51,610 nt of DNA. Source: a virus. The notes under the pieces were generated by a model that saw only the letters and a list, made by a program, of their open reading frames with translations, made no database searches and had not been told where the DNA came from. How positions within the stretch are numbered: the stretch's first letter is position 1; the number at the start of each line of letters is the position of its first letter. Positions 1 to 51,610 of this stretch are shown here, one piece after another. The DNA lies in the IMG/VR virus record IMGVR_UViG_3300049617_000177, positions 1 to 51,610 of that record; one strand, given 5' to 3'. Position numbers and translations under genes: made by a program.

Positions 1-127
1 AGCGGCCGAACAGAATCAATGTACGCCTGAACCTGATCAATCAATGATTGGGAAGGAAATTGAACAACGTCTTGTCCATTGTTTAACGCTTCGTCGATAT
101 CAGTTGTCCCAGATGTAATTACAATTC
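1..127. repeat. Direct terminal repeat, left copy
   Basis: Identical to the last 127 bases of the window (51484-51610). The baseplate J gene continues in frame from base 1 into base 51483, so the repeat is best read as the overlap left when a circular assembly is written linearly. A length of 127 matches a commonly used maximum assembly k-mer, so it says nothing about the physical ends of packaged DNA. Confidence 0.95.
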
Positions 128-836
128 CAACAGTCCCATAGCCAAAAGGAAATCTTAAAATACTTGCCGACGTAACACCAAGAACACTCTCAGCCCAAGC
201 AGCATAATCTGAAGCCGTTCCGCCAGCAGGAGGTTGCTGAATTCTAGCTAGAATTCTGGCAGCCGCTTCGGCATCCGTTTCCGCATCTGTTCCGTCCGCC
301 AAATTTCCACTTGCAGAGGCGCTTGACAAAATTCCTGCTGGAGGATTGCTAACAGTTAACGGTGCACCTGATAAAAGATTTTGTGCTTGCCCTTGGCCAA
401 GAGATACAACAGGAACTAAAGCATAAGAATTGTTACCAGTCGCGCCCGCAAGTGTGGCTGAAGCTGTTGCCTGATAAGTATTTCCATTAGGCGTAAAAGA
501 AAATTGCGTCCCAGACGTCAGAACGCTTCCACTAGCTCCAAATACAGCAACGTATCCTGATGCATTTGTTGCTGATAAAAATGATCCTTGAGAAGTGTTT
601 CCAAAGTAAGTAAATAAATGTCTACCAAGCGCATCGTGACGTGCTGATTGTGGGAATGGATCATTGGCGAGCAAACGTTGATCGGCATACACCCCGGCAA
701 ATAACCCCCCTACAACTTGCGCACGTATGTACCAGTCAGAGTCTTGTTGACTGGTATTAATTTGCGGCTGCAATGACTGGAGATGCGTTAGGTAATCTTG
801 AGCTGTTTGCTGTGGAGTCTGAAATATAATTGCCAT
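1..836 (-). CDS. Baseplate J-like protein (Mu gp47 type), N-terminal part; gene crosses the window ends
   Basis: The gene starts at ATG 836-834, runs off base 1 and continues from 51483 to its stop at 51102, giving 405 residues. It begins MAIIFQTPQQTAQDYL and has the J-family pattern: an N-terminal part with QSARHDALGRHL, a Gly/Ala/Ser/Thr-rich beta middle (SGYVAVFGASGSVLTSGTQF), then GILSSASASGNLADGTDAET and a segment with DYAAWAESVLGV. J proteins form the baseplate wedge around the tail tube. It starts one base after the stop of the gp46-like gene and its own stop shares one base with the gp48-like start, the same order as in Mu (46, 47, 48). The assignment is firm from length, pattern and position. 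Confidence 0.9.
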   Translation of the reverse strand, partial: MAIIFQTPQQTAQDYLTHLQSLQPQINTSQQDSDWYIRAQVVGGLFAGVYADQRLLANDPFPQSARHDALGRHLFTYFGNTSQGSFLSATNASGYVAVFGASGSVLTSGTQFSFTPNGNTYQATASATLAGATGNNSYALVPVVSLGQGQAQNLLSGAPLTVSNPPAGILSSASASGNLADGTDAETDAEAAARILARIQQPPAGGTASDYAAWAESVLGVTSASILRFPFGYGTVGIVITSGTTDIDEALNNGQDVVQFPSQSLIDQVQAYIDSVRP

Positions 837-837
837 G

Positions 838-1221
838 TCAAATTCCTATCGAATCAAGTGGGATTGCCACGGGTTGGCCGATCACATCCGTGATAATTAC
901 GGATAGATCAGATTCATACAAACTTTGTCCGGCATTCGTTACAGCAATTGCACTTGCTCTGCCGTCATCAATACAAGGTTGAAGCGCTCGCTGAGCAACA
1001 CTTTGCAAAGTATCGGTATCGCTTCCAGAGTGATTTTTCTGGATCAAATAAAAATCCGCACCAAAAGTATTGTCTGGAGCATAAAGCCATTTTGTACGTT
1101 GAGTTTTTAACCTGATATATGATGGAGTTAAAAGCGAAGTGTCTTGAACTGGGTTGCCATCTGTTCCCATTACGTAGTCGCCAATTGTTGGATCAAGTGA
1201 CCATGTGATGTTTTGACTCAT
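838..1221 (-). CDS. Baseplate protein, Mu gp46 type
   Basis: 127 residues lying between the spike/hub genes and baseplate J, the exact place of Mu gp46. The protein begins with a short conserved-looking DPTIGDYVMGTDGNPVQDTS segment and has an LQSVAQRALQPCIDDGRA stretch typical of the gp25/gp46 wedge family, which initiates sheath assembly and attaches to the tube. Its ATG shares four bases (ATGA) with the stop of the preceding 70-residue gene, suggesting coupled translation. The call rests on gene order, size and the LQSVAQRAL helix; sequence identity to Mu is not obvious by eye. Confidence 0.75.
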   Translation of the reverse strand: MSQNITWSLDPTIGDYVMGTDGNPVQDTSLLTPSYIRLKTQRTKWLYAPDNTFGADFYLIQKNHSGSDTDTLQSVAQRALQPCIDDGRASAIAVTNAGQSLYESDLSVIITDVIGQPVAIPLDSIGI

Positions 1222-1430
1222 GAAACCGTCCCCGTTACTGATCCGCCAGCACCCTCACCGCTTTCAACAGTCCCATTAACTAAAGCGCTTGCTTGAATAT
1301 ATCCAACAACAGCAGTGCCAACAGCTAAACAAAATTTTTCAAGTTGCTCAGCATTCAAAAGAGTTTCTGTAAACTCCGCCTGAACTTCTGTTTGAATTGC
1401 TGCTGCCATTCCTGCCGCTGTCATTGGCAT
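1218..1430 (-). CDS. Small tail/baseplate-region protein, unknown
   Basis: 70 residues, not recognised. The N-terminal two thirds is predicted helical (MTAAGMAAAIQTEVQAEFTE, then LNAEQLEKFCLAVGTAVVGYIQ), followed by a Gly/Ser-rich tail ending GGSVTGTVS. It sits between the spike (gp45-like) and wedge (gp46-like) genes and overlaps the next gene by ATGA, so it is made together with baseplate proteins and is probably a minor baseplate component. A second ATG at 1424 is also possible. Confidence 0.6.
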   Translation of the reverse strand: MPMTAAGMAAAIQTEVQAEFTETLLNAEQLEKFCLAVGTAVVGYIQASALVNGTVESGEGAGGSVTGTVS

Positions 1431-1433
1431 AAA

Positions 1434-1994
1434 TCAGGCCTCCGTAAAGCATTTTTGCGAAAGAATTTTTTCATCATCAATCGGACTGCTCTGAATATTA
1501 TTAAAATCTTCACTATTTGTCGGTGGCGAAGTCTCATAACCAAGATTTCCAATATGGGTGTGATTCGCTATAGCAGCAAGTAAAGTGTCCATCATAGTTT
1601 TGAACACCTGTCCAAGCACCATATTTTCGGCAGAGTTTGCGCTTCCGAATTGCATTTTCCCCTCGGACAAATAAATTTGGTGTCCATATTGATCATACAT
1701 TATGACTTCGCCCTGATTCAAACTAGGCCTATTTACGTCTCTGTGTCCCAATATTATTCTATTTGCGGAATGATCACCCACTCGAGCTGTTACTTGGAAA
1801 GTTCCATTCGGCGCGCGAGACACAAATCCATAAGGATGCACAACGGGTCTTGCAGAAATCGTTGGCATCCCAGGATACATGTTAGCTATGTCCTCAGAAA
1901 ATTGAGTATTGCTTCCTGACTGACCAGATAAAATAACATTTATCTGCTTTCTGATTTCACTTTTAATAAATTCTCTTACTTCAGCGTCCATCAT
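1434..1994 (-). CDS. Baseplate spike protein, Mu gp45 / gpV type
   Basis: 186 residues from ATG 1994-1992, which overlaps the hub gene stop as ATGA; a second ATG follows immediately. An OB-fold-like N-terminal part (ISARPVVHPYGFVSRAPNG, FQVTARVGDHSANRIILGHR) is followed by the beta-helix region GEVIMYDQYGHQIYLSEGK typical of gpV/gp45 spikes. These trimers form the membrane-piercing tip of contractile tails. The C-terminal ANHTHIGNLG is a short His-rich stretch, and some spikes bind iron with an HxH motif. A reading frame extends upstream to 2033 but would overlap the hub gene needlessly. Confidence 0.85.
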   Translation of the reverse strand: MMDAEVREFIKSEIRKQINVILSGQSGSNTQFSEDIANMYPGMPTISARPVVHPYGFVSRAPNGTFQVTARVGDHSANRIILGHRDVNRPSLNQGEVIMYDQYGHQIYLSEGKMQFGSANSAENMVLGQVFKTMMDTLLAAIANHTHIGNLGYETSPPTNSEDFNNIQSSPIDDEKILSQKCFTEA

Positions 1995-3241
1995 TGAGCC
2001 TGTATGTCGGCGACAATTGTCCCGAGCCTGCAAAAATCAAGTGTTGTAGTTTGTCCCTTTTCTGGATCCATTGCATATTCTACCTGATAGAGATACATTT
2101 TTTCTTGCACACCTGCTTTGTCGTAAACGACGTTGTAACAGGTATCTATTAAGTAAGGTTGTCCATTTTCGTTGTAATGTCCTGGCACTATTGCTTGAAC
2201 AAGAAGTTCTTTCATATTGCCACGAGCACACAATCTTTTTGCATAAGCTTGAAGAATTGTTCCGTTGGCCGCATTTTGAGCCGCTGTTACATATTGATTT
2301 GCCTGATTGGCATTTTCAGACGGAGACCCCGCAGAAGGATTTGATGTGACAGCAGATTTCGTTAAAACAAATCCAAGCTTTCTCAATCTTGTTGGGCCAA
2401 CAGCACCATTGTAAAGATAATTGCTCGGAGATACTGCTTGGGAACCCTCTTGAGAGGACCACATTGGAACATAAATATTAGGAATTTGTGTCGATGCATA
2501 CGTCGCTCTAATCGATGTCACATTCGAAACTCTTGCATCTTTATTTAAAATTATATTTCCAATAGCATCTTGAGCCATGTTTGGCTTTCCAAAAACTAAT
2601 TGTCCAAGAGGATTCATCCACGCAATGCAATTGAGTGGGTCCATCCACCTTGTTAAGGCCGAAAGCTTTGACTCCCCTGGCTCTGTTGCCAAATCATATC
2701 CAAGAGATGGGGCTTGCTGCAAAACGTATCCTTGAATGCGAGTATTTTGAATTAAAAATTTAATAACAGCGCTTGCGGTTAATTTTGAATAATAAATTGG
2801 TTGCGATGTAATCGAAAGAACATCCTGGTCCTCAAGCTGAGCCATTAAATTTCTGCCAGAAATAGTTATTTTTTCCCCGGCATTCATATCAAATTCAACT
2901 TCAATTTGATCAATAAGCCCTGTACTTATTGTTGTTCCATTGGCATCTAAAATCGCAATGTCACCCTCATTGACATAATTTTTAATCGGTGTCGGGTCAT
3001 CAGGTGCCACCATAGTAAAAGAAAAAGAATCAACAGGAATTAAAATAGAGGATTGAAATCTATAGGAAAGAAAATTACCAAAACTTAAAACATTCTGACC
3101 TGTTAAATTTAAAGATCCCTTACCTTGTGGAGTTTTAGTTTGATCCTGCAAGGCATTGATAAACAGAGACACAGTCGGAAGCTGTCCGTTTTGAGCTAAG
3201 AACTTTACTAATCCATTTTGAGGAGGTGTTGTGTCGCTCAT
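1991..3241 (-). CDS. Baseplate hub protein, Mu gp44 / T4 gp27 type
   Basis: 416 residues. The N-terminal region SYRFQSSILIPVDSFSFTMV and the segment ISTGLIDQIEVEFDMNAGEK are the characteristic first beta-barrel layout of gp44-type hubs, in which a 'displacement/effect' domain is followed by GRNLMAQLEDQDV. The hub joins the tail tube to the spike and is essential for DNA passage. It overlaps the gp43-like gene (ATGA at 3238-3241) and the spike gene on its other side. The order 43-44-45 matches Mu, which adds strongly to the assignment. Confidence 0.85.
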   Translation of the reverse strand: MSDTTPPQNGLVKFLAQNGQLPTVSLFINALQDQTKTPQGKGSLNLTGQNVLSFGNFLSYRFQSSILIPVDSFSFTMVAPDDPTPIKNYVNEGDIAILDANGTTISTGLIDQIEVEFDMNAGEKITISGRNLMAQLEDQDVLSITSQPIYYSKLTASAVIKFLIQNTRIQGYVLQQAPSLGYDLATEPGESKLSALTRWMDPLNCIAWMNPLGQLVFGKPNMAQDAIGNIILNKDARVSNVTSIRATYASTQIPNIYVPMWSSQEGSQAVSPSNYLYNGAVGPTRLRKLGFVLTKSAVTSNPSAGSPSENANQANQYVTAAQNAANGTILQAYAKRLCARGNMKELLVQAIVPGHYNENGQPYLIDTCYNVVYDKAGVQEKMYLYQVEYAMDPEKGQTTTLDFCRLGTIVADIQAQ

Positions 3242-4500
3242 CCTGTTGTCGGCACCTGTATGGTTGTACCCTTGGCAATATAATTCACCGAAAGGAGTTG
3301 TTGTTGATTAAGTTGTTCGATGTCAATGACGGCGTCAAGTGAAAGGCCGTTTGCAAAAGCTACTTCACGAATGCTCATTAATCTTGGCGTGACGTAATTT
3401 ACAATCGTAGACTGTGAGCTTTGAATTCCAAGCTCAAGCGCTGATTGCATGGCATTCATCGATTGCTTAATTGCTAGAATTTGATCATAAAAATACAAGG
3501 CCCCATCATTAGGATAAGTGATTGTTTGCGATTCAAGGTTTTGAATTAACGCATTAGCCTGATCACGAAGTGCGTTTACATTATTAATGGCCTGCTGAGT
3601 GCTAACTGGAGTTGCTGAATCTTGCGAACTGTTTATAGGCGCATTTTGAAAAGGATCACTTGGACTGACTAGTGTATTAAAAGTTGTACTTGTGGTTGCG
3701 GTCCCTCCCAAATTTACAGGCAATAAACTTGGGATATCAGACGATGTTGAGTTATTGAAAGCCTGATTAATTTGCTGAAGCAAAAGAGTAAATCCAGCTT
3801 GGAACTGATTCACATAGCTTGTGAGCTCTTGTTTAAGTGAAGTTGCAAAAGCTTCCGCATTGCTGATGTATGTAGCAACAGCTTGAATCTTTGCAATAAA
3901 GGTTAAAGCGCCGGCAAGAGCTGATTTTACAGTTGACTGATTTTGCGGAAATTGCTGAGAAAAATTCCCAAGCGAAAAATTGTGTTCGATCATTGTGAGC
4001 CTGATCAAAACAGCGCTTCGATTCTCCGCCATGTGGGAAAGCTCGTAATCCTCCATCACACACTGGATATCTCCACGCACAGGATGTCTCAGCGTGCCAG
4101 GATAAGGCTGATTCAATTCATTGAGCAAATTATTTAAACCAATTTTATAATTGGTCCCAAATATCATTATTTCTAATTGGAAAGTCTGAGGCTTTCTACC
4201 GGTGTCATCTGTTGTTTGTCCGTCTTGATATGGAAAAACATATTTTATTTTTCTACGCCCACCGGAATCAGAAATTTTTGGAAGACCTGCCTGGTAAGGG
4301 GAGTTCGATTTAAAAATATGGAACAACACGGGGGGTTTGTTTTTAGTAGTTGGATTTGTTGACTTGTAAGAACCCTCAACGATGTCCCAGTTACTGGGGT
4401 TCTGTCCTGTCAATGTACCAAGCTGAGCTGCTACAGTGGCAGCATTTCCTGCTGTAGCTTGAGCAAATCCTAGTTGGGTATTTAAGTCAAAATTTCCCAT
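3238..4500 (-). CDS. DNA circularisation-type tail protein (Mu gp43), with LysM-like C-terminus
   Basis: 420 residues. The N-terminal region has the DNA-circularisation protein N pattern: PVLFHIFKSNSPY, GGRRKIKYVFPYQDGQTTDD, FQLEIMIFGTNY and TLRHPVRGDIQCVMEDYEL. The middle is helical and Gln/Ser-rich. The last 45 residues (SIREVAFANGL, DAVIDIEQLN, YIAKGTTIQVP) look like a single LysM-like module, which in other phages bridges tail hub and peptidoglycan or other hub subunits. It sits directly after the tape measure gene, as in Mu. The name comes from the family; a direct role in DNA circularisation here is unproven. Confidence 0.85.
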   Translation of the reverse strand: MGNFDLNTQLGFAQATAGNAATVAAQLGTLTGQNPSNWDIVEGSYKSTNPTTKNKPPVLFHIFKSNSPYQAGLPKISDSGGRRKIKYVFPYQDGQTTDDTGRKPQTFQLEIMIFGTNYKIGLNNLLNELNQPYPGTLRHPVRGDIQCVMEDYELSHMAENRSAVLIRLTMIEHNFSLGNFSQQFPQNQSTVKSALAGALTFIAKIQAVATYISNAEAFATSLKQELTSYVNQFQAGFTLLLQQINQAFNNSTSSDIPSLLPVNLGGTATTSTTFNTLVSPSDPFQNAPINSSQDSATPVSTQQAINNVNALRDQANALIQNLESQTITYPNDGALYFYDQILAIKQSMNAMQSALELGIQSSQSTIVNYVTPRLMSIREVAFANGLSLDAVIDIEQLNQQQLLSVNYIAKGTTIQVPTTG

Positions 4501-6210
4501 TTAGTATGTTGGTCCTCTCGATGGTTGAGTGCTTGCGGGGAGTTGTTTACTATCTAAAGTAACGTGTACTTTCGGGTCTCTCATGCTGTTAATCCAATTG
4601 ATTAAACTTTGTGCAAGCGCATTTCCACCTGCGGTCGCGCCACCGCCAGCACCTTGGCTGTCTAAGCCCTCAGCAATTTTGTATCTCTTATTGGTGTCTG
4701 GTTCATTTTGAATTTGTGACATTTGTAAAGCTAAGCCAGCACCTGCAATCGCAGCAGCACCGCCAACAATAGCAGTACTTCCAAGTCCAAATCCTGCGGC
4801 AGTTTTTGCGGCAGCACCTGCCCCACTAGCACCCAGTCCAACAGGCCAGTTTGTAACTTCAACCATTTGAACTTTTTCACCAGTAATACCTTCAATGGCT
4901 TTACCTTTTGCAAGCCCCCCTAAGAGTCCGCCACCAAGTCCGCGAAGGCCACCGCCAGCAAGCACAGCAGCAAGTAGACCGCCACCGCCAACGACAGCGG
5001 CTGAGCCAAGTCCAGATTGCGAAGCTTTAGAGAGCATTTCTGAGAGTTTCTGTGTCGGCAGAAACTGAGTGAGAGTTCCCTTGACTCTGTTGATTGAGGC
5101 TTTGAAAGCTTCCAGTGCCCCCATCGAACTTTTGTACTGATCTTCAACGTCTCCCGTGGATGTGTTGATTTTATCTTGTGCATCTTTTACCTTGTCCAAG
5201 CTTTGCGACAACCTGACAAAACCTTTTGCGGCCTCTTCAGATATGCCTAAAGTTTGAGCAGCCGCTTCGGGGTCAAATCCGATGCGACTCAAAATTGATT
5301 TTGAAGCCTTGCCAAATTTTTCGGTGTCGATTCCCTTGTCAGATAAAACGTTTCCGAACCCTTGAGCATCAAGCGCTTTTCGAAGAATGGGAGATTTACC
5401 AACAAGTTCTTCAAAGAATTTTGTAGAGCCAGGCCCTGCCGCCTGTTCAGCCGCAGCTAAGTTTGCAACTCCGCGTGTTCCAACTTTGGCACGCATATCT
5501 TTTGGCATGGATTCAAAGAGCGACTGCATGGCCTTCAGCGTTTCCGTTGGGGCTTTGCCGGTCACATTGAAAACCCTACGAAGATCCTCAGCAACAGATT
5601 TCATTGCATTTAAGTCATTAGGATTTCCGCCCTGGGCACGCACTACCTCAGCAATTCCCTTGGCGGTCTCTCCTTCGCGGCCCTTTTGATTTGAAAGTGA
5701 GGCAAGCTCCCCTGCTGTTTTTGAATATTGAAGCAAAGCCTCTTCGCCGCGAACAGGGGTATCGACAAGCGCCTGCATAGTGTCTGCCGCAACTTGTGAT
5801 GAGAGGCCAACCTTGCCGAGCCCTGAAATCATTTTATCTTGAAATTTTCCGAAATTCTCTGAGGCGATCCCAAATGTGGTGCCCAGTTTTCGGATGGCGT
5901 CATTCAGTGAAAAAGTCTCTTTAAGACTTCCACCAAATTGACCGCTAAGACCTAGCGCACCTTGTACAGCGTTCAGCGAAGCGAGTGATTTAAAATCGTC
6001 AAATATTTGTTTTGAAACCCTAGAAGCCAGTGAGCGAACATTATCAAGCATTTTTTCAGTATTTTTTGTGGCTTTTCCCACATTGTCTGAAACAGCATCT
6101 CCCCCTTTTTTCATTTCCTCTTCAAGGGATTTCGATGCCTTAGTAATAGCCTCAAGATCAGTGACTAACTTTTTTAGCTGTGACTGGACTACTATCTCAA
6201 CATTACTCAT
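4501..6210 (-). CDS. Tail tape measure protein
   Basis: 569 residues. A Lys/Glu-rich coiled coil opens the protein (LVTDLEAITKASKSLEEEMK), helices follow to about residue 390, then a hydrophobic Gly/Ala-rich stretch (GLGSAAVVGGGGLLAAVLAGG, GLGSTAIVGGAAAIAGAGLA) typical of the membrane-active part of tape measure proteins. At about 0.15 nm per residue a tail near 85 nm would be expected, short for a myovirus. The ATG overlaps the stop of the frameshifted chaperone by ATGA. Position between chaperone and gp43-like genes confirms the role. Confidence 0.9.
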   Translation of the reverse strand: MSNVEIVVQSQLKKLVTDLEAITKASKSLEEEMKKGGDAVSDNVGKATKNTEKMLDNVRSLASRVSKQIFDDFKSLASLNAVQGALGLSGQFGGSLKETFSLNDAIRKLGTTFGIASENFGKFQDKMISGLGKVGLSSQVAADTMQALVDTPVRGEEALLQYSKTAGELASLSNQKGREGETAKGIAEVVRAQGGNPNDLNAMKSVAEDLRRVFNVTGKAPTETLKAMQSLFESMPKDMRAKVGTRGVANLAAAEQAAGPGSTKFFEELVGKSPILRKALDAQGFGNVLSDKGIDTEKFGKASKSILSRIGFDPEAAAQTLGISEEAAKGFVRLSQSLDKVKDAQDKINTSTGDVEDQYKSSMGALEAFKASINRVKGTLTQFLPTQKLSEMLSKASQSGLGSAAVVGGGGLLAAVLAGGGLRGLGGGLLGGLAKGKAIEGITGEKVQMVEVTNWPVGLGASGAGAAAKTAAGFGLGSTAIVGGAAAIAGAGLALQMSQIQNEPDTNKRYKIAEGLDSQGAGGGATAGGNALAQSLINWINSMRDPKVHVTLDSKQLPASTQPSRGPTY

Positions 6211-6757
6211 CGAACTTTATCCTTCCACGCTATCTTTCCAGCCGCCATAGAGAGGACAAAATACCAAGTTACTTGTCCGTGGGTGAGTCGCCCAACAGGT
6301 GCTGGCAAAGATTGACCAATTCCATCAAAGATAACTGTGTCAATGCAGCAGGATTTTTTTTTACTGATAAAACCATTTGCTCAATAACTTCACGAGGCAA
6401 TTGCTCAAGCATTGGATTTACTTTTTCCACCACACCATTGTACTGCTTAAAAAGAGCCATCAATTCATCAGCTGTCATGGCATCGCACATTTTATCAGTA
6501 ATTTTAAAATCAAGCTTATCTGGCGCGCTTGTGCTTGCGTAAATTAAAGTTTTTTTAGCAAGAGCTAAATTTTCAGTCAGCGCATTTTTTGCACTCGCTG
6601 GAAGACTTTCCATTTCTTCAATGATCACGCTTGCAATTTGCATTTGCTCAGCGATCGTGATGGGTCTCAAGAATACTTGAAACCCACGCACGCGAACCGG
6701 GTGACGATAGTCTGTCCCAGTTCGCATTGCTGAAATTACGTCAAGCTCTTGAATCAC
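6207..6757 (-). CDS. Tail assembly chaperone, long form made by -1 frameshift
   Basis: The 162-residue chaperone frame contains the slippery heptamer A AAA AAA at 6362-6356 (codons GTA AAA AAA). A -1 slip there reads AAA TCC TGC and stays open for 49 more codons, ending in TGA 6209-6207, which overlaps the tape measure ATG as ATGA. The product would have 134 + 49 = 183 residues, with a new C-terminus containing GQVTWYFVLSMAAGK. It fills the otherwise empty 58-base gap before the tape measure gene. Tail chaperone pairs (lambda gpG/gpGT) are classically made this way. Confidence 0.85.
6269..6757 (-). CDS. Tail assembly chaperone, unshifted form (Mu gp41 position)
   Basis: 162 residues starting at GTG 6757 (overlapping the tube gene stop as GTGA, with GGTGG just upstream). 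The N-terminal half has RHPVRVRGFQVFLRPITIAEQ followed by helices (VIIEEMESLPASAKNALTEN), fitting the helical tail-chaperone pattern. Chaperones coat the tape measure protein so that the tube can polymerise around it; they are not in the finished particle. Position between tube and tape measure is the standard one. See the separate entry for the frameshifted form. Confidence 0.85.
   Translation of the reverse strand: MIQELDVISAMRTGTDYRHPVRVRGFQVFLRPITIAEQMQIASVIIEEMESLPASAKNALTENLALAKKTLIYASTSAPDKLDFKITDKMCDAMTADELMALFKQYNGVVEKVNPMLEQLPREVIEQMVLSVKKNPAALTQLSLMELVNLCQHLLGDSPTDK
6356..6362 (-). promoter_or_regulatory. Slippery heptamer A AAA AAA for -1 ribosomal frameshift
   Basis: A run of nine A on the minus strand (6362-6354) gives GTA AAA AAA AAT in the zero frame, the same class as E. 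coli dnaX and many tail chaperone genes. The run lies 29 codons before the zero-frame stop. I did not identify a convincing downstream pseudoknot or an upstream Shine-Dalgarno-like stimulator by eye. Confidence 0.8.
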
Positions 6758-7194
6758 GATCCACCCGCTAATTGAGTAAAGATTGCGCCATTAAACAATG
6801 AAGAGTTCCCAATTGGGTCAGTGATTTTTAGCGCCTTGAAGTTAAAAGTAGACTTAACCTCTTCGCCAACGTTTGATGAATTGTCATCGTTATCGGAAAG
6901 CCAAACACCAGTCGCAATTAACTGATCAGCACCGAACACTGCCGTGATTTGCACGTCACTATTTTCATAGTCGATCAATTCAAACTTGGGACGTGCAAGC
7001 TGATTTTCCACCGCGATAGTTGCCGTGATGTCCACATCCAAGTTACCTTGGGTGAACCCACGGTTGTACCCGTCGGGGGTCATGGATTGCACAACCTTGC
7101 GATTGTGATTTTGTTTGATTTGGCAGGACTGAAGGTCAATGACCCTCTGTCCATTTACCGTTAAAAATAGCCTATCAGCAAATCTTGTTGCCAT
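6754..7194 (-). CDS. Tail tube protein (Mu gp40 / M position)
   Basis: 146 residues, immediately downstream of the sheath gene. The sequence has the beta-rich tube pattern: FADRLFLTVNGQRVIDLQS, a loop, NLDVDITATIAVENQLARPK, ELIDYENSDVQITAVFGA, TGVWLSDNDDNSSN and KSTFNFKALKI. Tube hexamers polymerise inside the sheath and carry DNA during ejection. The assignment relies on order (sheath, tube, chaperone, tape measure) and fold pattern. Confidence 0.85.
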   Translation of the reverse strand: MATRFADRLFLTVNGQRVIDLQSCQIKQNHNRKVVQSMTPDGYNRGFTQGNLDVDITATIAVENQLARPKFELIDYENSDVQITAVFGADQLIATGVWLSDNDDNSSNVGEEVKSTFNFKALKITDPIGNSSLFNGAIFTQLAGGS

Positions 7195-7204
7195 TTATTC
7201 CCCC

Positions 7205-8422
7205 TTAAAAAGTTAGTGTGTCGAATTGAGTTGTTGCCTGCACATTAACCGCCACAACGTGCAATCCAGGAATAACATTTACTGGCGTTAAGATATCAAA
7301 GCGGCTTCGATCAGTAGCGTTTCTCGCTACCTTAAAGTACGGAGCTAATTGCTGAACGGCTTGGAACATTCCATTGTCTTGGAAGACATTCGCAAGGCGC
7401 AAAATTTCGCTCAAAATGGTTTGAGCCGCTTGATTTGAAGCCTTAACCTGTTTTAAGTCCGGCTGATTCAAACGAGTCCAAACAGTTTTTCTCCAGTAGA
7501 AAAGAACCTGGAAGTCTTGCGCATCAACGTAAGCGTCATCTGAAATCGGAGTGATTCCGTCCACAGTCAACCGAGTGGTGATATTTCTAACAATAGTCAC
7601 CTCACCATTTGGCAACACACGCAGCGGACACCATCCACGCGAAAGCGCAGTTTCTGATTCAAGCCCCGCACCGACAGTGATGTAATCAGTAAGCAGTGCT
7701 GGCGGAACCACGCCCCCCACTTGTACGTTGTCCAGAGGATTGAATGGAACTGGATTTGCGGCCATGACAGCAGCGACCCCAGCAGCCAGCATTCCCACAG
7801 GATTTGTATCAAGCGAGTCTCGTTTCCAAACAGCTACCAGCTGACCAATGTTGCTTGCGGTGTCGTATTCTGGCAAACTGCCTGCCGCCGAAATACTTCT
7901 GTTTGCAACTACGCCGATAGATCCAAATTGATTGTTTTCAACATTCTGAGGACCTGACATCGACTGCAATTGAGTGATGAAAGCTTGAGTCAGCGTTTGG
8001 TTGACTGGGTCGTATGGACTTACAACAATTTCAGCTTCCATGCGGCTCAGAGCATTGAATGCGTTTCCAAATCCTGTATCTGAAGAGTAGAGCGGAATCA
8101 CAGTAATGGGAGGGAAATTTGTATTTAAACCCTCATAGTTTCCGTTCACCGCAGCGACAACCATTCTTGTCAGCTCAGAGCCTTGACCAAATAAAGCCGC
8201 AACCTCGCCCGATGCCGCTGTTGGGTTTGCAACATTTGATACAATGTATGGAACATAACCGCTTGCCGCAGAATAAGACCCGGATGCTGCAGTCCCAGAT
8301 GCTCCCATGTGACCGATCAACACCAATTGCTGTAGCGGATTTGGAGGCGTCTGACTTGGTGCAAATGTGATTTGTACAGGCCGCCCCGGTGTAAGCTGTT
8401 GTCCGATTGTTGTTAAAGCCAT
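7205..8422 (-). CDS. Contractile tail sheath protein (Mu gpL type)
   Basis: 405 residues. The N-terminal part GRPVQITFAPSQTPPNPLQQ, LVLIGHM and ASGEVAALFGQGSELTRMV matches the Mu gpL-type sheath pattern. The C-terminal half has RGWCPLRVLPNGEVTIVRNI and TRLTVDGITPISDDAYVDAQ, the conserved sheath core, then FYWRKTVWTRL. This single gene makes the phage a myovirus. It is flanked by the probable tail-terminator gene and the tube gene. Confidence 0.92.
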   Translation of the reverse strand: MALTTIGQQLTPGRPVQITFAPSQTPPNPLQQLVLIGHMGASGTAASGSYSAASGYVPYIVSNVANPTAASGEVAALFGQGSELTRMVVAAVNGNYEGLNTNFPPITVIPLYSSDTGFGNAFNALSRMEAEIVVSPYDPVNQTLTQAFITQLQSMSGPQNVENNQFGSIGVVANRSISAAGSLPEYDTASNIGQLVAVWKRDSLDTNPVGMLAAGVAAVMAANPVPFNPLDNVQVGGVVPPALLTDYITVGAGLESETALSRGWCPLRVLPNGEVTIVRNITTRLTVDGITPISDDAYVDAQDFQVLFYWRKTVWTRLNQPDLKQVKASNQAAQTILSEILRLANVFQDNGMFQAVQQLAPYFKVARNATDRSRFDILTPVNVIPGLHVVAVNVQATTQFDTLTF

Positions 8423-8431
8423 AATTCCCCC

Positions 8432-9070
8432 TTAAACTGTTTGTTGCATTGGAACGGTTATATCCACTTTACCTTGATCATTTTGCGCCTGAATCGTGGA
8501 GTAAATTCTCTCAAGGTTCGCAAGTGTGTACTCAAACGGATCATCCTTCGTTCTGTTCGTGCTTTCCAAGTAATCATCCCAAATGCGTAAATCCAAACGG
8601 AAGTTCGCAGTCATCTGAGTAAGAGGAACAATCAACTCATCATTCCATTCAAAACCTAGAGTCTTGTCTACTGTGAAAACTTTCCCAAGTTCATTGAGTC
8701 CCGGCACTTGCGTCGACACCGCATTGAAAAAAGGAGTTCTGCGGAATTGTTGAATCAGAGCTGCGCTGATCGTATCTTGCAATTGCTGCAGTTCTTGTCT
8801 TCGAATAGATGGTGGGAAAATAACATCAATCTTGATGTCGCCTGTTTCAAACCATGATTCATTTTCTTTTTGATAGCGCTCATTGTAAACGCGCATTACA
8901 GGTAAATTTCTGTCCGGATAGTCCCTTCGCATGTAAGGGTCTATGAACTCGCCAAAAATCAACGCAAACTGCTTAACAGCCATTAACTGCTCTGCGATTG
9001 TCACAACTAAAAATTCAGCAGGGCCTGAAATAAATGGTCTCAAATCAAAATTATCTAAACGGTCGGTCAC
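8432..9070 (-). CDS. Probable tail terminator/completion protein
   Basis: 212 residues from GTG 9070 (GTGA overlap with the gpG-like gene, GAGG upstream). No clear family by eye. It has several alpha/beta stretches such as SWFETGDIKIDVIFPPSIRR and RLDLRIWDDYLESTNRTKDD. Its place directly before the sheath gene and after the gpG-like gene is where Mu-type phages keep tail completion or terminator proteins (gp37/gp38 region). The role is inferred from position only. Confidence 0.55.
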   Translation of the reverse strand: MTDRLDNFDLRPFISGPAEFLVVTIAEQLMAVKQFALIFGEFIDPYMRRDYPDRNLPVMRVYNERYQKENESWFETGDIKIDVIFPPSIRRQELQQLQDTISAALIQQFRRTPFFNAVSTQVPGLNELGKVFTVDKTLGFEWNDELIVPLTQMTANFRLDLRIWDDYLESTNRTKDDPFEYTLANLERIYSTIQAQNDQGKVDITVPMQQTV

Positions 9071-9777
9071 TTAGACCTCGCACTGTTTAGGATTTGTTCG
9101 ATTTTGTTCTTAAGTGTAATTTCCAAATTCTTTTGATCTTGTCCGTTCCAACCATCAAAATTCCGCGCAGGGATTTTCACCTTTTTCAAGAAAAGGATGT
9201 GCTGATTTTGCGGCTTATTTTCAACAAACTTTTTAATTTTATCAATTTTTTGGCGAAGTAATCTAGATGGATTTTTTTTGTAGTGCTTTTCAAGCTCTGC
9301 AATTTTCGCCAAAGAATGCTTCACACGGTATCCACGGGCCTTGCCTGCGGCTTTTGCTGCCTGAGTGGCGTTCTTTCCCATTGGGAGAGGAATTGCGAGC
9401 GCCTTACCTGGCCCTGCTTGAACTACGCCGCCCTTATTTTGGAGCTCAGCATAATAAAGATTTGTCCCAACGGTGACCACTGGGTTTGCCATGGATCCGC
9501 GATATTGCAAAATGCTACCTATATTTCTCGCAGGCTTTCCACCGCTTGTGCGGGGACCGATAGAGTTTTTAAGAACTCCGGTATCTTTCAGAGGCTGACC
9601 GTTCCTGAACTTCAAAGGTGCCCAGCGAGGATGGCCATGATATGATCCCTCTGAATCAAACAACAAAGCGCGATTGGTTTGAATCTGGGCCGCAATAAAT
9701 TGAGCGAGAGCCGGTGCCTGACTCCTAAATGCGCCCAAGAGATCGGGGAACTTCAATTTAACTGCTACCAGTCCCAT
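9067..9777 (-). CDS. Virion morphogenesis protein, Mu gpG type
   Basis: 236 residues. It shows the gpG / phage tail completion S pattern: RWAPLKFRNGQPLKDTGVLK, then SIGPR, a VGTNLYYAELQNKGG block, and near the C-terminus VKIPARNFDGW, corresponding to the family 'IPARPFLG' motif. The protein is basic with a Lys-rich helical insert (about residues 140-190: KARGYRVKHSL, KKNPSRLLRQKIDKIKK) longer than usual. gpG-type proteins act at the tail end that joins the head. The gene overlaps its upstream neighbour by 13 bases. Confidence 0.8.
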   Translation of the reverse strand: MGLVAVKLKFPDLLGAFRSQAPALAQFIAAQIQTNRALLFDSEGSYHGHPRWAPLKFRNGQPLKDTGVLKNSIGPRTSGGKPARNIGSILQYRGSMANPVVTVGTNLYYAELQNKGGVVQAGPGKALAIPLPMGKNATQAAKAAGKARGYRVKHSLAKIAELEKHYKKNPSRLLRQKIDKIKKFVENKPQNQHILFLKKVKIPARNFDGWNGQDQKNLEITLKNKIEQILNSARSK

Positions 9778-10370
9778 TCGCCCCCGCCTTTGTTGTGCCC
9801 AAGAGGATCAATATTCCCATTCCAAAAGTTTTCACTTGGGGAGTTGATTTGATCCGCAGGGAATCCGCCGCGACCTTCGCTTGTGACAAGCACGCGGCCC
9901 ATGTAGCCGTCATCCGCTTCCGTGTTGTGCCAATTAAGGCGCAACGAGGGGAGGGGTGGATATTTCCATTCCAGAGTTTCTTCACCATTGAATTTTTTTC
10001 TTGCGACTAATTTTTCAACCATAGCATCGTATCGCTTTTGTTGAACAGATGCGTACTTATCGCCGCCCTCAATCATAGCTCTGCCAAAATCAGTTTCTAG
10101 AACACGAATTGATGAAAGCAATTCGCTCATAGTAGCTAAATACAAAAGAGTCGGACGCATTGGTAAATTTTGAAAAGGCTGACCGCTATCCGTTTGGAAT
10201 GGTGCCATGTATCGTTCCGACAAGTCCATTTCCACTTGCCCTTCAGCTTCTGCAATCAGGTCGTTGAGTAGACTGTTTTGAAATTTGTTAACGTCAGCAG
10301 GATCGTCGGTAAAACGAATTTTACCTTGCAGTAGTGACTTCACTCTTGCGACCCTTGTGTACAATCCCAA
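9765..10370 (-). CDS. Head-tail connector, Mu gp36 type (DUF1320-like)
   Basis: 201 residues. I place the start at TTG 10370 because a good GGAGG lies seven bases upstream; the ATG at 10377 is out of frame. The N-terminal region TDDPADVNKFQNSLLNDLIA with EAEGQVEMDLSERYMAPF is the helical connector pattern of gp36/gp6-like proteins, which join portal and tail. The C-terminal 60 residues are Trp/Gly-rich (LEWKYPPLPSLRLNW, GHNKGGGEWDW) and unlike the short Mu protein. It is the first gene after a terminator. Confidence 0.75.
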   Translation of the reverse strand: MGLYTRVARVKSLLQGKIRFTDDPADVNKFQNSLLNDLIAEAEGQVEMDLSERYMAPFQTDSGQPFQNLPMRPTLLYLATMSELLSSIRVLETDFGRAMIEGGDKYASVQQKRYDAMVEKLVARKKFNGEETLEWKYPPLPSLRLNWHNTEADDGYMGRVLVTSEGRGGFPADQINSPSENFWNGNIDPLGHNKGGGEWDW

Positions 10371-10386
10371 AAAACATCCTCCACAT

Positions 10387-10423
10387 AAAAAAGCCGGACT
10401 GGATTCTTAATCCTGCCCGGCTT
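10387..10423 (-). terminator. Rho-independent terminator after the capsid gene group
   Basis: On the minus strand the arms AAGCCGGGCAGGATT and AATCCAGTCCGGCTT pair (one G-U, one mismatch) around a three-base loop and are followed by six T. It lies between the 106-residue gene and the gp36-like connector, so it should reduce tail-gene transcription relative to capsid genes. Confidence 0.85.
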
Positions 10424-10454
10424 CCCTAACCCCCGAAGCTCCGAGCAAAGAGAA

Positions 10455-10775
10455 TTAGGTTCCCTTTACAAGTTCTGCGCGTTTAACTTTATGTCTTGGC
10501 ATTTGCTCCCCCGACATGCGCGTTCCGCGAAATTCAAATTGCCCTTCATATTCGGTGCAAAAGTCTTTCGCTTCATCTTCATCAACCATTACAGTTTTGC
10601 CGGCCTTAACAGACATTCCTCGCACCATGATTTCGCGAATTGCACGAATCTTGATATTGCGAGGCTTAGGCTTTGAATCAATCGCATGTTCAACAACCAA
10701 ATCGGGGTCTTCCCCCAATTTGGCTTTAGATTCATCAGGCGCAACCATTTTAGTTTGGTTTTTCGGAGCTTCCAT
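10455..10775 (-). CDS. Small head-region protein (Mu gp35 position)
   Basis: 106 residues. An acidic/Pro-rich N-terminus is followed by a compact domain IKIRAIREIMVRGMSVKAGK with TVMVDEDEAKDFCTEYEGQF, resembling the short beta-rich domains found next to Mu-type capsid genes (a 'G..V..G..v.v...eA..l' pattern). It follows the major capsid gene and precedes the terminator. A head-associated accessory role is likely from position; the family name is uncertain. Confidence 0.6.
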   Translation of the reverse strand: MEAPKNQTKMVAPDESKAKLGEDPDLVVEHAIDSKPKPRNIKIRAIREIMVRGMSVKAGKTVMVDEDEAKDFCTEYEGQFEFRGTRMSGEQMPRHKVKRAELVKGT

Positions 10776-10790
10776 TTACTACCTTCCTTG

Positions 10791-11936
10791 TTACAGGTTA
10801 AATGTTGGATAAGAAATTGCGGATACGTAACCGGTCAGAACGTCCATCGGACGATCCATTTTCACGCCGCCGTACACGCCTGCCACGATATCGATATACG
10901 GATTTTTAGGGCCGCCTTGAGTACCCGGTGCGATGTTTTCATCAATCACCAAGAACTTACCGAATCCAGGTTGATCAACTGACCCTGAAGCCAATTGCAA
11001 GCCTTGCACGTACTCACCAATGCGATCACCGCCTGGCAAATTCGAAAGCTCAAAAAAGATGCAACCATCTGGGATAAAGTATTGAGCATTTCCAACAGTG
11101 ATTTGGCCGGCAACGCTTGTACCGCCAGTCGATGTCGTTTGACCTGCAGCCGCAGATTCCTGTTGGAACCAACCGTCATAAACTTCAATCTGAGGACAAC
11201 CTGGGATCAAGAATTGAAGCGTTTTGTTCAATTCATAAGCACCAAAGATATCACTTGAGAAATAAGTTTTGATCAGTGATTGCACATTTGTGTTGTCCAA
11301 AATCCAGCGAGCGGTATTTGGATTAATAACCATCGTGCGAATTTTGTATTTACGATACTGAGCAAGTCCACCCAATGTCCAGTAACGAATGTCAGTGATA
11401 GGGTTGGCGCTGTTGTTCGCGTTGATACCATCCGTTGACCAGTTTTGCCCCACTGGAGTCGCTTGATTGAAGGCCGGAATCCCGTAGGAAACTGTTCCCT
11501 CAACGTAGCTAAATCCGCCAGACAAAATCGCTTGCCAACGTTGGTACTCAATACGAGCTTCCAGACGACGATTCAAACGGTCTACGTCCAAATCGATGTA
11601 CTGGCGAATACCGCGTTTATTTCGTCCGTTGTCACCGAGTTCACGAAACCACAAGATTTTTTTCTCGTCGTAGTGAATTGCTTCCTTGAAGGCAGGCGCC
11701 TCGAACTCTTGCACACGAGTTCCGAAGCTTTGGATGTACTGAGGATCGGTCCCGATAACGTGTTGATTACTCAACCCGCCTGTGGCCTCGATGACCTCTG
11801 TACGAATCTTGCGCACTGGTAGCGCAATACTCGGAATGTATTTTGATCCTTTGTAGGTCGAGGGGTCGTTGACAACCTCTCGGACCAACTTTTGGAGCAG
11901 TTCAGTTTGCTCCGTTGAAATAAATTGGTTAGACAT
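10791..11936 (-). CDS. Major capsid protein, capsid protein E family
   Basis: 381 residues, HK97-fold capsid of the E family (lambda gpE-like). Recognisable pieces: YIPSIALPVRKIRTEVIEAT, FEAPAFKEAIHYDEKKILWF, DVDRLNRRLEARIEYQRWQA, AQYRKYKIRTMVINPNTARW and the C-terminal PYIDIVAGVYGGVKMDRPMD. It forms the icosahedral shell and is preceded by a decoration protein and a protease/scaffold gene. Mu itself uses a different capsid type (gpT), so the head lineage differs somewhat from Mu although the order is shared. Confidence 0.92.
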   Translation of the reverse strand: MSNQFISTEQTELLQKLVREVVNDPSTYKGSKYIPSIALPVRKIRTEVIEATGGLSNQHVIGTDPQYIQSFGTRVQEFEAPAFKEAIHYDEKKILWFRELGDNGRNKRGIRQYIDLDVDRLNRRLEARIEYQRWQAILSGGFSYVEGTVSYGIPAFNQATPVGQNWSTDGINANNSANPITDIRYWTLGGLAQYRKYKIRTMVINPNTARWILDNTNVQSLIKTYFSSDIFGAYELNKTLQFLIPGCPQIEVYDGWFQQESAAAGQTTSTGGTSVAGQITVGNAQYFIPDGCIFFELSNLPGGDRIGEYVQGLQLASGSVDQPGFGKFLVIDENIAPGTQGGPKNPYIDIVAGVYGGVKMDRPMDVLTGYVSAISYPTFNL

Positions 11937-11948
11937 TTTGACCCCCTA

Positions 11949-12377
11949 TTAAAATTTAAGTACTGTAACGCCGCGAGCATCTGTGATTTTGCGAGCCCCA
12001 AGATTCGAGATGCCGTTCGAATCAAGTCCAGTTGCTCCGCTGTAAAAAAGAGCATTGTAGAAAACGAGTCCGCCGAAGATACCGCGAGCTAGCACTGTTC
12101 CTGTCGCGCCATCATCATCGATACTTTCAAACAACACCGCAGCCGCAGTCCCAAGACCGCTAGCCCCACCGCTTCCGGCGTACTGATCGAACAAGTTAAC
12201 GTTCGGACCAGATGTGTATTGCGCCAATACCTGTCCAGCGGTTCGACCGCCAGCCACGTAGGGCAATCGAACCGGGCCAATGACAGCCAAGTTTCTGTTT
12301 TGAGCCAAAACCATCGGATAGTCTTTGCGATAGATTTGGCCGCTTGAGTATGCGTCTAAGCCTGTTGGATTTGCCAT
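11949..12377 (-). CDS. Capsid decoration protein (lambda gpD-like)
   Basis: 142 residues, beta-rich and Gly/Ala-rich: NLAVIGPVRLPYVAGGRTAG, VLFESIDDDGATGTVLARGI and FGGLVFYNALFYSG. The pattern (a gpD-type head decoration/stabilising protein) and the position directly before an E-family capsid gene agree; decoration proteins bind the capsid surface after expansion. The gene begins with ATG after CCCCC-type spacing (GGGGGAAC upstream). Confidence 0.75.
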   Translation of the reverse strand: MANPTGLDAYSSGQIYRKDYPMVLAQNRNLAVIGPVRLPYVAGGRTAGQVLAQYTSGPNVNLFDQYAGSGGASGLGTAAAVLFESIDDDGATGTVLARGIFGGLVFYNALFYSGATGLDSNGISNLGARKITDARGVTVLKF

Positions 12378-12389
12378 AGTTCCCCCTTG

Positions 12390-14033
12390 TTATGCCATGC
12401 CGAGGAGCGGGCTCACTAAAGCCACCATTTCCTCAAATTGAGATTCCATTGTTTGTACCGCTTTTGATAATGCCGCCATTTTTTCTTCGGCTTTTTCGTG
12501 CACTGGGATTTCATGTTCTGGCGTTGAATCATCTGGCATATAAGCCAAATGCGCCTTCATTTTATCCATGCACATTTTCATGTGTTCATGAGCTTCGCCA
12601 TGATTGCCGGCTTGATGAGCTTTGTCAGACTCTTCAAGATGCTTCATCATTGCCTCTAAATGAGTTTTTGGAAGATTCTCACGAGCAGGAGTTGGTCCGT
12701 CACCTTCTTGAGTTGGTCCGCCGCCCTCACCGCCAACTTTTGGATTTGGGAGATCAGCAGCATCAGAAAAACGCTTACCCTTGCTGAGAGCATGTTGAGT
12801 GAATGGCATATGAGAGAGCATTTCTTGCTCCATCTGTTTTTTCTCTTGAGCTTTGTGAAGCTTTGCCAAATCCACAGCTTTTTGAGTTCCAACAGCGCCA
12901 GTCAAAATAACAGGCTCACGCTTATCAAGCGCTTCAAAGAATGTATCGATAGCCTCTTGGCTTTTTGCAGCCAAACGAGGGATGTCGATTGCCTTAATTT
13001 CAGCAGGAGTGATTTTTGCTTTTGCACGATAAGTGGACAATCGGGCGCTCAGTGAAACTTGTTTTTGAGCCAACTGTGTTGCCTTAGCCGTAGAGCGAAA
13101 GCCCGAGGATAGCTTTGCAAAATCCTCTTTTTTCTTAGCGAGTTGTTTCTTTTCCTCTTCGTCCTTTTCAGCAGCCATTTTCTTTTCTGCCTCATCGACT
13201 TCACCGGCTAATTTTTTGCCGTCCTCTTCAGACATAGCTGCCAACTTATCGTCAGCCTCTTTTTCTGAGAGTTTTTCTTTTTCCATGAGGTGCTTTTTCA
13301 GTTTTTCTTTGTCCACGGTTCCCCCTGACATGTGTGTAGGCTTTCCTTTTGCGACTCTGCGAATATGGTCCTCAGCCGCTTGCACAGCTGTGGGCGCATC
13401 ATCAAACTCTGCGTTCAAGCCTTCGATTCCCTCAACGGCAAAATGTGCACGCTTTTTGGGATCATCAGGCGTAATGCAAACGACTTTGAACTTGGTTCCA
13501 AGGATTTCGCCCTCTTTAACATTTTCTTTTTTCAACTTCGCACCTCGGAGTAATGAAGCATTCGGTGCAGCTGGAAATGGAGTAACAGTCAGCTCATTGA
13601 GTTTGCATGTATCCAAATCCGCACCAATAGATAGATGAGTCCAACGACCGTCTGCGGCTTTCGCCACATTTTCTTCGCCGAGAAATTTTACTTTCCCAAA
13701 CAAAGCTTTTTTGCCTTCGAAAGTCCCAACAGTAAGAGGACCGATAACCCGTCCCACAGTGTCGCGGGCAGATGTTGTGTGATCGAGCTGGATGGGTGGA
13801 TAATTTTTTACAGCAATTTCACTACCGCCAGCAGAGAGCTGAGTAATGTGATCATTAAAATTTTTGCAGAGATTTTCGACGTGTTCGTCTTTGATTTCGA
13901 CAGGCCCATCCATAGATTCAAACTTGCCAGCATAGACGAACATAGCATCGCGCACGAGTTCGGCTTTATTTCCGCTCTCATCTGCTTTTGCTGGAGTAGT
14001 AATCTCGCCAGAGTATAAACAAACCTTGCTCAT
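12390..14033 (-). CDS. Prohead protease fused to scaffold (Mu gpI-like)
   Basis: 547 residues. Residues about 30-170 form a phage prohead protease domain: RDAMFVYAGKFESMDGPVEI, YPPIQLDHTTSARDTVGRVI (candidate catalytic His in QLDH), RWTHLSIGAD and LNELTVTPFPAAPNASLL. From about residue 235 the chain is Lys/Glu-rich coiled coil (KLKKHLMEKEKLSEKEADDK), the scaffold part, ending in a His/Met-rich helical tail. A protease that cuts its own scaffold allows DNA entry and capsid expansion. The combination and position before decoration and capsid genes match Mu gpI, where protease and scaffold share one reading frame. Confidence 0.82.
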   Translation of the reverse strand: MSKVCLYSGEITTPAKADESGNKAELVRDAMFVYAGKFESMDGPVEIKDEHVENLCKNFNDHITQLSAGGSEIAVKNYPPIQLDHTTSARDTVGRVIGPLTVGTFEGKKALFGKVKFLGEENVAKAADGRWTHLSIGADLDTCKLNELTVTPFPAAPNASLLRGAKLKKENVKEGEILGTKFKVVCITPDDPKKRAHFAVEGIEGLNAEFDDAPTAVQAAEDHIRRVAKGKPTHMSGGTVDKEKLKKHLMEKEKLSEKEADDKLAAMSEEDGKKLAGEVDEAEKKMAAEKDEEEKKQLAKKKEDFAKLSSGFRSTAKATQLAQKQVSLSARLSTYRAKAKITPAEIKAIDIPRLAAKSQEAIDTFFEALDKREPVILTGAVGTQKAVDLAKLHKAQEKKQMEQEMLSHMPFTQHALSKGKRFSDAADLPNPKVGGEGGGPTQEGDGPTPARENLPKTHLEAMMKHLEESDKAHQAGNHGEAHEHMKMCMDKMKAHLAYMPDDSTPEHEIPVHEKAEEKMAALSKAVQTMESQFEEMVALVSPLLGMA

Positions 14034-14069
14034 CTCCTTTTAGGGTAAGGGCAAAATTCGGAACTCTAA

Positions 14070-14090
14070 AGATAATATTAGATATTATCT
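14070..14090. promoter_or_regulatory. AT-rich perfect dyad before the protease/scaffold gene
   Basis: AGATAATAT and ATATTATCT are perfect 9-base inverted arms around TAG. The dyad contains the TAA stop of the gpF-like gene and lies 37 bases before the protease/scaffold start. There is no T-run, so an operator or RNA hairpin is more likely than a terminator. Similar dyads occur at 27152 and 40762. Confidence 0.5.
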
Positions 14091-15542
14091 GGAAGACCAA
14101 TTGACAGGCAGAGGCTCGGGCTTTCTGTTTGCACGCTGAATGCTTGCTTTATGAATCAGCTTTGCATGTTCAGGATTGAGAATTGAAAGTGGGACAATCT
14201 CGCTTCGACAGTTCCAATGACAATTATGTACTAAATATCCGCCAGCTATATAGGTATGATCTTTTTCGACTTCGAGATTAAAGACGATTTTTGAGGATTT
14301 ATACCATCCAATTTTCTGTGCAATATTATATGCTCTCTCTGATCCATCACTTGTAAATTTTCTGGACGATTGTCGTCTTTCGTTTGTTTGTTTGCTCGAG
14401 GATGTTCCTTTAGCATTATTCCCACATATCCATACTTCAATTTCTTTTTTCCACCGTTCCAAGAGGGATGATTTTCCCCATTTTGAATAGCCGCCAAAGA
14501 AATAGCATGACATTGACTTGAACAATACTTTCGGTCGCGCTTGCACCAAGGAACCCATCGCTGCTTTGAACACTTTATACAAGTTAAGAGTACTTGTCCG
14601 TAAACCCTCTTCTGCGATGAAATACTCTGCTTCAATAAATCCAAGGCTTCTGTCAAAGTAAGGGTGATTGGGGGTAGCCACTGCGCATCCAATTTGAAAT
14701 AAGTGCTTTGATTTCGAAATCGAACGGTATATTTTTTTAACTCTTTGCCATCTGTTTGCATGCGTCCACACATAATCAGCAGTTCCAATGCAATCAATTC
14801 TTTTCCAACCGTCTAAAGTAAGAATAAGAGATTCTCCTGTAAAACAAGGCGGCGTTTCCTTCTTTAAATATTCGGAACCCTTTTCATAAACGAGGCCAGT
14901 ACGAGTGGCGCACCATTTTGTTGTTCGATGATCACGGATGGCCAAAAATAAGTAATGCGTAATATCTGGATTGGAGTCATAGAAATCTCGTCTTGCCTTG
15001 TTATAATGTAAAGTCGTTTCAGTTCGCGCAGTGGTCTTTGCATCGGCGTATGTCTTTTTTAAATCCTTTTGGATACCTCTAATAATATCAGAATGGTCAA
15101 CCACTTCGCCGGCTAAAAAATCACGTGCATGCTTTTGCCACACGGTTTTTAATTTCTTAAAGTAATCGTCTTTCATTTTTTTGGCGATAACTCGCTGCCT
15201 ACGTGGAATGTCTCTTTTCCTTCGCCACTTTTTCCATTCGTTCATCAAATCGAAAATAGTTTTTGGATCACCTTTGGCCAATCGGTGAGCACTGTTGAAT
15301 GCCTTTTTTTTGACCATGTACATTTGCCAGACAAGCAAGAACTCAAAGTCAAATTGATTTTCATTAACTTTACCCATATTGAAAAGCTGCGTCAGCGAAT
15401 CCGCTGTCACTTTGTCGAGGAACTCTGTGAATCTTTTACACCAATAATTCTCAAGTTGGTCAGCTTCATCGGCTTGCCTTGCAATTTCTGTTAATTGTGA
15501 TTGTGGTAGCAGATGATTTAAGTTAGACAGGTTGCGAATCAT
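14085..15542 (-). CDS. Minor head protein, Mu gpF-like, interrupted by an intein
   Basis: 485 residues including a 208-residue intein (residues 233-440). The host protein is the phage head morphogenesis gpF family: TARTETTLHYNKARRDFYDS, YLFLAIRDHRTTKWCATRTG, YEKGSEYLKKETPP and, after the intein, CHWNCRSEIVPLSI, which completes the conserved 'P-C-H-x-x-C-R' motif. gpF proteins are minor capsid components next to the portal. The intein sits exactly in the most conserved motif and the +1 residue is Cys. The spliced protein would have 277 residues. The gene is separated from its usual partner, the portal gene, by a plus-strand island. Confidence 0.88.
   Translation of the reverse strand: MIRNLSNLNHLLPQSQLTEIARQADEADQLENYWCKRFTEFLDKVTADSLTQLFNMGKVNENQFDFEFLLVWQMYMVKKKAFNSAHRLAKGDPKTIFDLMNEWKKWRRKRDIPRRQRVIAKKMKDDYFKKLKTVWQKHARDFLAGEVVDHSDIIRGIQKDLKKTYADAKTTARTETTLHYNKARRDFYDSNPDITHYLFLAIRDHRTTKWCATRTGLVYEKGSEYLKKETPPCFTGESLILTLDGWKRIDCIGTADYVWTHANRWQRVKKIYRSISKSKHLFQIGCAVATPNHPYFDRSLGFIEAEYFIAEEGLRTSTLNLYKVFKAAMGSLVQARPKVLFKSMSCYFFGGYSKWGKSSLLERWKKEIEVWICGNNAKGTSSSKQTNERRQSSRKFTSDGSERAYNIAQKIGWYKSSKIVFNLEVEKDHTYIAGGYLVHNCHWNCRSEIVPLSILNPEHAKLIHKASIQRANRKPEPLPVNWSSR
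14223..14846 (-). mobile_element. Intein in the gpF-like protein
   Basis: 208 codons. The N-terminal splice block is CFTGESLILTLDGWKRI (Cys1), block B is CAVATPNHPYF (T-x-x-H), block F is VFNLEVEKDHTYIAGGYLV and the end is VHN followed by Cys+1. All residues needed for class 1 protein splicing are visible: Cys1, block B Thr and His, penultimate His, last Asn, Cys+1. The middle shows no endonuclease motif in this frame; an HNH-like sequence lies in the +1 frame (separate entry). It is therefore expected to splice but probably no longer to home. Confidence 0.9.
14312..14611 (-). pseudogene. Out-of-frame HNH homing endonuclease remnant inside the intein
   Basis: In the +1 frame relative to the intein, about 100 codons read as an HNH-type protein: a treble-clef-like CIKCSKQRWVPWCKRDRKYC followed by SSQC, then NGENHPSWNGGKKKLKYGYV, KEHPRANK and DDNRPENLQVMDQREHIILH. 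Members normally have a stretch with the catalytic His pair between HPRAN and DNRPENL; here only KQTKD separates them, so the catalytic core is missing. The segment is open in both frames. I read it as a dead endonuclease whose frame was lost while the intein frame was kept. No own ribosome site is evident. Confidence 0.75.
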
Positions 15543-15556
15543 ATAAGGACGGTAAC

Positions 15557-16297
15557 ATGAAACACCTCGTACTTGGTAGCGGTAACTTAGGCACTGATTT
15601 ATTTGAGACCATCGTGAAAGCTGGCCATGAGGCTGTTATCTGGAAACACGGGGATAAATTCGATTGGCCAAATACGCCGCCGCGCGGACTTGACGCATTT
15701 ACTCACATTTGGTGTGCGGTCGGGTACGGCTCAGTGAATGAAGCTGCAGCTAAATTTCGCCATGCCGTTGATGTCCATGTCAACTTACCTGATTACATTG
15801 TTAGGCATGCTCCGCAAGCGCGTTTGATATTTTTCTCAACTGATTATATCGAATCTCCAGCCTCGTCGCTGTACGCTCTTACGAAATATTTTATGGAGCA
15901 TCGCCTTGCTTTTGAAATGAACTGGGGAGGGCGCAGAAATATAAACATCATTCGCCTAGGATCACTTTATGGAAAACACAGACAAGTTAAAAATCTTGCT
16001 TATCGTTTACAGCAAAATTTAGATGAGATTTTAAAACTTCCCTCAAACATGATCAGACCAACGCCAACAAAATGGGTAGCTGAGGTTTTAGTGGACAAGA
16101 TAAACGATATTCCGCCACTATTTCATTTATGTCCCAGTGATGATGTCTCGGTGGCGGACTTCGGAAAATTTTGCACTGGTAAAGAGGTTGAGGTTGGAAT
16201 GATTGACATCCAACGCCCTCGTGTTATTGAGCCTAAGTGTGCATACTTGAAAGATGCACCGACGTGGAAATCTTTATATGAAGAGTATGCGCTTTGA
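15557..16297 (+). CDS. RmlD-like NAD(P)-dependent sugar reductase/epimerase
   Basis: 246 residues, an extended short-chain dehydrogenase. The Rossmann start is LVLGSGNLG (residues 4-12), FSTDYIES (93-100) matches the RmlD 'STDYVF' block, and YALTK (106-110) supplies the catalytic Tyr and Lys. Family members reduce dTDP-4-keto-6-deoxy sugars or epimerise nucleotide sugars. It is shorter than RmlD (about 290). An RmlC-type epimerase lies on the other side of the portal gene. AAGGACGG precedes the ATG; only 14 bases separate it from the divergent gpF-like start, so its promoter must lie inside that gene or elsewhere. Confidence 0.75.
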   Translation: MKHLVLGSGNLGTDLFETIVKAGHEAVIWKHGDKFDWPNTPPRGLDAFTHIWCAVGYGSVNEAAAKFRHAVDVHVNLPDYIVRHAPQARLIFFSTDYIESPASSLYALTKYFMEHRLAFEMNWGGRRNINIIRLGSLYGKHRQVKNLAYRLQQNLDEILKLPSNMIRPTPTKWVAEVLVDKINDIPPLFHLCPSDDVSVADFGKFCTGKEVEVGMIDIQRPRVIEPKCAYLKDAPTWKSLYEEYAL

Positions 16298-16439
16298 ATG
16301 AACTGTTTTTGACCTTATTGCAGATGGTGGTGGCATGAAAGTCGAAAGGCAAAGCTAGACGGACAGGAAGTAAAAAGCCTGAAACCGGAGGATTAGCGTA
16401 TTCCCAGTTCGAATCTGGGGAGGTTAAAAACAGTTCATT
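16297..16439 (+). ncRNA. Candidate structured RNA with tRNA-like T arm and a 20-bp closing helix
   Basis: Bases 16297-16316 pair with 16420-16439 over 20 positions (18 Watson-Crick, 2 G-U). Inside the 3' arm, CCCAG TTCGAAT CTGGG (16403-16419) is a canonical tRNA T arm, directly followed by GAGGTTA, which pairs with TGACCTT at 16310-16316 exactly as a 7-bp acceptor stem would. Between them lie 86 bases instead of about 42; they contain a short TGC/GCA stem (16319-16335) and a nested hairpin (CGG, CAGG with CCTG, CCG) but no normal anticodon arm. It could be an unusual tRNA-like RNA, a processed phage RNA, or a tRNA fragment captured at an attachment site. Strand is taken from the tRNA-like polarity. 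Confidence 0.5.
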
Positions 16440-16717
16440 GAGAGTGCAGCGTGGAAAGCTGTGGATATAAAAAACTAGAAGATACTTACCTGAAAAGGCG
16501 GACTGAGTAGCGTGACCCGCAAACGGCACAACCACTAGAGACACGCAGGAGCGGCAACTCCTTACTGTAAAATAAGCGTTCCTCCGTAAAGAAGGCCGGC
16601 GTTAAATAAAAAAGTATAGCCAGAGTCGCGCCTGGCCATCTCTCTTTATTACAAATGGGGTATGTATTGAAAACGATAAACGGAGTGCCGCAGTTTAAAG
16701 AAAATGGGAGATAAACA
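16440..16717. other. Non-coding stretch after the structured RNA
   Basis: About 280 bases without a convincing gene. It has small hairpins (AGGAG CGGCAA CTCCT near 16547-16562; GCCAG AGTCGCGC CTGGC at 16618-16635). The latter has TTTTTT nearby only when read on the minus strand, so it may end antisense transcription. A 19-codon frame (16655-16714) ends just before the next gene, whose ribosome site is GGGAGAT. It may be the 3' part of a longer untranslated RNA. Confidence 0.4.
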
Positions 16718-17227
16718 ATGAGTTTAAAAATACAAATCAACAGTGCTAAGATTAAGACATTCAAGCCATGCAAGGATAGATTTGATAATTGGCTTGAGCA
16801 TTACGACGGTTTCAATGGAGATATTTTAGAGTTTTTAGCTCTGGATAAGATCACAAATAAAGACAAGATCTGGGTATCTGTCAGAGTCTTGCCTGGAGAG
16901 CAGCTTGAATACTTTGCGATAGATTCAGCATTTGCGGCGACGGGATATGCTGCTGCTTATGCTGCTGCTGCTACTACTTATGCTGCTGCTGCTGCTACTA
17001 CTTATGCTGATGCTGCTGCTGCTGCTGCTACTACTTATGCTGCTGCTGCTTATGCTGCTGATGCTGCTGCTTATGCTGCTGCTGATGCTGCTGCTTATGC
17101 TGCTGCTACTTATGCTGCTGCTGCTGCTGCTGCTACTGCTACTACTTATGCTGATGCTGCTGCTTATGCTGCTGCTGAAAGATCTCGCCAAGTGGACTGT
17201 TTGGACTATCTGATTAGGAATGCATGA
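16718..17227 (+). CDS. Phage protein with long alanine/tyrosine repeat
   Basis: 169 residues. The first 76 form a compact domain (FKPCKDRFDNWLEHYDGFNG, ILEFLALDKITNKDKIWVSV, RVLPGEQLEYFAIDSA). Then about 77 residues consist almost only of Ala with periodic Tyr, Asp and Thr, encoded by GCT runs, and the chain ends ERSRQVDCLDYLIRNA. This domain-plus-Ala-repeat layout occurs in many phages with repeat number varying between strains; function is unknown. The repeat should form a long helix with Tyr spaced every four to five residues. The next tiny gene overlaps its stop by ATGA. Confidence 0.7.
   Translation: MSLKIQINSAKIKTFKPCKDRFDNWLEHYDGFNGDILEFLALDKITNKDKIWVSVRVLPGEQLEYFAIDSAFAATGYAAAYAAAATTYAAAAATTYADAAAAAATTYAAAAYAADAAAYAAADAAAYAAATYAAAAAAATATTYADAAAYAAAERSRQVDCLDYLIRNA
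16946..17176 (+). repeat. GCT microsatellite coding for Ala repeats
   Basis: 231 bases built from TAT (GCT)n with interspersed ACT and GAT codons. All units keep the reading frame. Unit lengths are irregular, as expected from slipped-strand expansion and contraction. Assemblies of such repeats are often collapsed, so the length should be treated as approximate. Confidence 0.9.
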
Positions 17228-17310
17228 TGGAAGGCATTCAAGGCGTAATCTTAGTTATATGTATGGGGCTATTTGTGAATGCTGTCTGTAGATGGATGGA
17301 TAGAGTATGA
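17224..17310 (+). CDS. Tiny single-span membrane peptide
   Basis: 28 codons starting at ATG 17224, overlapping the previous stop as ATGA. The peptide reads MMEGIQGVILVICMGLFVNA followed by VCRWMDRV: one hydrophobic span with a basic C-terminal end. No family is recognisable. The overlap favours a real, translationally coupled gene. It resembles the 21-residue peptide at 40993-41058 (G-L-x-V-x-x-x-C). Confidence 0.45.
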   Translation: MMEGIQGVILVICMGLFVNAVCRWMDRV

Positions 17311-17341
17311 CTTCTGACCCTAAAGAAAGCCCGAGAGAGTT

Positions 17342-18043
17342 ATGAAGTACGGATGGGAAATTGCAGATGAGGTTCAGCGATTTGTTGGAAACTCGGCGGA
17401 TGTTAAATTTGTTGAAGCTGAGGCCTACGAAGCCGTCAAAGCGGAGTGCGCGATTCTCAGAGAGGCCAATGACAATTGTATTTCAAGAGGGCTTCATGAA
17501 AGCCGAATGCAGGCCATTGAGGAAGAAAACGCCGCCCTCAAATCAGACTACGGCACTTGTGATGCTGAACGAGACACACTCAAAGCTGAAGTGGAGAGAT
17601 TGAAATCTAAATGGGAGCAAGAACAAGATTTGCTTGGTGAATGCTTATTCAACCATGCACAAAAATTGACTAAATGTCAGGAACTCCGCGAACAAGTTGA
17701 ATTTGAGCAATCCGTCGTGCGCGAACGAGAGTCGATGAATGCGCTGCACTTGCGAAAATTGAAGCAGCTTGAGGATGAGACGGATAAGCTCCGCGCTGAA
17801 GTGGAGCGGTTGAAGACGTGTGATGAAACCCTCGCTGTCATTCTTGCAAAATTAAATAAGCGCACGCAAAGAAACGCAGAACTCCGCGAGCACGGCAAGG
17901 CTTTGTATGATGCGCTGAAATCGGAGTGCTGTTGCACTGGAGAAACAGAGTGCGTTGGCGGTATAATTAAGCCTATTTTATGCGATGCTTGCGAAGCCCT
18001 CGCGCTTCACGGGAAGTTTTTTGTGGAAGGTGGTGGGGAGTGA
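17342..18043 (+). CDS. Coiled-coil protein with Cys-rich C-terminus
   Basis: 233 residues, not recognised. Residues about 25-190 are heptad-rich coiled coil (EEENAALKSDYGTCDAERDT, LKAEVERLK twice, ELREQVEFEQSVVRERES). Near the C-terminus CCCTGETECVGGIIKPILC followed by DAC gives five to six Cys that could bind zinc. KAEVERLK and RAEVERLK, about 75 residues apart, suggest an internal duplication. It overlaps the methyltransferase start. Such proteins are common in phage accessory regions; no activity can be inferred. Confidence 0.7.
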   Translation: MKYGWEIADEVQRFVGNSADVKFVEAEAYEAVKAECAILREANDNCISRGLHESRMQAIEEENAALKSDYGTCDAERDTLKAEVERLKSKWEQEQDLLGECLFNHAQKLTKCQELREQVEFEQSVVRERESMNALHLRKLKQLEDETDKLRAEVERLKTCDETLAVILAKLNKRTQRNAELREHGKALYDALKSECCCTGETECVGGIIKPILCDACEALALHGKFFVEGGGE

Positions 18044-18486
18044 GCTTTGAAACTGGGAATAAGGATGGAAAGCATTATTGGCTTACGCCGCCTGAGCTTA
18101 TGGAGGCTCTACAGCTTGAATTCAAGTTTGATTTCGATCCATGTCCATATCCTCAGCCTATTGGATTTGATGGCTTAACAACCGATTGGGGCCAATCGAA
18201 TTGGGTAAACCCTCCATTTGGATCCATCATGCATGAAGGAAAGAAGAAGGGTCCTACTGCATGGGCCAGAAAAGCGATTGCAGAGGCCAACAAGGGTAAG
18301 GATGTAGTTTTTGTCTATCCTATTGATAAATGGGTTTTAATGCTTATTGAAAGGGCCAGTGAAGTGAGAAACTTAAAAGATGTAAAATGGTGCGCGACTG
18401 AAGATGGATCCAGCGGTCCAGGCATAGGCCGACATGTTGGGATGTTCGTTTTGCGTGGCCATCGTGAAGGGACTGCCTCGAAATGA
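18040..18486 (+). CDS. Phage DNA N6-adenine methyltransferase (Dam type)
   Basis: 148 residues from GTG 18040, overlapping the previous stop as GTGA, with GGAAGGTGG upstream; a longer frame from 17980 would add residues shadowing the upstream gene. Motifs of the phage DNA N-6-adenine-methyltransferase family: YWLTPPELMEALQLEF, FDFDPCPYP (residues 31-38), WGQSNWVNPPFG with the catalytic NPPF (57-60), and GKDVVFVYPIDKW. It would methylate adenine in phage DNA, often protecting it from host restriction. No partner endonuclease is nearby. Confidence 0.85.
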   Translation: MSFETGNKDGKHYWLTPPELMEALQLEFKFDFDPCPYPQPIGFDGLTTDWGQSNWVNPPFGSIMHEGKKKGPTAWARKAIAEANKGKDVVFVYPIDKWVLMLIERASEVRNLKDVKWCATEDGSSGPGIGRHVGMFVLRGHREGTASK

Positions 18487-18578
18487 ATCAATATGTCTAT
18501 TACAATTATATAAGAGATGAGATTTGGATTGGCTTTGATTCGCAATGGGAAGGGCTTTTATTGCTTGGCAGACTTTAA
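18483..18578 (+). CDS. 31-residue small protein
   Basis: ATG 18483 overlaps the methyltransferase stop as ATGA and the frame ends at TAA 18576. The peptide is aromatic-rich (MNQYVYYNYIRDEIWIGFDS then QWEGLLLLGRL) and resembles no family I can name. The coupling overlap and the compact-fold-like composition support it being real, but it is short. Confidence 0.45.
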   Translation: MNQYVYYNYIRDEIWIGFDSQWEGLLLLGRL

Positions 18579-18614
18579 AATAATTCATTATTTACTTGAT
18601 TTTGTGCCACATAA

Positions 18615-18632
18615 TTGATATTCTTATATCAA
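18615..18632 (+). promoter_or_regulatory. Dyad upstream of the 53-residue gene
   Basis: TTGATAT and ATATCAA are perfect inverted arms around TCTT, ending two bases before the ribosome site AAGGCGG (18634-18640) of the gene starting at 18647. It could be a protein-binding operator or a 5' RNA hairpin. Confidence 0.45.
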
Positions 18633-18646
18633 CAAGGCGGTACAAG

Positions 18647-18808
18647 ATGGAATTCAGCAAAAAAGAAATTAAACTAATGATCAGCATTCTAAATGACGAG
18701 CGAAACAATCTCATGATGTCCACTCCTGAAACTAAAAAAGATTTAAAGGCAGTTCAAAAGGCGATCATTGCTATTGAATCATTGCTGGAAAAATTGGAGG
18801 CAAAATGA
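18647..18808 (+). CDS. 53-residue helical protein
   Basis: The start is ATG 18647 behind AAGGCGG; an upstream in-frame start at 18596 has no ribosome site and would include the dyad. The protein is charged and helical (MEFSKKEIKLMISILNDERN, KKDLKAVQKAIIAIESLLEK) and looks like a small two-helix hairpin. No family is recognised. It overlaps the next gene by ATGA, so it heads a coupled chain of small genes running to 20128. Confidence 0.65.
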   Translation: MEFSKKEIKLMISILNDERNNLMMSTPETKKDLKAVQKAIIAIESLLEKLEAK

Positions 18809-19269
18809 ACAAAAGAATACTGGGTTTTGTAAGATGGTACGATGAAAAAGGAGACGATGGTATTTTGCAAGATTTCGAGGGAAACGAATACTATTTCAAT
18901 TCGTGGTCGTTTCCAAAAACGAAGTATCGAGTTACTGGTACTTGTAAAATCACCGGGAAACAAAAGACAGTTATGACTAGATATTATCCTGGATTATTTT
19001 TGTCTTATACGATTGTCAAAGACAATATGTGTATGAAAATAGACCACGACACTCCTGTAGAGTTTGAACAGGCTAAGGGCATAGATCAACGCTGGGCTGT
19101 CTCTATAACTTTGAAACCAGAGCTTATTGAAGATGTTCTTAGTCACCATATTGAGTGTTCTTTGGACTATCAGGAGAGTTTACAGTTCGATCCTATGAGA
19201 GTGATGAGACTCGCGTATGTAGATAAATCTTTGGACAGGCTTATAGGAAAGGTTTGGGGTGACCAATGA
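18805..19269 (+). CDS. Protein with cold-shock-like N-terminus
   Basis: 154 residues. The first 35 residues, ILGFVRWYDEKGDDGILQDF and EGNEYYFNSWSF, resemble a cold-shock/OB start (G-x-V-x-W-x-x-x-K-G-x-G-x-I) without full RNP motifs. The remainder (VTGTCKITGKQKTVMTRYYP, DQRWAVSITLKPELIEDVL) is unassigned. A nucleic-acid-binding role is a weak inference. ATGA overlaps occur on both ends. Confidence 0.55.
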   Translation: MNKRILGFVRWYDEKGDDGILQDFEGNEYYFNSWSFPKTKYRVTGTCKITGKQKTVMTRYYPGLFLSYTIVKDNMCMKIDHDTPVEFEQAKGIDQRWAVSITLKPELIEDVLSHHIECSLDYQESLQFDPMRVMRLAYVDKSLDRLIGKVWGDQ

Positions 19270-19430
19270 AACAGTATGTAGCTATATACAAAACGACAGG
19301 GGAGTTGGTTTTAGTAAACTCAACGATTCTATGTTCTGAGGTTGAATTTCAAGTCGGCGATAAGGTATTTTTATATTTGATGGCCGAACTTGGCGGACAA
19401 TCGAACTTTGAAATAATCGGGGATTTCTAA
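19266..19430 (+). CDS. 54-residue beta-rich small protein
   Basis: ATG 19266 overlaps the previous stop as ATGA; the stop TAA 19428-19430 shares its last base with the next ATG. The protein reads MKQYVAIYKTTGELVLVNST and ends GGQSNFEIIGDF. A run of short beta strands with VEFQVGDKVFLYLMAEL in the middle suggests a small barrel-like fold. Not assigned to a family. Confidence 0.55.
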   Translation: MKQYVAIYKTTGELVLVNSTILCSEVEFQVGDKVFLYLMAELGGQSNFEIIGDF

Positions 19431-19612
19431 TGAAGCGCAAGGCAGGACGCCCAAGGCTGGGCAAGCAAAACAAAGTGCATGTTTCAATCAGGCTCGAACC
19501 AAAAGTTCGGGCTAAACTTATTGCTGATCACGGCTCAGTTCAAAAATGGATTGATTCTATGATTGGTAGTCTTTGTTGGACGGCCATTCCTGACAAAAAT
19601 GTGAAAGATTGA
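19430..19612 (+). CDS. Small DNA-binding-type protein (AT-hook-like start, ribbon-helix-helix-like)
   Basis: 60 residues. KRKAGRPRLGKQNK contains an AT-hook-like GRPR core in a basic stretch, followed by VHVSIRLEPKVRAKLIADHG and SVQKWIDSMI, a strand-helix-helix pattern as in ribbon-helix-helix repressors. It would bind DNA as a dimer. Its target is unknown; dyads at 18615 and elsewhere are candidates. Confidence 0.55.
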   Translation: MKRKAGRPRLGKQNKVHVSIRLEPKVRAKLIADHGSVQKWIDSMIGSLCWTAIPDKNVKD

Positions 19613-19623
19613 GGATTATTGGT

Positions 19624-19686
19624 ATGGGAAACGTGACGGCCGTTAATTGGAAGCATATTGAAGATCAAAGGACGGCCACCAAATGA
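19624..19686 (+). CDS. Possible 20-residue leader peptide
   Basis: ATG 19624 to TGA 19684-19686, overlapping the next start as ATGA: MGNVTAVNWKHIEDQRTATK. The ribosome site is weak (GAGG about ten bases upstream). It may only serve to couple translation of the next gene. Low confidence. Confidence 0.3.
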   Translation: MGNVTAVNWKHIEDQRTATK

Positions 19687-19958
19687 ACTGTCCATACTGC
19701 CACAGGGTTTTAACTAAAGACGTGCTCGCGAACAAGAAGAGAATAGCTAAAAAGAATAAGCAAGACGGGCTCAGGTTAGCCCAGGCTAATGGTAAGCATA
19801 TCGGAAGGCCGCGCAAGGCCCAGCCAAAGGCGGTCTTAATGTGGCGAAGCCTCGGACGCTCTTATGCTGAAATAGCCAAAGAGTTGGGATGTTCTACAGG
19901 TGCCGTTCGATACGCAATTGGCAATCCTCTAGAAGCAGCAAATGAGGATGAGAAGTGA
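19683..19958 (+). CDS. Orphan recombinase-type helix-turn-helix protein with N-terminal CPYC
   Basis: 91 residues. It begins MNCPYCHRVL, a possible half zinc knuckle, then a basic helix, then ANGKHIGRPRKAQPKAVLMW and SYAEIAKELGCSTGAVRYAI, which is the C-terminal DNA-binding tail of serine recombinases (GRP motif plus helix-turn-helix). The catalytic domain is absent, so this is a stand-alone binding protein, probably a regulator. The next gene starts at GTG 19955 inside its stop. Confidence 0.6.
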   Translation: MNCPYCHRVLTKDVLANKKRIAKKNKQDGLRLAQANGKHIGRPRKAQPKAVLMWRSLGRSYAEIAKELGCSTGAVRYAIGNPLEAANEDEK

Positions 19959-20128
19959 TTAAATGGATTATGAGTTGGAATGGAATATTCTGGTTTAGAA
20001 TATTTGGCATTGGACTCCATATTAAAGACACCACTAAGCACAGACTTTATTTCAGCGAGCGGAATGGATATGTTAAGCGCCTCGTTGTCGGAAAATATTC
20101 GATTCGATACTTAGGTATTGCGTTCTAA
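19955..20128 (+). CDS. 57-residue phage protein of unknown function
   Basis: GTG 19955 overlaps the previous stop as GTGA. The sequence is aromatic and basic: IKWIMSWNGIFWFRIFGIGL, HIKDTTKHRLYFSERNGYVK and LVVGKYSIRYLGIAF. The 'G-x-G-L-x-I-K-D ... H-R-L-x-F-S-E-R' pattern is one I associate with a small conserved phage family without known function. Its stop overlaps the convergent gene's stop by three to four bases. Confidence 0.6.
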   Translation: MIKWIMSWNGIFWFRIFGIGLHIKDTTKHRLYFSERNGYVKRLVVGKYSIRYLGIAF

Positions 20129-20466
20129 ACCGGCGTTGCCGAGTAAATCTCTTGAACTTTTTTCCAAAATGACGGATCGCTCTCAGAATAATTCTTAAGT
20201 GCTTGTACTTTGGCTGCGTCCCATCTTTCCTGATCCACGCCTGGCGTTTCCATGTCCTCGGGGTATAAAATAGCTTTAGGGTCCTGGTTCATATCCTCAG
20301 GGGATAATTTCCCCGGTCCTGTTGGTTCTTTGGACACATCTGGATCAACATCAGGGGCTGCTGCTGGAGGCGCCTGCGGATCGTCCTCTTGTTTTTGCCC
20401 AGGATAGGTGTTATCCATTCCGACGTCACTTATGTCTGAAGAAATCTCTTTCATTGTTCTTGTCAT
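20125..20466 (-). CDS. Acidic, proline-rich protein, unknown
   Basis: 113 residues. The middle is disordered and rich in Pro/Asp (DDPQAPPAAAPDVDPDVSKE), and the C-terminus is helical (QERWDAAKVQALKNYSESDP, SFWKKVQEIYSATPV). It lies between the portal gene and the plus-strand island but is transcribed with neither for certain. Perhaps a head-gene leftover, as it shares the portal strand. A second ATG at 20454 is possible. Confidence 0.55.
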   Translation of the reverse strand: MTRTMKEISSDISDVGMDNTYPGQKQEDDPQAPPAAAPDVDPDVSKEPTGPGKLSPEDMNQDPKAILYPEDMETPGVDQERWDAAKVQALKNYSESDPSFWKKVQEIYSATPV

Positions 20467-20550
20467 GTAAATAATATTAATGCCAAAGACTACCTAATGG
20501 AAAGGAAAATTTAATGTTGCGCTTCCGACCAATTTTGATAATGGAATAAT

Positions 20551-20715
20551 ATGAAACGAATCAAATACCTAGAACGCGATAAAAATCTTGAAGTTGTAAC
20601 CCTACGCTGGCCTAAAAAGCTCAAGCGAAAAGCTGAGCGTGATGCCTCGAAAAAAGGTGTGAGCCTTAATCGTTGGGTTGAGACTCTGATTCATCAGCGT
20701 GTGGATCACCGTTAG
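20551..20715 (+). CDS. Ribbon-helix-helix protein, 54 residues
   Basis: ATG 20551 to TAG 20713. The sequence LEVVTLRWPKKLKRKAERDA with SKKGVSLNRWVETLIHQRV is a classic strand-helix-helix (Arc/HicB-like): the VTLRW strand, then a basic helix, then the 'S-L-N-R-W' second helix. It would dimerise and bind DNA. Its last 50 bases overlap the 3' end of the convergent portal gene. It is too small for most gene callers but well supported by the motif. Confidence 0.65.
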   Translation: MKRIKYLERDKNLEVVTLRWPKKLKRKAERDASKKGVSLNRWVETLIHQRVDHR

Positions 20716-22234
20716 GATCCATCATTGGCTCTGGCGGTTTGATCGGAGTTGTTCGCGGCTCATAACCCATTTTTTCACGAGTCGTATTTAAATCATTTAG
20801 GTCTTGCATATCAATTGCACCAATGTTGACGCCCTTCTCGACCATTTCCATTTCTTTTTCGCGCTCATCTTGGCTGAGCTCTCGTTTTTGGAAACTGCCA
20901 AGCCCGTCCTTCTCCCAAGCCGAGCGTGGGAAATTGTAGGCGATCATTTCAAATATCAATTGCTGCAAAAGAATGTGTTCTAAGCCAGCGTTGATGCCAT
21001 CGCAAATTTTATCAAATGTCCTAGCATGCTGCTCACCAAGCGTAAAGTTGCCACCGCCATCGCCTGTTCCAAAAATAAGCGACGGCACAAGTAGAGATCG
21101 CATCAAAGACTTATTGCAGAAATCAAGAGTAGCAATAAAGTCAGCAGCGTTTGATGCCTGTGGCATGATGTCCACTTCGTAAATCTGCCCCTTTTTACCA
21201 GGCAAAATAATGCTTGAATCGTTGTGAATATTCCTAAAAGCATCACGAGCAGCAACGTCGGCACGTATGCCGACTTTTGTACCCTTTGCATTTACTCCTT
21301 GCTGGACTTTTGAGGGATCTTGGATTGTGGTGTTTGGATCGGCAAATACAATTGGGAGGGGCGTGCCTTTCCTGTCAAGAGCGATTGCAAGCATGCGAAG
21401 GACTTCGTCTTTGACCACGTAGTACTTGTAGGCCCTTCGGAGCAAGGATCGACCATAAGGGTTTCCAAACTTTCCTTGGGCGTCGAAAGCATAGTGGATG
21501 CACTTTTGCTTTGGAATTCTGATTGAGAGATAGTTGAACGTGTTTGCTGTACGCATGGGGAACGGCAAGTCTCCCATTTTGGCGAAGACATCGGGCCTAG
21601 AAGAATCAGTAAATCCAAACCCACCGCTAATAGGGCCACCAAAGAAACCAACACCTTGAGAGAGCACTTGCGGATTATAGTTTCGCTGATATTGCAAGAT
21701 CCCATCGTAAGTAATTTCACCAGTCCGATCGGTTTCGAAGAGGACTGTTGAGGGGGGCAAGGGGATGAGTCTTTTGGGAACAAAACCTTTTTCGGTATTT
21801 GCCCAGACTTTTTCTTGGACGCAGAAGCCCGACCACGACGCGGATAAGAGCTCTTTGATTGCATTAAACCAACCTCCTTGAATATCTTCCAAAACTAGAT
21901 TTACCCATTTGGTAATTTCTTCAGAGGGATGCTGGTATCGACCCAAGCGCGCGGCTAAACACGTAGTTAGAAAATCAACACCTGAACCAATCGTGTCGTC
22001 TGTGTCGACCATTCGTTTAAATGTCTCAACCGATACGCTCGATGGGTTTTGAATGAATCGATAAAATTGATTAAATAATGCCGGGATCGGAGTTCCGCGC
22101 GAAGTCTCAAGATCTTTGAGATTTTCAATCTCCACATGGCGAGCATAAAGCATCGTTTCTAATTCATACGATGCCGTGTCCTCTTCAGAACCGTCCACTT
22201 GATCCGTGGACGAGGTTTCACCTTTATCGCGCAT
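20666..22234 (-). CDS. Portal protein, Mu gp29 type (DUF935-like)
   Basis: 522 residues. Core segments of the Mu gp29 portal family: TFKRMVDTDDTIGSGVDFLT, NAIKELLSASWSGFCVQEKV, FVPKRLIPLPPSTVLFETDR, NPYGRSLLRRAYKYYVVKDE and LRMLAIALDRKGTPLPIVFA. The portal dodecamer is the DNA entry vertex. The N-terminus is acidic and the C-terminus Pro-rich with MMDPNGDPHADESESQPND. In Mu the gpF gene follows directly; here the 4.5-kb plus-strand island intervenes. The start overlaps the RmlC gene by 11 bases. Confidence 0.88.
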   Translation of the reverse strand: MRDKGETSSTDQVDGSEEDTASYELETMLYARHVEIENLKDLETSRGTPIPALFNQFYRFIQNPSSVSVETFKRMVDTDDTIGSGVDFLTTCLAARLGRYQHPSEEITKWVNLVLEDIQGGWFNAIKELLSASWSGFCVQEKVWANTEKGFVPKRLIPLPPSTVLFETDRTGEITYDGILQYQRNYNPQVLSQGVGFFGGPISGGFGFTDSSRPDVFAKMGDLPFPMRTANTFNYLSIRIPKQKCIHYAFDAQGKFGNPYGRSLLRRAYKYYVVKDEVLRMLAIALDRKGTPLPIVFADPNTTIQDPSKVQQGVNAKGTKVGIRADVAARDAFRNIHNDSSIILPGKKGQIYEVDIMPQASNAADFIATLDFCNKSLMRSLLVPSLIFGTGDGGGNFTLGEQHARTFDKICDGINAGLEHILLQQLIFEMIAYNFPRSAWEKDGLGSFQKRELSQDEREKEMEMVEKGVNIGAIDMQDLNDLNTTREKMGYEPRTTPIKPPEPMMDPNGDPHADESESQPND

Positions 22235-22754
22235 TGAAATCCTTCAAAAGTGGGAGTTGACGATCTTTATCACTAATTATTATGTCAGGCTCATTCTTAT
22301 TTGCCCACATAATATCTAGAGCCGGATCGTTCCACCGAACTCCACAATCTGATTTTGCATCATACAGCGTCGTGCATTTGTAATAAACAAGAGCGTCGGG
22401 GGTCATTGTCTGATAGCCATGTAAATATCCTGGCGGAATGTAAAGAGCTTGTCCAGGATTCGCGAGTATCGCTTTCACATGTTTGCCTGTACGCGGATCC
22501 ACTGCCACATCAAGAATTGCACCTTTCAAACAGCGCACAAGTTTTCCTTGCGGACTTGAGGTCTGCATGTGAAGTCCTCGAGTGGTGAAGCGTTGCTTGT
22601 TGATGACAAAGTTGTCTTGCGGCCACCAAATTGGCAGACCATGGTCATAATAAACTTTTTCGTTGAACGACTCTTCGAACATTCCACGCCCGTCCCAGTG
22701 GCAAATGGATTCGATCAACTTAACACCTGATAATTCTAATTCTGTGACTTTCAT
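22224..22754 (-). CDS. rmlC: dTDP-4-dehydrorhamnose 3,5-epimerase (RmlC type)
   Basis: 176 residues from ATG 22754 (ATGA overlap with the kinase gene). Hallmarks of RmlC cupins: DGRGMFEESFNEK, QDNFVINKQRFTTRGLHMQ with the active-site His62, GKLVRCLKGAILDVAVDPR, LYIPPGYLHGYQTM and YKCTTLYDAKSDCGVRWNDP followed by LDIMW. The enzyme epimerises dTDP-4-keto-6-deoxyglucose at C3 and C5 on the way to rhamnose. RmlA and RmlB are absent, so substrate would come from the host. A related 3- or 5-epimerase for another deoxysugar is possible. Confidence 0.88.
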   Translation of the reverse strand: MKVTELELSGVKLIESICHWDGRGMFEESFNEKVYYDHGLPIWWPQDNFVINKQRFTTRGLHMQTSSPQGKLVRCLKGAILDVAVDPRTGKHVKAILANPGQALYIPPGYLHGYQTMTPDALVYYKCTTLYDAKSDCGVRWNDPALDIMWANKNEPDIIISDKDRQLPLLKDFNAR

Positions 22755-23332
22755 TTTCTCTTTTCCATCCACACATTTTTCACAAGCTGCGCAAGCACTA
22801 GCTCAGCACACCCGTCGATAAACGTGTTGTTCGTGTCTAGGTACAAATCAAATTTTCCATCTTTGCTGTACTTATCAAGTCCAATTTCAGAAGGATGATC
22901 ACTGTTTGGTCGCCATGAATCACAACGCTTTTTTCTAACCTCTTCACTGGCTTCAAGTCGCACGCGAAGAGCATCAGGGAAAGCATCAAACTCATTTTCA
23001 AAACGACAATCGTCAATAATTATGGTGCAGCTTGGATATTTGTGTTCAAGCTTACTCACGCGCGCTTGCAAACAACGAATCCATATCTCTGGCCCAAGAG
23101 TTTTTCTACCCCACTCAGTGCCTAGCAATTGCAAAAGCGGACCATCTTTTTTTACATCACGCTCAATGCCATTTGCTCGCAAAAGAGCAAGCACAGCATC
23201 GTGCATTTCATAGATCACATCTGCAAACTTAAGCTTAAATACATTCTTGCCTTCAAGTCGTTCCACCAGCTCATTAGTGAGTGAAGTTTTACCCGCGCCT
23301 TGCTTACCACTAATTAAGATAATTTTGCTCAT
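22751..23332 (-). CDS. Deoxynucleoside monophosphate kinase-like protein
   Basis: 193 residues from ATG 23332 (ATGA overlap). P-loop ISGKQGAGKTSLTNEL (residues 9-16 core), then LLQLLGTEWGRKTLGPEIWI and IIIDDCRFENEFDAFPDALR with the family's D-C-R-F-x-N-E block, and an Arg/Lys lid region (EEVRKKRCDSWRPNSDHPSE). The pattern is that of phage dNMP kinases (T4 gp1-like), which raise dNTP supply for phage DNA synthesis. It belongs to a run of overlapping genes from 24404 to 20666. Confidence 0.78.
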   Translation of the reverse strand: MSKIILISGKQGAGKTSLTNELVERLEGKNVFKLKFADVIYEMHDAVLALLRANGIERDVKKDGPLLQLLGTEWGRKTLGPEIWIRCLQARVSKLEHKYPSCTIIIDDCRFENEFDAFPDALRVRLEASEEVRKKRCDSWRPNSDHPSEIGLDKYSKDGKFDLYLDTNNTFIDGCAELVLAQLVKNVWMEKRK

Positions 23333-23595
23333 GCAAAACAACCCCAAACAATAATGCCAGCAAGCAACCAAAAAGCCACAAATTGGACAACGCTAATCTT
23401 GCGACCGCGAAACTCCATTTCCCAATACCTGATGGCATCGAACCATGACTCTTTCCAAAATCTAAAAAGCTGGGCATCTTGATTTCGCCTTGATGCAACA
23501 GCATAGAATCTTCTCGCATCATCTTCTTTTTCAAATTCTTTTTGTTTGATTTTTCCATCCTTAAAATATCTAACCCCGAACATTTCTGTCTTCAT
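23329..23595 (-). CDS. Small membrane protein with cytosolic N-terminus
   Basis: 88 residues. A charged soluble part (RYFKDGKIKQKEFEKEDDAR, RFYAVASRRNQDAQ) is followed by one C-terminal membrane span (VVQFVAFWLLAGIIVWGCFA). ATGA overlaps exist on both sides. No family recognised. A tail-anchored protein near lysis genes could affect the membrane, but this is only a guess. Confidence 0.55.
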   Translation of the reverse strand: MKTEMFGVRYFKDGKIKQKEFEKEDDARRFYAVASRRNQDAQLFRFWKESWFDAIRYWEMEFRGRKISVVQFVAFWLLAGIIVWGCFA

Positions 23596-23792
23596 AGAAA
23601 CCTAGTTGTGATAAGTGTTTTAAATACTTCAATTATGCCAAGCATCTTTTCTAGCGTCAGCTCAGTGTTATAGCGCATGTAACGACCGTCCCTTTTAACT
23701 ACGATGACCACAATACAATCATCAGGCTCAGCCTCTTCAGCAGCATTTAAAAAAATTGATTTTGGATCACCCCTACCTATATGCGCGATCAT
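23592..23792 (-). CDS. 66-residue protein, unknown
   Basis: The chosen ATG 23792 overlaps the zinc-ribbon gene's stop as ATGA; an upstream start at 23822 has no such support. The protein (MIAHIGRGDPKSIFLNAAEE, CIVVIVVKRDGRYMRYNTEL) is alpha/beta and not assigned. Confidence 0.55.
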   Translation of the reverse strand: MIAHIGRGDPKSIFLNAAEEAEPDDCIVVIVVKRDGRYMRYNTELTLEKMLGIIEVFKTLITTRFL

Positions 23793-24013
23793 TTCCACTC
23801 CCAATACAAGGCGGTGCCACAATCAGGGCATCGATCCAAAGATTTATCAGTTGTTTTAAGAACGCCTTTTCGAGTGACAGCCTTACTGTTCAACTCACAT
23901 TTACGACCAGAACAATAACCATAAGGTTTTTTGGTCGTTGATGTTGCCATCTCTTCAAGCGTAAGCCCGTCCCAATTTGTAAGTCCGGCTCGATACAATC
24001 CGCGCACTCCCAT
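23789..24013 (-). CDS. Small zinc-ribbon protein
   Basis: 74 residues. GYCSGRKCEL near the middle and RCPDCGTALYWEWK at the end give two Cys pairs, a typical four-Cys zinc ribbon. The start is one base after the upstream stop; an internal ATG (MATSTTKK) is an alternative start that would retain the whole ribbon. Function unknown; such ribbons often bind nucleic acid. Confidence 0.6.
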   Translation of the reverse strand: MGVRGLYRAGLTNWDGLTLEEMATSTTKKPYGYCSGRKCELNSKAVTRKGVLKTTDKSLDRCPDCGTALYWEWK

Positions 24014-24014
24014 A

Positions 24015-24404
24015 CTAAGACACCACTAAATCAAATTCGTCTACGCCGTCCATAGAGTGCATAAATTCACTAAACGCCACTTCGCTTTTTAAAATCATGG
24101 ATCGCTTAAAGCTGATAGCATTTCCAATCAGGCAGCAGCCAATACTATCGACCTGCGGATTGTTACCGATATGAATTTCAAGGTAATCATGCCCTGGAAC
24201 GCCATTAATAATAAAAACGTCATATCCAAATTTAGGAGATGCGTAGCGAGTGCATTTGTATGTGCCATTTATAATGATAGGCTGCCACGAGCCATCCGTT
24301 TGCTTGTATGCATGCTCGCCCACCCAGTAATTTCCACCATTAATAGAAAGCTGGCTAAATATTCCAGTCGATAGGCGATTGATTCTAGTTAGAGTTCCGG
24401 TCAT
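24015..24404 (-). CDS. DUF5675-like phage protein
   Basis: 129 residues from ATG 24404 (a GTG at 24407 directly precedes it). The conserved pattern is visible: NGTYKCTRYASPKFGYDVFI, INGVPGHDYLEIHIGNNPQV, DSIGCCLIGN and SEVAFSEFMHSM. This family occurs in phage lysis regions and has an IHxGN motif suggesting a metal- or peptidoglycan-related role, not proven. It overlaps the exported lysozyme gene by 20 bases, which supports a lysis connection. Confidence 0.72.
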   Translation of the reverse strand: MTGTLTRINRLSTGIFSQLSINGGNYWVGEHAYKQTDGSWQPIIINGTYKCTRYASPKFGYDVFIINGVPGHDYLEIHIGNNPQVDSIGCCLIGNAISFKRSMILKSEVAFSEFMHSMDGVDEFDLVVS

Positions 24405-24987
24405 CACACCACTCCTTAGTTGTTTTCTTAATCTCAGTTGCTCGGTGACCTAAATAATTACCTGAACGTAATGTTGACCAATACCTAGCCGCACCCTTGG
24501 CGGTGGCCGTATCAATTCCTTTTGCAATGACTTCATCCTGTGATATGAGTCTCGACATCATTGGAACAGCACAGTTGATATTATTGATTGGATCAAACAA
24601 ATCTTTTTGAGTGGCGTGCTTACACCAAGGCAACTTGTCTTCAACTGACAATTGAAAAAGCCCAAGAGACCATTCGCCCTCAACCTCTCTCATTGCTGAC
24701 TTTGGTTGATATCCTGATTCCCAATTTGCCACATCAACCATCATCACAGCCCAGAAATCTTGTTTATCGTTTTGGCTTAACTGGTCGTACCCTGGACACC
24801 AATCAAGAATATCTTTGGCGCGATTGAGTGCAGGAAAATGCTGATCAATGTCGTATCTCAAAACCTTACTCCACTGAACTGCAGATGAGTTATTCTTTTC
24901 CCAATTAAGAGCAGAGGTATTTAAGCTGAATAAATCTTGTGCTTCCACAATTGGAATCATCGCCAAAAAGAAAAATAAATATTTCAT
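24385..24987 (-). CDS. Exported lytic transglycosylase-type endolysin
   Basis: 200 residues. The N-terminal signal peptide MKYLFFFLAMIPIVEA precedes QDL, with a likely Sec cut after residue 16. The body has MMVDVANWESGYQPKSAMRE with Glu90 placed as the transglycosylase catalytic acid, then GEWSLGLFQLSVEDKLPW, matching the SLT 'E-S-x-x-x-x-x-A-x-S-x-x-G-x-x-Q-x' pattern, and Cys residues that may pair in the periplasm. It would cleave the host cell wall at lysis. Because it is exported by Sec, the holin would act by depolarisation or not be strictly required. Confidence 0.8.
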   Translation of the reverse strand: MKYLFFFLAMIPIVEAQDLFSLNTSALNWEKNNSSAVQWSKVLRYDIDQHFPALNRAKDILDWCPGYDQLSQNDKQDFWAVMMVDVANWESGYQPKSAMREVEGEWSLGLFQLSVEDKLPWCKHATQKDLFDPINNINCAVPMMSRLISQDEVIAKGIDTATAKGAARYWSTLRSGNYLGHRATEIKKTTKEWCDDRNSN

Positions 24988-24994
24988 AATTATC

Positions 24995-26416
24995 CTAATC
25001 TAAAACTGCACCAACAACATGGTCCAGTCGAATGAGGTGAGGCGAGGGAATGGATTCAATAAGTTGTCCGCGACGACCGGGGGGTCTGATTTTCCAGATG
25101 GCATATCCGGCGCCGTCTGATGCGTGTGTCCTGTTGATGTCTCCGCCGTTGTCCAACTTCCCTCGCCCTCTCATAGTTGTTTCTTTCCATCCTACCATTC
25201 TAATGTCAGTATCGAAATTAGGGCAACCTTGTGGTGAGTATGTTTGATGAATCTCACCCAATCCATTTTTAAATTGCGCATTCATATTTTCGATTCTGTC
25301 TTTAACGTGCGGGTTGCATTGATCAGTGTCAATACTAAATTGACATCCACGTTCTGATAGCACATTTGAAATTTGAATGTAGTCAGTCTCTCCAGCGTTT
25401 GACGTGGTGCCTTGATTGCCAGAGTAATCACCAAATATTCTATAAAAGAAATTAGGAAACTGCGTAATCAATTGAAGCGTCATGCTAGAACTCGAAGTTT
25501 GAGTGTCTACAATCTCACGAAACCAATGTACATGTTCACTGTATTCGCCAGGCCCCTCTTGTCCAATCATCCAAATACACGGAGCAGGAGAGTAGTTGAA
25601 ATCCATACCAATAATAAGAGGGCGCTCAGGATTTGGTGCAGTATCACCCCACGGTGAAACGTCCATTCTGTTTTCGTGATCAGCCGCATAGTAAGCGCGT
25701 CCACCAAATACGTTTACATGTTTAGCCTCAAGCTCTTGCAGAGCCATCATTGGAGAGTAAGTTTGCAGTAAGCCATTGTAGAAATCGCGACTGATGATAT
25801 CGGCAAAAACAGCCTCTTCAGTTCGAACATGCATTGAGTTGTACAACTTGCCATCTGCCTTTTTAGTGAATCGCTCATAAGACCAGTCTTCACCATTTGG
25901 CGTGCTTGTCGCAAGACCCTTAATATATTTTGATTCTCGCATACGAGATAGTAAAACGTCGTGCGCGTACTGCTCAGTATCCCTGAACTCATCAATCCAG
26001 TACCATGAGATTTGAATACCACGAAAACTATCTGGCTCAGACATTACACGAGTAAAAATAGTTGTGACCTTTTTATTGAGTGGATTTCTCACATGTAAAA
26101 TATTTGCGTAGTTTTTAAAGCGCCTACCCATGCCCCATTCACGAGGCGGCTGTCTATCAATGACATATTCAAAACCATATTCACCGAGCCAATAAAAAAG
26201 CTCGCGAAGAGTCGCTGTCGACAGCTGATTGTAATCATTTGCGCCAATGAATCCGGTTAAATCAGGATACTTTATAATGTGATCAATAACATAATGAGAC
26301 CCAGTAAATGTTTTACCGCTTGCGATGCCGGCGAAGAATGCAAAGTGTGTGAACGGGTGATTAATTGCCTGCCACTGATATGGCAGAAGATCGACTGTGC
26401 TAATCTCCCTTGTCAT
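24995..26416 (-). CDS. terL: Terminase large subunit
   Basis: 473 residues. ATPase: Walker A FAGIASGKT (residues 28-36), Walker B WYWIDEF with D142 and E143, coupling motif ATSTPNG (169-175). Nuclease: IGMDFNYSP (D272), RIFGDYSGNQG (D330) and HASDGAGYAIW (D434) give the three acidic metal ligands of the RNaseH-like domain. It packages DNA into the prohead and cuts it. It overlaps the small-subunit gene by 17 bases. The complete active-site set makes this one of the surest calls. Confidence 0.95.
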   Translation of the reverse strand: MTREISTVDLLPYQWQAINHPFTHFAFFAGIASGKTFTGSHYVIDHIIKYPDLTGFIGANDYNQLSTATLRELFYWLGEYGFEYVIDRQPPREWGMGRRFKNYANILHVRNPLNKKVTTIFTRVMSEPDSFRGIQISWYWIDEFRDTEQYAHDVLLSRMRESKYIKGLATSTPNGEDWSYERFTKKADGKLYNSMHVRTEEAVFADIISRDFYNGLLQTYSPMMALQELEAKHVNVFGGRAYYAADHENRMDVSPWGDTAPNPERPLIIGMDFNYSPAPCIWMIGQEGPGEYSEHVHWFREIVDTQTSSSSMTLQLITQFPNFFYRIFGDYSGNQGTTSNAGETDYIQISNVLSERGCQFSIDTDQCNPHVKDRIENMNAQFKNGLGEIHQTYSPQGCPNFDTDIRMVGWKETTMRGRGKLDNGGDINRTHASDGAGYAIWKIRPPGRRGQLIESIPSPHLIRLDHVVGAVLD

Positions 26417-26921
26417 ATTTTATTCCAGAACCAGGGCGAACATTAACCGTGTACTTTAGCTCTCCAGATTCTTTCGGCTTATCATCTTCCGTTTTAGCCT
26501 CTTGATCTTGAATGCCATAGCCACCGCCTAAGTGCTTCATTATAATTTCAGCAGCCTTTGCTCGATCACCATTAGAAACAGAAAACTTTTTTCCACCGAA
26601 AACGTTGATGGCGTTACGAGCCTCGAGTGGAATATCTTTGAGCTCGCGTGGGCTTCCATCAGGATGATAAAGCTTGGATGTGTCCACGTTAACAATATTG
26701 AGCATGGCCTTCAGAATATCCTCGACCTTTATTTCTAACTTAGTTTCAATCTTTTTGTTTAACTGCGCGATGCGTTCCTGAATCTTAACATCGCTTAACA
26801 ATCTATGTGCAGCAACCTCAGCTGATTTTCCTGGCGAATAGCCCGCACGAATAGCAGCCTGTTTGCCATTCAGGTCGATGATGTATTCTCTGCAAAATCT
26901 TTCCCGCTTCGGGGGGAGCAT
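26400..26921 (-). CDS. terS: Terminase small subunit
   Basis: 173 residues. The N-terminus RERFCREYIIDLNGKQAAIR followed by AGYSPGKSAEVAAHRLL and DVKIQERIAQLNKKIETKL is the Terminase_2 helix-turn-helix pattern, which recognises phage DNA. The C-terminal third is Lys/Asp-rich and disordered. Directly upstream of terL, as expected. Confidence 0.9.
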   Translation of the reverse strand: MLPPKRERFCREYIIDLNGKQAAIRAGYSPGKSAEVAAHRLLSDVKIQERIAQLNKKIETKLEIKVEDILKAMLNIVNVDTSKLYHPDGSPRELKDIPLEARNAINVFGGKKFSVSNGDRAKAAEIIMKHLGGGYGIQDQEAKTEDDKPKESGELKYTVNVRPGSGIKYDKGD

Positions 26922-26927
26922 AATTTA

Positions 26928-27149
26928 TTACTCCACTTTAAAATTTGGTAGGTAATCCTCGACAAGTTTGGCGCAACACTTGCGCAAATACTTTGATAGG
27001 TTGATCGAATTATTTTCGCAAATCTCTTTTGCTTGAAAATAAATTGAGTCCTCAATCGTATAGCTGCGAACGTTTAGCTTTTCCTTTTGAGGTTGTACTT
27101 CTTGTTGGGCATCTGAAACTGCGTCGTGGATACTTGATGTTGTGCTCAT
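26928..27149 (-). CDS. Small ribbon-helix-helix-like protein
   Basis: 73 residues. KLNVRSYTIEDSIYFQAKEI and CENNSINLSKYLRKCCAKLV fit a strand-helix-helix DNA-binding fold. Its ATG lies three bases after a perfect 12-base inverted repeat (27152-27178), with no clear Shine-Dalgarno site of its own, so the dyad is a natural candidate for self-regulation. It stands just upstream of the terminase genes. Confidence 0.6.
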   Translation of the reverse strand: MSTTSSIHDAVSDAQQEVQPQKEKLNVRSYTIEDSIYFQAKEICENNSINLSKYLRKCCAKLVEDYLPNFKVE

Positions 27150-27151
27150 AC

Positions 27152-27178
27152 TCTAATAATATCAAAGATATTATTAGA
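27152..27178. promoter_or_regulatory. Perfect 12-base inverted repeat directly before a small RHH-like gene
   Basis: TCTAATAATATC and GATATTATTAGA are exact inverted arms around AAA. The dyad includes the stop codon of the upstream gene and ends three bases before the next ATG. With no T-run it is unlikely to be a terminator; an operator or translational hairpin fits better. Confidence 0.6.
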
Positions 27179-27572
27179 ACTGCAAGAATGTTCTGTCTTG
27201 GATTTGTAGAGGGCTGTCGTTCGTCTGATATGTCGTTGTCAATCCGCTAGCACTTTTTGTTTCCATGTATATGGAAGAACCGTTTGGTGTAAGCAGAGTG
27301 CTGATGCTCGCGCTTGCTGGTAAGTTTATTGTGAATTCACCTTCTAAAACATTTGTGAATTGCACAACTGCAGGCTGCACTGGAACAAGGTTAAGAGTTG
27401 GATCAGTGGGGAAATATGCAGTAGCGCTCACACCGGCTAAGTCCACATAACCAAAATAGTTTTGTGGCAATTGATTTACAATTTTCCCAGTCAATAACCA
27501 GTCATCGCCGCGAAAAAGAGGAATCAATCCTTCAAGGTATTGGCTTTTATCAAGACTTAAGTAAACGGCCAT
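27174..27572 (-). CDS. Probable fibre adaptor / BppU-N-like protein
   Basis: 132 residues from ATG 27572, with GGAGG 12 bases upstream; a longer frame to 27620 exists. IPLFRGDDWLLTGKIV, YVDLAGVSATAYFPTD, LEGEFTINLPASASISTLL and SSIYMETKSASG resemble the N-terminal domain of baseplate upper proteins/fibre adaptors, as does the protein at 40369-40752. It is far from the main fibre genes and near the terminase and glycosyltransferase, so its use is unclear. Confidence 0.5.
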   Translation of the reverse strand: MAVYLSLDKSQYLEGLIPLFRGDDWLLTGKIVNQLPQNYFGYVDLAGVSATAYFPTDPTLNLVPVQPAVVQFTNVLEGEFTINLPASASISTLLTPNGSSIYMETKSASGLTTTYQTNDSPLQIQDRTFLQF

Positions 27573-27768
27573 CCTTAGATGATGCCTCCAATTTATCTGG
27601 CTGTCGAGATAACGAATCAAGAATCTTCTCTGCGGAGCGTGTCAGGTTTTGCGCAATAATATCTATCACGCCGGGTTGAATATCACCGCCGAGGGGAGGG
27701 ATTGATTCCAATTCAAGTGAAATGCCTTCATCTTTTTCAATCAATCTAATAACAACTTGTCTGCTCAT
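27550..27768 (-). CDS. 72-residue protein, unknown
   Basis: Alpha/beta small protein: MSRQVVIRLIEKDEGISLEL, GVIDIIAQNLTRSAEKILDS, ending DGRLLKS. It overlaps both neighbours (ATGA with the glycosyltransferase gene), so it is probably translated with them. Not assigned to a family. Confidence 0.55.
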   Translation of the reverse strand: MSRQVVIRLIEKDEGISLELESIPPLGGDIQPGVIDIIAQNLTRSAEKILDSLSRQPDKLEASSKDGRLLKS

Positions 27769-28754
27769 AGTATGAACTCCTCAATTATTTTTTTGCGAAT
27801 TTCGTTTGTTTTTTTCATCGTCAAATTTTCTCGGATATAGTCCCATGATTCTTGAACTTGTTTATCGCAATCGATATCACCGCCAACCATAGCAATTAGC
27901 TTTTCACGAAACTCAGTAGGACCATTATAATTCAAACAGCCAGGACGGACCCATTCTTCCCAAGAAGGTGCAAGGCAAGGTGCACCTGCGTAGGTAGCCT
28001 CAATCCACGCGATGTTTGATTTTGATTTGTTGAAAATGTTTGGGAATAAAGGACAAATAAAATAGCCGGGGCGCTGTTGGTAAATGTGTCTGAAGTATCC
28101 TGGGATGTCTTTACCTGGTTCGATACGACAACCTTTAATCAAATCAGTAATGAACCATGGATTGTAACCAACAAATTCCCATTGAAGGTTTGGCCTTTCA
28201 GTTGCAATTTTTAAAAGCTCACCGGATACACTCATAAGATCTCTCTCATGGGTTTGCGATCCACGCCACATGATCGAAGCTCTGCGGTCACCGCGAAATA
28301 GCTCATGACCTTTTAAAAGATCGTCATCAATCCCGTTTGGCACGACAATGATATTTTTATTGAGTGGATCATATTTTTTCTTAAGCGCAGGAGTGGATAC
28401 GGTAACCACATCAGCGAGAGCGATAATGTTTGCTACATTCTTTTGAATGTCTGGGCTTCCGTACATAATGTGCGTGGGGTTATCAGAAGGCACTGAGAAC
28501 AAATCGTCATCATAATCTACCCAAAGTGGCCGGTTGTTTTCTTTCGTAATAGTGGCAACAGTTAAATCTTGAGGACGAAATGGTCGTTGCATAAATACGG
28601 CATCGCAAAGCTTTATCACTGACCAATCAATGTGATTTGCAAAAACAATATTAATATTTTTGTAGTCTTTGCGCATGTGAGAAAGTGGGCCAGTTGATCG
28701 ATAAAAAGCAGTGGCATCCGTTGACTGAGGGATAACTGAAAGTAAAGACAGCAT
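27765..28754 (-). CDS. Glycosyltransferase, GT4/GT-B type
   Basis: 329 residues. NRPLWVDYDDDLFSVPSDNP in the N-terminal half, ALADVVTVSTPALKKKYDPL and NIIVVPNGIDDDLL mark the linker before the second Rossmann domain, and SNIAWIEATYAGAPCLAPSW with EFREKLIAMVGG matches the GT4 nucleotide-sugar binding end. It would transfer a sugar from an activated donor. It has a strong GGAGG and sits back-to-back with the acyltransferase gene across 76 bases, at one end of the sugar-gene cluster. Confidence 0.78.
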   Translation of the reverse strand: MLSLLSVIPQSTDATAFYRSTGPLSHMRKDYKNINIVFANHIDWSVIKLCDAVFMQRPFRPQDLTVATITKENNRPLWVDYDDDLFSVPSDNPTHIMYGSPDIQKNVANIIALADVVTVSTPALKKKYDPLNKNIIVVPNGIDDDLLKGHELFRGDRRASIMWRGSQTHERDLMSVSGELLKIATERPNLQWEFVGYNPWFITDLIKGCRIEPGKDIPGYFRHIYQQRPGYFICPLFPNIFNKSKSNIAWIEATYAGAPCLAPSWEEWVRPGCLNYNGPTEFREKLIAMVGGDIDCDKQVQESWDYIRENLTMKKTNEIRKKIIEEFIL

Positions 28755-28830
28755 GATAATTCCTCCGAAATAAAAACTTGAATGAGTAAAACAAAGCTGT
28801 CAAATTAAAATAGAAAAATAAGGAGATTAC
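28755..28830. promoter_or_regulatory. Divergent intergenic region with ribosome sites for both sugar genes
   Basis: Plus strand: AAGGAGATTAC before the acyltransferase ATG 28831. Minus strand: GGAGGAATTATC before the glycosyltransferase ATG 28754, and further upstream TTGACA, a full -35 match, followed by CTTTGTTTTAC, which recurs at the 43.85-kb promoter. No good -10 is visible at 17 bases. The rest is A/T-rich and probably holds both promoters. Confidence 0.45.
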
Positions 28831-29424
28831 ATGTTCATTCATTCTGACGCCACAATTGGACTCAACAATAAAATAGGACCAAATGTTTACATAGGTCCGA
28901 ATGTTATTATCGGAGACAACAATATCATTTCAGGATTTTCATCAATTGGAATGGAAGCGGAGCACAGAGATTATTTTTCCAAATCAGGAAAAGTTATTAT
29001 TGGCAATAACAATGTCATCCGTGAATTCACCACAATAAATTCAAGCACTCATGGTATAACAAAAATGGGTGACAGATGCGTAATGCTCAGAGGATCGCAC
29101 TTATCCCATGACAGCGAACTTGAAGATGACGTGAATGTGTCGTGTAATGTTTTAATCGGTGGCGAAACGCTTGTGATGAGAGGTGCAAATCTTGGGCTTG
29201 GTTGTATTATTCATCAAAAACATTTAATTGGATCATACTCTATGGTCGGCATGGGAAGTGTCGTTCCAAAGAGTAAAAAAATAGTACCAGGAAATATCTA
29301 TGTTGGATCGCCAGCGCGTCTTTTAAAAGAAAACTCTGTTGGTCTTTTGCGCAACAGAATTGGACTTGAGCAATTAATGGGAGAAATGCGACGTTATGAA
29401 AGACTTCTTAAAGAGCGATGCTGA
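28831..29424 (+). CDS. LpxA-like acyltransferase (left-handed beta helix)
   Basis: 197 residues. Hexapeptide repeats start at once (FIHSDATIGLNNKIGPNVYI, GPNVIIGDNNII). The middle follows LpxA closely: KVIIGNNNVIREFTTINSST, then GSHLSHDSELEDDVNVSCNV with His90 and His93 aligned with the LpxA catalytic pair, and VPGNIYVGSPARLL. LpxA puts the first acyl chain on UDP-GlcNAc in lipid A; related enzymes (LpxD, PglD types) acylate other sugar nucleotides. It lacks the longer LpxA C-terminal helices, so the substrate is uncertain. It overlaps the MBL-fold gene by 29 bases. Confidence 0.75.
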   Translation: MFIHSDATIGLNNKIGPNVYIGPNVIIGDNNIISGFSSIGMEAEHRDYFSKSGKVIIGNNNVIREFTTINSSTHGITKMGDRCVMLRGSHLSHDSELEDDVNVSCNVLIGGETLVMRGANLGLGCIIHQKHLIGSYSMVGMGSVVPKSKKIVPGNIYVGSPARLLKENSVGLLRNRIGLEQLMGEMRRYERLLKERC

Positions 29425-30493
29425 TGGAGTATTCTACATTGGACATGCAAGCGCCCTTGTCCGCATCAATGGAAAGCTAATTCTATTTGATCCAGTTTGG
29501 AATCACAGCCCTTATGGACATTACTGGGAATTTATCCCAGAGCAAATCAATTTAGATTTCTTACTCGATGAGATTGACCTCTGCGTAGTTTCCCACATTC
29601 ATGAGGATCACATCTGTGAACCGATCTTGCGCAAGCTTAAGTGTCCAGTCCTTGTCATGAGTGGTCGACCTAACCTGACCGCTAGAATTAAAAAATATGC
29701 AGACATCGTAATCACAGCGCCACCATTCAAATGGGTCAGTATGTGGAAAGGTGTTGAGCTCTATTTTGTTCCACACGCATTCAATTCAATTGATTCATCA
29801 TGCTTTGTTCGCTCGAAACACTATTGTGTTTATCATGGAAACGACAATTTCCTATCAGATGCACTGATTAAAAAAATCAAACCAGACGTGAAGTCTGTTG
29901 ATGTGGCCATGGTTCCATTTGCTTTTATACACTACTATCCTTTTTTATTAGATGGAATAGGTGAAGAGTATCGTCTGTCTGAAATCAATAGACTTAACAA
30001 ACAGTCTCTTGATCAAGCCTACATGTTCGTTGATACTTTTAAACCAAAGATCACAATCCCATTCGGGAACTCTCTTTTTCATGTAGAAAATGATTTTTTA
30101 AATCAGAACTTATTAAAAGCAAATGACTTTAAATCAGCTCTCCCTATGTATGCTGGATCTTGGGTTATGGGAAACCAAATTCATTTGACCGATCCAAACC
30201 CTCCACCTGATTTATCAATCATCAAAAAAAGAGTAAAAAATGCAGAATTCACACTTTCAAATTATGAAATTGTGGTTAATGATGTTGTGGTAGATGCAGA
30301 AAATCTCACTGTAAAAATTGGAAAGCCCAGTAAAAATCACACAAAATTTACGTTTAAACCAATGGAATTCAAGCAATGGTTAAGAGGTGAAATAACCCTG
30401 GAACAAGCTATCGGAACAAGACAATTTAGATATTCTCGTGTGCCAGAAATTTATGATCTTAAAATAGTGGAGTTTTACAGCAAATGTCTTTAA
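29396..30493 (+). CDS. Metallo-beta-lactamase-fold enzyme
   Basis: 365 residues. GVFYIGHASALVRINGKLIL, FDPVW and VVSHIHEDHICEPIL contain the H-x-H-x-D-H zinc motif (H67, H69, D71, H72). Further ligands are probably in YFVPHAFNS and YHGNDN. The overall layout resembles UlaG-type or CMP-sialate-hydroxylase-type MBL enzymes acting on sugars. The C-terminal 90 residues (NHTKFTFKPMEFKQWLRGEI, LEQAIGTRQFRYSR) are an extra domain. Placed between an acyltransferase and a glycosyltransferase, a sugar substrate is likely. Confidence 0.75.
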   Translation: MKDFLKSDADGVFYIGHASALVRINGKLILFDPVWNHSPYGHYWEFIPEQINLDFLLDEIDLCVVSHIHEDHICEPILRKLKCPVLVMSGRPNLTARIKKYADIVITAPPFKWVSMWKGVELYFVPHAFNSIDSSCFVRSKHYCVYHGNDNFLSDALIKKIKPDVKSVDVAMVPFAFIHYYPFLLDGIGEEYRLSEINRLNKQSLDQAYMFVDTFKPKITIPFGNSLFHVENDFLNQNLLKANDFKSALPMYAGSWVMGNQIHLTDPNPPPDLSIIKKRVKNAEFTLSNYEIVVNDVVVDAENLTVKIGKPSKNHTKFTFKPMEFKQWLRGEITLEQAIGTRQFRYSRVPEIYDLKIVEFYSKCL

Positions 30494-31344
30494 ATAAATC
30501 TGAAAAAAGGAAAATCAGCATTCTATCTCTGACAATGAATCGCTTCGATGCCGTGAAACAGTGCTACGGTGACAACATCAACAACTGCGGGGTCCATTGT
30601 GATAATCCTCTTGAGCTTTTGGTTGCTGACAACGGATCAAGCGATCAACGAGTTATTGATTACATTGCTTCATTTCATCCAGCATATCATCGACTCAATA
30701 AGGTAAACGAGGGAGTAGGCCGGGCTTTCAATCAACTTCTTGTGAGATGTACAGGTGATTTCATTTGCCTGATGGGAACTGACATCAAAATGCAACCGGG
30801 TTGGCTTGAGGAACTTTTAAAATATGCCGACGCTGTTCCCAACGCAGGCATTATAGGCATCAAGTGCACAGCGCAAATCCCAGAAATGACCACTCGCCAA
30901 GACAAATACGGCAGGCCATGTCATGCACACTATCTTGACGCAAAGTTTGATAAAGTTTTTGGCACAATGTTTTTCTCTCGTCATGTCTTGGAAACTGTCG
31001 GGGGATTCCACGAGGGGTTCCATCCGTATGGCTTTGAAGACAGCTGCCTAAACAATCGCGTGAACCTGGCGGGCTTTACAAGCCTATACGTCCCAGGCAG
31101 CGCATGGCAATCAACCCATATTGGCGAGGACTGTGCCGATAAGTCTGACTATCGGCGGATGAAAGATGAGAGCTTAGCAAGGAATCTATCTTTGTTTGGA
31201 AAGCGGTCCCAGGCTTACAAGGATCGCACGCTTGCGATTTTTGAGCCTCTACCCGCACCAAGACCCCCCCTGACCACAGAACAAAGCCTTGAGCCTGTCG
31301 ATTTATCAAAATTTGATCTTGCAAAGATCCGCGAAACTCCCTAA
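30484..31344 (+). CDS. Family 2 glycosyltransferase
   Basis: 286 residues, GT-A fold: KISILSLTMNRFDAVKQCYG, LELLVADNGSSDQRVIDYIA, LNKVNEGVGRAFNQL, GDFICLMGTDIKMQPGWLEE (D-x-D position taken by TDIK), and FFSRHVLETVGGFHEGFHPY followed by GFEDSCLNNRV, the usual ED catalytic block. The C-terminal 45 residues are Pro-rich. It ends the plus-strand sugar trio and its stop overlaps the convergent gene by four bases. Confidence 0.85.
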   Translation: MSLNKSEKRKISILSLTMNRFDAVKQCYGDNINNCGVHCDNPLELLVADNGSSDQRVIDYIASFHPAYHRLNKVNEGVGRAFNQLLVRCTGDFICLMGTDIKMQPGWLEELLKYADAVPNAGIIGIKCTAQIPEMTTRQDKYGRPCHAHYLDAKFDKVFGTMFFSRHVLETVGGFHEGFHPYGFEDSCLNNRVNLAGFTSLYVPGSAWQSTHIGEDCADKSDYRRMKDESLARNLSLFGKRSQAYKDRTLAIFEPLPAPRPPLTTEQSLEPVDLSKFDLAKIRETP

Positions 31345-31640
31345 AGACGCCCGTCCACATTCATCATGATCATCTCGCTGGCCTGGACAAGCTTATTCAT
31401 AAACGCAGCGCCAGGTATCCCCTGCTGCGCAAGTAAAACCACTCTGTAGTCATAGACCATTTTGCAGAGTGCATACATTTCCGGTGCTGCGGCAATGAGC
31501 TTGGCGTTGGCCAGCGACTCACTAACGGTCGCGCCATGAACGACGGACACGATAGGCCAAGCGCGATTGCGCTCAGAGACCACGGCAGGTACAACTTTTT
31601 CTTTGTTCACAATCCATCGGCCAGGTGTTGGATGATTCAT
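31341..31640 (-). CDS. Phage protein with ANAKLIAAAPEM motif
   Basis: 99 residues. TPGRWIVNKEKVVPAV, then ESLANAKLIAAAPEMYALCK, a block shared by a large family of small phage proteins of unknown function. The convergent end overlaps the GT2 gene. It is the last gene of the replication transcription unit that begins upstream near 43.8 kb or later. Confidence 0.65.
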   Translation of the reverse strand: MNHPTPGRWIVNKEKVVPAVVSERNRAWPIVSVVHGATVSESLANAKLIAAAPEMYALCKMVYDYRVVLLAQQGIPGAAFMNKLVQASEMIMMNVDGRL

Positions 31641-31802
31641 TTATTTCTCTCCTAAAATTCGTTTAATTTGTCTGATTCTCTTTTCAAGGTCCTCAATTTT
31701 TTTCCCAACGAGAGTGTAGGGTTGGGGTTCATTGTCGAATTTTTCTCGAAGCTCTTTGAGCTCCTCTTCGAGACGTTTAAGTTCTTTTCTGGCCTGATCC
31801 AT
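31641..31802 (-). CDS. 53-residue coiled-coil protein
   Basis: ATG 31802 to TAA 31641, directly abutting the next gene. MDQARKELKRLEEELKELRE, a short PQPYTLVGKK turn and IEDLEKRIRQIKRILGEK make an antiparallel helical hairpin. The TAA is preceded by AGGAGAGAAA, which serves as ribosome site for the 99-residue gene. Function unknown. Confidence 0.6.
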   Translation of the reverse strand: MDQARKELKRLEEELKELREKFDNEPQPYTLVGKKIEDLEKRIRQIKRILGEK

Positions 31803-32070
31803 GATTTATCCTTCCAGCTTCAGTCGCTTTTAAAAACAAAGAGTCATATGCATTTCTCATAGAGAATTTCCAAGCATTATGAGATTTGGCTTGATAGGGA
31901 AAAAACACCCGCCAAAAATCAATTGGGGCCAGTTCAAAAAGGAAGTCACGCTTTTTAGGATGGCGCGATATTTTAACAATCTCCCCTATTTCACCACAAA
32001 AATCATAATTTCTAATAAAATACATGTACTTATCATCATATCCTAAAACTTGAAAAAATTGATTGGTCAT
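31777..32070 (-). CDS. 97-residue protein beside the repeat array
   Basis: The start ATG 32070 sits immediately beside the first TGTAACC box, so the array lies in its 5' region. MTNQFFQVLGYDDKYMYFIR, NYDFCGEIGEIVKISRHPKK and DFLFELAPIDFWRVFFPY suggest a compact alpha/beta domain. The pattern 'a phage protein shown with primase genes' is only positional. A longer frame to 32103 would read into the boxes. Its 3' end overlaps the coiled-coil gene by 26 bases. Confidence 0.6.
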   Translation of the reverse strand: MTNQFFQVLGYDDKYMYFIRNYDFCGEIGEIVKISRHPKKRDFLFELAPIDFWRVFFPYQAKSHNAWKFSMRNAYDSLFLKATEAGRINHGSGQKRT

Positions 32071-32071
32071 T

Positions 32072-32361
32072 TGTAACCGTTGTAACCCTCTGTAACCGAA
32101 CAAGGGTTACAAAAATTTTAATGATATTACATATACTTAACTCATATTATATATATATGTAACTTTGTAACCCTACTACTTCATACGTTAAGACACAAAT
32201 GTAAAATAACGCCTTGTATTAATAACAAATAACCCTATACGTATGAGGACCAAGAAAACACGGTTACACGGTTACAAACGAAGTAAGGCCCTGATTTTGT
32301 TTTGGAATTCTGTAACCCTAACACGGTTACAAACGGTTACAAACCGGAGAGTCCGGTTACA
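32072..32361. repeat. Iteron-like array of GGTTACA boxes, probable replication origin
   Basis: Eleven copies of GGTTACA / TGTAACC occur in 290 bases: forward at 32105, 32262, 32270, 32325, 32335, 32355; reverse at 32072, 32081, 32091, 32166, 32311. Four share the longer form CGGTTACAAAC[G/C]. Between the two groups lies a strongly A/T-rich stretch (32111-32163) suited to strand opening. The right edge has a hairpin AACCGGA GAG TCCGGTT (32342-32358) that contains the primase-helicase stop. The array adjoins the primase-helicase gene. An operator array for this region is the alternative. Confidence 0.75.
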
Positions 32362-34852
32362 AACGAAGCTTTATACCCTTTTTGACTTGGACGCCAAAGC
32401 GGTGCGTAAGATTTTCTGCATTATTGTACTGAGGTAATCGACGAAGTGCGGCGTTCCAGTTGGACGGCCAACGGGTTCGGAACATGAGCTTTGCGAGTTC
32501 GACATTGACTGAGGAAACAAATAGGGTCCTTTCATCGGGATCCATATATAAACCATACAGCTCTAAAGTCTTGTTGTAAAGAGGCCAGACATCTTTTTGT
32601 CCAGTCACAATATTATTCAATTTTTCATCACGCTCTGGTTCAATCTCTTTGCGAAGCACGCGCTTGATTATTTCGCCTATTGTCATTTCCTCTTGATCAC
32701 GATCACAAAAAACCTTGCGGTCCATGATCGCATCCAAGCAGGTTTCCTCATCCGAAGCCCCACTCGTTCCAAGCTCTTGCTCTGGCTTTATTTCATCGAC
32801 CAAAGTGAGAGCGTCCCAATCACTGACCGGGGTGTCCGAGGTCAATAACCACCAACCTGCGAGCAAAGGACCGTACTGCTGAGCAAATCTCATCGAATGC
32901 TTTTTAGCTAACACCTTTTCAAACACGGAAAGATTTTCTAAAAACAGGGGAATTTGATTAAAAATCCTGGAAAAAAACCGCTGACAATATGTGTTATCTA
33001 GAATTTTCAGAGATTTTTGCAAAGCTTTCCATTGTTCATCGCGGTTATCAGTAACGGGCTTAATGTCTATCTGTGTGAAACGACTCTTATCTTGAGAGCT
33101 TTCAATGATCGGGAAAATTGCAGAAACAAGCGCACAAAATCTTGCCGTGTACTCCACAGCATTTCCGGTGGCGGATCCTTTGATCACATATCCAGAATCG
33201 GTTGAGGCCTGGCGGATAAGGCCAAGCACACGCTTGATGATGGCCTGCTCTTCAAAGCTGTCTGACTCAAACTCATCATAAACAATGGGTTTAGAACAGG
33301 ACCCCATCTTTTGGCGGATGCCAGCCTCAGTTGTCCCCCCTGCCAGTCCAAAGAATCGATCCGCCAAAAGGGGTTTCATGAATTCATTAACGATTGTCGA
33401 CTTACCGCTTCCTTTTTGACCAGTCACGACCAGGTGCGGTCGCCATGATAATATTCCACACAAGTGAGCGGCCACTATCCACCCACCAAGGAAAAACTTT
33501 TGCTCCATGCGTTCAGTATTGAGGAGTAAAAGAACATCGACTATAGGCTGACATTCTTTGGCTGTGAGGGGATCTTTGTGCGGGGTTGGATCAGCTTTTG
33601 ACAGTTCATAAATGAACCTCGAGTCAATTGCGTGAATGTCTTTTAGCTCCCCATCAACCAAAAGCCGATTACCAAGATGCAGAACAGTCCGATCACGATC
33701 GCGCCATATACCAGGCCCGCGTATGTTGTCGACATAGAAAATCCCCTTTGATCTGCATTGATTCATCAGATCAGATCTGGCCTCAGACCAATCCACTCTA
33801 GTTTTTGTGCCTGGATAAACTGTTTCCCAATAAGCAAGAGGCTGAAGTTTTAAAAGGGAGTCTTCGCCGTGCGAACTTATGGAAACGATTTGTTTGTTTG
33901 AGCTTGAAGTGTAGTAATAATCATCTCCGTTGTAGCCGAGCGCGATGATGTAATGCTTTTCGACTTTTATTTGGTCGATTTGTTTTTTAAGTTCGGCAAG
34001 TCCTTCAAGGATGTGGAGGTCGTTTGCGTCCGTTGGCTTTGTCGACGTGTCTGCGAACTTTGGGAACCAGACTTTGCCGAGGCATTTTTTTGCAGCGGCT
34101 TCCGCTTTTTCTCTGCCGGGGTTTTTATCTGTCCACTGGTCATCGTCTCCGCAGATAATAATGGTAGGTCCCATAATACTGGAAGCGACCGGCAAGAGGT
34201 TTCCGGCATCGAAAGCCACAACGACGGGCTTCCCAGTTGCCTGATAAATACTTGCGCCCGTCGCGAATCCCTCGCAGACATAAACTACCTCAGTCTCCTG
34301 AAAATTGATTTCTGATGGGATAACATGAAAGCATCCCTCCTTGCGCTGTCCAGATTGGAAATACTTTTTACCGTCTTGATAGATACGTTGGAATCCCCAC
34401 AGCTTATTCTCTGCATCGCGCGCCGGAACGATAAGCGTATCAGCGTCAACTCGGCAACCGTACAATTCTGGTATTTGTTTTTTTGATAAGTACGGCGTAG
34501 TTCCCGTTTGAGCAAATTCATTAAATGCGCTTTTTGATAGGTCAGCGACCTCAAGTTGGTGTTGGAGTTTTTCTTTTTCTGCTTTTTTCGCTCCACTTTT
34601 AATCCTCTCAGCAATGAGTTTTGCGTCCTCTTTGGAGTAAGCCGCATTAGTCTTGAATTCAAATTTCTCGTCTGTTCGCCAGTCACCGACTGTTGCTAAA
34701 TAATAAGGTGAACCATCTTTTGAGGAGTACATACATACCCCCCAAAACCACGCATTCTTTTTTCCGTCGCGGTCAAAGCGATGAATGCGACCGTCTGGAA
34801 TAGGGACAATGTTGCAACCAAAAGATTTAAGCCAAATTTCAAGATCATTCAT
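32357..34852 (-). CDS. Primase-helicase (TOPRIM plus DUF927-like helicase)
   Basis: 831 residues. TOPRIM domain: VVYVCEGFATGASIYQATGK with E194, VVVAFDAGN and IIICGDDDQW with D236-D238, then ANDLHILEGL. Helicase domain: LVVTGQKGSGKSTIVNEF (Walker A 478-486) and IVYDEFESD (D526, E527). The C-terminal 150 residues (CLDAIMDRKVFCDRDQEEMT) are unassigned. Such proteins prime DNA and unwind it at phage and plasmid origins. No DNA polymerase is encoded, so host polymerase must extend the primers. The gene stops inside the last origin repeat and is coupled (ATGA) to the nuclease gene. Confidence 0.85.
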   Translation of the reverse strand: MNDLEIWLKSFGCNIVPIPDGRIHRFDRDGKKNAWFWGVCMYSSKDGSPYYLATVGDWRTDEKFEFKTNAAYSKEDAKLIAERIKSGAKKAEKEKLQHQLEVADLSKSAFNEFAQTGTTPYLSKKQIPELYGCRVDADTLIVPARDAENKLWGFQRIYQDGKKYFQSGQRKEGCFHVIPSEINFQETEVVYVCEGFATGASIYQATGKPVVVAFDAGNLLPVASSIMGPTIIICGDDDQWTDKNPGREKAEAAAKKCLGKVWFPKFADTSTKPTDANDLHILEGLAELKKQIDQIKVEKHYIIALGYNGDDYYYTSSSNKQIVSISSHGEDSLLKLQPLAYWETVYPGTKTRVDWSEARSDLMNQCRSKGIFYVDNIRGPGIWRDRDRTVLHLGNRLLVDGELKDIHAIDSRFIYELSKADPTPHKDPLTAKECQPIVDVLLLLNTERMEQKFFLGGWIVAAHLCGILSWRPHLVVTGQKGSGKSTIVNEFMKPLLADRFFGLAGGTTEAGIRQKMGSCSKPIVYDEFESDSFEEQAIIKRVLGLIRQASTDSGYVIKGSATGNAVEYTARFCALVSAIFPIIESSQDKSRFTQIDIKPVTDNRDEQWKALQKSLKILDNTYCQRFFSRIFNQIPLFLENLSVFEKVLAKKHSMRFAQQYGPLLAGWWLLTSDTPVSDWDALTLVDEIKPEQELGTSGASDEETCLDAIMDRKVFCDRDQEEMTIGEIIKRVLRKEIEPERDEKLNNIVTGQKDVWPLYNKTLELYGLYMDPDERTLFVSSVNVELAKLMFRTRWPSNWNAALRRLPQYNNAENLTHRFGVQVKKGIKLRL

Positions 34853-35226
34853 GGGTTCAATACTCGTAGAACGTCATCAAGAGACCTTGCAACAAAATAA
34901 ATCCCACCGTGACGCTGTATCATTGTTTCAAAATTCTTTTGCTCTTGAGACTGTTTTGCGTTTCCGGATTTAACTTCGATTTCTAATCTGACACCACTTG
35001 GTAAAATGCCTGTTATATCAGCAGCACCAACGAGTCCAAATTTCATATATCTGCCGTCGACGATGCCTGCGCCGGTGACTTGTTTCCATGCGCGACAGCC
35101 TGGGATTTGATTAACTGCTAGTAGAATTTTCTCGACGAGCCGTTGGTGCTCGTAAACCGAGCCCTTTAAGGGTTGAGAAGAAAACTTTTCTGGCAATGTG
35201 GTCCCCAAACTTTCCAGCTGTGTCAT
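34849..35226 (-). CDS. VRR-NUC nuclease
   Basis: 125 residues. MKFGLVGAADITGILPSGVR and LEIEVKSGNAKQSQEQKNFE carry the PD-(D/E)xK signature of VRR-NUC: D70, E84-x-K86 and Q92. The family cuts branched DNA and is common next to phage helicases. The ATG 35226 places 116 bases inside the helicase 3' end; no better start is seen, so the two proteins really seem to overlap in different frames. Confidence 0.85.
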   Translation of the reverse strand: MTQLESLGTTLPEKFSSQPLKGSVYEHQRLVEKILLAVNQIPGCRAWKQVTGAGIVDGRYMKFGLVGAADITGILPSGVRLEIEVKSGNAKQSQEQKNFETMIQRHGGIYFVARSLDDVLRVLNP

Positions 35227-36532
35227 AGTAAGCTTTCCACACCGAAATTGTGGCGCTATTATAACGTCTCACCCGATCCTCACAGTATGCTTGCGCTAAA
35301 TCTTCTTGAGAATCGGCAGCAGGTTTCCACTCCTCTAAATCACCGTCAACAAAAATCGGACCAGAACGTTCTTGTGGTGGCACTTTATAGCCGCACTCGG
35401 GGCAGCATTCTTCGCCGCGTTTGTACACTGCATAGCACTGTGTACATGTACTAACTTCGGAAATAAATTTAGGTTGCTTGCCATCAAGGTTTGCATCGGG
35501 TTCGTCCATCACGCAACCGTGCCTTGGGACGTTGCCCCCATGATCTAAAACAATGAAGTCTGATTTTCCGGGATGGGTTCGTGTTCCTCTGCCGACTTGC
35601 TGCACATATAGATTATAAGACTTCGTTGGTCGTGCAAGTATAAGACAGGACACACAAGGGATATCAACTCCCCGTCCGAATATGCCAACATTTGAGATAA
35701 CTTTAATCTGCCCGCTTTGAAGTTGTTCAATAGCTCGCTCTCTTTCGGCTTCCGGTGTGTCAGCATCACAGTGGACAGCGGCCACCCCTGCAGCATTAAA
35801 CTGCGCAACGATATGACAAGAGTGAGCGACGTTGATGGCGAAGCACAAAGCAGGTCTTGATTCTCCGATCCTAAGATAGTGTGAGACGATGTCACCTGTA
35901 ATTGTAGATTTGTCCATTGCTTGAGCCAGTTGTGACTGGACATAATCCCCCTTCGATGTTTTCACACCTGATAAATCTGGTTGTTGGCCGCTTGTAAAAT
36001 AGCGTGGCTTTACAAGGAAGCCACGCGCCACAAGTTCTTTCATGCTGATAGGCCTAACAATAACTTGCGCGATGTGATTGAGCGGCTGAGACGTGTAAGG
36101 TGTTGCCGTCACTCCCACGACAAAAGCGTCTGGATATTTATCTAGGAAAAGTTTGTAAGCATCTGAGGTTGCTTGATCACATTCATCGATGATGATGAGC
36201 TTTGCGTCCGGCGTGGACCCACGCGCGTGCATTGTATCAATTGAACAAATCTGAATTGGTGCTTGTGGTCTGCGATTCCAGTGCGAGGCCATCATCACCC
36301 CGTGGTTCACTGACTCTCTGAAGAGTCTGCGGCTGGCTTGATCCACAAGCTTTCGGCCACGTACGACCATAGCAGAGCGAACGCTTTTCATCATGGAATC
36401 AATCATCATCTTAGAAAAACAAACGGTCTTACCGGCACCTGTTGGCATCACTAGCATGACTCTGCGATTACCTTTCCTGAATTCTTCACGAACTAGGTCG
36501 AGGGCTTTTTGTTGATAGTCTCTGAGTTCCAC
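35111..36532 (-). CDS. Superfamily 2 DEAD/DEAH-type helicase
   Basis: 473 residues if started at GTG 36532 (AAAGGAAAC upstream); ATG 36610 would add 26 residues that shadow the preceding gene. VELRDYQQKALDLVREEF opens the Q-motif region, VMPTGAGKT is Walker A (residues 28-36), IIIDECDQ Walker B, VGVTATPYT motif III, and YVQQVGRGTRTHPGKSDFIV motif VI. A zinc ribbon CTQCYAVYKRGEECCPECGY follows. It resembles phage DNA repair/replication helicases of the RadD type. Its 3' end overlaps the VRR-NUC gene. Confidence 0.9.
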   Translation of the reverse strand: MELRDYQQKALDLVREEFRKGNRRVMLVMPTGAGKTVCFSKMMIDSMMKSVRSAMVVRGRKLVDQASRRLFRESVNHGVMMASHWNRRPQAPIQICSIDTMHARGSTPDAKLIIIDECDQATSDAYKLFLDKYPDAFVVGVTATPYTSQPLNHIAQVIVRPISMKELVARGFLVKPRYFTSGQQPDLSGVKTSKGDYVQSQLAQAMDKSTITGDIVSHYLRIGESRPALCFAINVAHSCHIVAQFNAAGVAAVHCDADTPEAERERAIEQLQSGQIKVISNVGIFGRGVDIPCVSCLILARPTKSYNLYVQQVGRGTRTHPGKSDFIVLDHGGNVPRHGCVMDEPDANLDGKQPKFISEVSTCTQCYAVYKRGEECCPECGYKVPPQERSGPIFVDGDLEEWKPAADSQEDLAQAYCEDRVRRYNSATISVWKAYYDTAGKFGDHIARKVFFSTLKGLGLRAPTARRENSTSS

Positions 36533-36750
36533 AGTTTTAAAGTTTCCTTTGCGACCTGATTTGTCCCAACGATAAAAGTAATTGGAAGTTGTTCGCCATT
36601 GAGCATGCATCCTTGCTGGAGATTTGCGTAATATTCAATACATTTTTTTGCGACGGCGAGTTGTTTTTTTAGTAGCTCAATGTCTTCTGTCTTTTGCACG
36701 CCGATATTCTCTTGCTTGCCAAATGAATTTGGCCACTTCGTCTCTGTCAT
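36493..36750 (-). CDS. 85-residue protein, unknown
   Basis: Start uncertain: ATG 36750, ATG 36765 or TTG 36780. MTETKWPNSFGKQENIGVQK and LLKKQLAVAKKCIEYYANLQ suggest a helical protein with a short coiled coil. It overlaps both neighbours. Nothing indicates a function. Confidence 0.5.
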   Translation of the reverse strand: MTETKWPNSFGKQENIGVQKTEDIELLKKQLAVAKKCIEYYANLQQGCMLNGEQLPITFIVGTNQVAKETLKLWNSETINKKPST

Positions 36751-36949
36751 CACAAGATTGTCCATACCCACAGCACGCAATTAAGACAATATTTTTTCCA
36801 AGGGCATGAGAAAAAAATTCATGCTCACCATTGTGACAGCTCTTACAGCAAGGCCATTCTAAAATTTCATGGCAATAGAAAAGATACTTACCCTTAATCA
36901 TGGGACTATCTGACACCACTGCATGGGCTTTACACGACTTCAAGTTCAT
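36677..36949 (-). CDS. Cys/His-rich small protein
   Basis: 90 residues from ATG 36949. LFYCHEILEWPCCKSCHNGE and HEFFSHALGKNIVLIACCGY have enough Cys and His for one or two zinc sites. The end CDDRDEVAKFIWQAREYR is helical. It overlaps the next gene by about 74 bases. Unassigned. Confidence 0.55.
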   Translation of the reverse strand: MNLKSCKAHAVVSDSPMIKGKYLFYCHEILEWPCCKSCHNGEHEFFSHALGKNIVLIACCGYGQSCDDRDEVAKFIWQAREYRRAKDRRH

Positions 36950-37124
36950 TTGCAAACTGCTGACTGGTTTTACCGTCTGGCCAGCCGACAATCACCCATG
37001 TGGACCATTCATTTTTTGACGTTTCAATTCGTACAATTGTTCCGATGCGTCCTTTAAATGGCCCAATAACAAGACGCACTCGCTGGCCTTTATGAAGCTG
37101 CATACGTTGCCGTTGCTGACCCAT
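36930..37124 (-). CDS. KOW-domain small protein
   Basis: Up to 64 residues; ATG 37124 or ATG 37103. LHKGQRVRLVIGPFKGRIGT and IVRIETSKNEWSTWVIVGWP form the KOW beta-barrel pattern (G-x-x-V-x-V-x-x-G-x-x-x-G-x-x-G-x-V), which binds RNA or ribosomal protein/RNA polymerase partners. No NusG N-terminal domain is present. It may modulate transcription or act as a small structural barrel. Confidence 0.65.
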   Translation of the reverse strand: MGQQRQRMQLHKGQRVRLVIGPFKGRIGTIVRIETSKNEWSTWVIVGWPDGKTSQQFANELEVV

Positions 37125-37425
37125 CGCTATTTGGCGTAAGAGTCCAGCCAGTTGGAATAACTAAGTTGATCGACCCAGGCGCTGCGGCATTGAGCAATGC
37201 TTGAATCGCAGCATTTGCATTCATAAGAGTGACGGCATTTGTGCCAAGGGCTGCGATCATTTTGTCAGGCGAGCAATTAATTTTGTCTGGGTTGTACCAA
37301 ATTAAATTAAAAACTGCGGTTGCTTCATTTACCATTTGTGTATTCAAATTGTTTAAAAAATTCTGTAGCTGAGTCAGCGCCAATTGAATTGGCGTTGGAG
37401 ACGATATACCTAAATTAATTCCCAT
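37090..37425 (-). CDS. Small protein following the fibre gene
   Basis: 111 residues from ATG 37425 behind AGGAGGAAAT. Helical N-terminus (IQLALTQLQNFLNNLNTQMV, NEATAVFNLIWYNPDKIN), Ala/Asn-rich helix (LGTNAVTLMNANAAIQALLN) and a beta tail ending TLTPNSDGSATATYAAS. Position directly after the 825-residue fibre suggests a fibre chaperone or cap. No homology recognised. Confidence 0.55.
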   Translation of the reverse strand: MGINLGISSPTPIQLALTQLQNFLNNLNTQMVNEATAVFNLIWYNPDKINCSPDKMIAALGTNAVTLMNANAAIQALLNAAAPGSINLVIPTGWTLTPNSDGSATATYAAS

Positions 37426-37433
37426 ATTTCCTC

Positions 37434-39911
37434 CTAGAAACAAATGTAATAAAGAGTTCCGGTTAAAGCTGTCATTCCAACGGTTACTGCGGATGTACTA
37501 ATTGATGAAATATAAGTTGAGATTCCAGTAACGCTTGTTGAAAATACGCAAGCGGGCGCAGCCGCAAGAGCTTTCGCAAATGTAAGTGTGCAAGCTGTGG
37601 CTGCTGTGATGCCCGATATTGAACCTTTGTTATCTGAAGACCCAGTAACAATTGTTCCACTACCACAAGAAGTCACCGTGGGCGCACTTCCGCCCGGATG
37701 AATATGGCCATTTACGTGGAGTAATGAGTCAGGCATTGTGGTCCCTATTCCGACATTTCCGGCGGAACTGATATTAAAAATATTCCCAGCAGAACCGCCA
37801 CTAGAAGTTACATTTAAATAATTAGCAGATTGAGATGCCGCGCCATTTATCGACAAGCCAATTTGTGTTGATGACTGCAGATAGAGACCGAGTCCACCAT
37901 TCATTGATAGATCGGCAATTTTATTGCTTGTTCCATTTACATACCAAGCAGTGTGCGGCCTTGACCACTGACTTGGTGTAGAATTCATTGCATACACATA
38001 GCCTGCGTTCTGAAGATATCCATCAGTATCTGCTGCGTAGGCCAGCCAAGGGACTGAGCGCATGCCGTCTGAATTAAGTGGGCTTAAAAGAAAATTTGTG
38101 AAACTTCCGCCCGTGAGTATGAGCCCGGCACCGTCTCCGCCAGTAAGCTGAGACACATACTGAGACCCATCGCCAAGGGTTGTATAAGGCGATGACTGAA
38201 GAGCGACTTGTGCTGGCATACCTTCTATGTTCACAACATAGCCGAGGTTGAGCGCGTAAAGAGGATCGGATGATGTTCCAAGAAAAATCCTGTGGTATGC
38301 AGAATCTCTTGGATAAATATAAAGCGCGTCAGTGAAGCTATTATTGACATCGGCTGACACTTTAAAGTTGAAACTCGAGTTGTCGGAGCTAGCCGTTCCA
38401 TCACTTAAAATATTAAGAGTTCCTGCGACACTTAGTTCTTCTAAGGGAGTTGATGTTCCAATTCCCACACGTCCACTAGGAACAAGCAGACCATAATTGT
38501 TGCCAGAGGTAGAGCCATAAGCCTGAAATATAGCAGCGATGTTTGTTGTTGCTGCCCCGTCGACATTAATGCTTAATCCAGTCACGCTACCCGATGGGTT
38601 TGAGTTATTTGTTACCGCAATTTGAGTTCCGCCACCGCCAATATTATTGTCTGAAAAGTTTGCGGTTTTTTCTACATAAAGTGGCGCTTGAATGGCCACT
38701 TCGTTCGCATTATTTTGACCCAAAAAAATTCCACCAGGGCTTGCCGATCCGCCGGCGTCAATATAAACACTCCCACCGCCGCCATTGGGGCCGCTGGGAT
38801 TTCCAAGTCCTCCAGTAATATATGTCGTTCCGCCGTATCCCCCGGTGCCTGATGCCGCCCCGGCAGACAGCGTAAGATTTCCACCGACGTCAGAACTAGC
38901 AGACGTCGCGCCGCCATTTAGGCTTACTGAAGTTCCATTGCCACTAGATTGCACATCTGGGGCAAGCGTCCACCCGGCGTTCAATGTTCCTGTGCCGCCT
39001 GATGTGTAAACAATTCCATCGGTAGTGAGTGTTCCCAATTTTGTAAGGGAAGGTAATGAGGTCAACGTTGAGTTGCTAGTCGCCGTGATGTTTGAAGCTG
39101 TGCCTGTGGTGTTGGCAGCATTGTTTGGGATGTCGCCGCTTGAAAGTGTAGTTCCTGACGTAACTAAACCTTTTGCATTATAAGTAACTTTTGGTGAAGT
39201 TCCAGCAGTTGCAACGGTAGCAAGAGTTAAGGTTGCAGAGCCTGGGCCGCTTGCCGTCGCATCGCCAGTCAAAGCCGTGATGTAATTTCCAGAGGCTTGT
39301 TTTCCGTTAAACGTTGTCCAGTCAGCAGACGCCAAGCACCCCGCTTGCGACCCCGAGGCAACATTACAGGATATCGTCGGCGTCGCCCCCCCAGAACTAA
39401 CAATAGGGCTAGAACCAGACACAGAAGTAACGCCAGTAGCAGGAATGGAATAAAAGCCAAGAGAGCCTGATCCATTTGTCCCATAATATTTTGTATTCCC
39501 CGGCGTCGCGGAATCATTTACAAGGGTTACGGTGCCATAACTATTTACCAATGAATCAGAAAATGTGAGCGCAGATTGTTTATTATTAAACGTCGTAAAA
39601 TTTGCTGAAGTTAAATATCCGTTCACGCTGGACGTTGCCGCAGGAATTGAAACAGTAGAGCCAGTCAAAGATAATGGACTGGTAAAAGACAATGCTGCTG
39701 GAGCGCCAGTGACTTGAGAATACGGAAGCTGTAGACTAGGAAGAGTTGTTACTGCGTTTGTGATATAGCCTGCAGGATTTGATGCATTGTATTTTGTCGC
39801 AAATTCAGTCTGCAAATCAGTTTGATTTGTAATCACACCGCCGATAGATCCCCAAGGGGTAACGGTGGCAAATGCAATTGATGACCATAAAAGTAAAATA
39901 AATAATCTCAT
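37434..39911 (-). CDS. Long fibre protein with Sec signal peptide (VGIGT repeats)
   Basis: 825 residues from ATG 39911 (ATGA overlap with the collagen-like gene; an upstream frame to 39923 lacks support). It opens with MRLFILLLWSSIAFA, a standard Sec signal cut before TVTPWG. Then a fibre shaft: TNQTDLQTEFATKYNAS, TLTSLPSLTKLGTLTTDGIV, GGNLTLSAGAASGTGGYGG, and knob-like modules with VGIGTSTPLEELSVAGTLNI and VGIGTTMPDSLLHVNGHI, ending YYICF. Shaft and VGIGT repeats are typical of trimeric tail fibres and of surface adhesins. A secretion signal on a tail fibre is abnormal; see findings. Confidence 0.82.
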   Translation of the reverse strand: MRLFILLLWSSIAFATVTPWGSIGGVITNQTDLQTEFATKYNASNPAGYITNAVTTLPSLQLPYSQVTGAPAALSFTSPLSLTGSTVSIPAATSSVNGYLTSANFTTFNNKQSALTFSDSLVNSYGTVTLVNDSATPGNTKYYGTNGSGSLGFYSIPATGVTSVSGSSPIVSSGGATPTISCNVASGSQAGCLASADWTTFNGKQASGNYITALTGDATASGPGSATLTLATVATAGTSPKVTYNAKGLVTSGTTLSSGDIPNNAANTTGTASNITATSNSTLTSLPSLTKLGTLTTDGIVYTSGGTGTLNAGWTLAPDVQSSGNGTSVSLNGGATSASSDVGGNLTLSAGAASGTGGYGGTTYITGGLGNPSGPNGGGGSVYIDAGGSASPGGIFLGQNNANEVAIQAPLYVEKTANFSDNNIGGGGTQIAVTNNSNPSGSVTGLSINVDGAATTNIAAIFQAYGSTSGNNYGLLVPSGRVGIGTSTPLEELSVAGTLNILSDGTASSDNSSFNFKVSADVNNSFTDALYIYPRDSAYHRIFLGTSSDPLYALNLGYVVNIEGMPAQVALQSSPYTTLGDGSQYVSQLTGGDGAGLILTGGSFTNFLLSPLNSDGMRSVPWLAYAADTDGYLQNAGYVYAMNSTPSQWSRPHTAWYVNGTSNKIADLSMNGGLGLYLQSSTQIGLSINGAASQSANYLNVTSSGGSAGNIFNISSAGNVGIGTTMPDSLLHVNGHIHPGGSAPTVTSCGSGTIVTGSSDNKGSISGITAATACTLTFAKALAAAPACVFSTSVTGISTYISSISTSAVTVGMTALTGTLYYICF

Positions 39912-40372
39912 GTGTAAAACCATCCCGATGTCGTTGGGACAAATGTGTAAGCAGTTCCTGCATATTGAAAGGAAAATGCGGCACCATTTTCTATTTCATC
40001 ACTTCCACTCCCAACAACCATCACGCCGTATGATGAAATGAGTCTAATCGAAAACGATTGTCCCACTCCATTCACAAGCACTTCAGAAATTGGGGGTAAA
40101 GTTAAAATAATAGCACCGCTAGCCTCAACTAAAGTGAATCCTTGCGAAACTGGAATTTCAGCACTTTCATTTACAATAGCAACACCGCTAGATGTTCCAG
40201 GTATTCCTTGAGGTCCTGTTGGACCTTGCGGCCCTTGTGATGGTTGAATAATAACGGCGGCTGGCTGATTAAGAGTAAGCAATTGAATTTCTTCATTTGA
40301 ACTTTCGGCTTCAATAAAAATTTGATTTTGAATTGCTTGAATATTGACTGACAATTCAGGTGCAGAAATCAT
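39908..40372 (-). CDS. Short collagen-like fibre protein
   Basis: 154 residues. A GPQGPTGPQGIPG collagen-type stretch (about residues 51-63) sits between an N-terminal beta region (AELSVNIQ-like start: MISAPELSVNIQAIQNQIF) and a C-terminal beta knob (SSGVAIVNESAEIPVSQGFT, GQSFSIRLISSYGVMVVGSG). Short collagen repeats trimerise phage fibres. It overlaps genes on both sides (ATGA), between a BppU-like adaptor and the signal-peptide fibre. Confidence 0.7.
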   Translation of the reverse strand: MISAPELSVNIQAIQNQIFIEAESSNEEIQLLTLNQPAAVIIQPSQGPQGPTGPQGIPGTSSGVAIVNESAEIPVSQGFTLVEASGAIILTLPPISEVLVNGVGQSFSIRLISSYGVMVVGSGSDEIENGAAFSFQYAGTAYTFVPTTSGWFYT

Positions 40373-40752
40373 CTTGTTGCTCTTGAGTAAAAGAACACAT
40401 CGCCGCGAAGCATTTTAGATGTTGATCCTGCAATGCCTGTAACATTTCCGTTAGTATCAACAAAAAACAAATCCCACACACCGATTAACGGCTTATCTCG
40501 CTGTCCGCGTGGAGGAATAATTAAATTTTCCGTTGAAGCCAAAAGTAAACTCATTGTCAAAACACCATTTGTGCCACCGTTTGAAAATGAAAAAGTAAAA
40601 AGCGGAGACGGATCGGCAAAAGATTTTCTCATCATGGCTGTTGCCGTGGCGCCAGTAATATCAATTGGCTGCTGATTTGAATTTAAAAATGTGAAATATT
40701 GATAAAAATCAGCGCCTTCATCGATAAATAAATCGTATTTTGCAGGAATCAT
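40369..40752 (-). CDS. BppU-N-like fibre/baseplate adaptor
   Basis: 127 residues. KYDLFIDEGADFYQYFTFLN, QPIDITGATATAMMRKSFAD and NGVLTMSLLLASTENLIIPP match the N-terminal domain of baseplate upper proteins, which attaches receptor-binding fibres to the baseplate. It begins the fibre cluster (40752 to 37090). GGGGG precedes its ATG, just after the dyad at 40762-40787. Confidence 0.62.
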   Translation of the reverse strand: MIPAKYDLFIDEGADFYQYFTFLNSNQQPIDITGATATAMMRKSFADPSPLFTFSFSNGGTNGVLTMSLLLASTENLIIPPRGQRDKPLIGVWDLFFVDTNGNVTGIAGSTSKMLRGDVFFYSRATR

Positions 40753-40761
40753 TCTACCCCC

Positions 40762-40787
40762 TCAATAATATTAGCGAATATCATTGA
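40762..40787. promoter_or_regulatory. Imperfect 11-base dyad before the fibre cluster
   Basis: TCAATAATATT and AATATCATTGA are inverted arms (one mismatch) around AGCG. The dyad contains the TAA of the upstream gene and stands upstream of the GGGGG ribosome site of the BppU-like gene. It shares the AATATTAT core with the dyads at 14070 and 27152. Confidence 0.5.
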
Positions 40788-40989
40788 TCTTGCCTAGGAA
40801 AATTTCCCTGCCGTAGTCCATGTAGAGCTGCTCTAATAAACAGTTCACAATATTATCAAGAGGATCTTCCACCTCTTTAATTCCGTGATGCTGTTTTATA
40901 AATTTTATCAAAGCTAATCTTTCCTGCCGGTAGGACTTTAAGCACTCCGTAAAGGTTTTGAGCTTCAGAAGTGTTGCGCTAATTTCCAT
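40771..40989 (-). CDS. 72-residue helical protein
   Basis: MEISATLLKLKTFTECLKSY, RQERLALIKFIKQHHGIKEV and LLEQLYMDYGREIFLGKI make a helical, weakly basic protein. Last gene of the group 42893-40771. Not assigned. Confidence 0.55.
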   Translation of the reverse strand: MEISATLLKLKTFTECLKSYRQERLALIKFIKQHHGIKEVEDPLDNIVNCLLEQLYMDYGREIFLGKINDIR

Positions 40990-40992
40990 ACG

Positions 40993-41058
40993 TCATAGTA
41001 AATTACAGATACAATGCACCATCAAGCCAAAAGCAATTACCAATAAAACTTCATTCAT
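40993..41058 (-). CDS. 21-residue membrane peptide
   Basis: ATG 41058 overlaps the upstream stop as ATGA; the stop is TGA 40995-40993. MNEVLLVIAFGLMVHCICNL followed by Leu is nearly all hydrophobic, one span. It resembles the tiny peptide at 17224. Too short to be certain. Confidence 0.35.
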   Translation of the reverse strand: MNEVLLVIAFGLMVHCICNLL

Positions 41059-41246
41059 TTCTTAACCCCCCTTGTCCTATTTATTTCTTGCAACTCAGTA
41101 TTCTCTCTTAACCATCGATACCAAACCTTCGTACAAACACCAAGCCTTCTATGTACACTTCCCCACGACCATCCTGCGTCTAAATGCGCACGGACTTTTT
41201 TAACAATATCTGTCGGAGGATTTGCCAAAACAAATCTTTGCGCCAT
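41055..41246 (-). CDS. Small HTH-like protein
   Basis: 63 residues. PTDIVKKVRAHLDAGWSWGS and VHRRLGVCTKVWYRWLREN read as two or three helices with a helix-turn-helix look (GSVHRRLGVCTKVWYRW). Basic overall. Its ATG shares one base with the exonuclease stop (TAATG). A DNA-binding role is likely but not proven. Confidence 0.55.
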   Translation of the reverse strand: MAQRFVLANPPTDIVKKVRAHLDAGWSWGSVHRRLGVCTKVWYRWLRENTELQEINRTRGVKK

Positions 41247-41767
41247 TATTTATCTCTGTTTGGATTTTCTGCTAAATATTTTTGAATGCACTTTGTTTGA
41301 AAAATAGCATCGTCAAGAGCGTCGTGTGCCACGCCATCGCGAATAACTCCAATCTCAATACTGAACATCGCCTTCATTGTGCGATAACAACGAACATCCC
41401 AAAATTTCCATGGAATTTGAGCTCCTGCTTGGCACAATAGATTCTCAATTATTGGGACATCAAAGCTTGCACCGTTGCTCCACACTTTTAATTTTTGTGT
41501 GCCAATGAATTGATCAAAAGATTCAACAAACTGACGGGCTAGTATGCCTTCAGTATTGCACTTGGCGAAGACTCCCCTGGCAGATTCACTTTGATTCATC
41601 CACCAAGTCAGTGTGTCGCCTGTAACAGAGCGCTTTACTTTTAGTTGTTCGTTAAGATTAAAATGCCAGAGTTGTTTTTTTAGAATTTCTTCACGGTTAA
41701 AAATAACTGCGCCAAGAGATAGGACCGCAGTATCTGATTTCGTTCCCAATGTTTCTAGATCGATCAT
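41246..41767 (-). CDS. DnaQ-like 3'-5' exonuclease (DEDD family)
   Basis: 173 residues from ATG 41767. MIDLETLGTKSDTAVLSLGA carries D3 and E5, VWSNGASFDVPIIENLL gives D103, and HDALDDAIFQTKC supplies H148 and D152 (DEDDh type). This matches phage exonuclease VIII/RNase T-like proteins used in recombination or DNA turnover. It sits at the end of the recombination gene group. Confidence 0.85.
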   Translation of the reverse strand: MIDLETLGTKSDTAVLSLGAVIFNREEILKKQLWHFNLNEQLKVKRSVTGDTLTWWMNQSESARGVFAKCNTEGILARQFVESFDQFIGTQKLKVWSNGASFDVPIIENLLCQAGAQIPWKFWDVRCYRTMKAMFSIEIGVIRDGVAHDALDDAIFQTKCIQKYLAENPNRDK

Positions 41768-41783
41768 CAAATGATTATTAATA

Positions 41784-41804
41784 AGACCCCCTTATAGAGG
41801 GTCT
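41784..41804. promoter_or_regulatory. Hairpin upstream of the exonuclease gene
   Basis: AGACCCCCT and AGAGGGTCT pair with one mismatch around TAT, 17 bases before the exonuclease ATG on the minus strand. No T-run follows on either strand. It is probably an operator or a 5' hairpin. Confidence 0.4.
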
Positions 41805-41816
41805 AGTGATGTCACT

Positions 41817-41939
41817 TTATTTTTTAAGTGTCAATAATTCTTGTTCAAGAATTTTTCTCATTTGATCGGCAAAAAACCAATGACCTTCAGCTTCAAGTCT
41901 AACAATAAAAGAATGCAATCTGAGTATTGATTCTGGCAC
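41817..41939 (-). CDS. 40-residue protein with GTG start in a hairpin
   Basis: GTG 41939 lies six bases after a strong GGAGGT; the stop is TAA 41819. VPESILRLHSFIVRLEAEGH then WFFADQMRKILEQELLTLKK is helical. The start codon is in the 3' arm of a 10-bp hairpin, hinting at translational control. Unassigned, but well supported by its ribosome site. Confidence 0.55.
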   Translation of the reverse strand: MPESILRLHSFIVRLEAEGHWFFADQMRKILEQELLTLKK

Positions 41940-41974
41940 TTTGCACCTCCATTTAAAAAGTATAGCAAAGTGCC
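41935..41974 (-). promoter_or_regulatory. 10-bp inverted repeat holding a ribosome site in its loop
   Basis: GGCACTTTGC and GCAAAGTGCC are perfect arms 20 bases apart. On the minus-strand RNA the loop contains GGAGGT and the 3' arm contains the GTG start of the 40-residue gene. It could be a translational switch, or a DNA operator: related CACTTT half-sites lie at 43829-43856. Confidence 0.6.
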
Positions 41975-41980
41975 ACCGCT

Positions 41981-42142
41981 TTAGCTAGCTTGTCTCAATT
42001 TGGTAAGATCTAATCCAAATTTGAGAATTTTTTTATAGACTGTAACCCTTGAGCATTTTAGCTCAATCGCTGTTTTTCTAACATTTCCCTTGTTTCTCTC
42101 TAGGACAACGACCACATCTTGTTGGCCATTTAATAATTCCAT
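41981..42142 (-). CDS. Fis-type helix-turn-helix regulator, 53 residues
   Basis: ATG 42142 behind GGAGGAAT; stop TAA 41983-41981. LERNKGNVRKTAIELKCSRV and TVYKKILKFGLDL match the Fis/NtrC C-terminal helix-turn-helix (the 'G-N-x-x-x-T-A-x-x-L-x-x-S-R-x-T-V-Y-x-x-I' pattern). It is a likely transcription regulator of this operon or of late genes. Its ATG shares one base with the previous stop. Confidence 0.72.
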   Translation of the reverse strand: MELLNGQQDVVVVLERNKGNVRKTAIELKCSRVTVYKKILKFGLDLTKLRQAS

Positions 42143-42330
42143 TATTCCTCCTTATGATGTTTATTCTCAAGCTGCCTGAACAATTCTTTTGCTGAAATAA
42201 TCGCCCGCTGAGCGGCGAGCGATTCCTCCATTCCTTTGGATAAATAAATTACCATTAATTGAATGGCTGCGACCTCAAGTTTAGTAAGGCCAGGACCGTG
42301 ATCGCTAGATGCATAAGCTGATTGATTCAA
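42142..42330 (-). CDS. 62-residue helical protein, TTG start
   Basis: TTG 42330 overlaps the SSB-like stop as TTGA, with CAGG at good spacing. GLTKLEVAAIQLMVIYLSKG and ESLAAQRAIISAKELFRQLE are helical. Not recognised. The overlap indicates translation coupled to the SSB-like gene. Confidence 0.55.
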   Translation of the reverse strand: MNQSAYASSDHGPGLTKLEVAAIQLMVIYLSKGMEESLAAQRAIISAKELFRQLENKHHKEE

Positions 42331-42893
42331 AATGGAACCTGCTCGCTAGGATCCATTTGTGGTGGCTGGGATACTCCTGTTGGGGCGTAATTTTTAATTT
42401 CGGGTCCGCGTTTTTCCCTAGCGGCAACAATGAAACTTGCAAAACCAGATAACGCACTCTTTGCCTCAGCTTTAGAAATTGCGCCTTTAAATCTAGATTC
42501 GCTTGGGTCATTTACCCATTCAACTTCATGATAAGTTTTACCGTCTTGTTCGTTTTTTCGGTGCCTAACCGTTATTTCAAATTGCTTATTAATATCCAGC
42601 GCACCGCCAGCACGCCCCTCTGCAAGAATAGATGGGTCATTTGAGCTCATCCCAAGCAGAGCAAGCACATCAGCAGTAAATGCAGCTTGCTTGTCTGAAG
42701 CAATTCCGCCGGCCCAAGTGATGTTTTTAACTTCATTATTTTCAGTAATAGAGAAAATAACATTGAATCTTGGGCTGCTATTTTTGTCTAACTTAACATA
42801 CCAATCTTTAATTTTCGCTGGATATGATCCAACTTTAATTAGCTGGGCTTGTGGTTTCGGTGGGAACGGATTCGGTTGTTGTGGTTCTGTCAT
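42327..42893 (-). CDS. Single-strand DNA-binding-type protein with acidic SSB-like tip
   Basis: 188 residues. IKVGSYPAKIKDWYVKLDKN, RFNVIFSITENNEVKNITWA and FEITVRHRKNEQDGKTYHEV form an OB-like beta pattern as in DUF669-type phage proteins. The C-terminus PPQMDPSEQVPF imitates the acidic tip ending in Pro-Phe of bacterial SSB. It follows the Sak4-like ATPase gene, overlapping it by 59 bases; SSB plus Sak4 pairs are known phage annealing modules. Confidence 0.72.
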   Translation of the reverse strand: MTEPQQPNPFPPKPQAQLIKVGSYPAKIKDWYVKLDKNSSPRFNVIFSITENNEVKNITWAGGIASDKQAAFTADVLALLGMSSNDPSILAEGRAGGALDINKQFEITVRHRKNEQDGKTYHEVEWVNDPSESRFKGAISKAEAKSALSGFASFIVAAREKRGPEIKNYAPTGVSQPPQMDPSEQVPF

Positions 42894-43806
42894 TTTCTTC
42901 TTTCTCCTTAAGTAAATACACGAGACGGTCTTTTAAAACTGACAATCGTGCAACATTATTTTGTGCTTGTTCAATAGCTGGGCGCACCTTTGCGATCAGC
43001 GATTCATCCTTACAATCGGCGAGCAGCGTTTCCATGTCACCTTTTATTTTTGCTGCTTGCTCTGCATCACCCGAGTCAATATGTTCTTTTAAAGCAGCAT
43101 AAGAAAGTGGTAGCTCAAATGGAATTTTATATCTGCTTTTTGCGTCAAATCCTGGGCGAAATTCTGAATACATTACGCGTGATCCGTCGCCAAAAGCTTT
43201 TTGTTTTTTAGTTGCAGGCCCTTGTAAGTAAACTTTATGGTTTGCAAAAAGAACTATGTCGTGCCACTCCTTGAGCATACTTCCAAAACCATCATGTACG
43301 GATAAAACGTATCTGTCATAAGTTGCGTTTGTTGCTGGATCAGTAAATTTAGTTTTTGCTGAGTGGGCAATGCCGATGATATTCATTCCTTTTTTCTCTC
43401 TTAAATCATCAAGTGCAGCAAATACTCGGCGAATAGGATCAATCGCCATCTTATACCCTTTGCCGTATCCTCCCCCAACTTGCTCAACATTGGCCACGCC
43501 CTCAGTAAGGCAAACGTATTTCCATATAAGCTTTTCAAGCTGCGTGTAGGAATCAATTACAAACGTTTTATAAGAATGTGTTGTTGTGGTGAGCTCATGA
43601 ATAAGTGACATAAACTCTTCAAATGTTTGAAAATTATCGCGCGTAACATCTAAGTTGAATGTTCCGTCTTCCTGGCCAAGTTCTGCGAAATAAGGATCAG
43701 GTGCGTAGGAAGCAAACGTTGATTTACCCACACCCTCAACGCCGTATAACATTATTTTATCTGGGACTTTTACTTTACCTTTGGTTGCTCTTGCTAATAT
43801 TGACAT
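42835..43806 (-). CDS. Sak4-like RecA-fold ATPase (single-strand annealing)
   Basis: 323 residues from ATG 43806, first gene after the promoter at 43832-43859. KIMLYGVEGVGKSTFASYAP holds Walker A (GVEGVGKST, 22-30), TFVIDSYTQLEKLIWKYV Walker B (D85), and MNIIGIAHSAKTKFTDPATN the following core strand. The pattern is of phage AAA/RecA-fold ATPases of the Sak4 group, which promote annealing with a phage SSB. The C-terminus is coiled coil plus a Thr-rich tail. Confidence 0.82.
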   Translation of the reverse strand: MSILARATKGKVKVPDKIMLYGVEGVGKSTFASYAPDPYFAELGQEDGTFNLDVTRDNFQTFEEFMSLIHELTTTTHSYKTFVIDSYTQLEKLIWKYVCLTEGVANVEQVGGGYGKGYKMAIDPIRRVFAALDDLREKKGMNIIGIAHSAKTKFTDPATNATYDRYVLSVHDGFGSMLKEWHDIVLFANHKVYLQGPATKKQKAFGDGSRVMYSEFRPGFDAKSRYKIPFELPLSYAALKEHIDSGDAEQAAKIKGDMETLLADCKDESLIAKVRPAIEQAQNNVARLSVLKDRLVYLLKEKEENDRTTTTESVPTETTSPAN

Positions 43807-43808
43807 GT

Positions 43809-43833
43809 GTGCCGCCTTTATTTGTGACGGCAC
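43809..43833 (-). promoter_or_regulatory. 5' hairpin enclosing the Sak4 ribosome site
   Basis: GTGCCG and CGGCAC pair over 6 bp around a 13-base loop that contains AAAGG of the ribosome site, three bases before the ATG 43806. Either an RNA switch or a DNA dyad. Confidence 0.45.
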
Positions 43834-43859
43834 TTTAACAATGTAAACAAAAGTGTCAA
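43832..43859 (-). promoter_or_regulatory. Promoter of the Sak4/SSB operon
   Basis: Minus strand TTGACA (43859-43854), 16-base spacer, TAAAGT (43837-43832), then the leader to the Sak4 ATG. The -35 is perfect, the -10 matches four of six. The half-sites AAAGTG and CACTTT flank both boxes as an inverted repeat, a likely operator. Confidence 0.55.
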
Positions 43860-44257
43860 TGACCTAGTTTTGAATTGTACGGCGCGGTAGAGGAGTTTCC
43901 AAGGCCTTGCAAAGTGTTAAGAATTTGAACTGCATTTTTTTGAGTTTGTTGTTGCTGTTCTGTGCAACTTGATACAGAGCAAAGTTCCTCTATTTCAAGC
44001 TTAAAGGCGGCTAACGAATCAACTGACATCATAACTTGCGGATGAGATTTATCTGTCCACATAGCAATCACTTGCTGTAAAGTGATTGGAGGTTCGCACC
44101 CCGTATAAAGATCACAAGGAATGCCGCCCTGATCACCAAGCGATCCAGTAATTTCCACGTCTTGAATTGGCACATTTGCGCAAGAGCTAAGTCCCAGCGT
44201 CAGGAGTAGCGACGCTCCAATTACCAATAATGTTTTGCCAAGCCTGTTGAGCGGCAT
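43856..44257 (-). CDS. Lipoprotein, possible outer spanin
   Basis: 133 residues. The signal MPLNRLGKTLLVIGASLLLT ends in LGLSSC, a lipobox with Cys26. The mature part is short, with several Cys and a Gln-rich helix (CTEQQQQTQKNAVQILNTLQ). It lies with holin-like and inner-membrane coiled-coil genes, so an outer-membrane spanin role is possible, though it is larger than most. A surface-exclusion lipoprotein is the alternative. It overlaps the upstream gene by 71 bases. Confidence 0.6.
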   Translation of the reverse strand: MPLNRLGKTLLVIGASLLLTLGLSSCANVPIQDVEITGSLGDQGGIPCDLYTGCEPPITLQQVIAMWTDKSHPQVMMSVDSLAAFKLEIEELCSVSSCTEQQQQTQKNAVQILNTLQGLGNSSTAPYNSKLGH

Positions 44258-44549
44258 CTGTTCCCCCTGGGGAATTTTGTATTTGATTCATTGCCTGATA
44301 AACAGCCGAATCTTGACCTTGATTTTGAAAGTTGAGCACAAGAAAATCAACCACAGTTTTAACATCTGTTGCCGCTGCATTTCCAAGCCAGCTAATAAAC
44401 ATTTGAAAAACGTCTTTGATGACTGGCATATCTAAAAATGGAAGCTGTGCCTCAATATAGGCTTCAGCCGCCGCCTCACCGCCCTCAAAAAGAGCATTGA
44501 TGATACCATTGAAAATGACTGTTGCCTGATTAACTGGAAGTGTTGTCAC
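44187..44549 (-). CDS. 120-residue helical protein in the lysis group
   Basis: GTG 44549 with GAGGT upstream. ATVIFNGIINALFEGGEAAA, EAYIEAQLPFLDMPVIKDVF and QMFISWLGNAAATDVKTVVD are amphipathic helices; no signal peptide. The sequence EGGEAAAEAYIEAQLPFL resembles AEAQALEAGEAVIN in the 69-residue neighbour. Not assigned. Confidence 0.55.
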   Translation of the reverse strand: MTTLPVNQATVIFNGIINALFEGGEAAAEAYIEAQLPFLDMPVIKDVFQMFISWLGNAAATDVKTVVDFLVLNFQNQGQDSAVYQAMNQIQNSPGGTDAAQQAWQNIIGNWSVATPDAGT

Positions 44550-44760
44550 TCTTTACCTCAGCAAATTTTTGCCCCACCTTTGCAGCAAAGGCAGGGCCAA
44601 CAAAAACGCCGGATAAAATTCCGACCTGGCTTAAATCTTTTCCCATCCACAGACCTGCAATTCCTAAAGAGAAACCAAAGAAAAGTGCAAGAACCGCCAT
44701 GAATCTCAAACAAGAGACTTCGGACGTTTCGGAAAAAAGAAGTGAAAGCCATTTGAACAT
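44530..44760 (-). CDS. Holin-like two-span membrane protein
   Basis: 76 residues. Two hydrophobic spans: CLRFMAVLALFFGFSLGIAG and VGILSGVFVGPAFAAKVG, joined by LWMGKDLSQ, followed by QKFAEVKSDNTSS. Pattern and size are those of class II holin-like phage proteins with a 'K-x-x-Q-K-F-A-E' end. With the exported lysozyme at 24385 it could time lysis. Confidence 0.62.
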   Translation of the reverse strand: MFKWLSLLFSETSEVSCLRFMAVLALFFGFSLGIAGLWMGKDLSQVGILSGVFVGPAFAAKVGQKFAEVKSDNTSS

Positions 44761-44969
44761 TACAGCTCAATTTTTGAAATCAAAGATTGCAAGGCAGGCT
44801 GAGCGAGTGGGTTGATTACCGCTTCACCGGCCTCAAGAGCTTGAGCTTCAGCTGGGAAAAGTGTGTTTAATTCATCTTCAACAGCAGGTAAAAGCTCTGT
44901 TGCCAAAACCTGTAAATCATCTGTACCCATATCTTTAAAAACTTGTAGCAGTTTAGGCGAAATAGCCAT
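44760..44969 (-). CDS. 69-residue helical protein
   Basis: MAISPKLLQVFKDMGTDDLQ, VLATELLPAVEDELNTLFPA and EAQALEAGEAVINPLAQPAL are acidic amphipathic helices. Located between the membrane protein genes of the lysis group. No family recognised. Confidence 0.5.
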   Translation of the reverse strand: MAISPKLLQVFKDMGTDDLQVLATELLPAVEDELNTLFPAEAQALEAGEAVINPLAQPALQSLISKIEL

Positions 44970-44989
44970 GTTACATCTCCTTGTTGTTG

Positions 44990-45238
44990 TTACTTTTTTG
45001 CTTCAATTCTTATAAGTCTATCACGAAGTTCTTGGCTATCCTTGCGCATTTCTTTGAATTGTTCAATATTTTCTGTGCGCATTTCTTTCATTTGCGCAGC
45101 TATCTCTATGGTGAATTGCGACACCACATCAATTCTATTGTACATTGTTGTAATCCATGAGGTCCCGCCCATAATAACGATAGCAAGACTGATCGGGATC
45201 AGCGTGTGCTTTGTGATCGCTTTAACTTGTTCGCTCAT
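44990..45238 (-). CDS. Inner-membrane protein with coiled coil (inner spanin-like)
   Basis: 82 residues from ATG 45238 behind GAGGGG. One N-terminal span (LIPISLAIVIMGGTSWITTM) then a charged coiled coil (AAQMKEMRTENIEQFKEMRK, DSQELRDRLIRIEAKK). This is the plan of inner-membrane spanins and XhlA-like lysis proteins. With the lipoprotein gene nearby an i-spanin/o-spanin pair is plausible. Confidence 0.6.
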   Translation of the reverse strand: MSEQVKAITKHTLIPISLAIVIMGGTSWITTMYNRIDVVSQFTIEIAAQMKEMRTENIEQFKEMRKDSQELRDRLIRIEAKK

Positions 45239-45252
45239 GTAAAATCCCCTCG

Positions 45253-46617
45253 TTAGATAATATCCCATTGTGTCCCGCCGTTCTGAACGGTTACTGAGTC
45301 TTGAACTGGAGTGCTGTTTAAAACTAATGATGGCGCGCCGTCGATGGTGTCGCTTCCGTTTGGAGTGAGTGTTACTGTATTGCCGACGCCAGATGGCCCG
45401 ACATTTTTAAGCGTAAACTTTGTTCCAAGCGCACAAGATGAAAGCAGTGGCAAATAGTAAGGAAATGATCCGCTTGCAGAATTTGCTCTTACTGTTCCGA
45501 CCGTAGTTAAGAAGGTTCCAGATGCTGACACATTTAAAACTGAAGGGGACGTACTTACTGCAGACATTCCACGACAGTCGTAAACGTCAAGACTTGTGAT
45601 GTTTACGCCGTCATAAGACGAGAGAACAACAAAGCAAATAAGTTTACTTGCGCTAGGAAGTGAGATCGATCCAGCACCAGTCGTTGTCTGATTTTGAATC
45701 GCAGCATAACATTGCGATCTTGTCCCTTGCGTTCCAAACTGCACCATGAGCGTATCGCTAGTTGTAAGTGAAACTGTTGCGACAATCGATGCTCTAGACG
45801 CAGGGATTGTTGGTGTGAAGGTTGAGCTTACCTGATCGGCACCTGAAATTGAGCCGGTCAAAAAATTCAAGAATGTATCGCCAGCAGCGCCATTGTATCC
45901 CCCCGATGATGATTTTGGGAAAATAGATGGAACTGTTGACCCATAGCTGAAGCCTTGTGGAAAGCCAAATTGTGGAGCTAGCTGAGAAGGTTTAATCCCA
46001 ACTATATTTGGGAGTATTCCATAAGGTCGAAGCCTGCTATCGTATTTTGCAAAGTTCTGAGCGAAGTTTGAATTCTTACCAGGAATGTCTCTGACCTCAA
46101 AATCAAGGCTCTCGTTTCCAAAGCTGCTTGCGCTTGCCCCTAAGTGAATTCCGAATAGAACAACGTCGTTAGCTCCGCTTGCAGGATACGCAGGTGCGCT
46201 TGCGGGCGTACCAGAAAGTACCAGAACTTGTGCCGACTGGACTTGATTGAGTGGCACTTGATTATTTGGGTTCAGCGGGTTTGTGATGTAGTTTTCAGGA
46301 ATAATGTTTGGACGAATCACAACCAAGTTTCTACTTGGAAGAGACGACATTGATAGAGAGCCAGTGACAGCGCTTTGGTTTACAAGCAAGTTTCCGGTTG
46401 GGCCAAAAGCAATTCCTCCGTCCACTGTAAAATTAAGACCAGTTGAGGAAAGAATACCAAGACCTTGCAAAACTGAACCGTGAAAAGTTCCGTCCATCAT
46501 ACCTTGGGCATAATTGATCATTCCGTTTTGCCATGTGGCAAAGTCATTTTGATTCCACAAATACCGCTTGTAAAAGTTGTAGAGTTCGATTGCGGGGTTC
46601 GCTGTTGGATTTGTCAT
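45253..46617 (-). CDS. Tail/fibre structural protein without signal peptide
   Basis: 454 residues. The N-terminus TANPAIELYNFYKRYLWNQN with DFATWQNGMINYAQGMMDGT looks like a baseplate-attached fibre start; the middle FTVDGGIAFGPTGNLLVNQS is common in short tail fibres. The C-terminal part is Ser/Thr-rich beta ending GNTVTLTPNGSDTIDGAPSL. Unlike the two next fibre genes it has no signal peptide, so it is probably the regular tail fibre. Confidence 0.65.
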   Translation of the reverse strand: MTNPTANPAIELYNFYKRYLWNQNDFATWQNGMINYAQGMMDGTFHGSVLQGLGILSSTGLNFTVDGGIAFGPTGNLLVNQSAVTGSLSMSSLPSRNLVVIRPNIIPENYITNPLNPNNQVPLNQVQSAQVLVLSGTPASAPAYPASGANDVVLFGIHLGASASSFGNESLDFEVRDIPGKNSNFAQNFAKYDSRLRPYGILPNIVGIKPSQLAPQFGFPQGFSYGSTVPSIFPKSSSGGYNGAAGDTFLNFLTGSISGADQVSSTFTPTIPASRASIVATVSLTTSDTLMVQFGTQGTRSQCYAAIQNQTTTGAGSISLPSASKLICFVVLSSYDGVNITSLDVYDCRGMSAVSTSPSVLNVSASGTFLTTVGTVRANSASGSFPYYLPLLSSCALGTKFTLKNVGPSGVGNTVTLTPNGSDTIDGAPSLVLNSTPVQDSVTVQNGGTQWDII

Positions 46618-46626
46618 GAGACTCCC

Positions 46627-47430
46627 TTAGATCTTAATGCAGTAAAGTACATACACGTTTTTAGGTCTTGTTTCGTTTCCGCCTGCAGAGCTAGTTGTCA
46701 CAGTCCCAGTAAATGTGGGCGAGCTTGTTTGGGACGGATATGGACCGTTTCCACCGCCCAAATTGTAAGCTGAAAAACTATGGGTATGAGCAAGGAATTG
46801 ATCCGTTTCAACAAAAGAACTACCGCCAGGGGAATTTGCATATCTTGATGAAAAATCTGGATCAACCCACTGAAAAGCCGCTCCACCAGTCGTAGTTGAT
46901 GATAAAGAAATTGCTGTTCCAGAAATCGCAAGAGTCGGACTTGCTGCGACCTGAATGGTGTTTGCATCGATATATATTTCATAAAGAGTAATGCCTGAGG
47001 CAAGGCCTGTCGGTAGCGATCCAGAAAATTGAACAGCGACGCCAGAGTGATTAAATCCGTGACCAGTGATTGTTAACGAATTTCCAGACACCGCCGAAAT
47101 CGTACCACCAAGAGAATTGCTGATAATCCCCCTAGGAAACTGTCCGCGCATATCTGGCACACTAAAGTGTGTTCCGTCGACAGCCCCCCAAGCGGAACCA
47201 ATTGCACTGTAAAGATTTGCCTGTGATGAGCGAGTATAAGATGTGCCGTCCGCCGCTTCAAATCCACTCGGGCAGGAGGTGCCTGCAAATTCAATCATTG
47301 TCCCAGTTGGGATTAGAGCTTGTTGAACAGCGGTTGAAAGCTTTGCAAATGTGACAGCACCATTTTCGATAATATAGCTTGCAGATACAATTGCGCTAGC
47401 AAGTAAAAAACCAATAAAAATTTTGAACAT
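46627..47430 (-). CDS. Tail collar-domain protein with Sec signal peptide
   Basis: 267 residues. MFKIFIGFLLASAIVSA is a signal peptide (cut before SY). The body is a phage tail collar domain: IPTGTMIEFAGTSCPSGFEA, DGTHFSVPDMRGQFPRG and the classic end ETRPKNVYVLYCIKI. Collar domains form receptor-binding tips of short tail fibres. Gene order places it with the 905-residue fibre; export by Sec is unexpected for a virion part. ATG 47430 lies four bases after the upstream lipoprotein gene. Confidence 0.82.
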   Translation of the reverse strand: MFKIFIGFLLASAIVSASYIIENGAVTFAKLSTAVQQALIPTGTMIEFAGTSCPSGFEAADGTSYTRSSQANLYSAIGSAWGAVDGTHFSVPDMRGQFPRGIISNSLGGTISAVSGNSLTITGHGFNHSGVAVQFSGSLPTGLASGITLYEIYIDANTIQVAASPTLAISGTAISLSSTTTGGAAFQWVDPDFSSRYANSPGGSSFVETDQFLAHTHSFSAYNLGGGNGPYPSQTSSPTFTGTVTTSSAGGNETRPKNVYVLYCIKI

Positions 47431-47433
47431 GAC

Positions 47434-47565
47434 TCACTCCCAAGGCTTAAGTGTTTTGCAAACATACTGTGACCCACCCGCGACAGGTTGGCAATCTTTT
47501 ACGATTGCTGAAACTGAACATCCGCAGAGTGCTATCAGAAATAAATAACTTAAAAACTGTTTCAT
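47434..47565 (-). CDS. 43-residue lipoprotein
   Basis: ATG 47565 behind GGGAG. MKQFLSYLFLIALCGCSVSA has a lipobox ALCGC; the mature part has Cys and Pro (IVKDCQPVAGGSQYVCKTLK). It lies between two signal-peptide fibre genes with minimal spacing. It could be an Rz1-like outer spanin, or an outer-membrane anchor for the exported fibres. Found by direct reading; it is below common size cutoffs. Confidence 0.62.
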   Translation of the reverse strand: MKQFLSYLFLIALCGCSVSAIVKDCQPVAGGSQYVCKTLKPWE

Positions 47566-47576
47566 AAAACTCCCTT

Positions 47577-50294
47577 TTATCTTGGACCTGTGCAGAATAA
47601 ATTAGGTTGGCAGTCGGTAGCGGCCCCGTTGCCCACATTCACCATGTTAAACGTAAAGGCGGTGGACGTTGCATTAATTACGGTAACTACAGAGTTCAAA
47701 TTTCCGGCATTACCCCAACAAACAAATGGGCCAGAATATTTCCCGGAAGGTGCATTAATCACATATTGTCCTGTAGAATTTCTAGTTACCGATGAGAAAT
47801 TCCCGCTCTGCTGCATGATTGTGCAAGGGCTACTAGAACATGAAACTGGAGAGGCAAAAGTTGAACTAGTACCTCCAAAAGAAATAGATTCAACATTCCA
47901 TGCGCCCACCGAATCGCTACTAACTCCGCCTCTTATAATCGGCGCATTCATTGATGAGACGTCTGAGCCTTGCTTATCACAAGAAATTGTAAATGCGGAG
48001 TCACTAAATGCACCGCCACCACCAAGATAAAGTGTATCGAATGAGAATGATGAAGTGCTGACAGATCCAATTTGCACGCCCTGTTGTGTTGTTGATATCG
48101 TGCAAGCGGGCGTGGTTGTAAAAAAACCCGAAACAAAATTAGCTGCGTACTGACCCGTGCTTACGCGATTAATGGACGTGAGCCAATTAGGATATTGCGT
48201 TGCAATCGTGCAAGGGTTGCTTGTGCAAGCTGTGGTCACGGATGCACTCAAATGATTCACACAAGAACCATTCGACGCGCATCCCATTTGCACAGAGGTT
48301 TGCGCTGCTGCAAATTGAACAATTGGAATTTTTGCGTCGAAGCTTAAATAAAGCGGGCTTGAATTCATTGTGAAATTGTTTGAGCCGACAGGATAAAGTG
48401 TCTGCGCATTATTCGCGCTGATCATAGCTAAATGGGTTGAATCGTAAGGCACCATGAAAGACGGAACTGCTTGCGTGGCGTTTGCGGTTGCCGTCAGTGA
48501 TGAGTACGCTGGTCCTACAAAGCTTCCTGTCATTCCAATAGCGTTAGTTGAAAAAGTAACCTTTGAAGAATCAATTGTGTAGCCTGCTGGAATTGGAAAA
48601 AGATAGGTTCCACTTCCACCGCTGCCAGCATTCGTTTGCGAGAACACGTAATGGATGTACATGTTTTCGCCATCGCGGTACCAAGATGCTGATGATATTG
48701 CGCCGGAACCCGGAGTCGGAGCACTCGACACTCCTCCAACTGTTAGAGTGTAATTTTGGCTAGTTGTTGTGGCGTTGGTATTTCCTAAATTCGTTGCCTG
48801 ACCAACATAAGCTTGATCCGCAAGAATTGTTCCACTTGATCCGGTCCAAACTAAGCAAACACCAACCGATGTTCCGCTTGCGGGGCCAACAGAATTTGCG
48901 GGCACGTACACCCAAGATCCGCTTGAGGGTACAACGTTGCAATAATTTCCTGTCAGCACAGATCCGTTTTGAGCTGCACACACGGTAGCTGTTGAGTTTG
49001 TGGTATTGACCCACATTCCAGCTTCCATATTGGTGCCAGAAAAATTAGCGCCAGGTGTGACATACTGACAAAGTGATCCGCCTGCGCTTAACGCGAGACT
49101 TACCGATTGAGCACCATCATGATAGTTCGTTGTATTAGCTGTTGCTGTGGCGCCCGATAATGTCCAACTTGTTGTCGGCCCCGTTTCAAATCCAGGATTT
49201 AAAAGCACGTTCCTAGATGTGTTTCCATTGGGATTAACCCAAGCAGGCGCACCTGATCCGTTTGAACTAAGAACTTGTCCACTTGTGCCGGCCCCAACAT
49301 TTTGAAACTGAGTTCCGTCTGTGTAGAGCACGCCGCCTGCGGTAACTGGAAGCGAGCCATTGTCAGTTCCACCGTTTGCGATAGAAAGCACGCCCGCAGA
49401 AACAACTCCGGAAGACATACTCAAAGCGCCGGTGGAATACCCGAAGTTTCCGCCAAGACCGCCTTGAACTGTTGGCAATGTAGTATCAACGTACCAAGTA
49501 CCGCCTGAAACAACAGGTATGCCCGTGGCTGTGGATGTATCCACACCAGTGCCGCCATGTGCAGATGAAATAGCAGTACCACTCCAATTGCCTGATGTGA
49601 TAGTGCCAACAGAGGACAAAGATGAAGCAGTGGTAAGCCCGGACAAAGTTGTAAGTGTAGAATTAGAAGTTCCAGTGACATTAGCAGCGGTGCCTGTAAT
49701 GTTCCCAGATGGAACAACGTAATCAGTCCCCGATGTGGCTGCACTAATAGCTGTGCCGTTGCCTTTTAACAACCCTGACACTGAGGTTGTCAATGTCAGG
49801 GCCGGAGTTGATCCGCCAGAGGATGAACCACCAAACCCGTTGGCGGATGCAACAGAAACTGAAGTAACCGATCCCGAACTAGCACTATGACAAGCGCCAT
49901 CTGCCCCGAGATATTGAGTACCAGAACAGCCAGAAAAAAGAGCAACGATGGCCGCAGCATTTGGAACCCCTAATAGATCAGAATAATGGCCGGATGTTGC
50001 GACTGTAGCGAGGCTTGAAGTATTTGCCTTTAATCCGAGCGCAGTAGAAAGGTCTGTCTGACTAGATAAACTCCCCGTGATATTTCCCCACACTGCGCCA
50101 TTTTGAAGCCAGCGCGAATCAAGTTCGCTAATCGCAATCGATTTAGTCAAAGGCGGGTAAGAACTGTTATCGACAATAACCATAAGGTCCGTAGACACAA
50201 TTCCTGGATTTGTAAGAGTCGGAAGCTGAGTAATTTTTAAGCCTTGCGCATAGCTCAAAATGGGAAATAAAAGGCTAATTAAAATATAAATCAC
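47577..50294 (-). CDS. Large fibre protein with Sec signal peptide (HGGTG repeats)
   Basis: 905 residues from GTG 50294, six bases after AGGAGG. MIYILISLLFPILSYA is a signal peptide (no basic residue, cut before QG). The shaft has WGNITGSLSSQTDLSTALGL, NSTLTTLSGLTTASSLSS and GNWSGTAISSAHGGTGVDTS. The C-terminal third has two copies of a module with CTSNPCTIATQYPNW and STGQYAANFVSG, then CSSSPCTIMQQSGNF and STGQYVINAPSGKY; the Cys pairs suggest disulfides, agreeing with export. The overlap with the gp48-like gene ties it to tail genes. Confidence 0.82.
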   Translation of the reverse strand: MIYILISLLFPILSYAQGLKITQLPTLTNPGIVSTDLMVIVDNSSYPPLTKSIAISELDSRWLQNGAVWGNITGSLSSQTDLSTALGLKANTSSLATVATSGHYSDLLGVPNAAAIVALFSGCSGTQYLGADGACHSASSGSVTSVSVASANGFGGSSSGGSTPALTLTTSVSGLLKGNGTAISAATSGTDYVVPSGNITGTAANVTGTSNSTLTTLSGLTTASSLSSVGTITSGNWSGTAISSAHGGTGVDTSTATGIPVVSGGTWYVDTTLPTVQGGLGGNFGYSTGALSMSSGVVSAGVLSIANGGTDNGSLPVTAGGVLYTDGTQFQNVGAGTSGQVLSSNGSGAPAWVNPNGNTSRNVLLNPGFETGPTTSWTLSGATATANTTNYHDGAQSVSLALSAGGSLCQYVTPGANFSGTNMEAGMWVNTTNSTATVCAAQNGSVLTGNYCNVVPSSGSWVYVPANSVGPASGTSVGVCLVWTGSSGTILADQAYVGQATNLGNTNATTTSQNYTLTVGGVSSAPTPGSGAISSASWYRDGENMYIHYVFSQTNAGSGGSGTYLFPIPAGYTIDSSKVTFSTNAIGMTGSFVGPAYSSLTATANATQAVPSFMVPYDSTHLAMISANNAQTLYPVGSNNFTMNSSPLYLSFDAKIPIVQFAAAQTSVQMGCASNGSCVNHLSASVTTACTSNPCTIATQYPNWLTSINRVSTGQYAANFVSGFFTTTPACTISTTQQGVQIGSVSTSSFSFDTLYLGGGGAFSDSAFTISCDKQGSDVSSMNAPIIRGGVSSDSVGAWNVESISFGGTSSTFASPVSCSSSPCTIMQQSGNFSSVTRNSTGQYVINAPSGKYSGPFVCWGNAGNLNSVVTVINATSTAFTFNMVNVGNGAATDCQPNLFCTGPR

Positions 50295-51102
50295 TGCCGT
50301 CCTCCTGAGTTAAACTTCCGCCCTGTTCTAAGAAAATTAAAAGGTCTGCCTCTGTTGGGAGTGTGATCATTGTAGACGGGTCAAGGCCATCTGTTATCAC
50401 ATGCGTACTTCTTGCGGGCTCATTTGCCGATAAAAGAACATTTAATTTTGCCAACATCGATGATGAAAGTGTAGTTCCGTATATCCTCACCTCATAAGTG
50501 TACGCCGTCTGTTGCTCATCTGACAACTCAGTTTCAGAAATTCCATTCGGTGGAGGTGTCCCAAGTGGCGCAGGTGGACAGATATTTGAACCGGTATTTT
50601 GATATCGATTTCCACCGGATAAAAAAGTATCTATGCCAAGTTCAGAAACGCCAATCATCCAAGAACCCGTGTAGTTTCCCCATTCGATAATTTCAAAGGC
50701 GCCACCGACGAGCAGTTGATTGTAACCAATATTGGGACCAAGTAAACTTTGAATCAGACTTGCTATGTAAGCGGCATTGATTGCGGGTATGCTTTGAATT
50801 TTTGTTAAAAGATTTGCGATCCTGGTTTCGAGATTTTGAGTTGTGTCTTGGATTTGACCAAATTCACGAATTTCCCAAGCATTAATTTGCTCGCCACTGG
50901 CTGAATAACCAAGCATCGTTTGCGGCCAAAAGTTATCATAAATAACGTTTAAGTTTTCGTAGGCGTCGCCAATTATTTTTGCGACCGAATCCATATCTGA
51001 GGTCGTATAGAATGCCGTGGGCGGCCCATCGGCATAGACCCCCTCGGGAAGTTCCCTTTGCAAAATTCTGTAAGCATCTGTCTGCTTTAAGAAATAAGGC
51101 AT
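50275..51102 (-). CDS. Baseplate protein, Mu gp48 / YmfQ type
   Basis: 275 residues. The N-terminus TDAYRILQRELPEGVYADGP with MDSVAKIIGDAYENLNVIYD and IQSIPAINAAYIASL matches the gp48 (DUF2313-like) pattern, which joins wedge to fibre. The middle and C-terminus are longer than in Mu and Gly/Pro-rich. The ATG shares one base with the J-gene stop. The order gp47-gp48-fibre is Mu-like. Confidence 0.78.
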   Translation of the reverse strand: MPYFLKQTDAYRILQRELPEGVYADGPPTAFYTTSDMDSVAKIIGDAYENLNVIYDNFWPQTMLGYSASGEQINAWEIREFGQIQDTTQNLETRIANLLTKIQSIPAINAAYIASLIQSLLGPNIGYNQLLVGGAFEIIEWGNYTGSWMIGVSELGIDTFLSGGNRYQNTGSNICPPAPLGTPPPNGISETELSDEQQTAYTYEVRIYGTTLSSSMLAKLNVLLSANEPARSTHVITDGLDPSTMITLPTEADLLIFLEQGGSLTQEDGSDLYFN

Positions 51103-51610
51103 TAAGGCACCAATGGAATCACGGAAATAATTCCGGGCTGTGGAAGTTGAGTTCCAAGTAATGGGAAATTATATCCACTCGCTGACAGTGGTTGAATTTG
51201 TCTGTCTGTTACTATTTGAGCGTACAACCCAACAACAAGACCAGACGCAGATAATCCAGCGTCAATGGTTTGCTCAATCGTACTTGCGATCACGTAGCCG
51301 TTTACTCCGCCAGCGGGTGTTTTATAAATAGCCCGCTGAACTTCACGTTGAACAAGTTGATCTTGGGTGAGCGTTTGGCCAGGTGGAATTGTACCGTCGC
51401 CAGGCACTCCAGATGCGTATGTCACAGCCACAGTTGCATTTACAGTCACTCCAGATGGCGCCATTACGTAGGCACAGTCGTTTAGCGGCCGAACAGAATC
51501 AATGTACGCCTGAACCTGATCAATCAATGATTGGGAAGGAAATTGAACAACGTCTTGTCCATTGTTTAACGCTTCGTCGATATCAGTTGTCCCAGATGTA
51601 ATTACAATTC
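51102..51610 (-). CDS. Baseplate J-like protein, C-terminal part; gene crosses the window ends
   Basis: The end of the gene starting at 836. It reads through SLIDQVQAYIDSVRPLNDCA, YVMAPSGVTVNATVAVTYAS and a C-terminal LGTQLPQPGIISVIPLVP, the standard J tail. Bases 51484-51610 duplicate 1-127; the unique part is 51102-51483. The stop TAA (51104-51102) shares one base with the gp48-like ATG. Confidence 0.9.
   Translation of the reverse strand, partial: IVITSGTTDIDEALNNGQDVVQFPSQSLIDQVQAYIDSVRPLNDCAYVMAPSGVTVNATVAVTYASGVPGDGTIPPGQTLTQDQLVQREVQRAIYKTPAGGVNGYVIASTIEQTIDAGLSASGLVVGLYAQIVTDRQIQPLSASGYNFPLLGTQLPQPGIISVIPLVP
51484..51610. repeat. Direct terminal repeat, right copy
   Basis: Exact copy of bases 1-127; see the first entry. 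Remove one copy to obtain the 51,483-bp circle. Confidence 0.95.

Follow-up and report, generated by a model that had tools for sequence, protein, structure and literature searches.

We analysed a 51,610-nucleotide stretch of DNA (IMG/VR record IMGVR_UViG_3300049617_000177; the window), which we assign to a tailed phage because it is filed as a virus record and carries terminase, portal, major head, and tail sheath genes near the locus described here. On the minus strand at 14085-15542, an ORF whose translation is 485 amino acids long when unspliced encodes a gpF/SPP1-gp7-like minor head protein. TIGR01641 (phageSPP1_gp7) matched this gene at 40.9 bits (cut-off 39.65), and PF04233 gave 20.5 bits, under its cut-off of 29.6; for the corresponding gene of a second contig (L002, described below), the scores were 49 and 29.9 bits, the latter over the cut-off. 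Plus-strand ORFs at 15557-18486 sit between the gpF and portal genes, whereas the rest of the head module is on the minus strand; one of these ORFs resembles, by eye, an NAD-dependent epimerase. The same region includes a TGC-rich triplet array (16948-17177, periods 3 and 36) within an Ala/Tyr-rich ORF (16718-17227, plus strand); both strands hold long open frames there.

Within the gpF frame lies a 208-residue segment (14223-14846; this and all further features of the element are on the minus strand) that has the splice blocks and junctions of an intein. Block A, with the catalytic Cys1, is found at 14796-14846 (CFTGESLILTLDGWKRI), and block B, with its TxxH motif, at 14655-14690 (GCAVATPNHPYF), in bases that are also codons of a second, nested frame. 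Blocks F and G, which end in the His-Asn of VHN, occupy 14223-14285 (VFNLEVEKDHTYIAGGYLVHN). The insertion point falls between PP and CHWNCRS of the gpF-like gene. An earlier note on this DNA had claimed that the host residue at +1 is itself the conserved Cys, and this agrees both with CHWNCRS in the gene, where the +1 Cys of the C-extein is at 14220-14222, and with P[P/A]CHWNCRSE in relatives. The full set of class 1 splice residues (position 1, the block B Thr and His, the penultimate His, the terminal Asn, and the +1 Cys) is present in the window and in L002 (2/2). Excision of the segment from the 485-residue ORF would yield a predicted spliced product of 277 amino acids; the corresponding prediction for L002 is 287 amino acids.

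Comparison with intein profiles, a check proposed in the earlier note, gave a mixed outcome. The model of the intein C-terminal splicing region (TIGR01443; cut-off 15.6 bits) matched the window at 24.2 bits, with L002 under the cut-off, and residues 1-68 of the intein matched a group of eight phage methylase and ribonucleotide reductase (RNR) inteins with 98.3% probability in a profile-profile comparison (hhalign). The PF14890 model (Intein_splicing), however, scored 20.7 bits in the window, below its cut-off of 35.8, and was not listed for L002. An AlphaFold model of the intein, built from two sequences, had a pLDDT of 34 and was left out of the argument. We also considered and dropped an intron reading of the insert: Rfam models of group I and group II introns matched nowhere in the window at E values up to 1, and in L002 they gave a single, unrelated chance match.

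Searching viral_contigs with the joined extein (277 amino acids) returned seven loci. Five of them (L020-L024) are vacant and run directly through P[P/A]CHWNCRSE without an insert, and the other two (L025 and L026) are contigs whose gene copies, identical to each other, hold an intein exactly where the window has its own. The counter-case raised in the earlier note, a homologue in which the segment is an ordinary domain, was not seen among these seven relatives. Scans of viral_contigs (P0001, A1, A2, and P0003) and two junction patterns recovered only the same two contigs as intein-bearing relatives, and a junction pattern run against genome_contigs gave five matches, all of them short chance frames. 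The intein of L002 (IMGVR 3300006052_000012) lies at the same site and is 52% identical to that of the window, to which it aligns without gaps over the first 431 nucleotides; the gene in L001, from another metagenome, is identical to that in L002. We conclude that the 208-residue segment is a real class 1 intein, predicted to splice. The placement of an intein at 14223-14846 thus stood, with exact coordinates and motifs, a TIGR01443 score over the cut-off, and empty-site relatives; what did not stand was the reading of its middle as plain intein, which overlooked an HNH gene in another frame.

This nested open frame is shifted by +1 relative to the splicing frame, runs from TTG to TAG at 14246-14797, and encodes 183 amino acids of a degenerate HNH homing endonuclease (phrog_20891, E 1.2e-9). 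In L002 the nested frame is a 206-residue ORF in the same +1 frame with a complete HNH (phrog_20891, E 1.5e-30). Thus, in both copies the endonuclease is not in frame with the splicing blocks, and in both the HNH frame ends at its own stop ahead of the intein end. The window frame retains a zinc-ribbon-like CxxC...CSSxC part at 14510-14581, whose role we presume, from other HNH families, to be zinc binding, and the C-terminal half of the HNH motif (DNRPENL...H...LH) at 14318-14374. Between these, at the junction 14383-14384, 29 codons of the HNH core comprising the EH and HH positions are missing relative to L002, and both frames stay open across the junction. Among the lost residues are H149, H168, and H169, positions shared by at least 90% of 29 aligned HNHs. 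PF13392 (HNH_3; cut-off 24.8) scored 47.1 bits for L002 and 12.1 bits for the window copy, in which the core is absent, and tblastn of the L002 HNH gave 276 records, while tblastn of the degenerate window HNH against phages gave no match. Because the 29 lost core residues include the EH and HH positions, the window HNH is probably dead, with homing lost and splicing predicted to be kept.

An AlphaFold model of the L002 HNH had a core pLDDT of 92-98 and retrieved HNH and homing endonucleases from a viral structure library, and a fold search of the PDB with this model gave nothing below E 0.06. The N-terminal, overprinted part of the model (pLDDT about 55-80) was not relied on. Two ATGs of the HNH frame (14773 and 14761; region 14759-14773) are kept in L002, and we propose that the nested gene starts in this region. 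No Shine-Dalgarno sequence precedes these ATGs, the nearest approach being GGA, and no same-strand promoter-like site was seen in either gene, of the window or of L002. Recognisable HNH homology starts only at about residue 74.

Window and L002 differ in a frame-specific manner along the intein. Counted by codon position of the splicing frame (frame 0), the differences were [6,4,16] over nt 0-87 of the intein and [5,3,9] over nt 654-705, a third-position excess at the intein edges that is the pattern expected for the splicing protein. Over the HNH region (nt 87-429), the differences were [53,25,26], and the excess was at the first position of the splicing frame, which is the third position of the HNH frame. 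The fitted change point of the substitution pattern fell at nt 93 (permutation p 0.0016), adjoining the HNH-frame ATGs at nt 73 and 85, both of which are kept in the window and L002. Across the block B stretch (nt 150-210), the two copies agree at 14/20 residues when read in frame 0 and at 15/20 when read in the HNH frame. Taken alone, nt 87-150 show weak HNH-frame constraint ([13,8,6]), and because homology is recognisable only from about residue 74, the HNH start codon is not fixed. These frame statistics amount to one pairwise comparison, since the element is known from just two independent sequences (the L001 and L002 genes being identical).

When the HNH protein was held fixed and its codons were shuffled synonymously, the splicing frame was open in 0/20,000 shuffles for each copy, with 9-13 stops expected; in the converse shuffles, which kept the splicing protein constant, 0.6% (L002) and 1.8% (window) left the HNH frame open. 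The shuffle results and the frame-specific substitutions argue that both frames are held by selection and speak against sequencing error. The same substitutions, with the 0/20,000 shuffles, suggest that the splicing domain and the endonuclease are separately translated.

Together, the splice motifs, the empty sites, the presence of both open frames in each of the diverged copies, the frame-specific constraint, and the deletion are probably best read as a class 1 mini-intein in a gpF-like gene with a separate, overlapping +1 HNH homing gene, intact in L002 and broken in the window. Splicing, separate HNH translation, cleavage, and homing are read here from sequence, and we propose that they would proceed as follows. 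The intein would remove itself from the translated head protein, the gpF precursor, and join PP to CHWNCRS. The homing endonuclease would be no intein domain but the product of a separate HNH gene lying over the intein coding sequence in the +1 frame, which probably starts at one of the two internal ATGs, roughly 75-90 nucleotides from the intein start, and reaches no further than block F. As a free enzyme, the HNH would cut gpF genes of competing phages at the vacant site, and mending of the break would bring in a copy of the entire element. Over the length of the HNH gene, the splicing frame would have to stay open and would serve there as a linker with little sequence conservation. The window element would then be a leftover of a homing cycle that still splices.

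As a rule, the endonuclease of an intein is a domain of the same protein, so that one translation yields both activities. We somewhat favour the further view that this intein is instead laid out like a group I intron, with two separately translated genes, an endonuclease start overprinted on block B, and dual-frame constraint, which would make it the first described case of an intein whose endonuclease is out of frame. In such a layout, with the endonuclease start overprinted on splicing block B, one DNA segment would be under constraint in both frames. If this layout is true, a separately translated, overlapping endonuclease uncouples homing from splicing and either may decay alone; the window copy suggests such independent decay.

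In-frame endonuclease domains are the rule in inteins and metagenome assemblies can contain indel errors, from which one could argue that this is a conventional intein with an in-frame HNH that only appears out of frame through sequencing or assembly indels. The phase, however, is common to the window and L002, whose inteins are only 52% identical, and L001, from a second metagenome, has the same gene as L002; two matching indels per lineage would be needed. Chance alone would then have to account for an open frame 0 (0/20,000 shuffles), and in both copies the HNH frame reaches a stop of its own ahead of the intein end. Because both lineages show the same phase, and in view of the shuffle outcome, we rejected a frame error or assembly artefact, which we regard as highly improbable. 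Endonuclease decay in fixed inteins is well known, and the window copy, without 29 HNH core residues, would suit an old endonuclease domain that was shifted out of frame by compensating indels as the intein decayed and is no longer expressed. Yet the out-of-frame HNH of L002 is intact, with all conserved positions present, and since the split of the two copies the HNH frame was the constrained one, a signal that a silent relic would lack. We therefore consider an unexpressed relic unlikely.

The switch of constraint at nt 93 and the lack of a Shine-Dalgarno sequence at the internal starts would also fit ribosomes that start in gpF and slip +1 near nt 85-93 of the intein, fusing the first intein block to the HNH. 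Against such slippage, two ATGs are conserved in the HNH frame at the switch, and no classic slip site was seen there by eye; we doubt that it accounts for the element. A last alternative concerns the splicing domain itself, which could be a bacterial intein-like (BIL) domain that cleaves instead of splicing, or part of a non-splicing insert of the ShiLan kind discussed below. The best match among solved structures was indeed a BIL domain (2lwy, E 1.2e-4, by sequence), and hidden HNHs of the ShiLan kind lie in inserts without splicing domains. A BIL domain, however, is a HINT domain without an obligate +1 nucleophile or an invaded conserved site, whereas the +1 Cys, the terminal His-Asn, and the exact insertion at a conserved motif that is vacant in relatives fit a splicing intein. 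The similarity of blocks A and B to phage methylase inteins and the match to the C-terminal model TIGR01443 point the same way, and we give a non-splicing HINT domain or insert little credence. We retain the reading of a splicing mini-intein with a separate HNH gene.

How common is this arrangement? In viral_contigs the L002 HNH had 114 relatives, and the survey covered 80 of these loci, representing 58 distinct match proteins (2/58 held a stop, and some match lengths were not multiples of three). An alternative same-strand frame was open across the HNH match at 5/80 loci, or in 4/58 distinct match proteins. Two of these five loci (L034 and L035) are the gpF intein element, and the other three have a methylase-like overlapping ORF, in which we found no splice motif by eye. 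These three IMG/VR contigs (L038, 138-1382; L043, 2755-4563; L074, 3159-4406) carry an HNH out of frame inside the methylase-like ORF, in the manner of ShiLan, and their hidden HNHs are in the +1 phase, as in the gpF intein element.

Inteins in head genes of this type have precedents. One was reported in 2004 in F (gp30), a gpF-type head assembly gene of a Mu-like prophage of Methylococcus capsulatus; its authors found no recognisable endonuclease sequence, and it is said to resemble archaeal IF-2 inteins (PMC517821). A second, reported in 2020 as an intein or 0.8 kb homing endonuclease, interrupts a minor head protein in cryophage AB09, in a region variable among related phages; the passages on it mention no out-of-frame arrangement (PMC7468147). 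The two precedents weaken the suggestion in the earlier note that gpF is an unusual site for an intein. If our reading is true, the other frames of inteins now filed as endonuclease-less mini-inteins, such as the Methylococcus gpF intein, are worth reading.

The phage methylase and RNR inteins (P1 Dmt, Erwinia pEa_SNUABM_5, Lana, B22, Lactococcus 949, and others) are clearly related to the window intein in blocks A and B, and several likewise insert just ahead of a Cys after Pro. The Dmt methylase of one P1 isolate (L013, 3004-4026) has an intein-like segment, C...VVHN|C, that aligns with other phage inteins. These inteins differ from that of the window (208 residues) in being 322-357 residues long and in having an out-of-frame HNH-like ORF in 0/8 cases, by eye; their middle looks like an in-frame LAGLIDADG endonuclease. 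When alternative frames of the eight intein-bearing phage genes and ShiLan gp65 were inspected by eye, a hidden HNH was seen only in ShiLan. In the fractured genes of Dassa et al. (2009), inteins are reportedly split, with the endonuclease as a separate gene and the host gene physically broken. A separate endonuclease would be common to both arrangements, but in the gpF element the endonuclease gene lies over an unbroken intein.

The closest counterpart of the nested HNH is the ShiLan domain, a hidden HNH insertion in phage DNA methylases, described in 2025 as an out-of-frame HNH within a stop-free, non-splicing insert (PMC11855218). Both elements are stop-free inserts in a host gene with an out-of-frame HNH inside and no detectable ribosome binding site, and the ShiLan authors meet the same puzzle of expression. 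The two HNHs are homologous: among the matches listed, the HNH of L002 aligned with that of ShiLan over residues 60-194 at 32.6% identity (E 3e-12). ShiLan, however, has no splicing domain, is argued to be a non-intein, and resides in methylases (PMC11855218), whereas the gpF element has a flanking splicing domain and a head protein host; by our own reading of the sequence, the ShiLan HNH is in the +2 frame, and that of the gpF element in +1. The gpF element works like a hidden HNH yet is not filed as a ShiLan element, because splicing blocks are present in the insert. If our reading is true, it links inteins to these recently described hidden-HNH insertions without a splicing domain.

A search of PMC full text, outside which most subscription papers lie, found no splicing intein with an out-of-frame endonuclease; the only relevant records were the ShiLan work and a genome note on another ShiLan-like methylase (PMC12613952). 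Inteins had already been reported in gpF (2004) and in a minor head protein (2020), as had an out-of-frame HNH in a non-splicing insert (2025); as far as PMC full text goes, what appears to be new is their combination, a splicing intein with an out-of-frame HNH.

Follow-up and report, generated by a model that had tools for sequence, protein, structure and literature searches.

Inteins classically consist of a splicing domain fused to an in-frame endonuclease. In the fractured genes reportedly described by Dassa et al. in 2009, split inteins are said to have a free-standing endonuclease gene between their halves. Hidden HNH endonucleases read out of frame have been described in phage methylases, namely in the ShiLan domain and in Pacc40 gp60, which, as the authors emphasize, belong neither to the inteins nor to the introns (Arsenault, Gosselin and Gogarten 2025, PMC11855218). 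No splicing domain can be detected in the ShiLan domain, which is believed to remain part of the protein (PMC11855218). A search of a library of open-access articles yielded no description of a true intein whose endonuclease is read out of frame.

Here, a head gene on a stretch of viral DNA of 51,610 nt (IMGVR_UViG_3300049617_000177, hereafter the window) was analyzed together with its relatives. According to the most probable reading, to which we assign a probability of about 0.8, the gene carries a dual-coded mobile intein, in which frame 0 would encode splicing and the +1 frame a homing endonuclease, and the window copy would have decayed by an in-frame deletion. It is also rather likely, with somewhat less confidence, that this is the first intein with a homing endonuclease encoded entirely in an overlapping frame. 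Splicing and cutting would then be carried out by separate proteins from the same bases, and the overlap with the head gene would entrench the endonuclease, which could be removed only by in-frame deletions.

A MuF head gene interrupted by an intein

The minus strand of the window at 14085-15542 contains a 485-aa ORF (frame 0) for the intein-interrupted precursor of a MuF-like head morphogenesis (minor head) protein. The ORF matches the profiles phrog_241 (head morphogenesis, 1e-10) and phrog_115 (minor head protein, 1e-7), and the gene is syntenic with the head genes of two relatives. With the intein removed in silico, the spliced MuF extein matches 793 phage records, and the alignment is unbroken over the junction PPC/HWNCRS in all three of these records that were checked. 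Among the uninserted homologues, the Jerseyvirus, Mallos and DSS3_VP1 proteins align without gaps to the spliced protein over PP/CHWNCRS. The insert thus keeps the reading frame and interrupts a conserved motif that is continuous in homologues without it, as in class 1 Hint inteins.

The intein itself (14223-14846, minus strand) has 208 aa, C1FTGESL...GGYLVHN/C, and is inserted at TPP/CHWNCRS of the MuF domain. The motifs of a class 1 Hint intein are present, i.e. C1, ATPNHPY, VFNLEVEKDHTY and GGYLVHN/C, and blocks A, B (ATPNHPY), F and G can be aligned with those of phage methylase inteins. The block A region with the catalytic Cys1, CFTGESLILTLDGWK, was placed at 14802-14846 (minus strand) by alignment with known phage inteins. 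Block B, ATPNHPYF with the T..H motif, lies at 14655-14678 (minus strand); its +1 reading is the HNH-frame segment WLPPITL, and the segment is conserved in both frames. Blocks F and G, VFNLEVEKDHTYIAGGYLVHN (followed by /C), occupy 14223-14285 (minus strand) according to the methylase-intein alignment and TIGR01443. The TIGR01443 intein_Cterm match passes the curated cut-off (20.7 bits vs 15.6), and the Pfam Intein_splicing match (2e-4) is under its cut-off. Judging from these motifs, frame 0 encodes a MuF precursor whose intein looks splicing-competent, and self-removal of the intein would yield a normal MuF protein.

Beside the MuF gene, a plus-strand block with opposite GC skew (15557-19958) interrupts the minus-strand late genes, and its first gene resembles an RmlD-type sugar reductase. 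Within the window, a 169-aa plus-strand ORF at 16718-17227 is open in several frames and consists largely of Ala/Thr/Tyr repeats, the source of which is a (TGC)n-like 36-bp tandem array at 16948-17177.

The overlapping HNH frame in the window and in its relatives

The initial annotation, made from the letters of the window only, placed an HNH endonuclease in a different frame inside the intein, at 14312-14611, and this observation holds, except that the HNH frame is longer than proposed. The +1 frame is open from 14246 to 14797 on the minus strand, both frames being open over the shared bases, and from a conserved ATG it encodes a catalytically deleted HNH endonuclease of 171 aa (14246-14761, minus strand). 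The blocks cited by the annotation are present, i.e. the Cys module LLTCIKCSKQRWVPWCKRDRKYCSSQC, NGENHPSWNGGKK, KEHPRANK and DDNRPENLQVMDQREH, as well as NGENHPSWNGG and DDNRPENLQVM. The +1 protein matches PHROG 20891 'HNH endonuclease' with E=1e-9, and the HNH signal in the window is far above chance. The Zn-finger Cys module (C..C...C...C...C; 14510-14581, minus strand) is intact, and its five Cys are invariant in all three sequences compared. AlphaFold models of the two frames (pLDDT 35 and 40) were unusable.

The stretch with the catalytic His pair is absent from the window, as had been noticed. Compared with intact homologues, a net 29 codons are gone between HPRANK and DDNRPENL, including the conserved EH...VHHIN core, and the deletion junction, with CAAACAAACAAAC at the join, is located at 14384-14396 (minus strand; ~29 codons = 87 nt absent). 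The block DDNRPENLQVM, which holds the N of the HNH motif, follows past the deletion at 14345-14377 (minus strand). Only a remnant of Pfam HNH_3 is left in the window (E=0.14), and the intact HNH_3-type core is found in the relatives L002 (1.6e-12) and L021 (2.7e-11). Since the length of the deletion is a multiple of three, both frames survive it.

The relatives were obtained from IMG/VR, L002 (IMGVR_UViG_3300006052_000012) and L001 (IMGVR_UViG_3300027898_000047) by searching with the +1 protein and the MuF protein, and L021 (IMGVR_UViG_3300006059_000307) by the pattern of the intein/MuF junction. L001 and L002 are the same and were counted once, so that the comparison set contains three distinct sequences (window, L002 and L021), all of them metagenomic. 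The MuF intein is shared by both relatives, and in each of them its +1 frame, at the same offset and wholly inside the open intein frame, encodes a complete HNH (VHHIN...DNRPENLQVM) of 189 aa in L002 and 198 aa in L021; across the three lineages, the +1 frame is kept open over 171-198 codons. The HNH is at +1 from the splicing domain in all three sequences, and not in its frame as in a conventional intein. The window intein would belong to a small family of dual-coded inteins, as a member that has decayed. Searches of IMG/VR DNA with patterns for the MuF-intein C-junction, block B and the dual-coded YFK.D..W.PP returned the same contigs and chance matches only, and the C-junction pattern gave chance matches only in genome contigs. 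An HNH search in 398 genomes of one phylum found short HNH-domain matches only, and the HNH had no useful match in a sequence search of the PDB. Among the sequences collected, there was neither a closely related phage without the intein nor a homologue sharing the deletion of the window.

Selection, translation and decay of the HNH frame

Over the same aligned bases, the protein identities of the three pairs are 64, 47 and 54% in the HNH frame, 43, 28 and 28% in the intein frame, and 37, 27 and 23% in the third frame. In the overlap, 82, 83 and 160 changes fall at HNH codon positions 1, 2 and 3, and in the single-coded ends, i.e. the first 28 and the last 23 intein codons, the changes at intein positions 1, 2 and 3 number 13, 11 and 32, and 12, 6 and 24, respectively. 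Variation at the intein ends is thus that of normal single-frame coding, and the third-position excess moves to the HNH frame in the overlap. This wobble swap is significant by Fisher's test (p=6e-8), which treats the changes of the three branches as independent and ignores phylogeny and is therefore indicative only. The swap can be seen just past the conserved ATG, with a wide two-log-unit support range for the change point (nt 106-246). By this pattern of substitutions, the HNH frame is under purifying selection.

After synonymous recoding of the HNH protein, the intein frame contained a mean of 13.2, 12.4 and 8.4 stops in the three sequences, and none of 4000 recodings of each was open; the real frames have no stop. 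The open intein frame is thus not luck, given 8-13 stops on average, and is itself under selection to stay open. Among the HNH relatives surveyed, a stop-free alternative frame was present only in the MuF inteins, the Bipolar/ShiLan methylase and one 31-codon remnant, the rest having stops in both other frames.

The likeliest start of the HNH frame is the conserved ATG at 14759-14761 (minus strand), 85 nt into the intein (nt 86), which is the sole start codon common to all three sequences upstream of the +1-constrained stretch and after which the wobble swap occurs; the proteins begin with MQTDG, MSKDG and MQKDG. Conservation of this ATG alone is weak evidence, because it overlaps the intein's own conserved WTH motif. 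The Shine-Dalgarno duplex before it is weak (-3.0 to -3.2 kcal/mol vs -7 to -11 for many neighbouring genes), and in the window the codon lies within moderately strong local structure. The HNH is probably a translation product of its own, and weak internal initiation at this ATG is its likeliest route.

The same dual-coded element might instead express its HNH by +1 ribosomal frameshifting, giving a fusion of the MuF N-extein, the N-terminal part of the intein and the HNH, as the initial annotation had allowed. The weak Shine-Dalgarno signals would fit such a route, a +1 shift would produce just this offset, and the selected frame changes ~20-150 nt past the ATG, which leaves room for a shift site. 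However, the conserved ATG stands at the switch point in all three sequences, neither a stop codon nor a classical slippery site is conserved there, and the fusion would cost head protein. Frameshifting is therefore possible but rather unlikely, and internal initiation fits better because the selected frame changes just past the conserved ATG.

Between 5 and 7% of the substitutions tolerated by the intein frame would create a +1 stop, and none has occurred in the three lineages. On the window branch, ~4 such stops would be expected under neutrality and none is present (P about 0.016), so the loss of the HNH in the window looks recent, unless its truncated Zn-finger product is still used. In a relaxation test, changes at HNH positions 1, 2 and 3 were 20, 14 and 22 on the window branch vs 11, 18 and 28, and 27, 33 and 44 on the others, which does not separate recent loss from continued use. 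The truncated product could be made as a functional Zn-finger DNA-binding protein, e.g. a repressor or competitor, in line with the intact Cys module and the missing stops; a recent deletion accounts for the same facts, though, and the deletion is known from no homologue, and we regard continued use as improbable, slightly more so than frameshifting.

Far less probable is that an HNH initially in frame lost its frame through compensating frameshifts and was then deleted, so that a fossil remained. It is true that the catalytic core is missing from the window HNH and that other inteins (L045 and L046) have their HNH in frame, but both relatives retain a complete +1 HNH under strong purifying selection, and a fossil would not hold 171-198 +1 codons open in three lineages. 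As the origin of the frame offset, such decay is already refuted by these comparisons. Thus, of the silencing proposed initially, by frame loss plus an internal deletion, the deletion with the intein preserved stands and the frame loss does not. The proposal to look for sister phages with an HNH at this site was fruitful, as L002/L001 and L021 have it complete, in the +1 frame and not in the intein frame as the proposal had it. No frameshift borders exist near 14611 and 14320; the frame offset is constant and common to all relatives. An assembly error or a pair of indels, which the annotation had itself considered, is ruled out, as the window, L002/L001 and L021 are divergent sequences from independent assemblies with the same offset. 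Least probable of all is a group I intron with an HNH ORF over an incidentally open frame 0, since, common as HNH genes are in phage group I introns, the window, L028 and L029 had no Rfam match at the gathering score, no stop occurs in frame 0 of the window, L002 or L021 vs 8-13 expected, and intein blocks A, B, F and G and HN/C are conserved.

The out-of-frame state is accordingly seen as the working ancestral arrangement of the dual-coded intein, because in two relatives the full-length HNH lies at this +1 offset beneath an intein frame without stops, and selection on the HNH frame is purifying. In the proposed mechanism, the middle of the intein, from the conserved ATG to a stop just before the C-terminal splicing block, would encode, in its +1 reading, a distinct Zn-finger HNH homing endonuclease, and the same bases in frame 0 would serve as an unconstrained stop-free linker joining the two halves of the splicing domain. 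Judging from its family, the HNH would cut intein-less MuF alleles, into which the whole element would then be copied. In the window, the in-frame deletion of ~29 codons took out the catalytic core and left both frames open, by which splicing would be retained and homing lost. Because the head protein is read through the same bases, only multiple-of-three deletions and substitutions that keep frame 0 open would be tolerated, and the selfish gene would thereby be shielded from frameshift decay.

Comparison with inteins and hidden HNH elements

The splicing domain of the MuF intein has counterparts in the mini and full inteins of phage methylases (Propionibacterium B22, Pseudomonas Lana, Erwinia SNUABM_5, Yoloswag and Yersinia fHe-Yen9-02), whose blocks A and F/G give good alignments with frame 0; these inteins differ in having their long middle in frame, and no hidden HNH was found in the other frames of the methylase inteins most similar to frame 0. 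With the conventional in-frame-HNH inteins (L045, in a portal-like protein, and L046), the element shares the Hint splicing domain and the same broad HNH family. In those inteins, however, the HNH is within the intein polypeptide, whereas here it occupies a separate frame and the in-frame middle is featureless. ORFs of ~1050 aa with an in-frame HNH occur on many viral contigs (L045-L061, L068 and L069; e.g. L045 2371-5523). The one ORF examined in full, that of L045, encodes a portal-like protein interrupted by a conventional intein with its HNH in frame, and the group offers a natural control for the dual-coded form. As in fractured genes, an intein-associated endonuclease would be made as a separate protein, but the gene is said to be broken in two there, and here the endonuclease overlaps an unbroken host gene.

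Out-of-frame HNHs were also observed in other phage genes. In Gordonia phage GAL1 (NC_031936.1), the CDS 1712-2599 'nucleotide kinase' has a +1 HNH ORF (1779-2276) in a stop-free insertion, and a short copy of the gene start (DPVN.P.HY) appears again after the insert, as in ShiLan elements; this is possibly an unreported hidden HNH in a non-methylase gene. In Mycobacterium phage HokkenD (MK967379.1), the DNA methylase CDS 1647-3170 overlaps an HNH frame at 2129-2761 with an offset of +2, and the methylase is divided between two annotated genes. A 65-aa out-of-frame HNH remnant, VHHINGVKTDNCPENLQVM, at 2971-3165 of L071, inside a methylase-like ORF (2151-4019), looks like a decayed hidden HNH.

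If the dual-coded reading is correct, splicing and endonuclease have been uncoupled into overlapping frames, so that the endonuclease could be expressed, lost and selected independently and the host protein would still be repaired by splicing. Two questions then become testable: by what route hidden endonucleases are translated, and whether the homing-decay cycle runs more slowly where the endonuclease overlaps an essential gene. A warning also follows, as many 'mini-inteins' may conceal an endonuclease in another frame.

The closest parallel is the ShiLan domain. Both have an out-of-frame HNH in an in-frame, stop-free insertion of a conserved phage gene, and few HNHs are closer to the present one than the hidden HNHs of Mantra and ShiLan (38-41% identity). 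In contrast to ShiLan, defined by the lack of a splicing domain, the element has intein blocks A, B, F and G, resides in a head protein gene, has a +1 and not a +2 offset, and starts its HNH inside the coding sequence of the splicing domain. It would thus represent the missing combination between inteins and the hidden HNH elements, which are puzzling without a splicing domain.

Follow-up and report, generated by a model that had tools for sequence, protein, structure and literature searches.

The window analyzed here is the whole of IMG/VR virus record IMGVR_UViG_3300049617_000177, 51,610 nucleotides long, with a direct terminal repeat of 127 bp. Because of this repeat, and because a Baseplate J gene spans the record ends (its C-terminal part at 51102..51608, PF04865 E 3e-9, continuing at 1-845), we consider the genome complete, at ~51.5 kb. 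It encodes a contractile-tail gene set (sheath, Gp48-like protein, Baseplate J, and GpP-like hub) as well as a Mu-type portal and major capsid protein E. The tail, lysis, and replication genes of the window located below, with their parts, are all on the minus strand. In the tail and baseplate module, Baseplate J is followed by a Mu Gp48-like baseplate protein (50275..51102; PF10076 E 1.4e-5, below the Pfam cut-off) and then by a 905-residue fiber-type protein (F905; 47577..50294), whose first 20 nt lie within the Gp48-like gene. A 267-residue tail-collar protein comes next (C267; 46627..47430), and an 829-residue fiber lies ~7 kb further (F829; 37434..39923). The neighbors include a 454-residue fiber/adaptor-like protein (45253..46617), whose C-terminus is 33% similar to gp73 of Bdellovibrio phage phi1422. 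The lysis neighborhood, with an Rz1-like lipoprotein (43856..44257; lipobox LSSC), is located between F829 and C267.

All three fiber-type proteins begin with a predicted signal peptide (F829, 39867-39923, MVLH/MRLFILLLWSSIAFA/TV; C267, 47380-47430, MFKIFIGFLLASAIVSA/SY; F905, residues 1-16, 50247..50294, MIYILISLLFPILSYA/QG), just as an earlier note on this DNA had claimed. The length of 825 residues that it gave for F829 had to be corrected, as the start, now fixed, lies four codons earlier. Signal peptides were called by a rule-based test (an uncharged h-region with an AxA-type cleavage site, or a lipobox), which is known to miss true ones such as PhoA, our sanity check, and gp085 of Cellulophaga phage phi18:3. 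By this test, n-, h-, and c-regions with a cleavage site are present in all three proteins. Of the non-overlapping ORFs in the window that reach 90 aa, 59 in all, four were positive, namely these three and the Rz1-like lipoprotein, and the probability that at least three of four positives land on the seven fiber-type genes by chance is P = 0.004. Shuffled sequences were positive in ~5% of cases with a loose test and in 0.2-0.3% with a strict one, which F829, C267, and F905 all passed. The open frames upstream of their starts (5, 1, and 24 codons, respectively) contain no start codon, so a wrong choice of start cannot explain the hydrophobic sequences; F905 has AGGAGG six bases upstream of its GTG start codon. 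The same test agreed with the earlier description in finding no signal peptide on the neighboring 454-residue, 154-residue collagen-like, and 127-residue proteins. Behind the label "BppU-like" for the last of these we found weak PHROG matches alone (phrog_1084, of unknown function, E 3e-12; L-shaped fiber assembly, E 1e-4). Judged from sequence, the signal peptides look real, and export of the three proteins is highly likely.

Directly behind the predicted cut in F905 (between SYA and QG) lies a phage-fiber N-terminal motif (KITQLP..DLMVIVD..LTKSIAISELDSRWLQ; 50103..50237) that also opens phi1422 gp67, a protein that itself has no signal peptide. The leader of F905 looks like an addition ahead of an ordinary phage fiber. 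This motif, judged by pattern and not by a curated model, is absent from F829 and C267. Residues 359-503 of F905 (48786..49220) form a module without a Pfam match that is common to the fiber of viral contig L002 (65% identity), and the two proteins are 42-43% identical over F905 residues 355-905. The paired Cys that had been reported for the C-terminal modules of F905 (residues 664-905; 47580..48305) are real, with 17 Cys in the mature part. The Cys-rich tip is conserved in the L002 homologue, where ten of the 15 Cys of F905 residues 359-905 are invariant.

C267 carries the Collar domain previously ascribed to it (residues 43-99; 47134..47304; PF07484, E 2.8e-13, 50.1 bits against a cut-off of 24) and matches phrog_523, tail collar fiber, at E 4e-15. 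F829 has a shaft (residues 74-357; 38853..39704) with 57% identity to proteins of viral contigs L003 and L004 and 44-53% to those of MAGs G001 and G002, and a tip with four Cys (residues 686-829; 37437..37868) that matches, at 37%, an open frame of 269 aa in G001. Pfam and PHROG scans returned no match for F905 or for phi1422 gp68 and gp75, and no significant match for F829. By tblastn against isolate phages, F829 had no match and F905 one weak match. An AlphaFold model of F905 residues 359-905, made with one homologue, was unusable (mean pLDDT 37.8). In the Collar domain of C267, the N-terminal motif of F905, and the shaft repeats of F829, the three proteins resemble ordinary tail collar and fiber proteins (PF07484, phrog_523). 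However, the classical proteins have no signal peptide, and their Cys pattern differs from the one seen in C267 and in the exported collar protein of L004.

Cysteine content was higher in 13 signal-peptide proteins (1.12%) than in 28 neighbors (0.45%; P 6e-7), and the excess persisted without the two Cys-richest proteins, F905 and the L002 fiber (P 0.003). Inside the window, the excess depends on F905 alone (P 0.25 without it). The sole Cys of mature C267 are Cys53 and Cys264, a pair common to the signal-peptide collar protein of L004 (TCPTGW...YCIK) and missing in the cytosolic paralogue of the same phage (APAGWQLC...YVIK). The tip Cys of F905, the overall Cys excess, and the collar Cys pair fit an oxidizing compartment. 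We also considered the Cys pair as a signature of exported collar domains. This is true of C267 and the L004 protein, but in the G001 phylum most collar proteins that are secreted retain LCDG, so the signature is suggestive at most. The two collar paralogues, one cytosolic and one with a signal peptide, are found at 3126-3842 and 4914-7589 of L004.

The best viral-contig relatives of F905 (L002) and of F829 (L003-L006, L007, and L012/L013) all bear signal peptides, and the more distant shaft relatives are mostly without one. Among the remaining ORFs of those loci with 200 aa or more, the background was 12 positives in 282. The signal-peptide relatives adjoin baseplate, neck, or sheath genes, and their contigs are those of phages. 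L002 encodes Baseplate J, and the full contig to which it belongs, G008, adds a sheath (36%) and a capsid protein (29%) that match those of the window. In L012, three consecutive signal-peptide genes (105, 1268, and 264 aa; 4489-9419) lie between the neck genes and the sheath gene, and the L006 phage encodes a 133-aa signal-peptide protein immediately upstream of its sheath gene. Contig G020 has a phi1422-like baseplate order, with a fiber that carries a signal peptide and then a similar motif (ISGLPAISNVAP). The L006 phage also has two signal-peptide proteins among its head and neck genes (L135, 11313-12149 and 17668-18069), the second resembling a decoration protein.

The replication genes tie the window to phi1422 (NC_019525), which was cultured on B. 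bacteriovorus. The primase/helicase (32357..34852) matches that of phi1422 best among isolates (37% over 100%, 474 bits, with no other listed phage above 347), as does the DNA helicase (35111..36610; 42%, 365 bits, against 285 for the next among 2,220 matching records), and a Sak4-like protein is also common to the two. Like the window phage, phi1422 has a contractile tail and signal peptides in its tail-fiber region (gp66-gp68 and gp73-gp75), on gp68 and gp75. It differs in that gp67, with the motif, and gp68, with the signal peptide, are separate proteins, whereas in F905 a single protein comprises the signal peptide, the motif, the shaft, and the tip. The structural genes of phi1422 are not close to those of the window. 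Together with four relatives, phi1422 forms a group with a conserved morphogenesis and structural module (PMC3391216). We detected no signal peptides on the fiber or baseplate genes of these relatives (phages of Aeromonas, Vibrio, Pectobacterium, and Iodobacter), and the trait thus goes with the Bdellovibrio host in this group, in which one such phage is available. The term "signal peptide" does not occur in the phi1422 genome paper (PMC3391216). A search of IMG/VR for phi1422-like phages returned phi1422 itself, contig L188, whose fiber region is without signal peptides, and two short fragments. A search of the kindred viral contigs, several of which are fragments, gave no match to the phi1422 primase, a negative result that carries no weight. 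Orthology of gp75 and C267 was considered for their similar starts (SFWIPDGSVTNKKL and SYIIENGAVTFAKL) and dropped, since the remainder fails to align by eye. We infer that the host is a Bdellovibrionota-type bacterium, predatory or kin to predators.

A signal-peptide protein of the Bacteroidota-type contig G017 led us to the Cellulophaga phages. In phi18:3, signal peptides open gp085 (judged by eye), gp086, and gp087, and phi46:3 has the same gene row. GenBank lists these three phi18:3 proteins as "structural protein" from experimental MS/MS proteomics, an annotation that we used in place of peptide-level data and that could include co-purifying secreted protein. They resemble the window proteins as consecutive fiber-type genes with signal peptides whose products are virion proteins according to that annotation. 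They differ in phage family (Pachyviridae) and in having a Bacteroidota host, a flavobacterium, and the likeness is one of starts and annotation. With phi18:3, phi46:3, and contig G020, the trait reaches beyond Bdellovibrio phages. Export is not generally needed, since the fibers of Cellulophaga phages phi17:1, phi17:2, and phi38:1 have no signal peptide. It is well established that the tails of dsDNA phages assemble in the cytoplasm, which counts against an exported-fiber route. The premise drawn from this in the earlier note, that exported fibers would not reach virions, is weakened by the three phi18:3 proteins. Gene position, the fiber motif, and the analogy to phi18:3 incline us to regard the three window proteins as virion components. 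Two further Bacteroidota-type phage contigs, L143 (8450-17038) and L144 (4656-11888), have at least three consecutive signal-peptide fiber-type genes in the tail operon.

We favor, with moderate confidence, the reading that the products of the three genes are precursors that depend on Sec and give rise to tail parts with a receptor-binding or decorating role. These parts would be exported, undergo oxidation in the periplasm, and be attached to the tail at lysis. Synthesis would be late, with F905 in one transcription unit with the baseplate. The signal peptide would steer the precursors through Sec and then be cleaved, and the Cys-rich tips would oxidize and trimerize in the periplasm. Once the envelope opens at lysis, the fibers would join the tail, docking via adaptors that remain in the cytoplasm, such as the 454-residue protein and the baseplate. 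Actual export, cleavage, disulfides, trimerization, and joining in trans at lysis are the inferred parts of this reading. Addition to particles outside the cell had been one of the options listed earlier, and it matches this reading, in which the docking itself is presumed. As a tentative generalization, some tailed phages may build two-compartment tails, with a core and adaptors from the cytoplasm and Sec-exported, periplasm-oxidized fibers docked at opening, and the trait may have spread through phages that infect Bdellovibrio-type predators or Bacteroidota.

The main rival is that the exported fibers work on the infected cell, either as predator-type adhesins for holding or entering prey or as superinfection blockers. 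A Bdellovibrio phage depends on growth of the predator in prey, which we counted for this option. Bacterial MAT proteins have a signal peptide, a conserved beta-rich domain of ~130 aa directly behind it, and phage-like modules, and the MAT fibers act on the Bdellovibrio surface (PMC10769870). Our scan of bacterial species genomes placed the best relatives of F829, and the closest to its shaft, in a few MAGs, as secreted MAT-like fiber proteins. A single MAG could give dozens of matches (up to 35), and four of the MAGs fall in one small phylum. The sole PDB sequence match of F829 is also a MAT protein, Bd2133 (8ond), although weak (E 0.02). The window fibers resemble the MAT fibers of Bdellovibrio bacteriovorus in signal peptide, length, and phage-like modules, and the shaft modules of F829 recur in the secreted MAT-like proteins.

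They differ from MAT in being encoded among phage baseplate and lysis genes and in lacking the post-signal domain. In the secreted proteins of the MAGs, which match the published description of MAT proteins (PMC10769870) in this, the signal peptide is followed by a conserved ~110-aa domain (SYSGRLTQ...) and then by a phage-like shaft. An HMM of this domain, built from 10 secreted MAT-like proteins of the MAG phylum and not from B. bacteriovorus itself, gave no hit among 18 phage proteins, the best E being 0.12. A Bd2133 fragment reached at most 53% identity within the 58 genomes of the phylum, and B. bacteriovorus is therefore unlikely to be one of these genomes. A sheath search of the same phylum for a provirus of the window phage found none. 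The missing domain argues against surface display, as do the phage-fiber motif retained by F905 and the overlap of F905 with the baseplate gene, by which F905 should be made late, after prey entry. Overall, we consider surface display unlikely. The missing domain also leaves membership in the MAT family unsupported. The Bdellovibrio-type link proposed in the earlier note otherwise keeps the support of the replication genes, the F829 shaft, and the weak Bd2133 match.

Two further alternatives appear improbable to us. In one, the hydrophobic start stays uncleaved and anchors the fiber in the membrane or the baseplate. Cleavage is a prediction, and the n-regions of F905 and of the L004 fiber contain no Lys or Arg, as this would allow. 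However, all three proteins have short h-regions followed by AxA-type sites, F905 has a canonical fiber motif right behind its predicted cut, a comparable fiber without such a start exists (phi1422 gp67), and similar starts are found on unrelated decoration-type proteins of kindred phages. In the other, the proteins are not part of the particle but are released, as decoys or as soluble binders, to occupy receptors on debris or competing cells. Secretion would suit this, and lysis genes lie between the fiber genes, but the virion MS/MS annotation of the phi18:3 signal-peptide proteins, the baseplate-coupled gene order, and the fiber N-terminal motif point back to the tail. Least probable of all is that the genes were captured from secreted host fibers, as the shaft and tip modules in common with bacterial proteins might suggest, and that their signal peptides are functionless relics, because the host-type N-terminal domain is missing and signal peptides are kept on three unrelated window proteins and on several of kindred phages with differing fiber architectures.

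Tail fibers, collar proteins, and signal peptides are each known singly. We found no paper on Sec-exported tail fibers of dsDNA phages, in a search that left most of the subscription literature outside. The textbook view holds that the assembly of dsDNA tailed phages is entirely cytoplasmic. If fibers go via Sec first, disulfide-stabilized receptor-binding tips become possible, docking becomes a step at the time of lysis, and the fibers could also have a role at the cell surface while the cell is still intact. In predatory bacteria, this would provide a concrete route for the exchange of modules between phage fibers and the prey-recognition fibers of the host. As phi1422 and phi18:3 are both cultured, the question is directly testable.

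Other genes of the window and of a related contig were also noted. The Mu F-like head morphogenesis gene of the window (14085-15542) has weak Hint/intein matches (Vint and Intein_splicing, E 4e-4 to 7e-4, below curated cut-offs). Phage contig G015 (TerL 46% identical to that of the window) has a gene for a signal-peptide protein that is a papain-like protease (QGQCGSCWAF; L132, 16027-17037). The window also encodes a glycosyltransferase (27765-28754; phrog_7162, E 6e-30), which has a 36% relative in G015.
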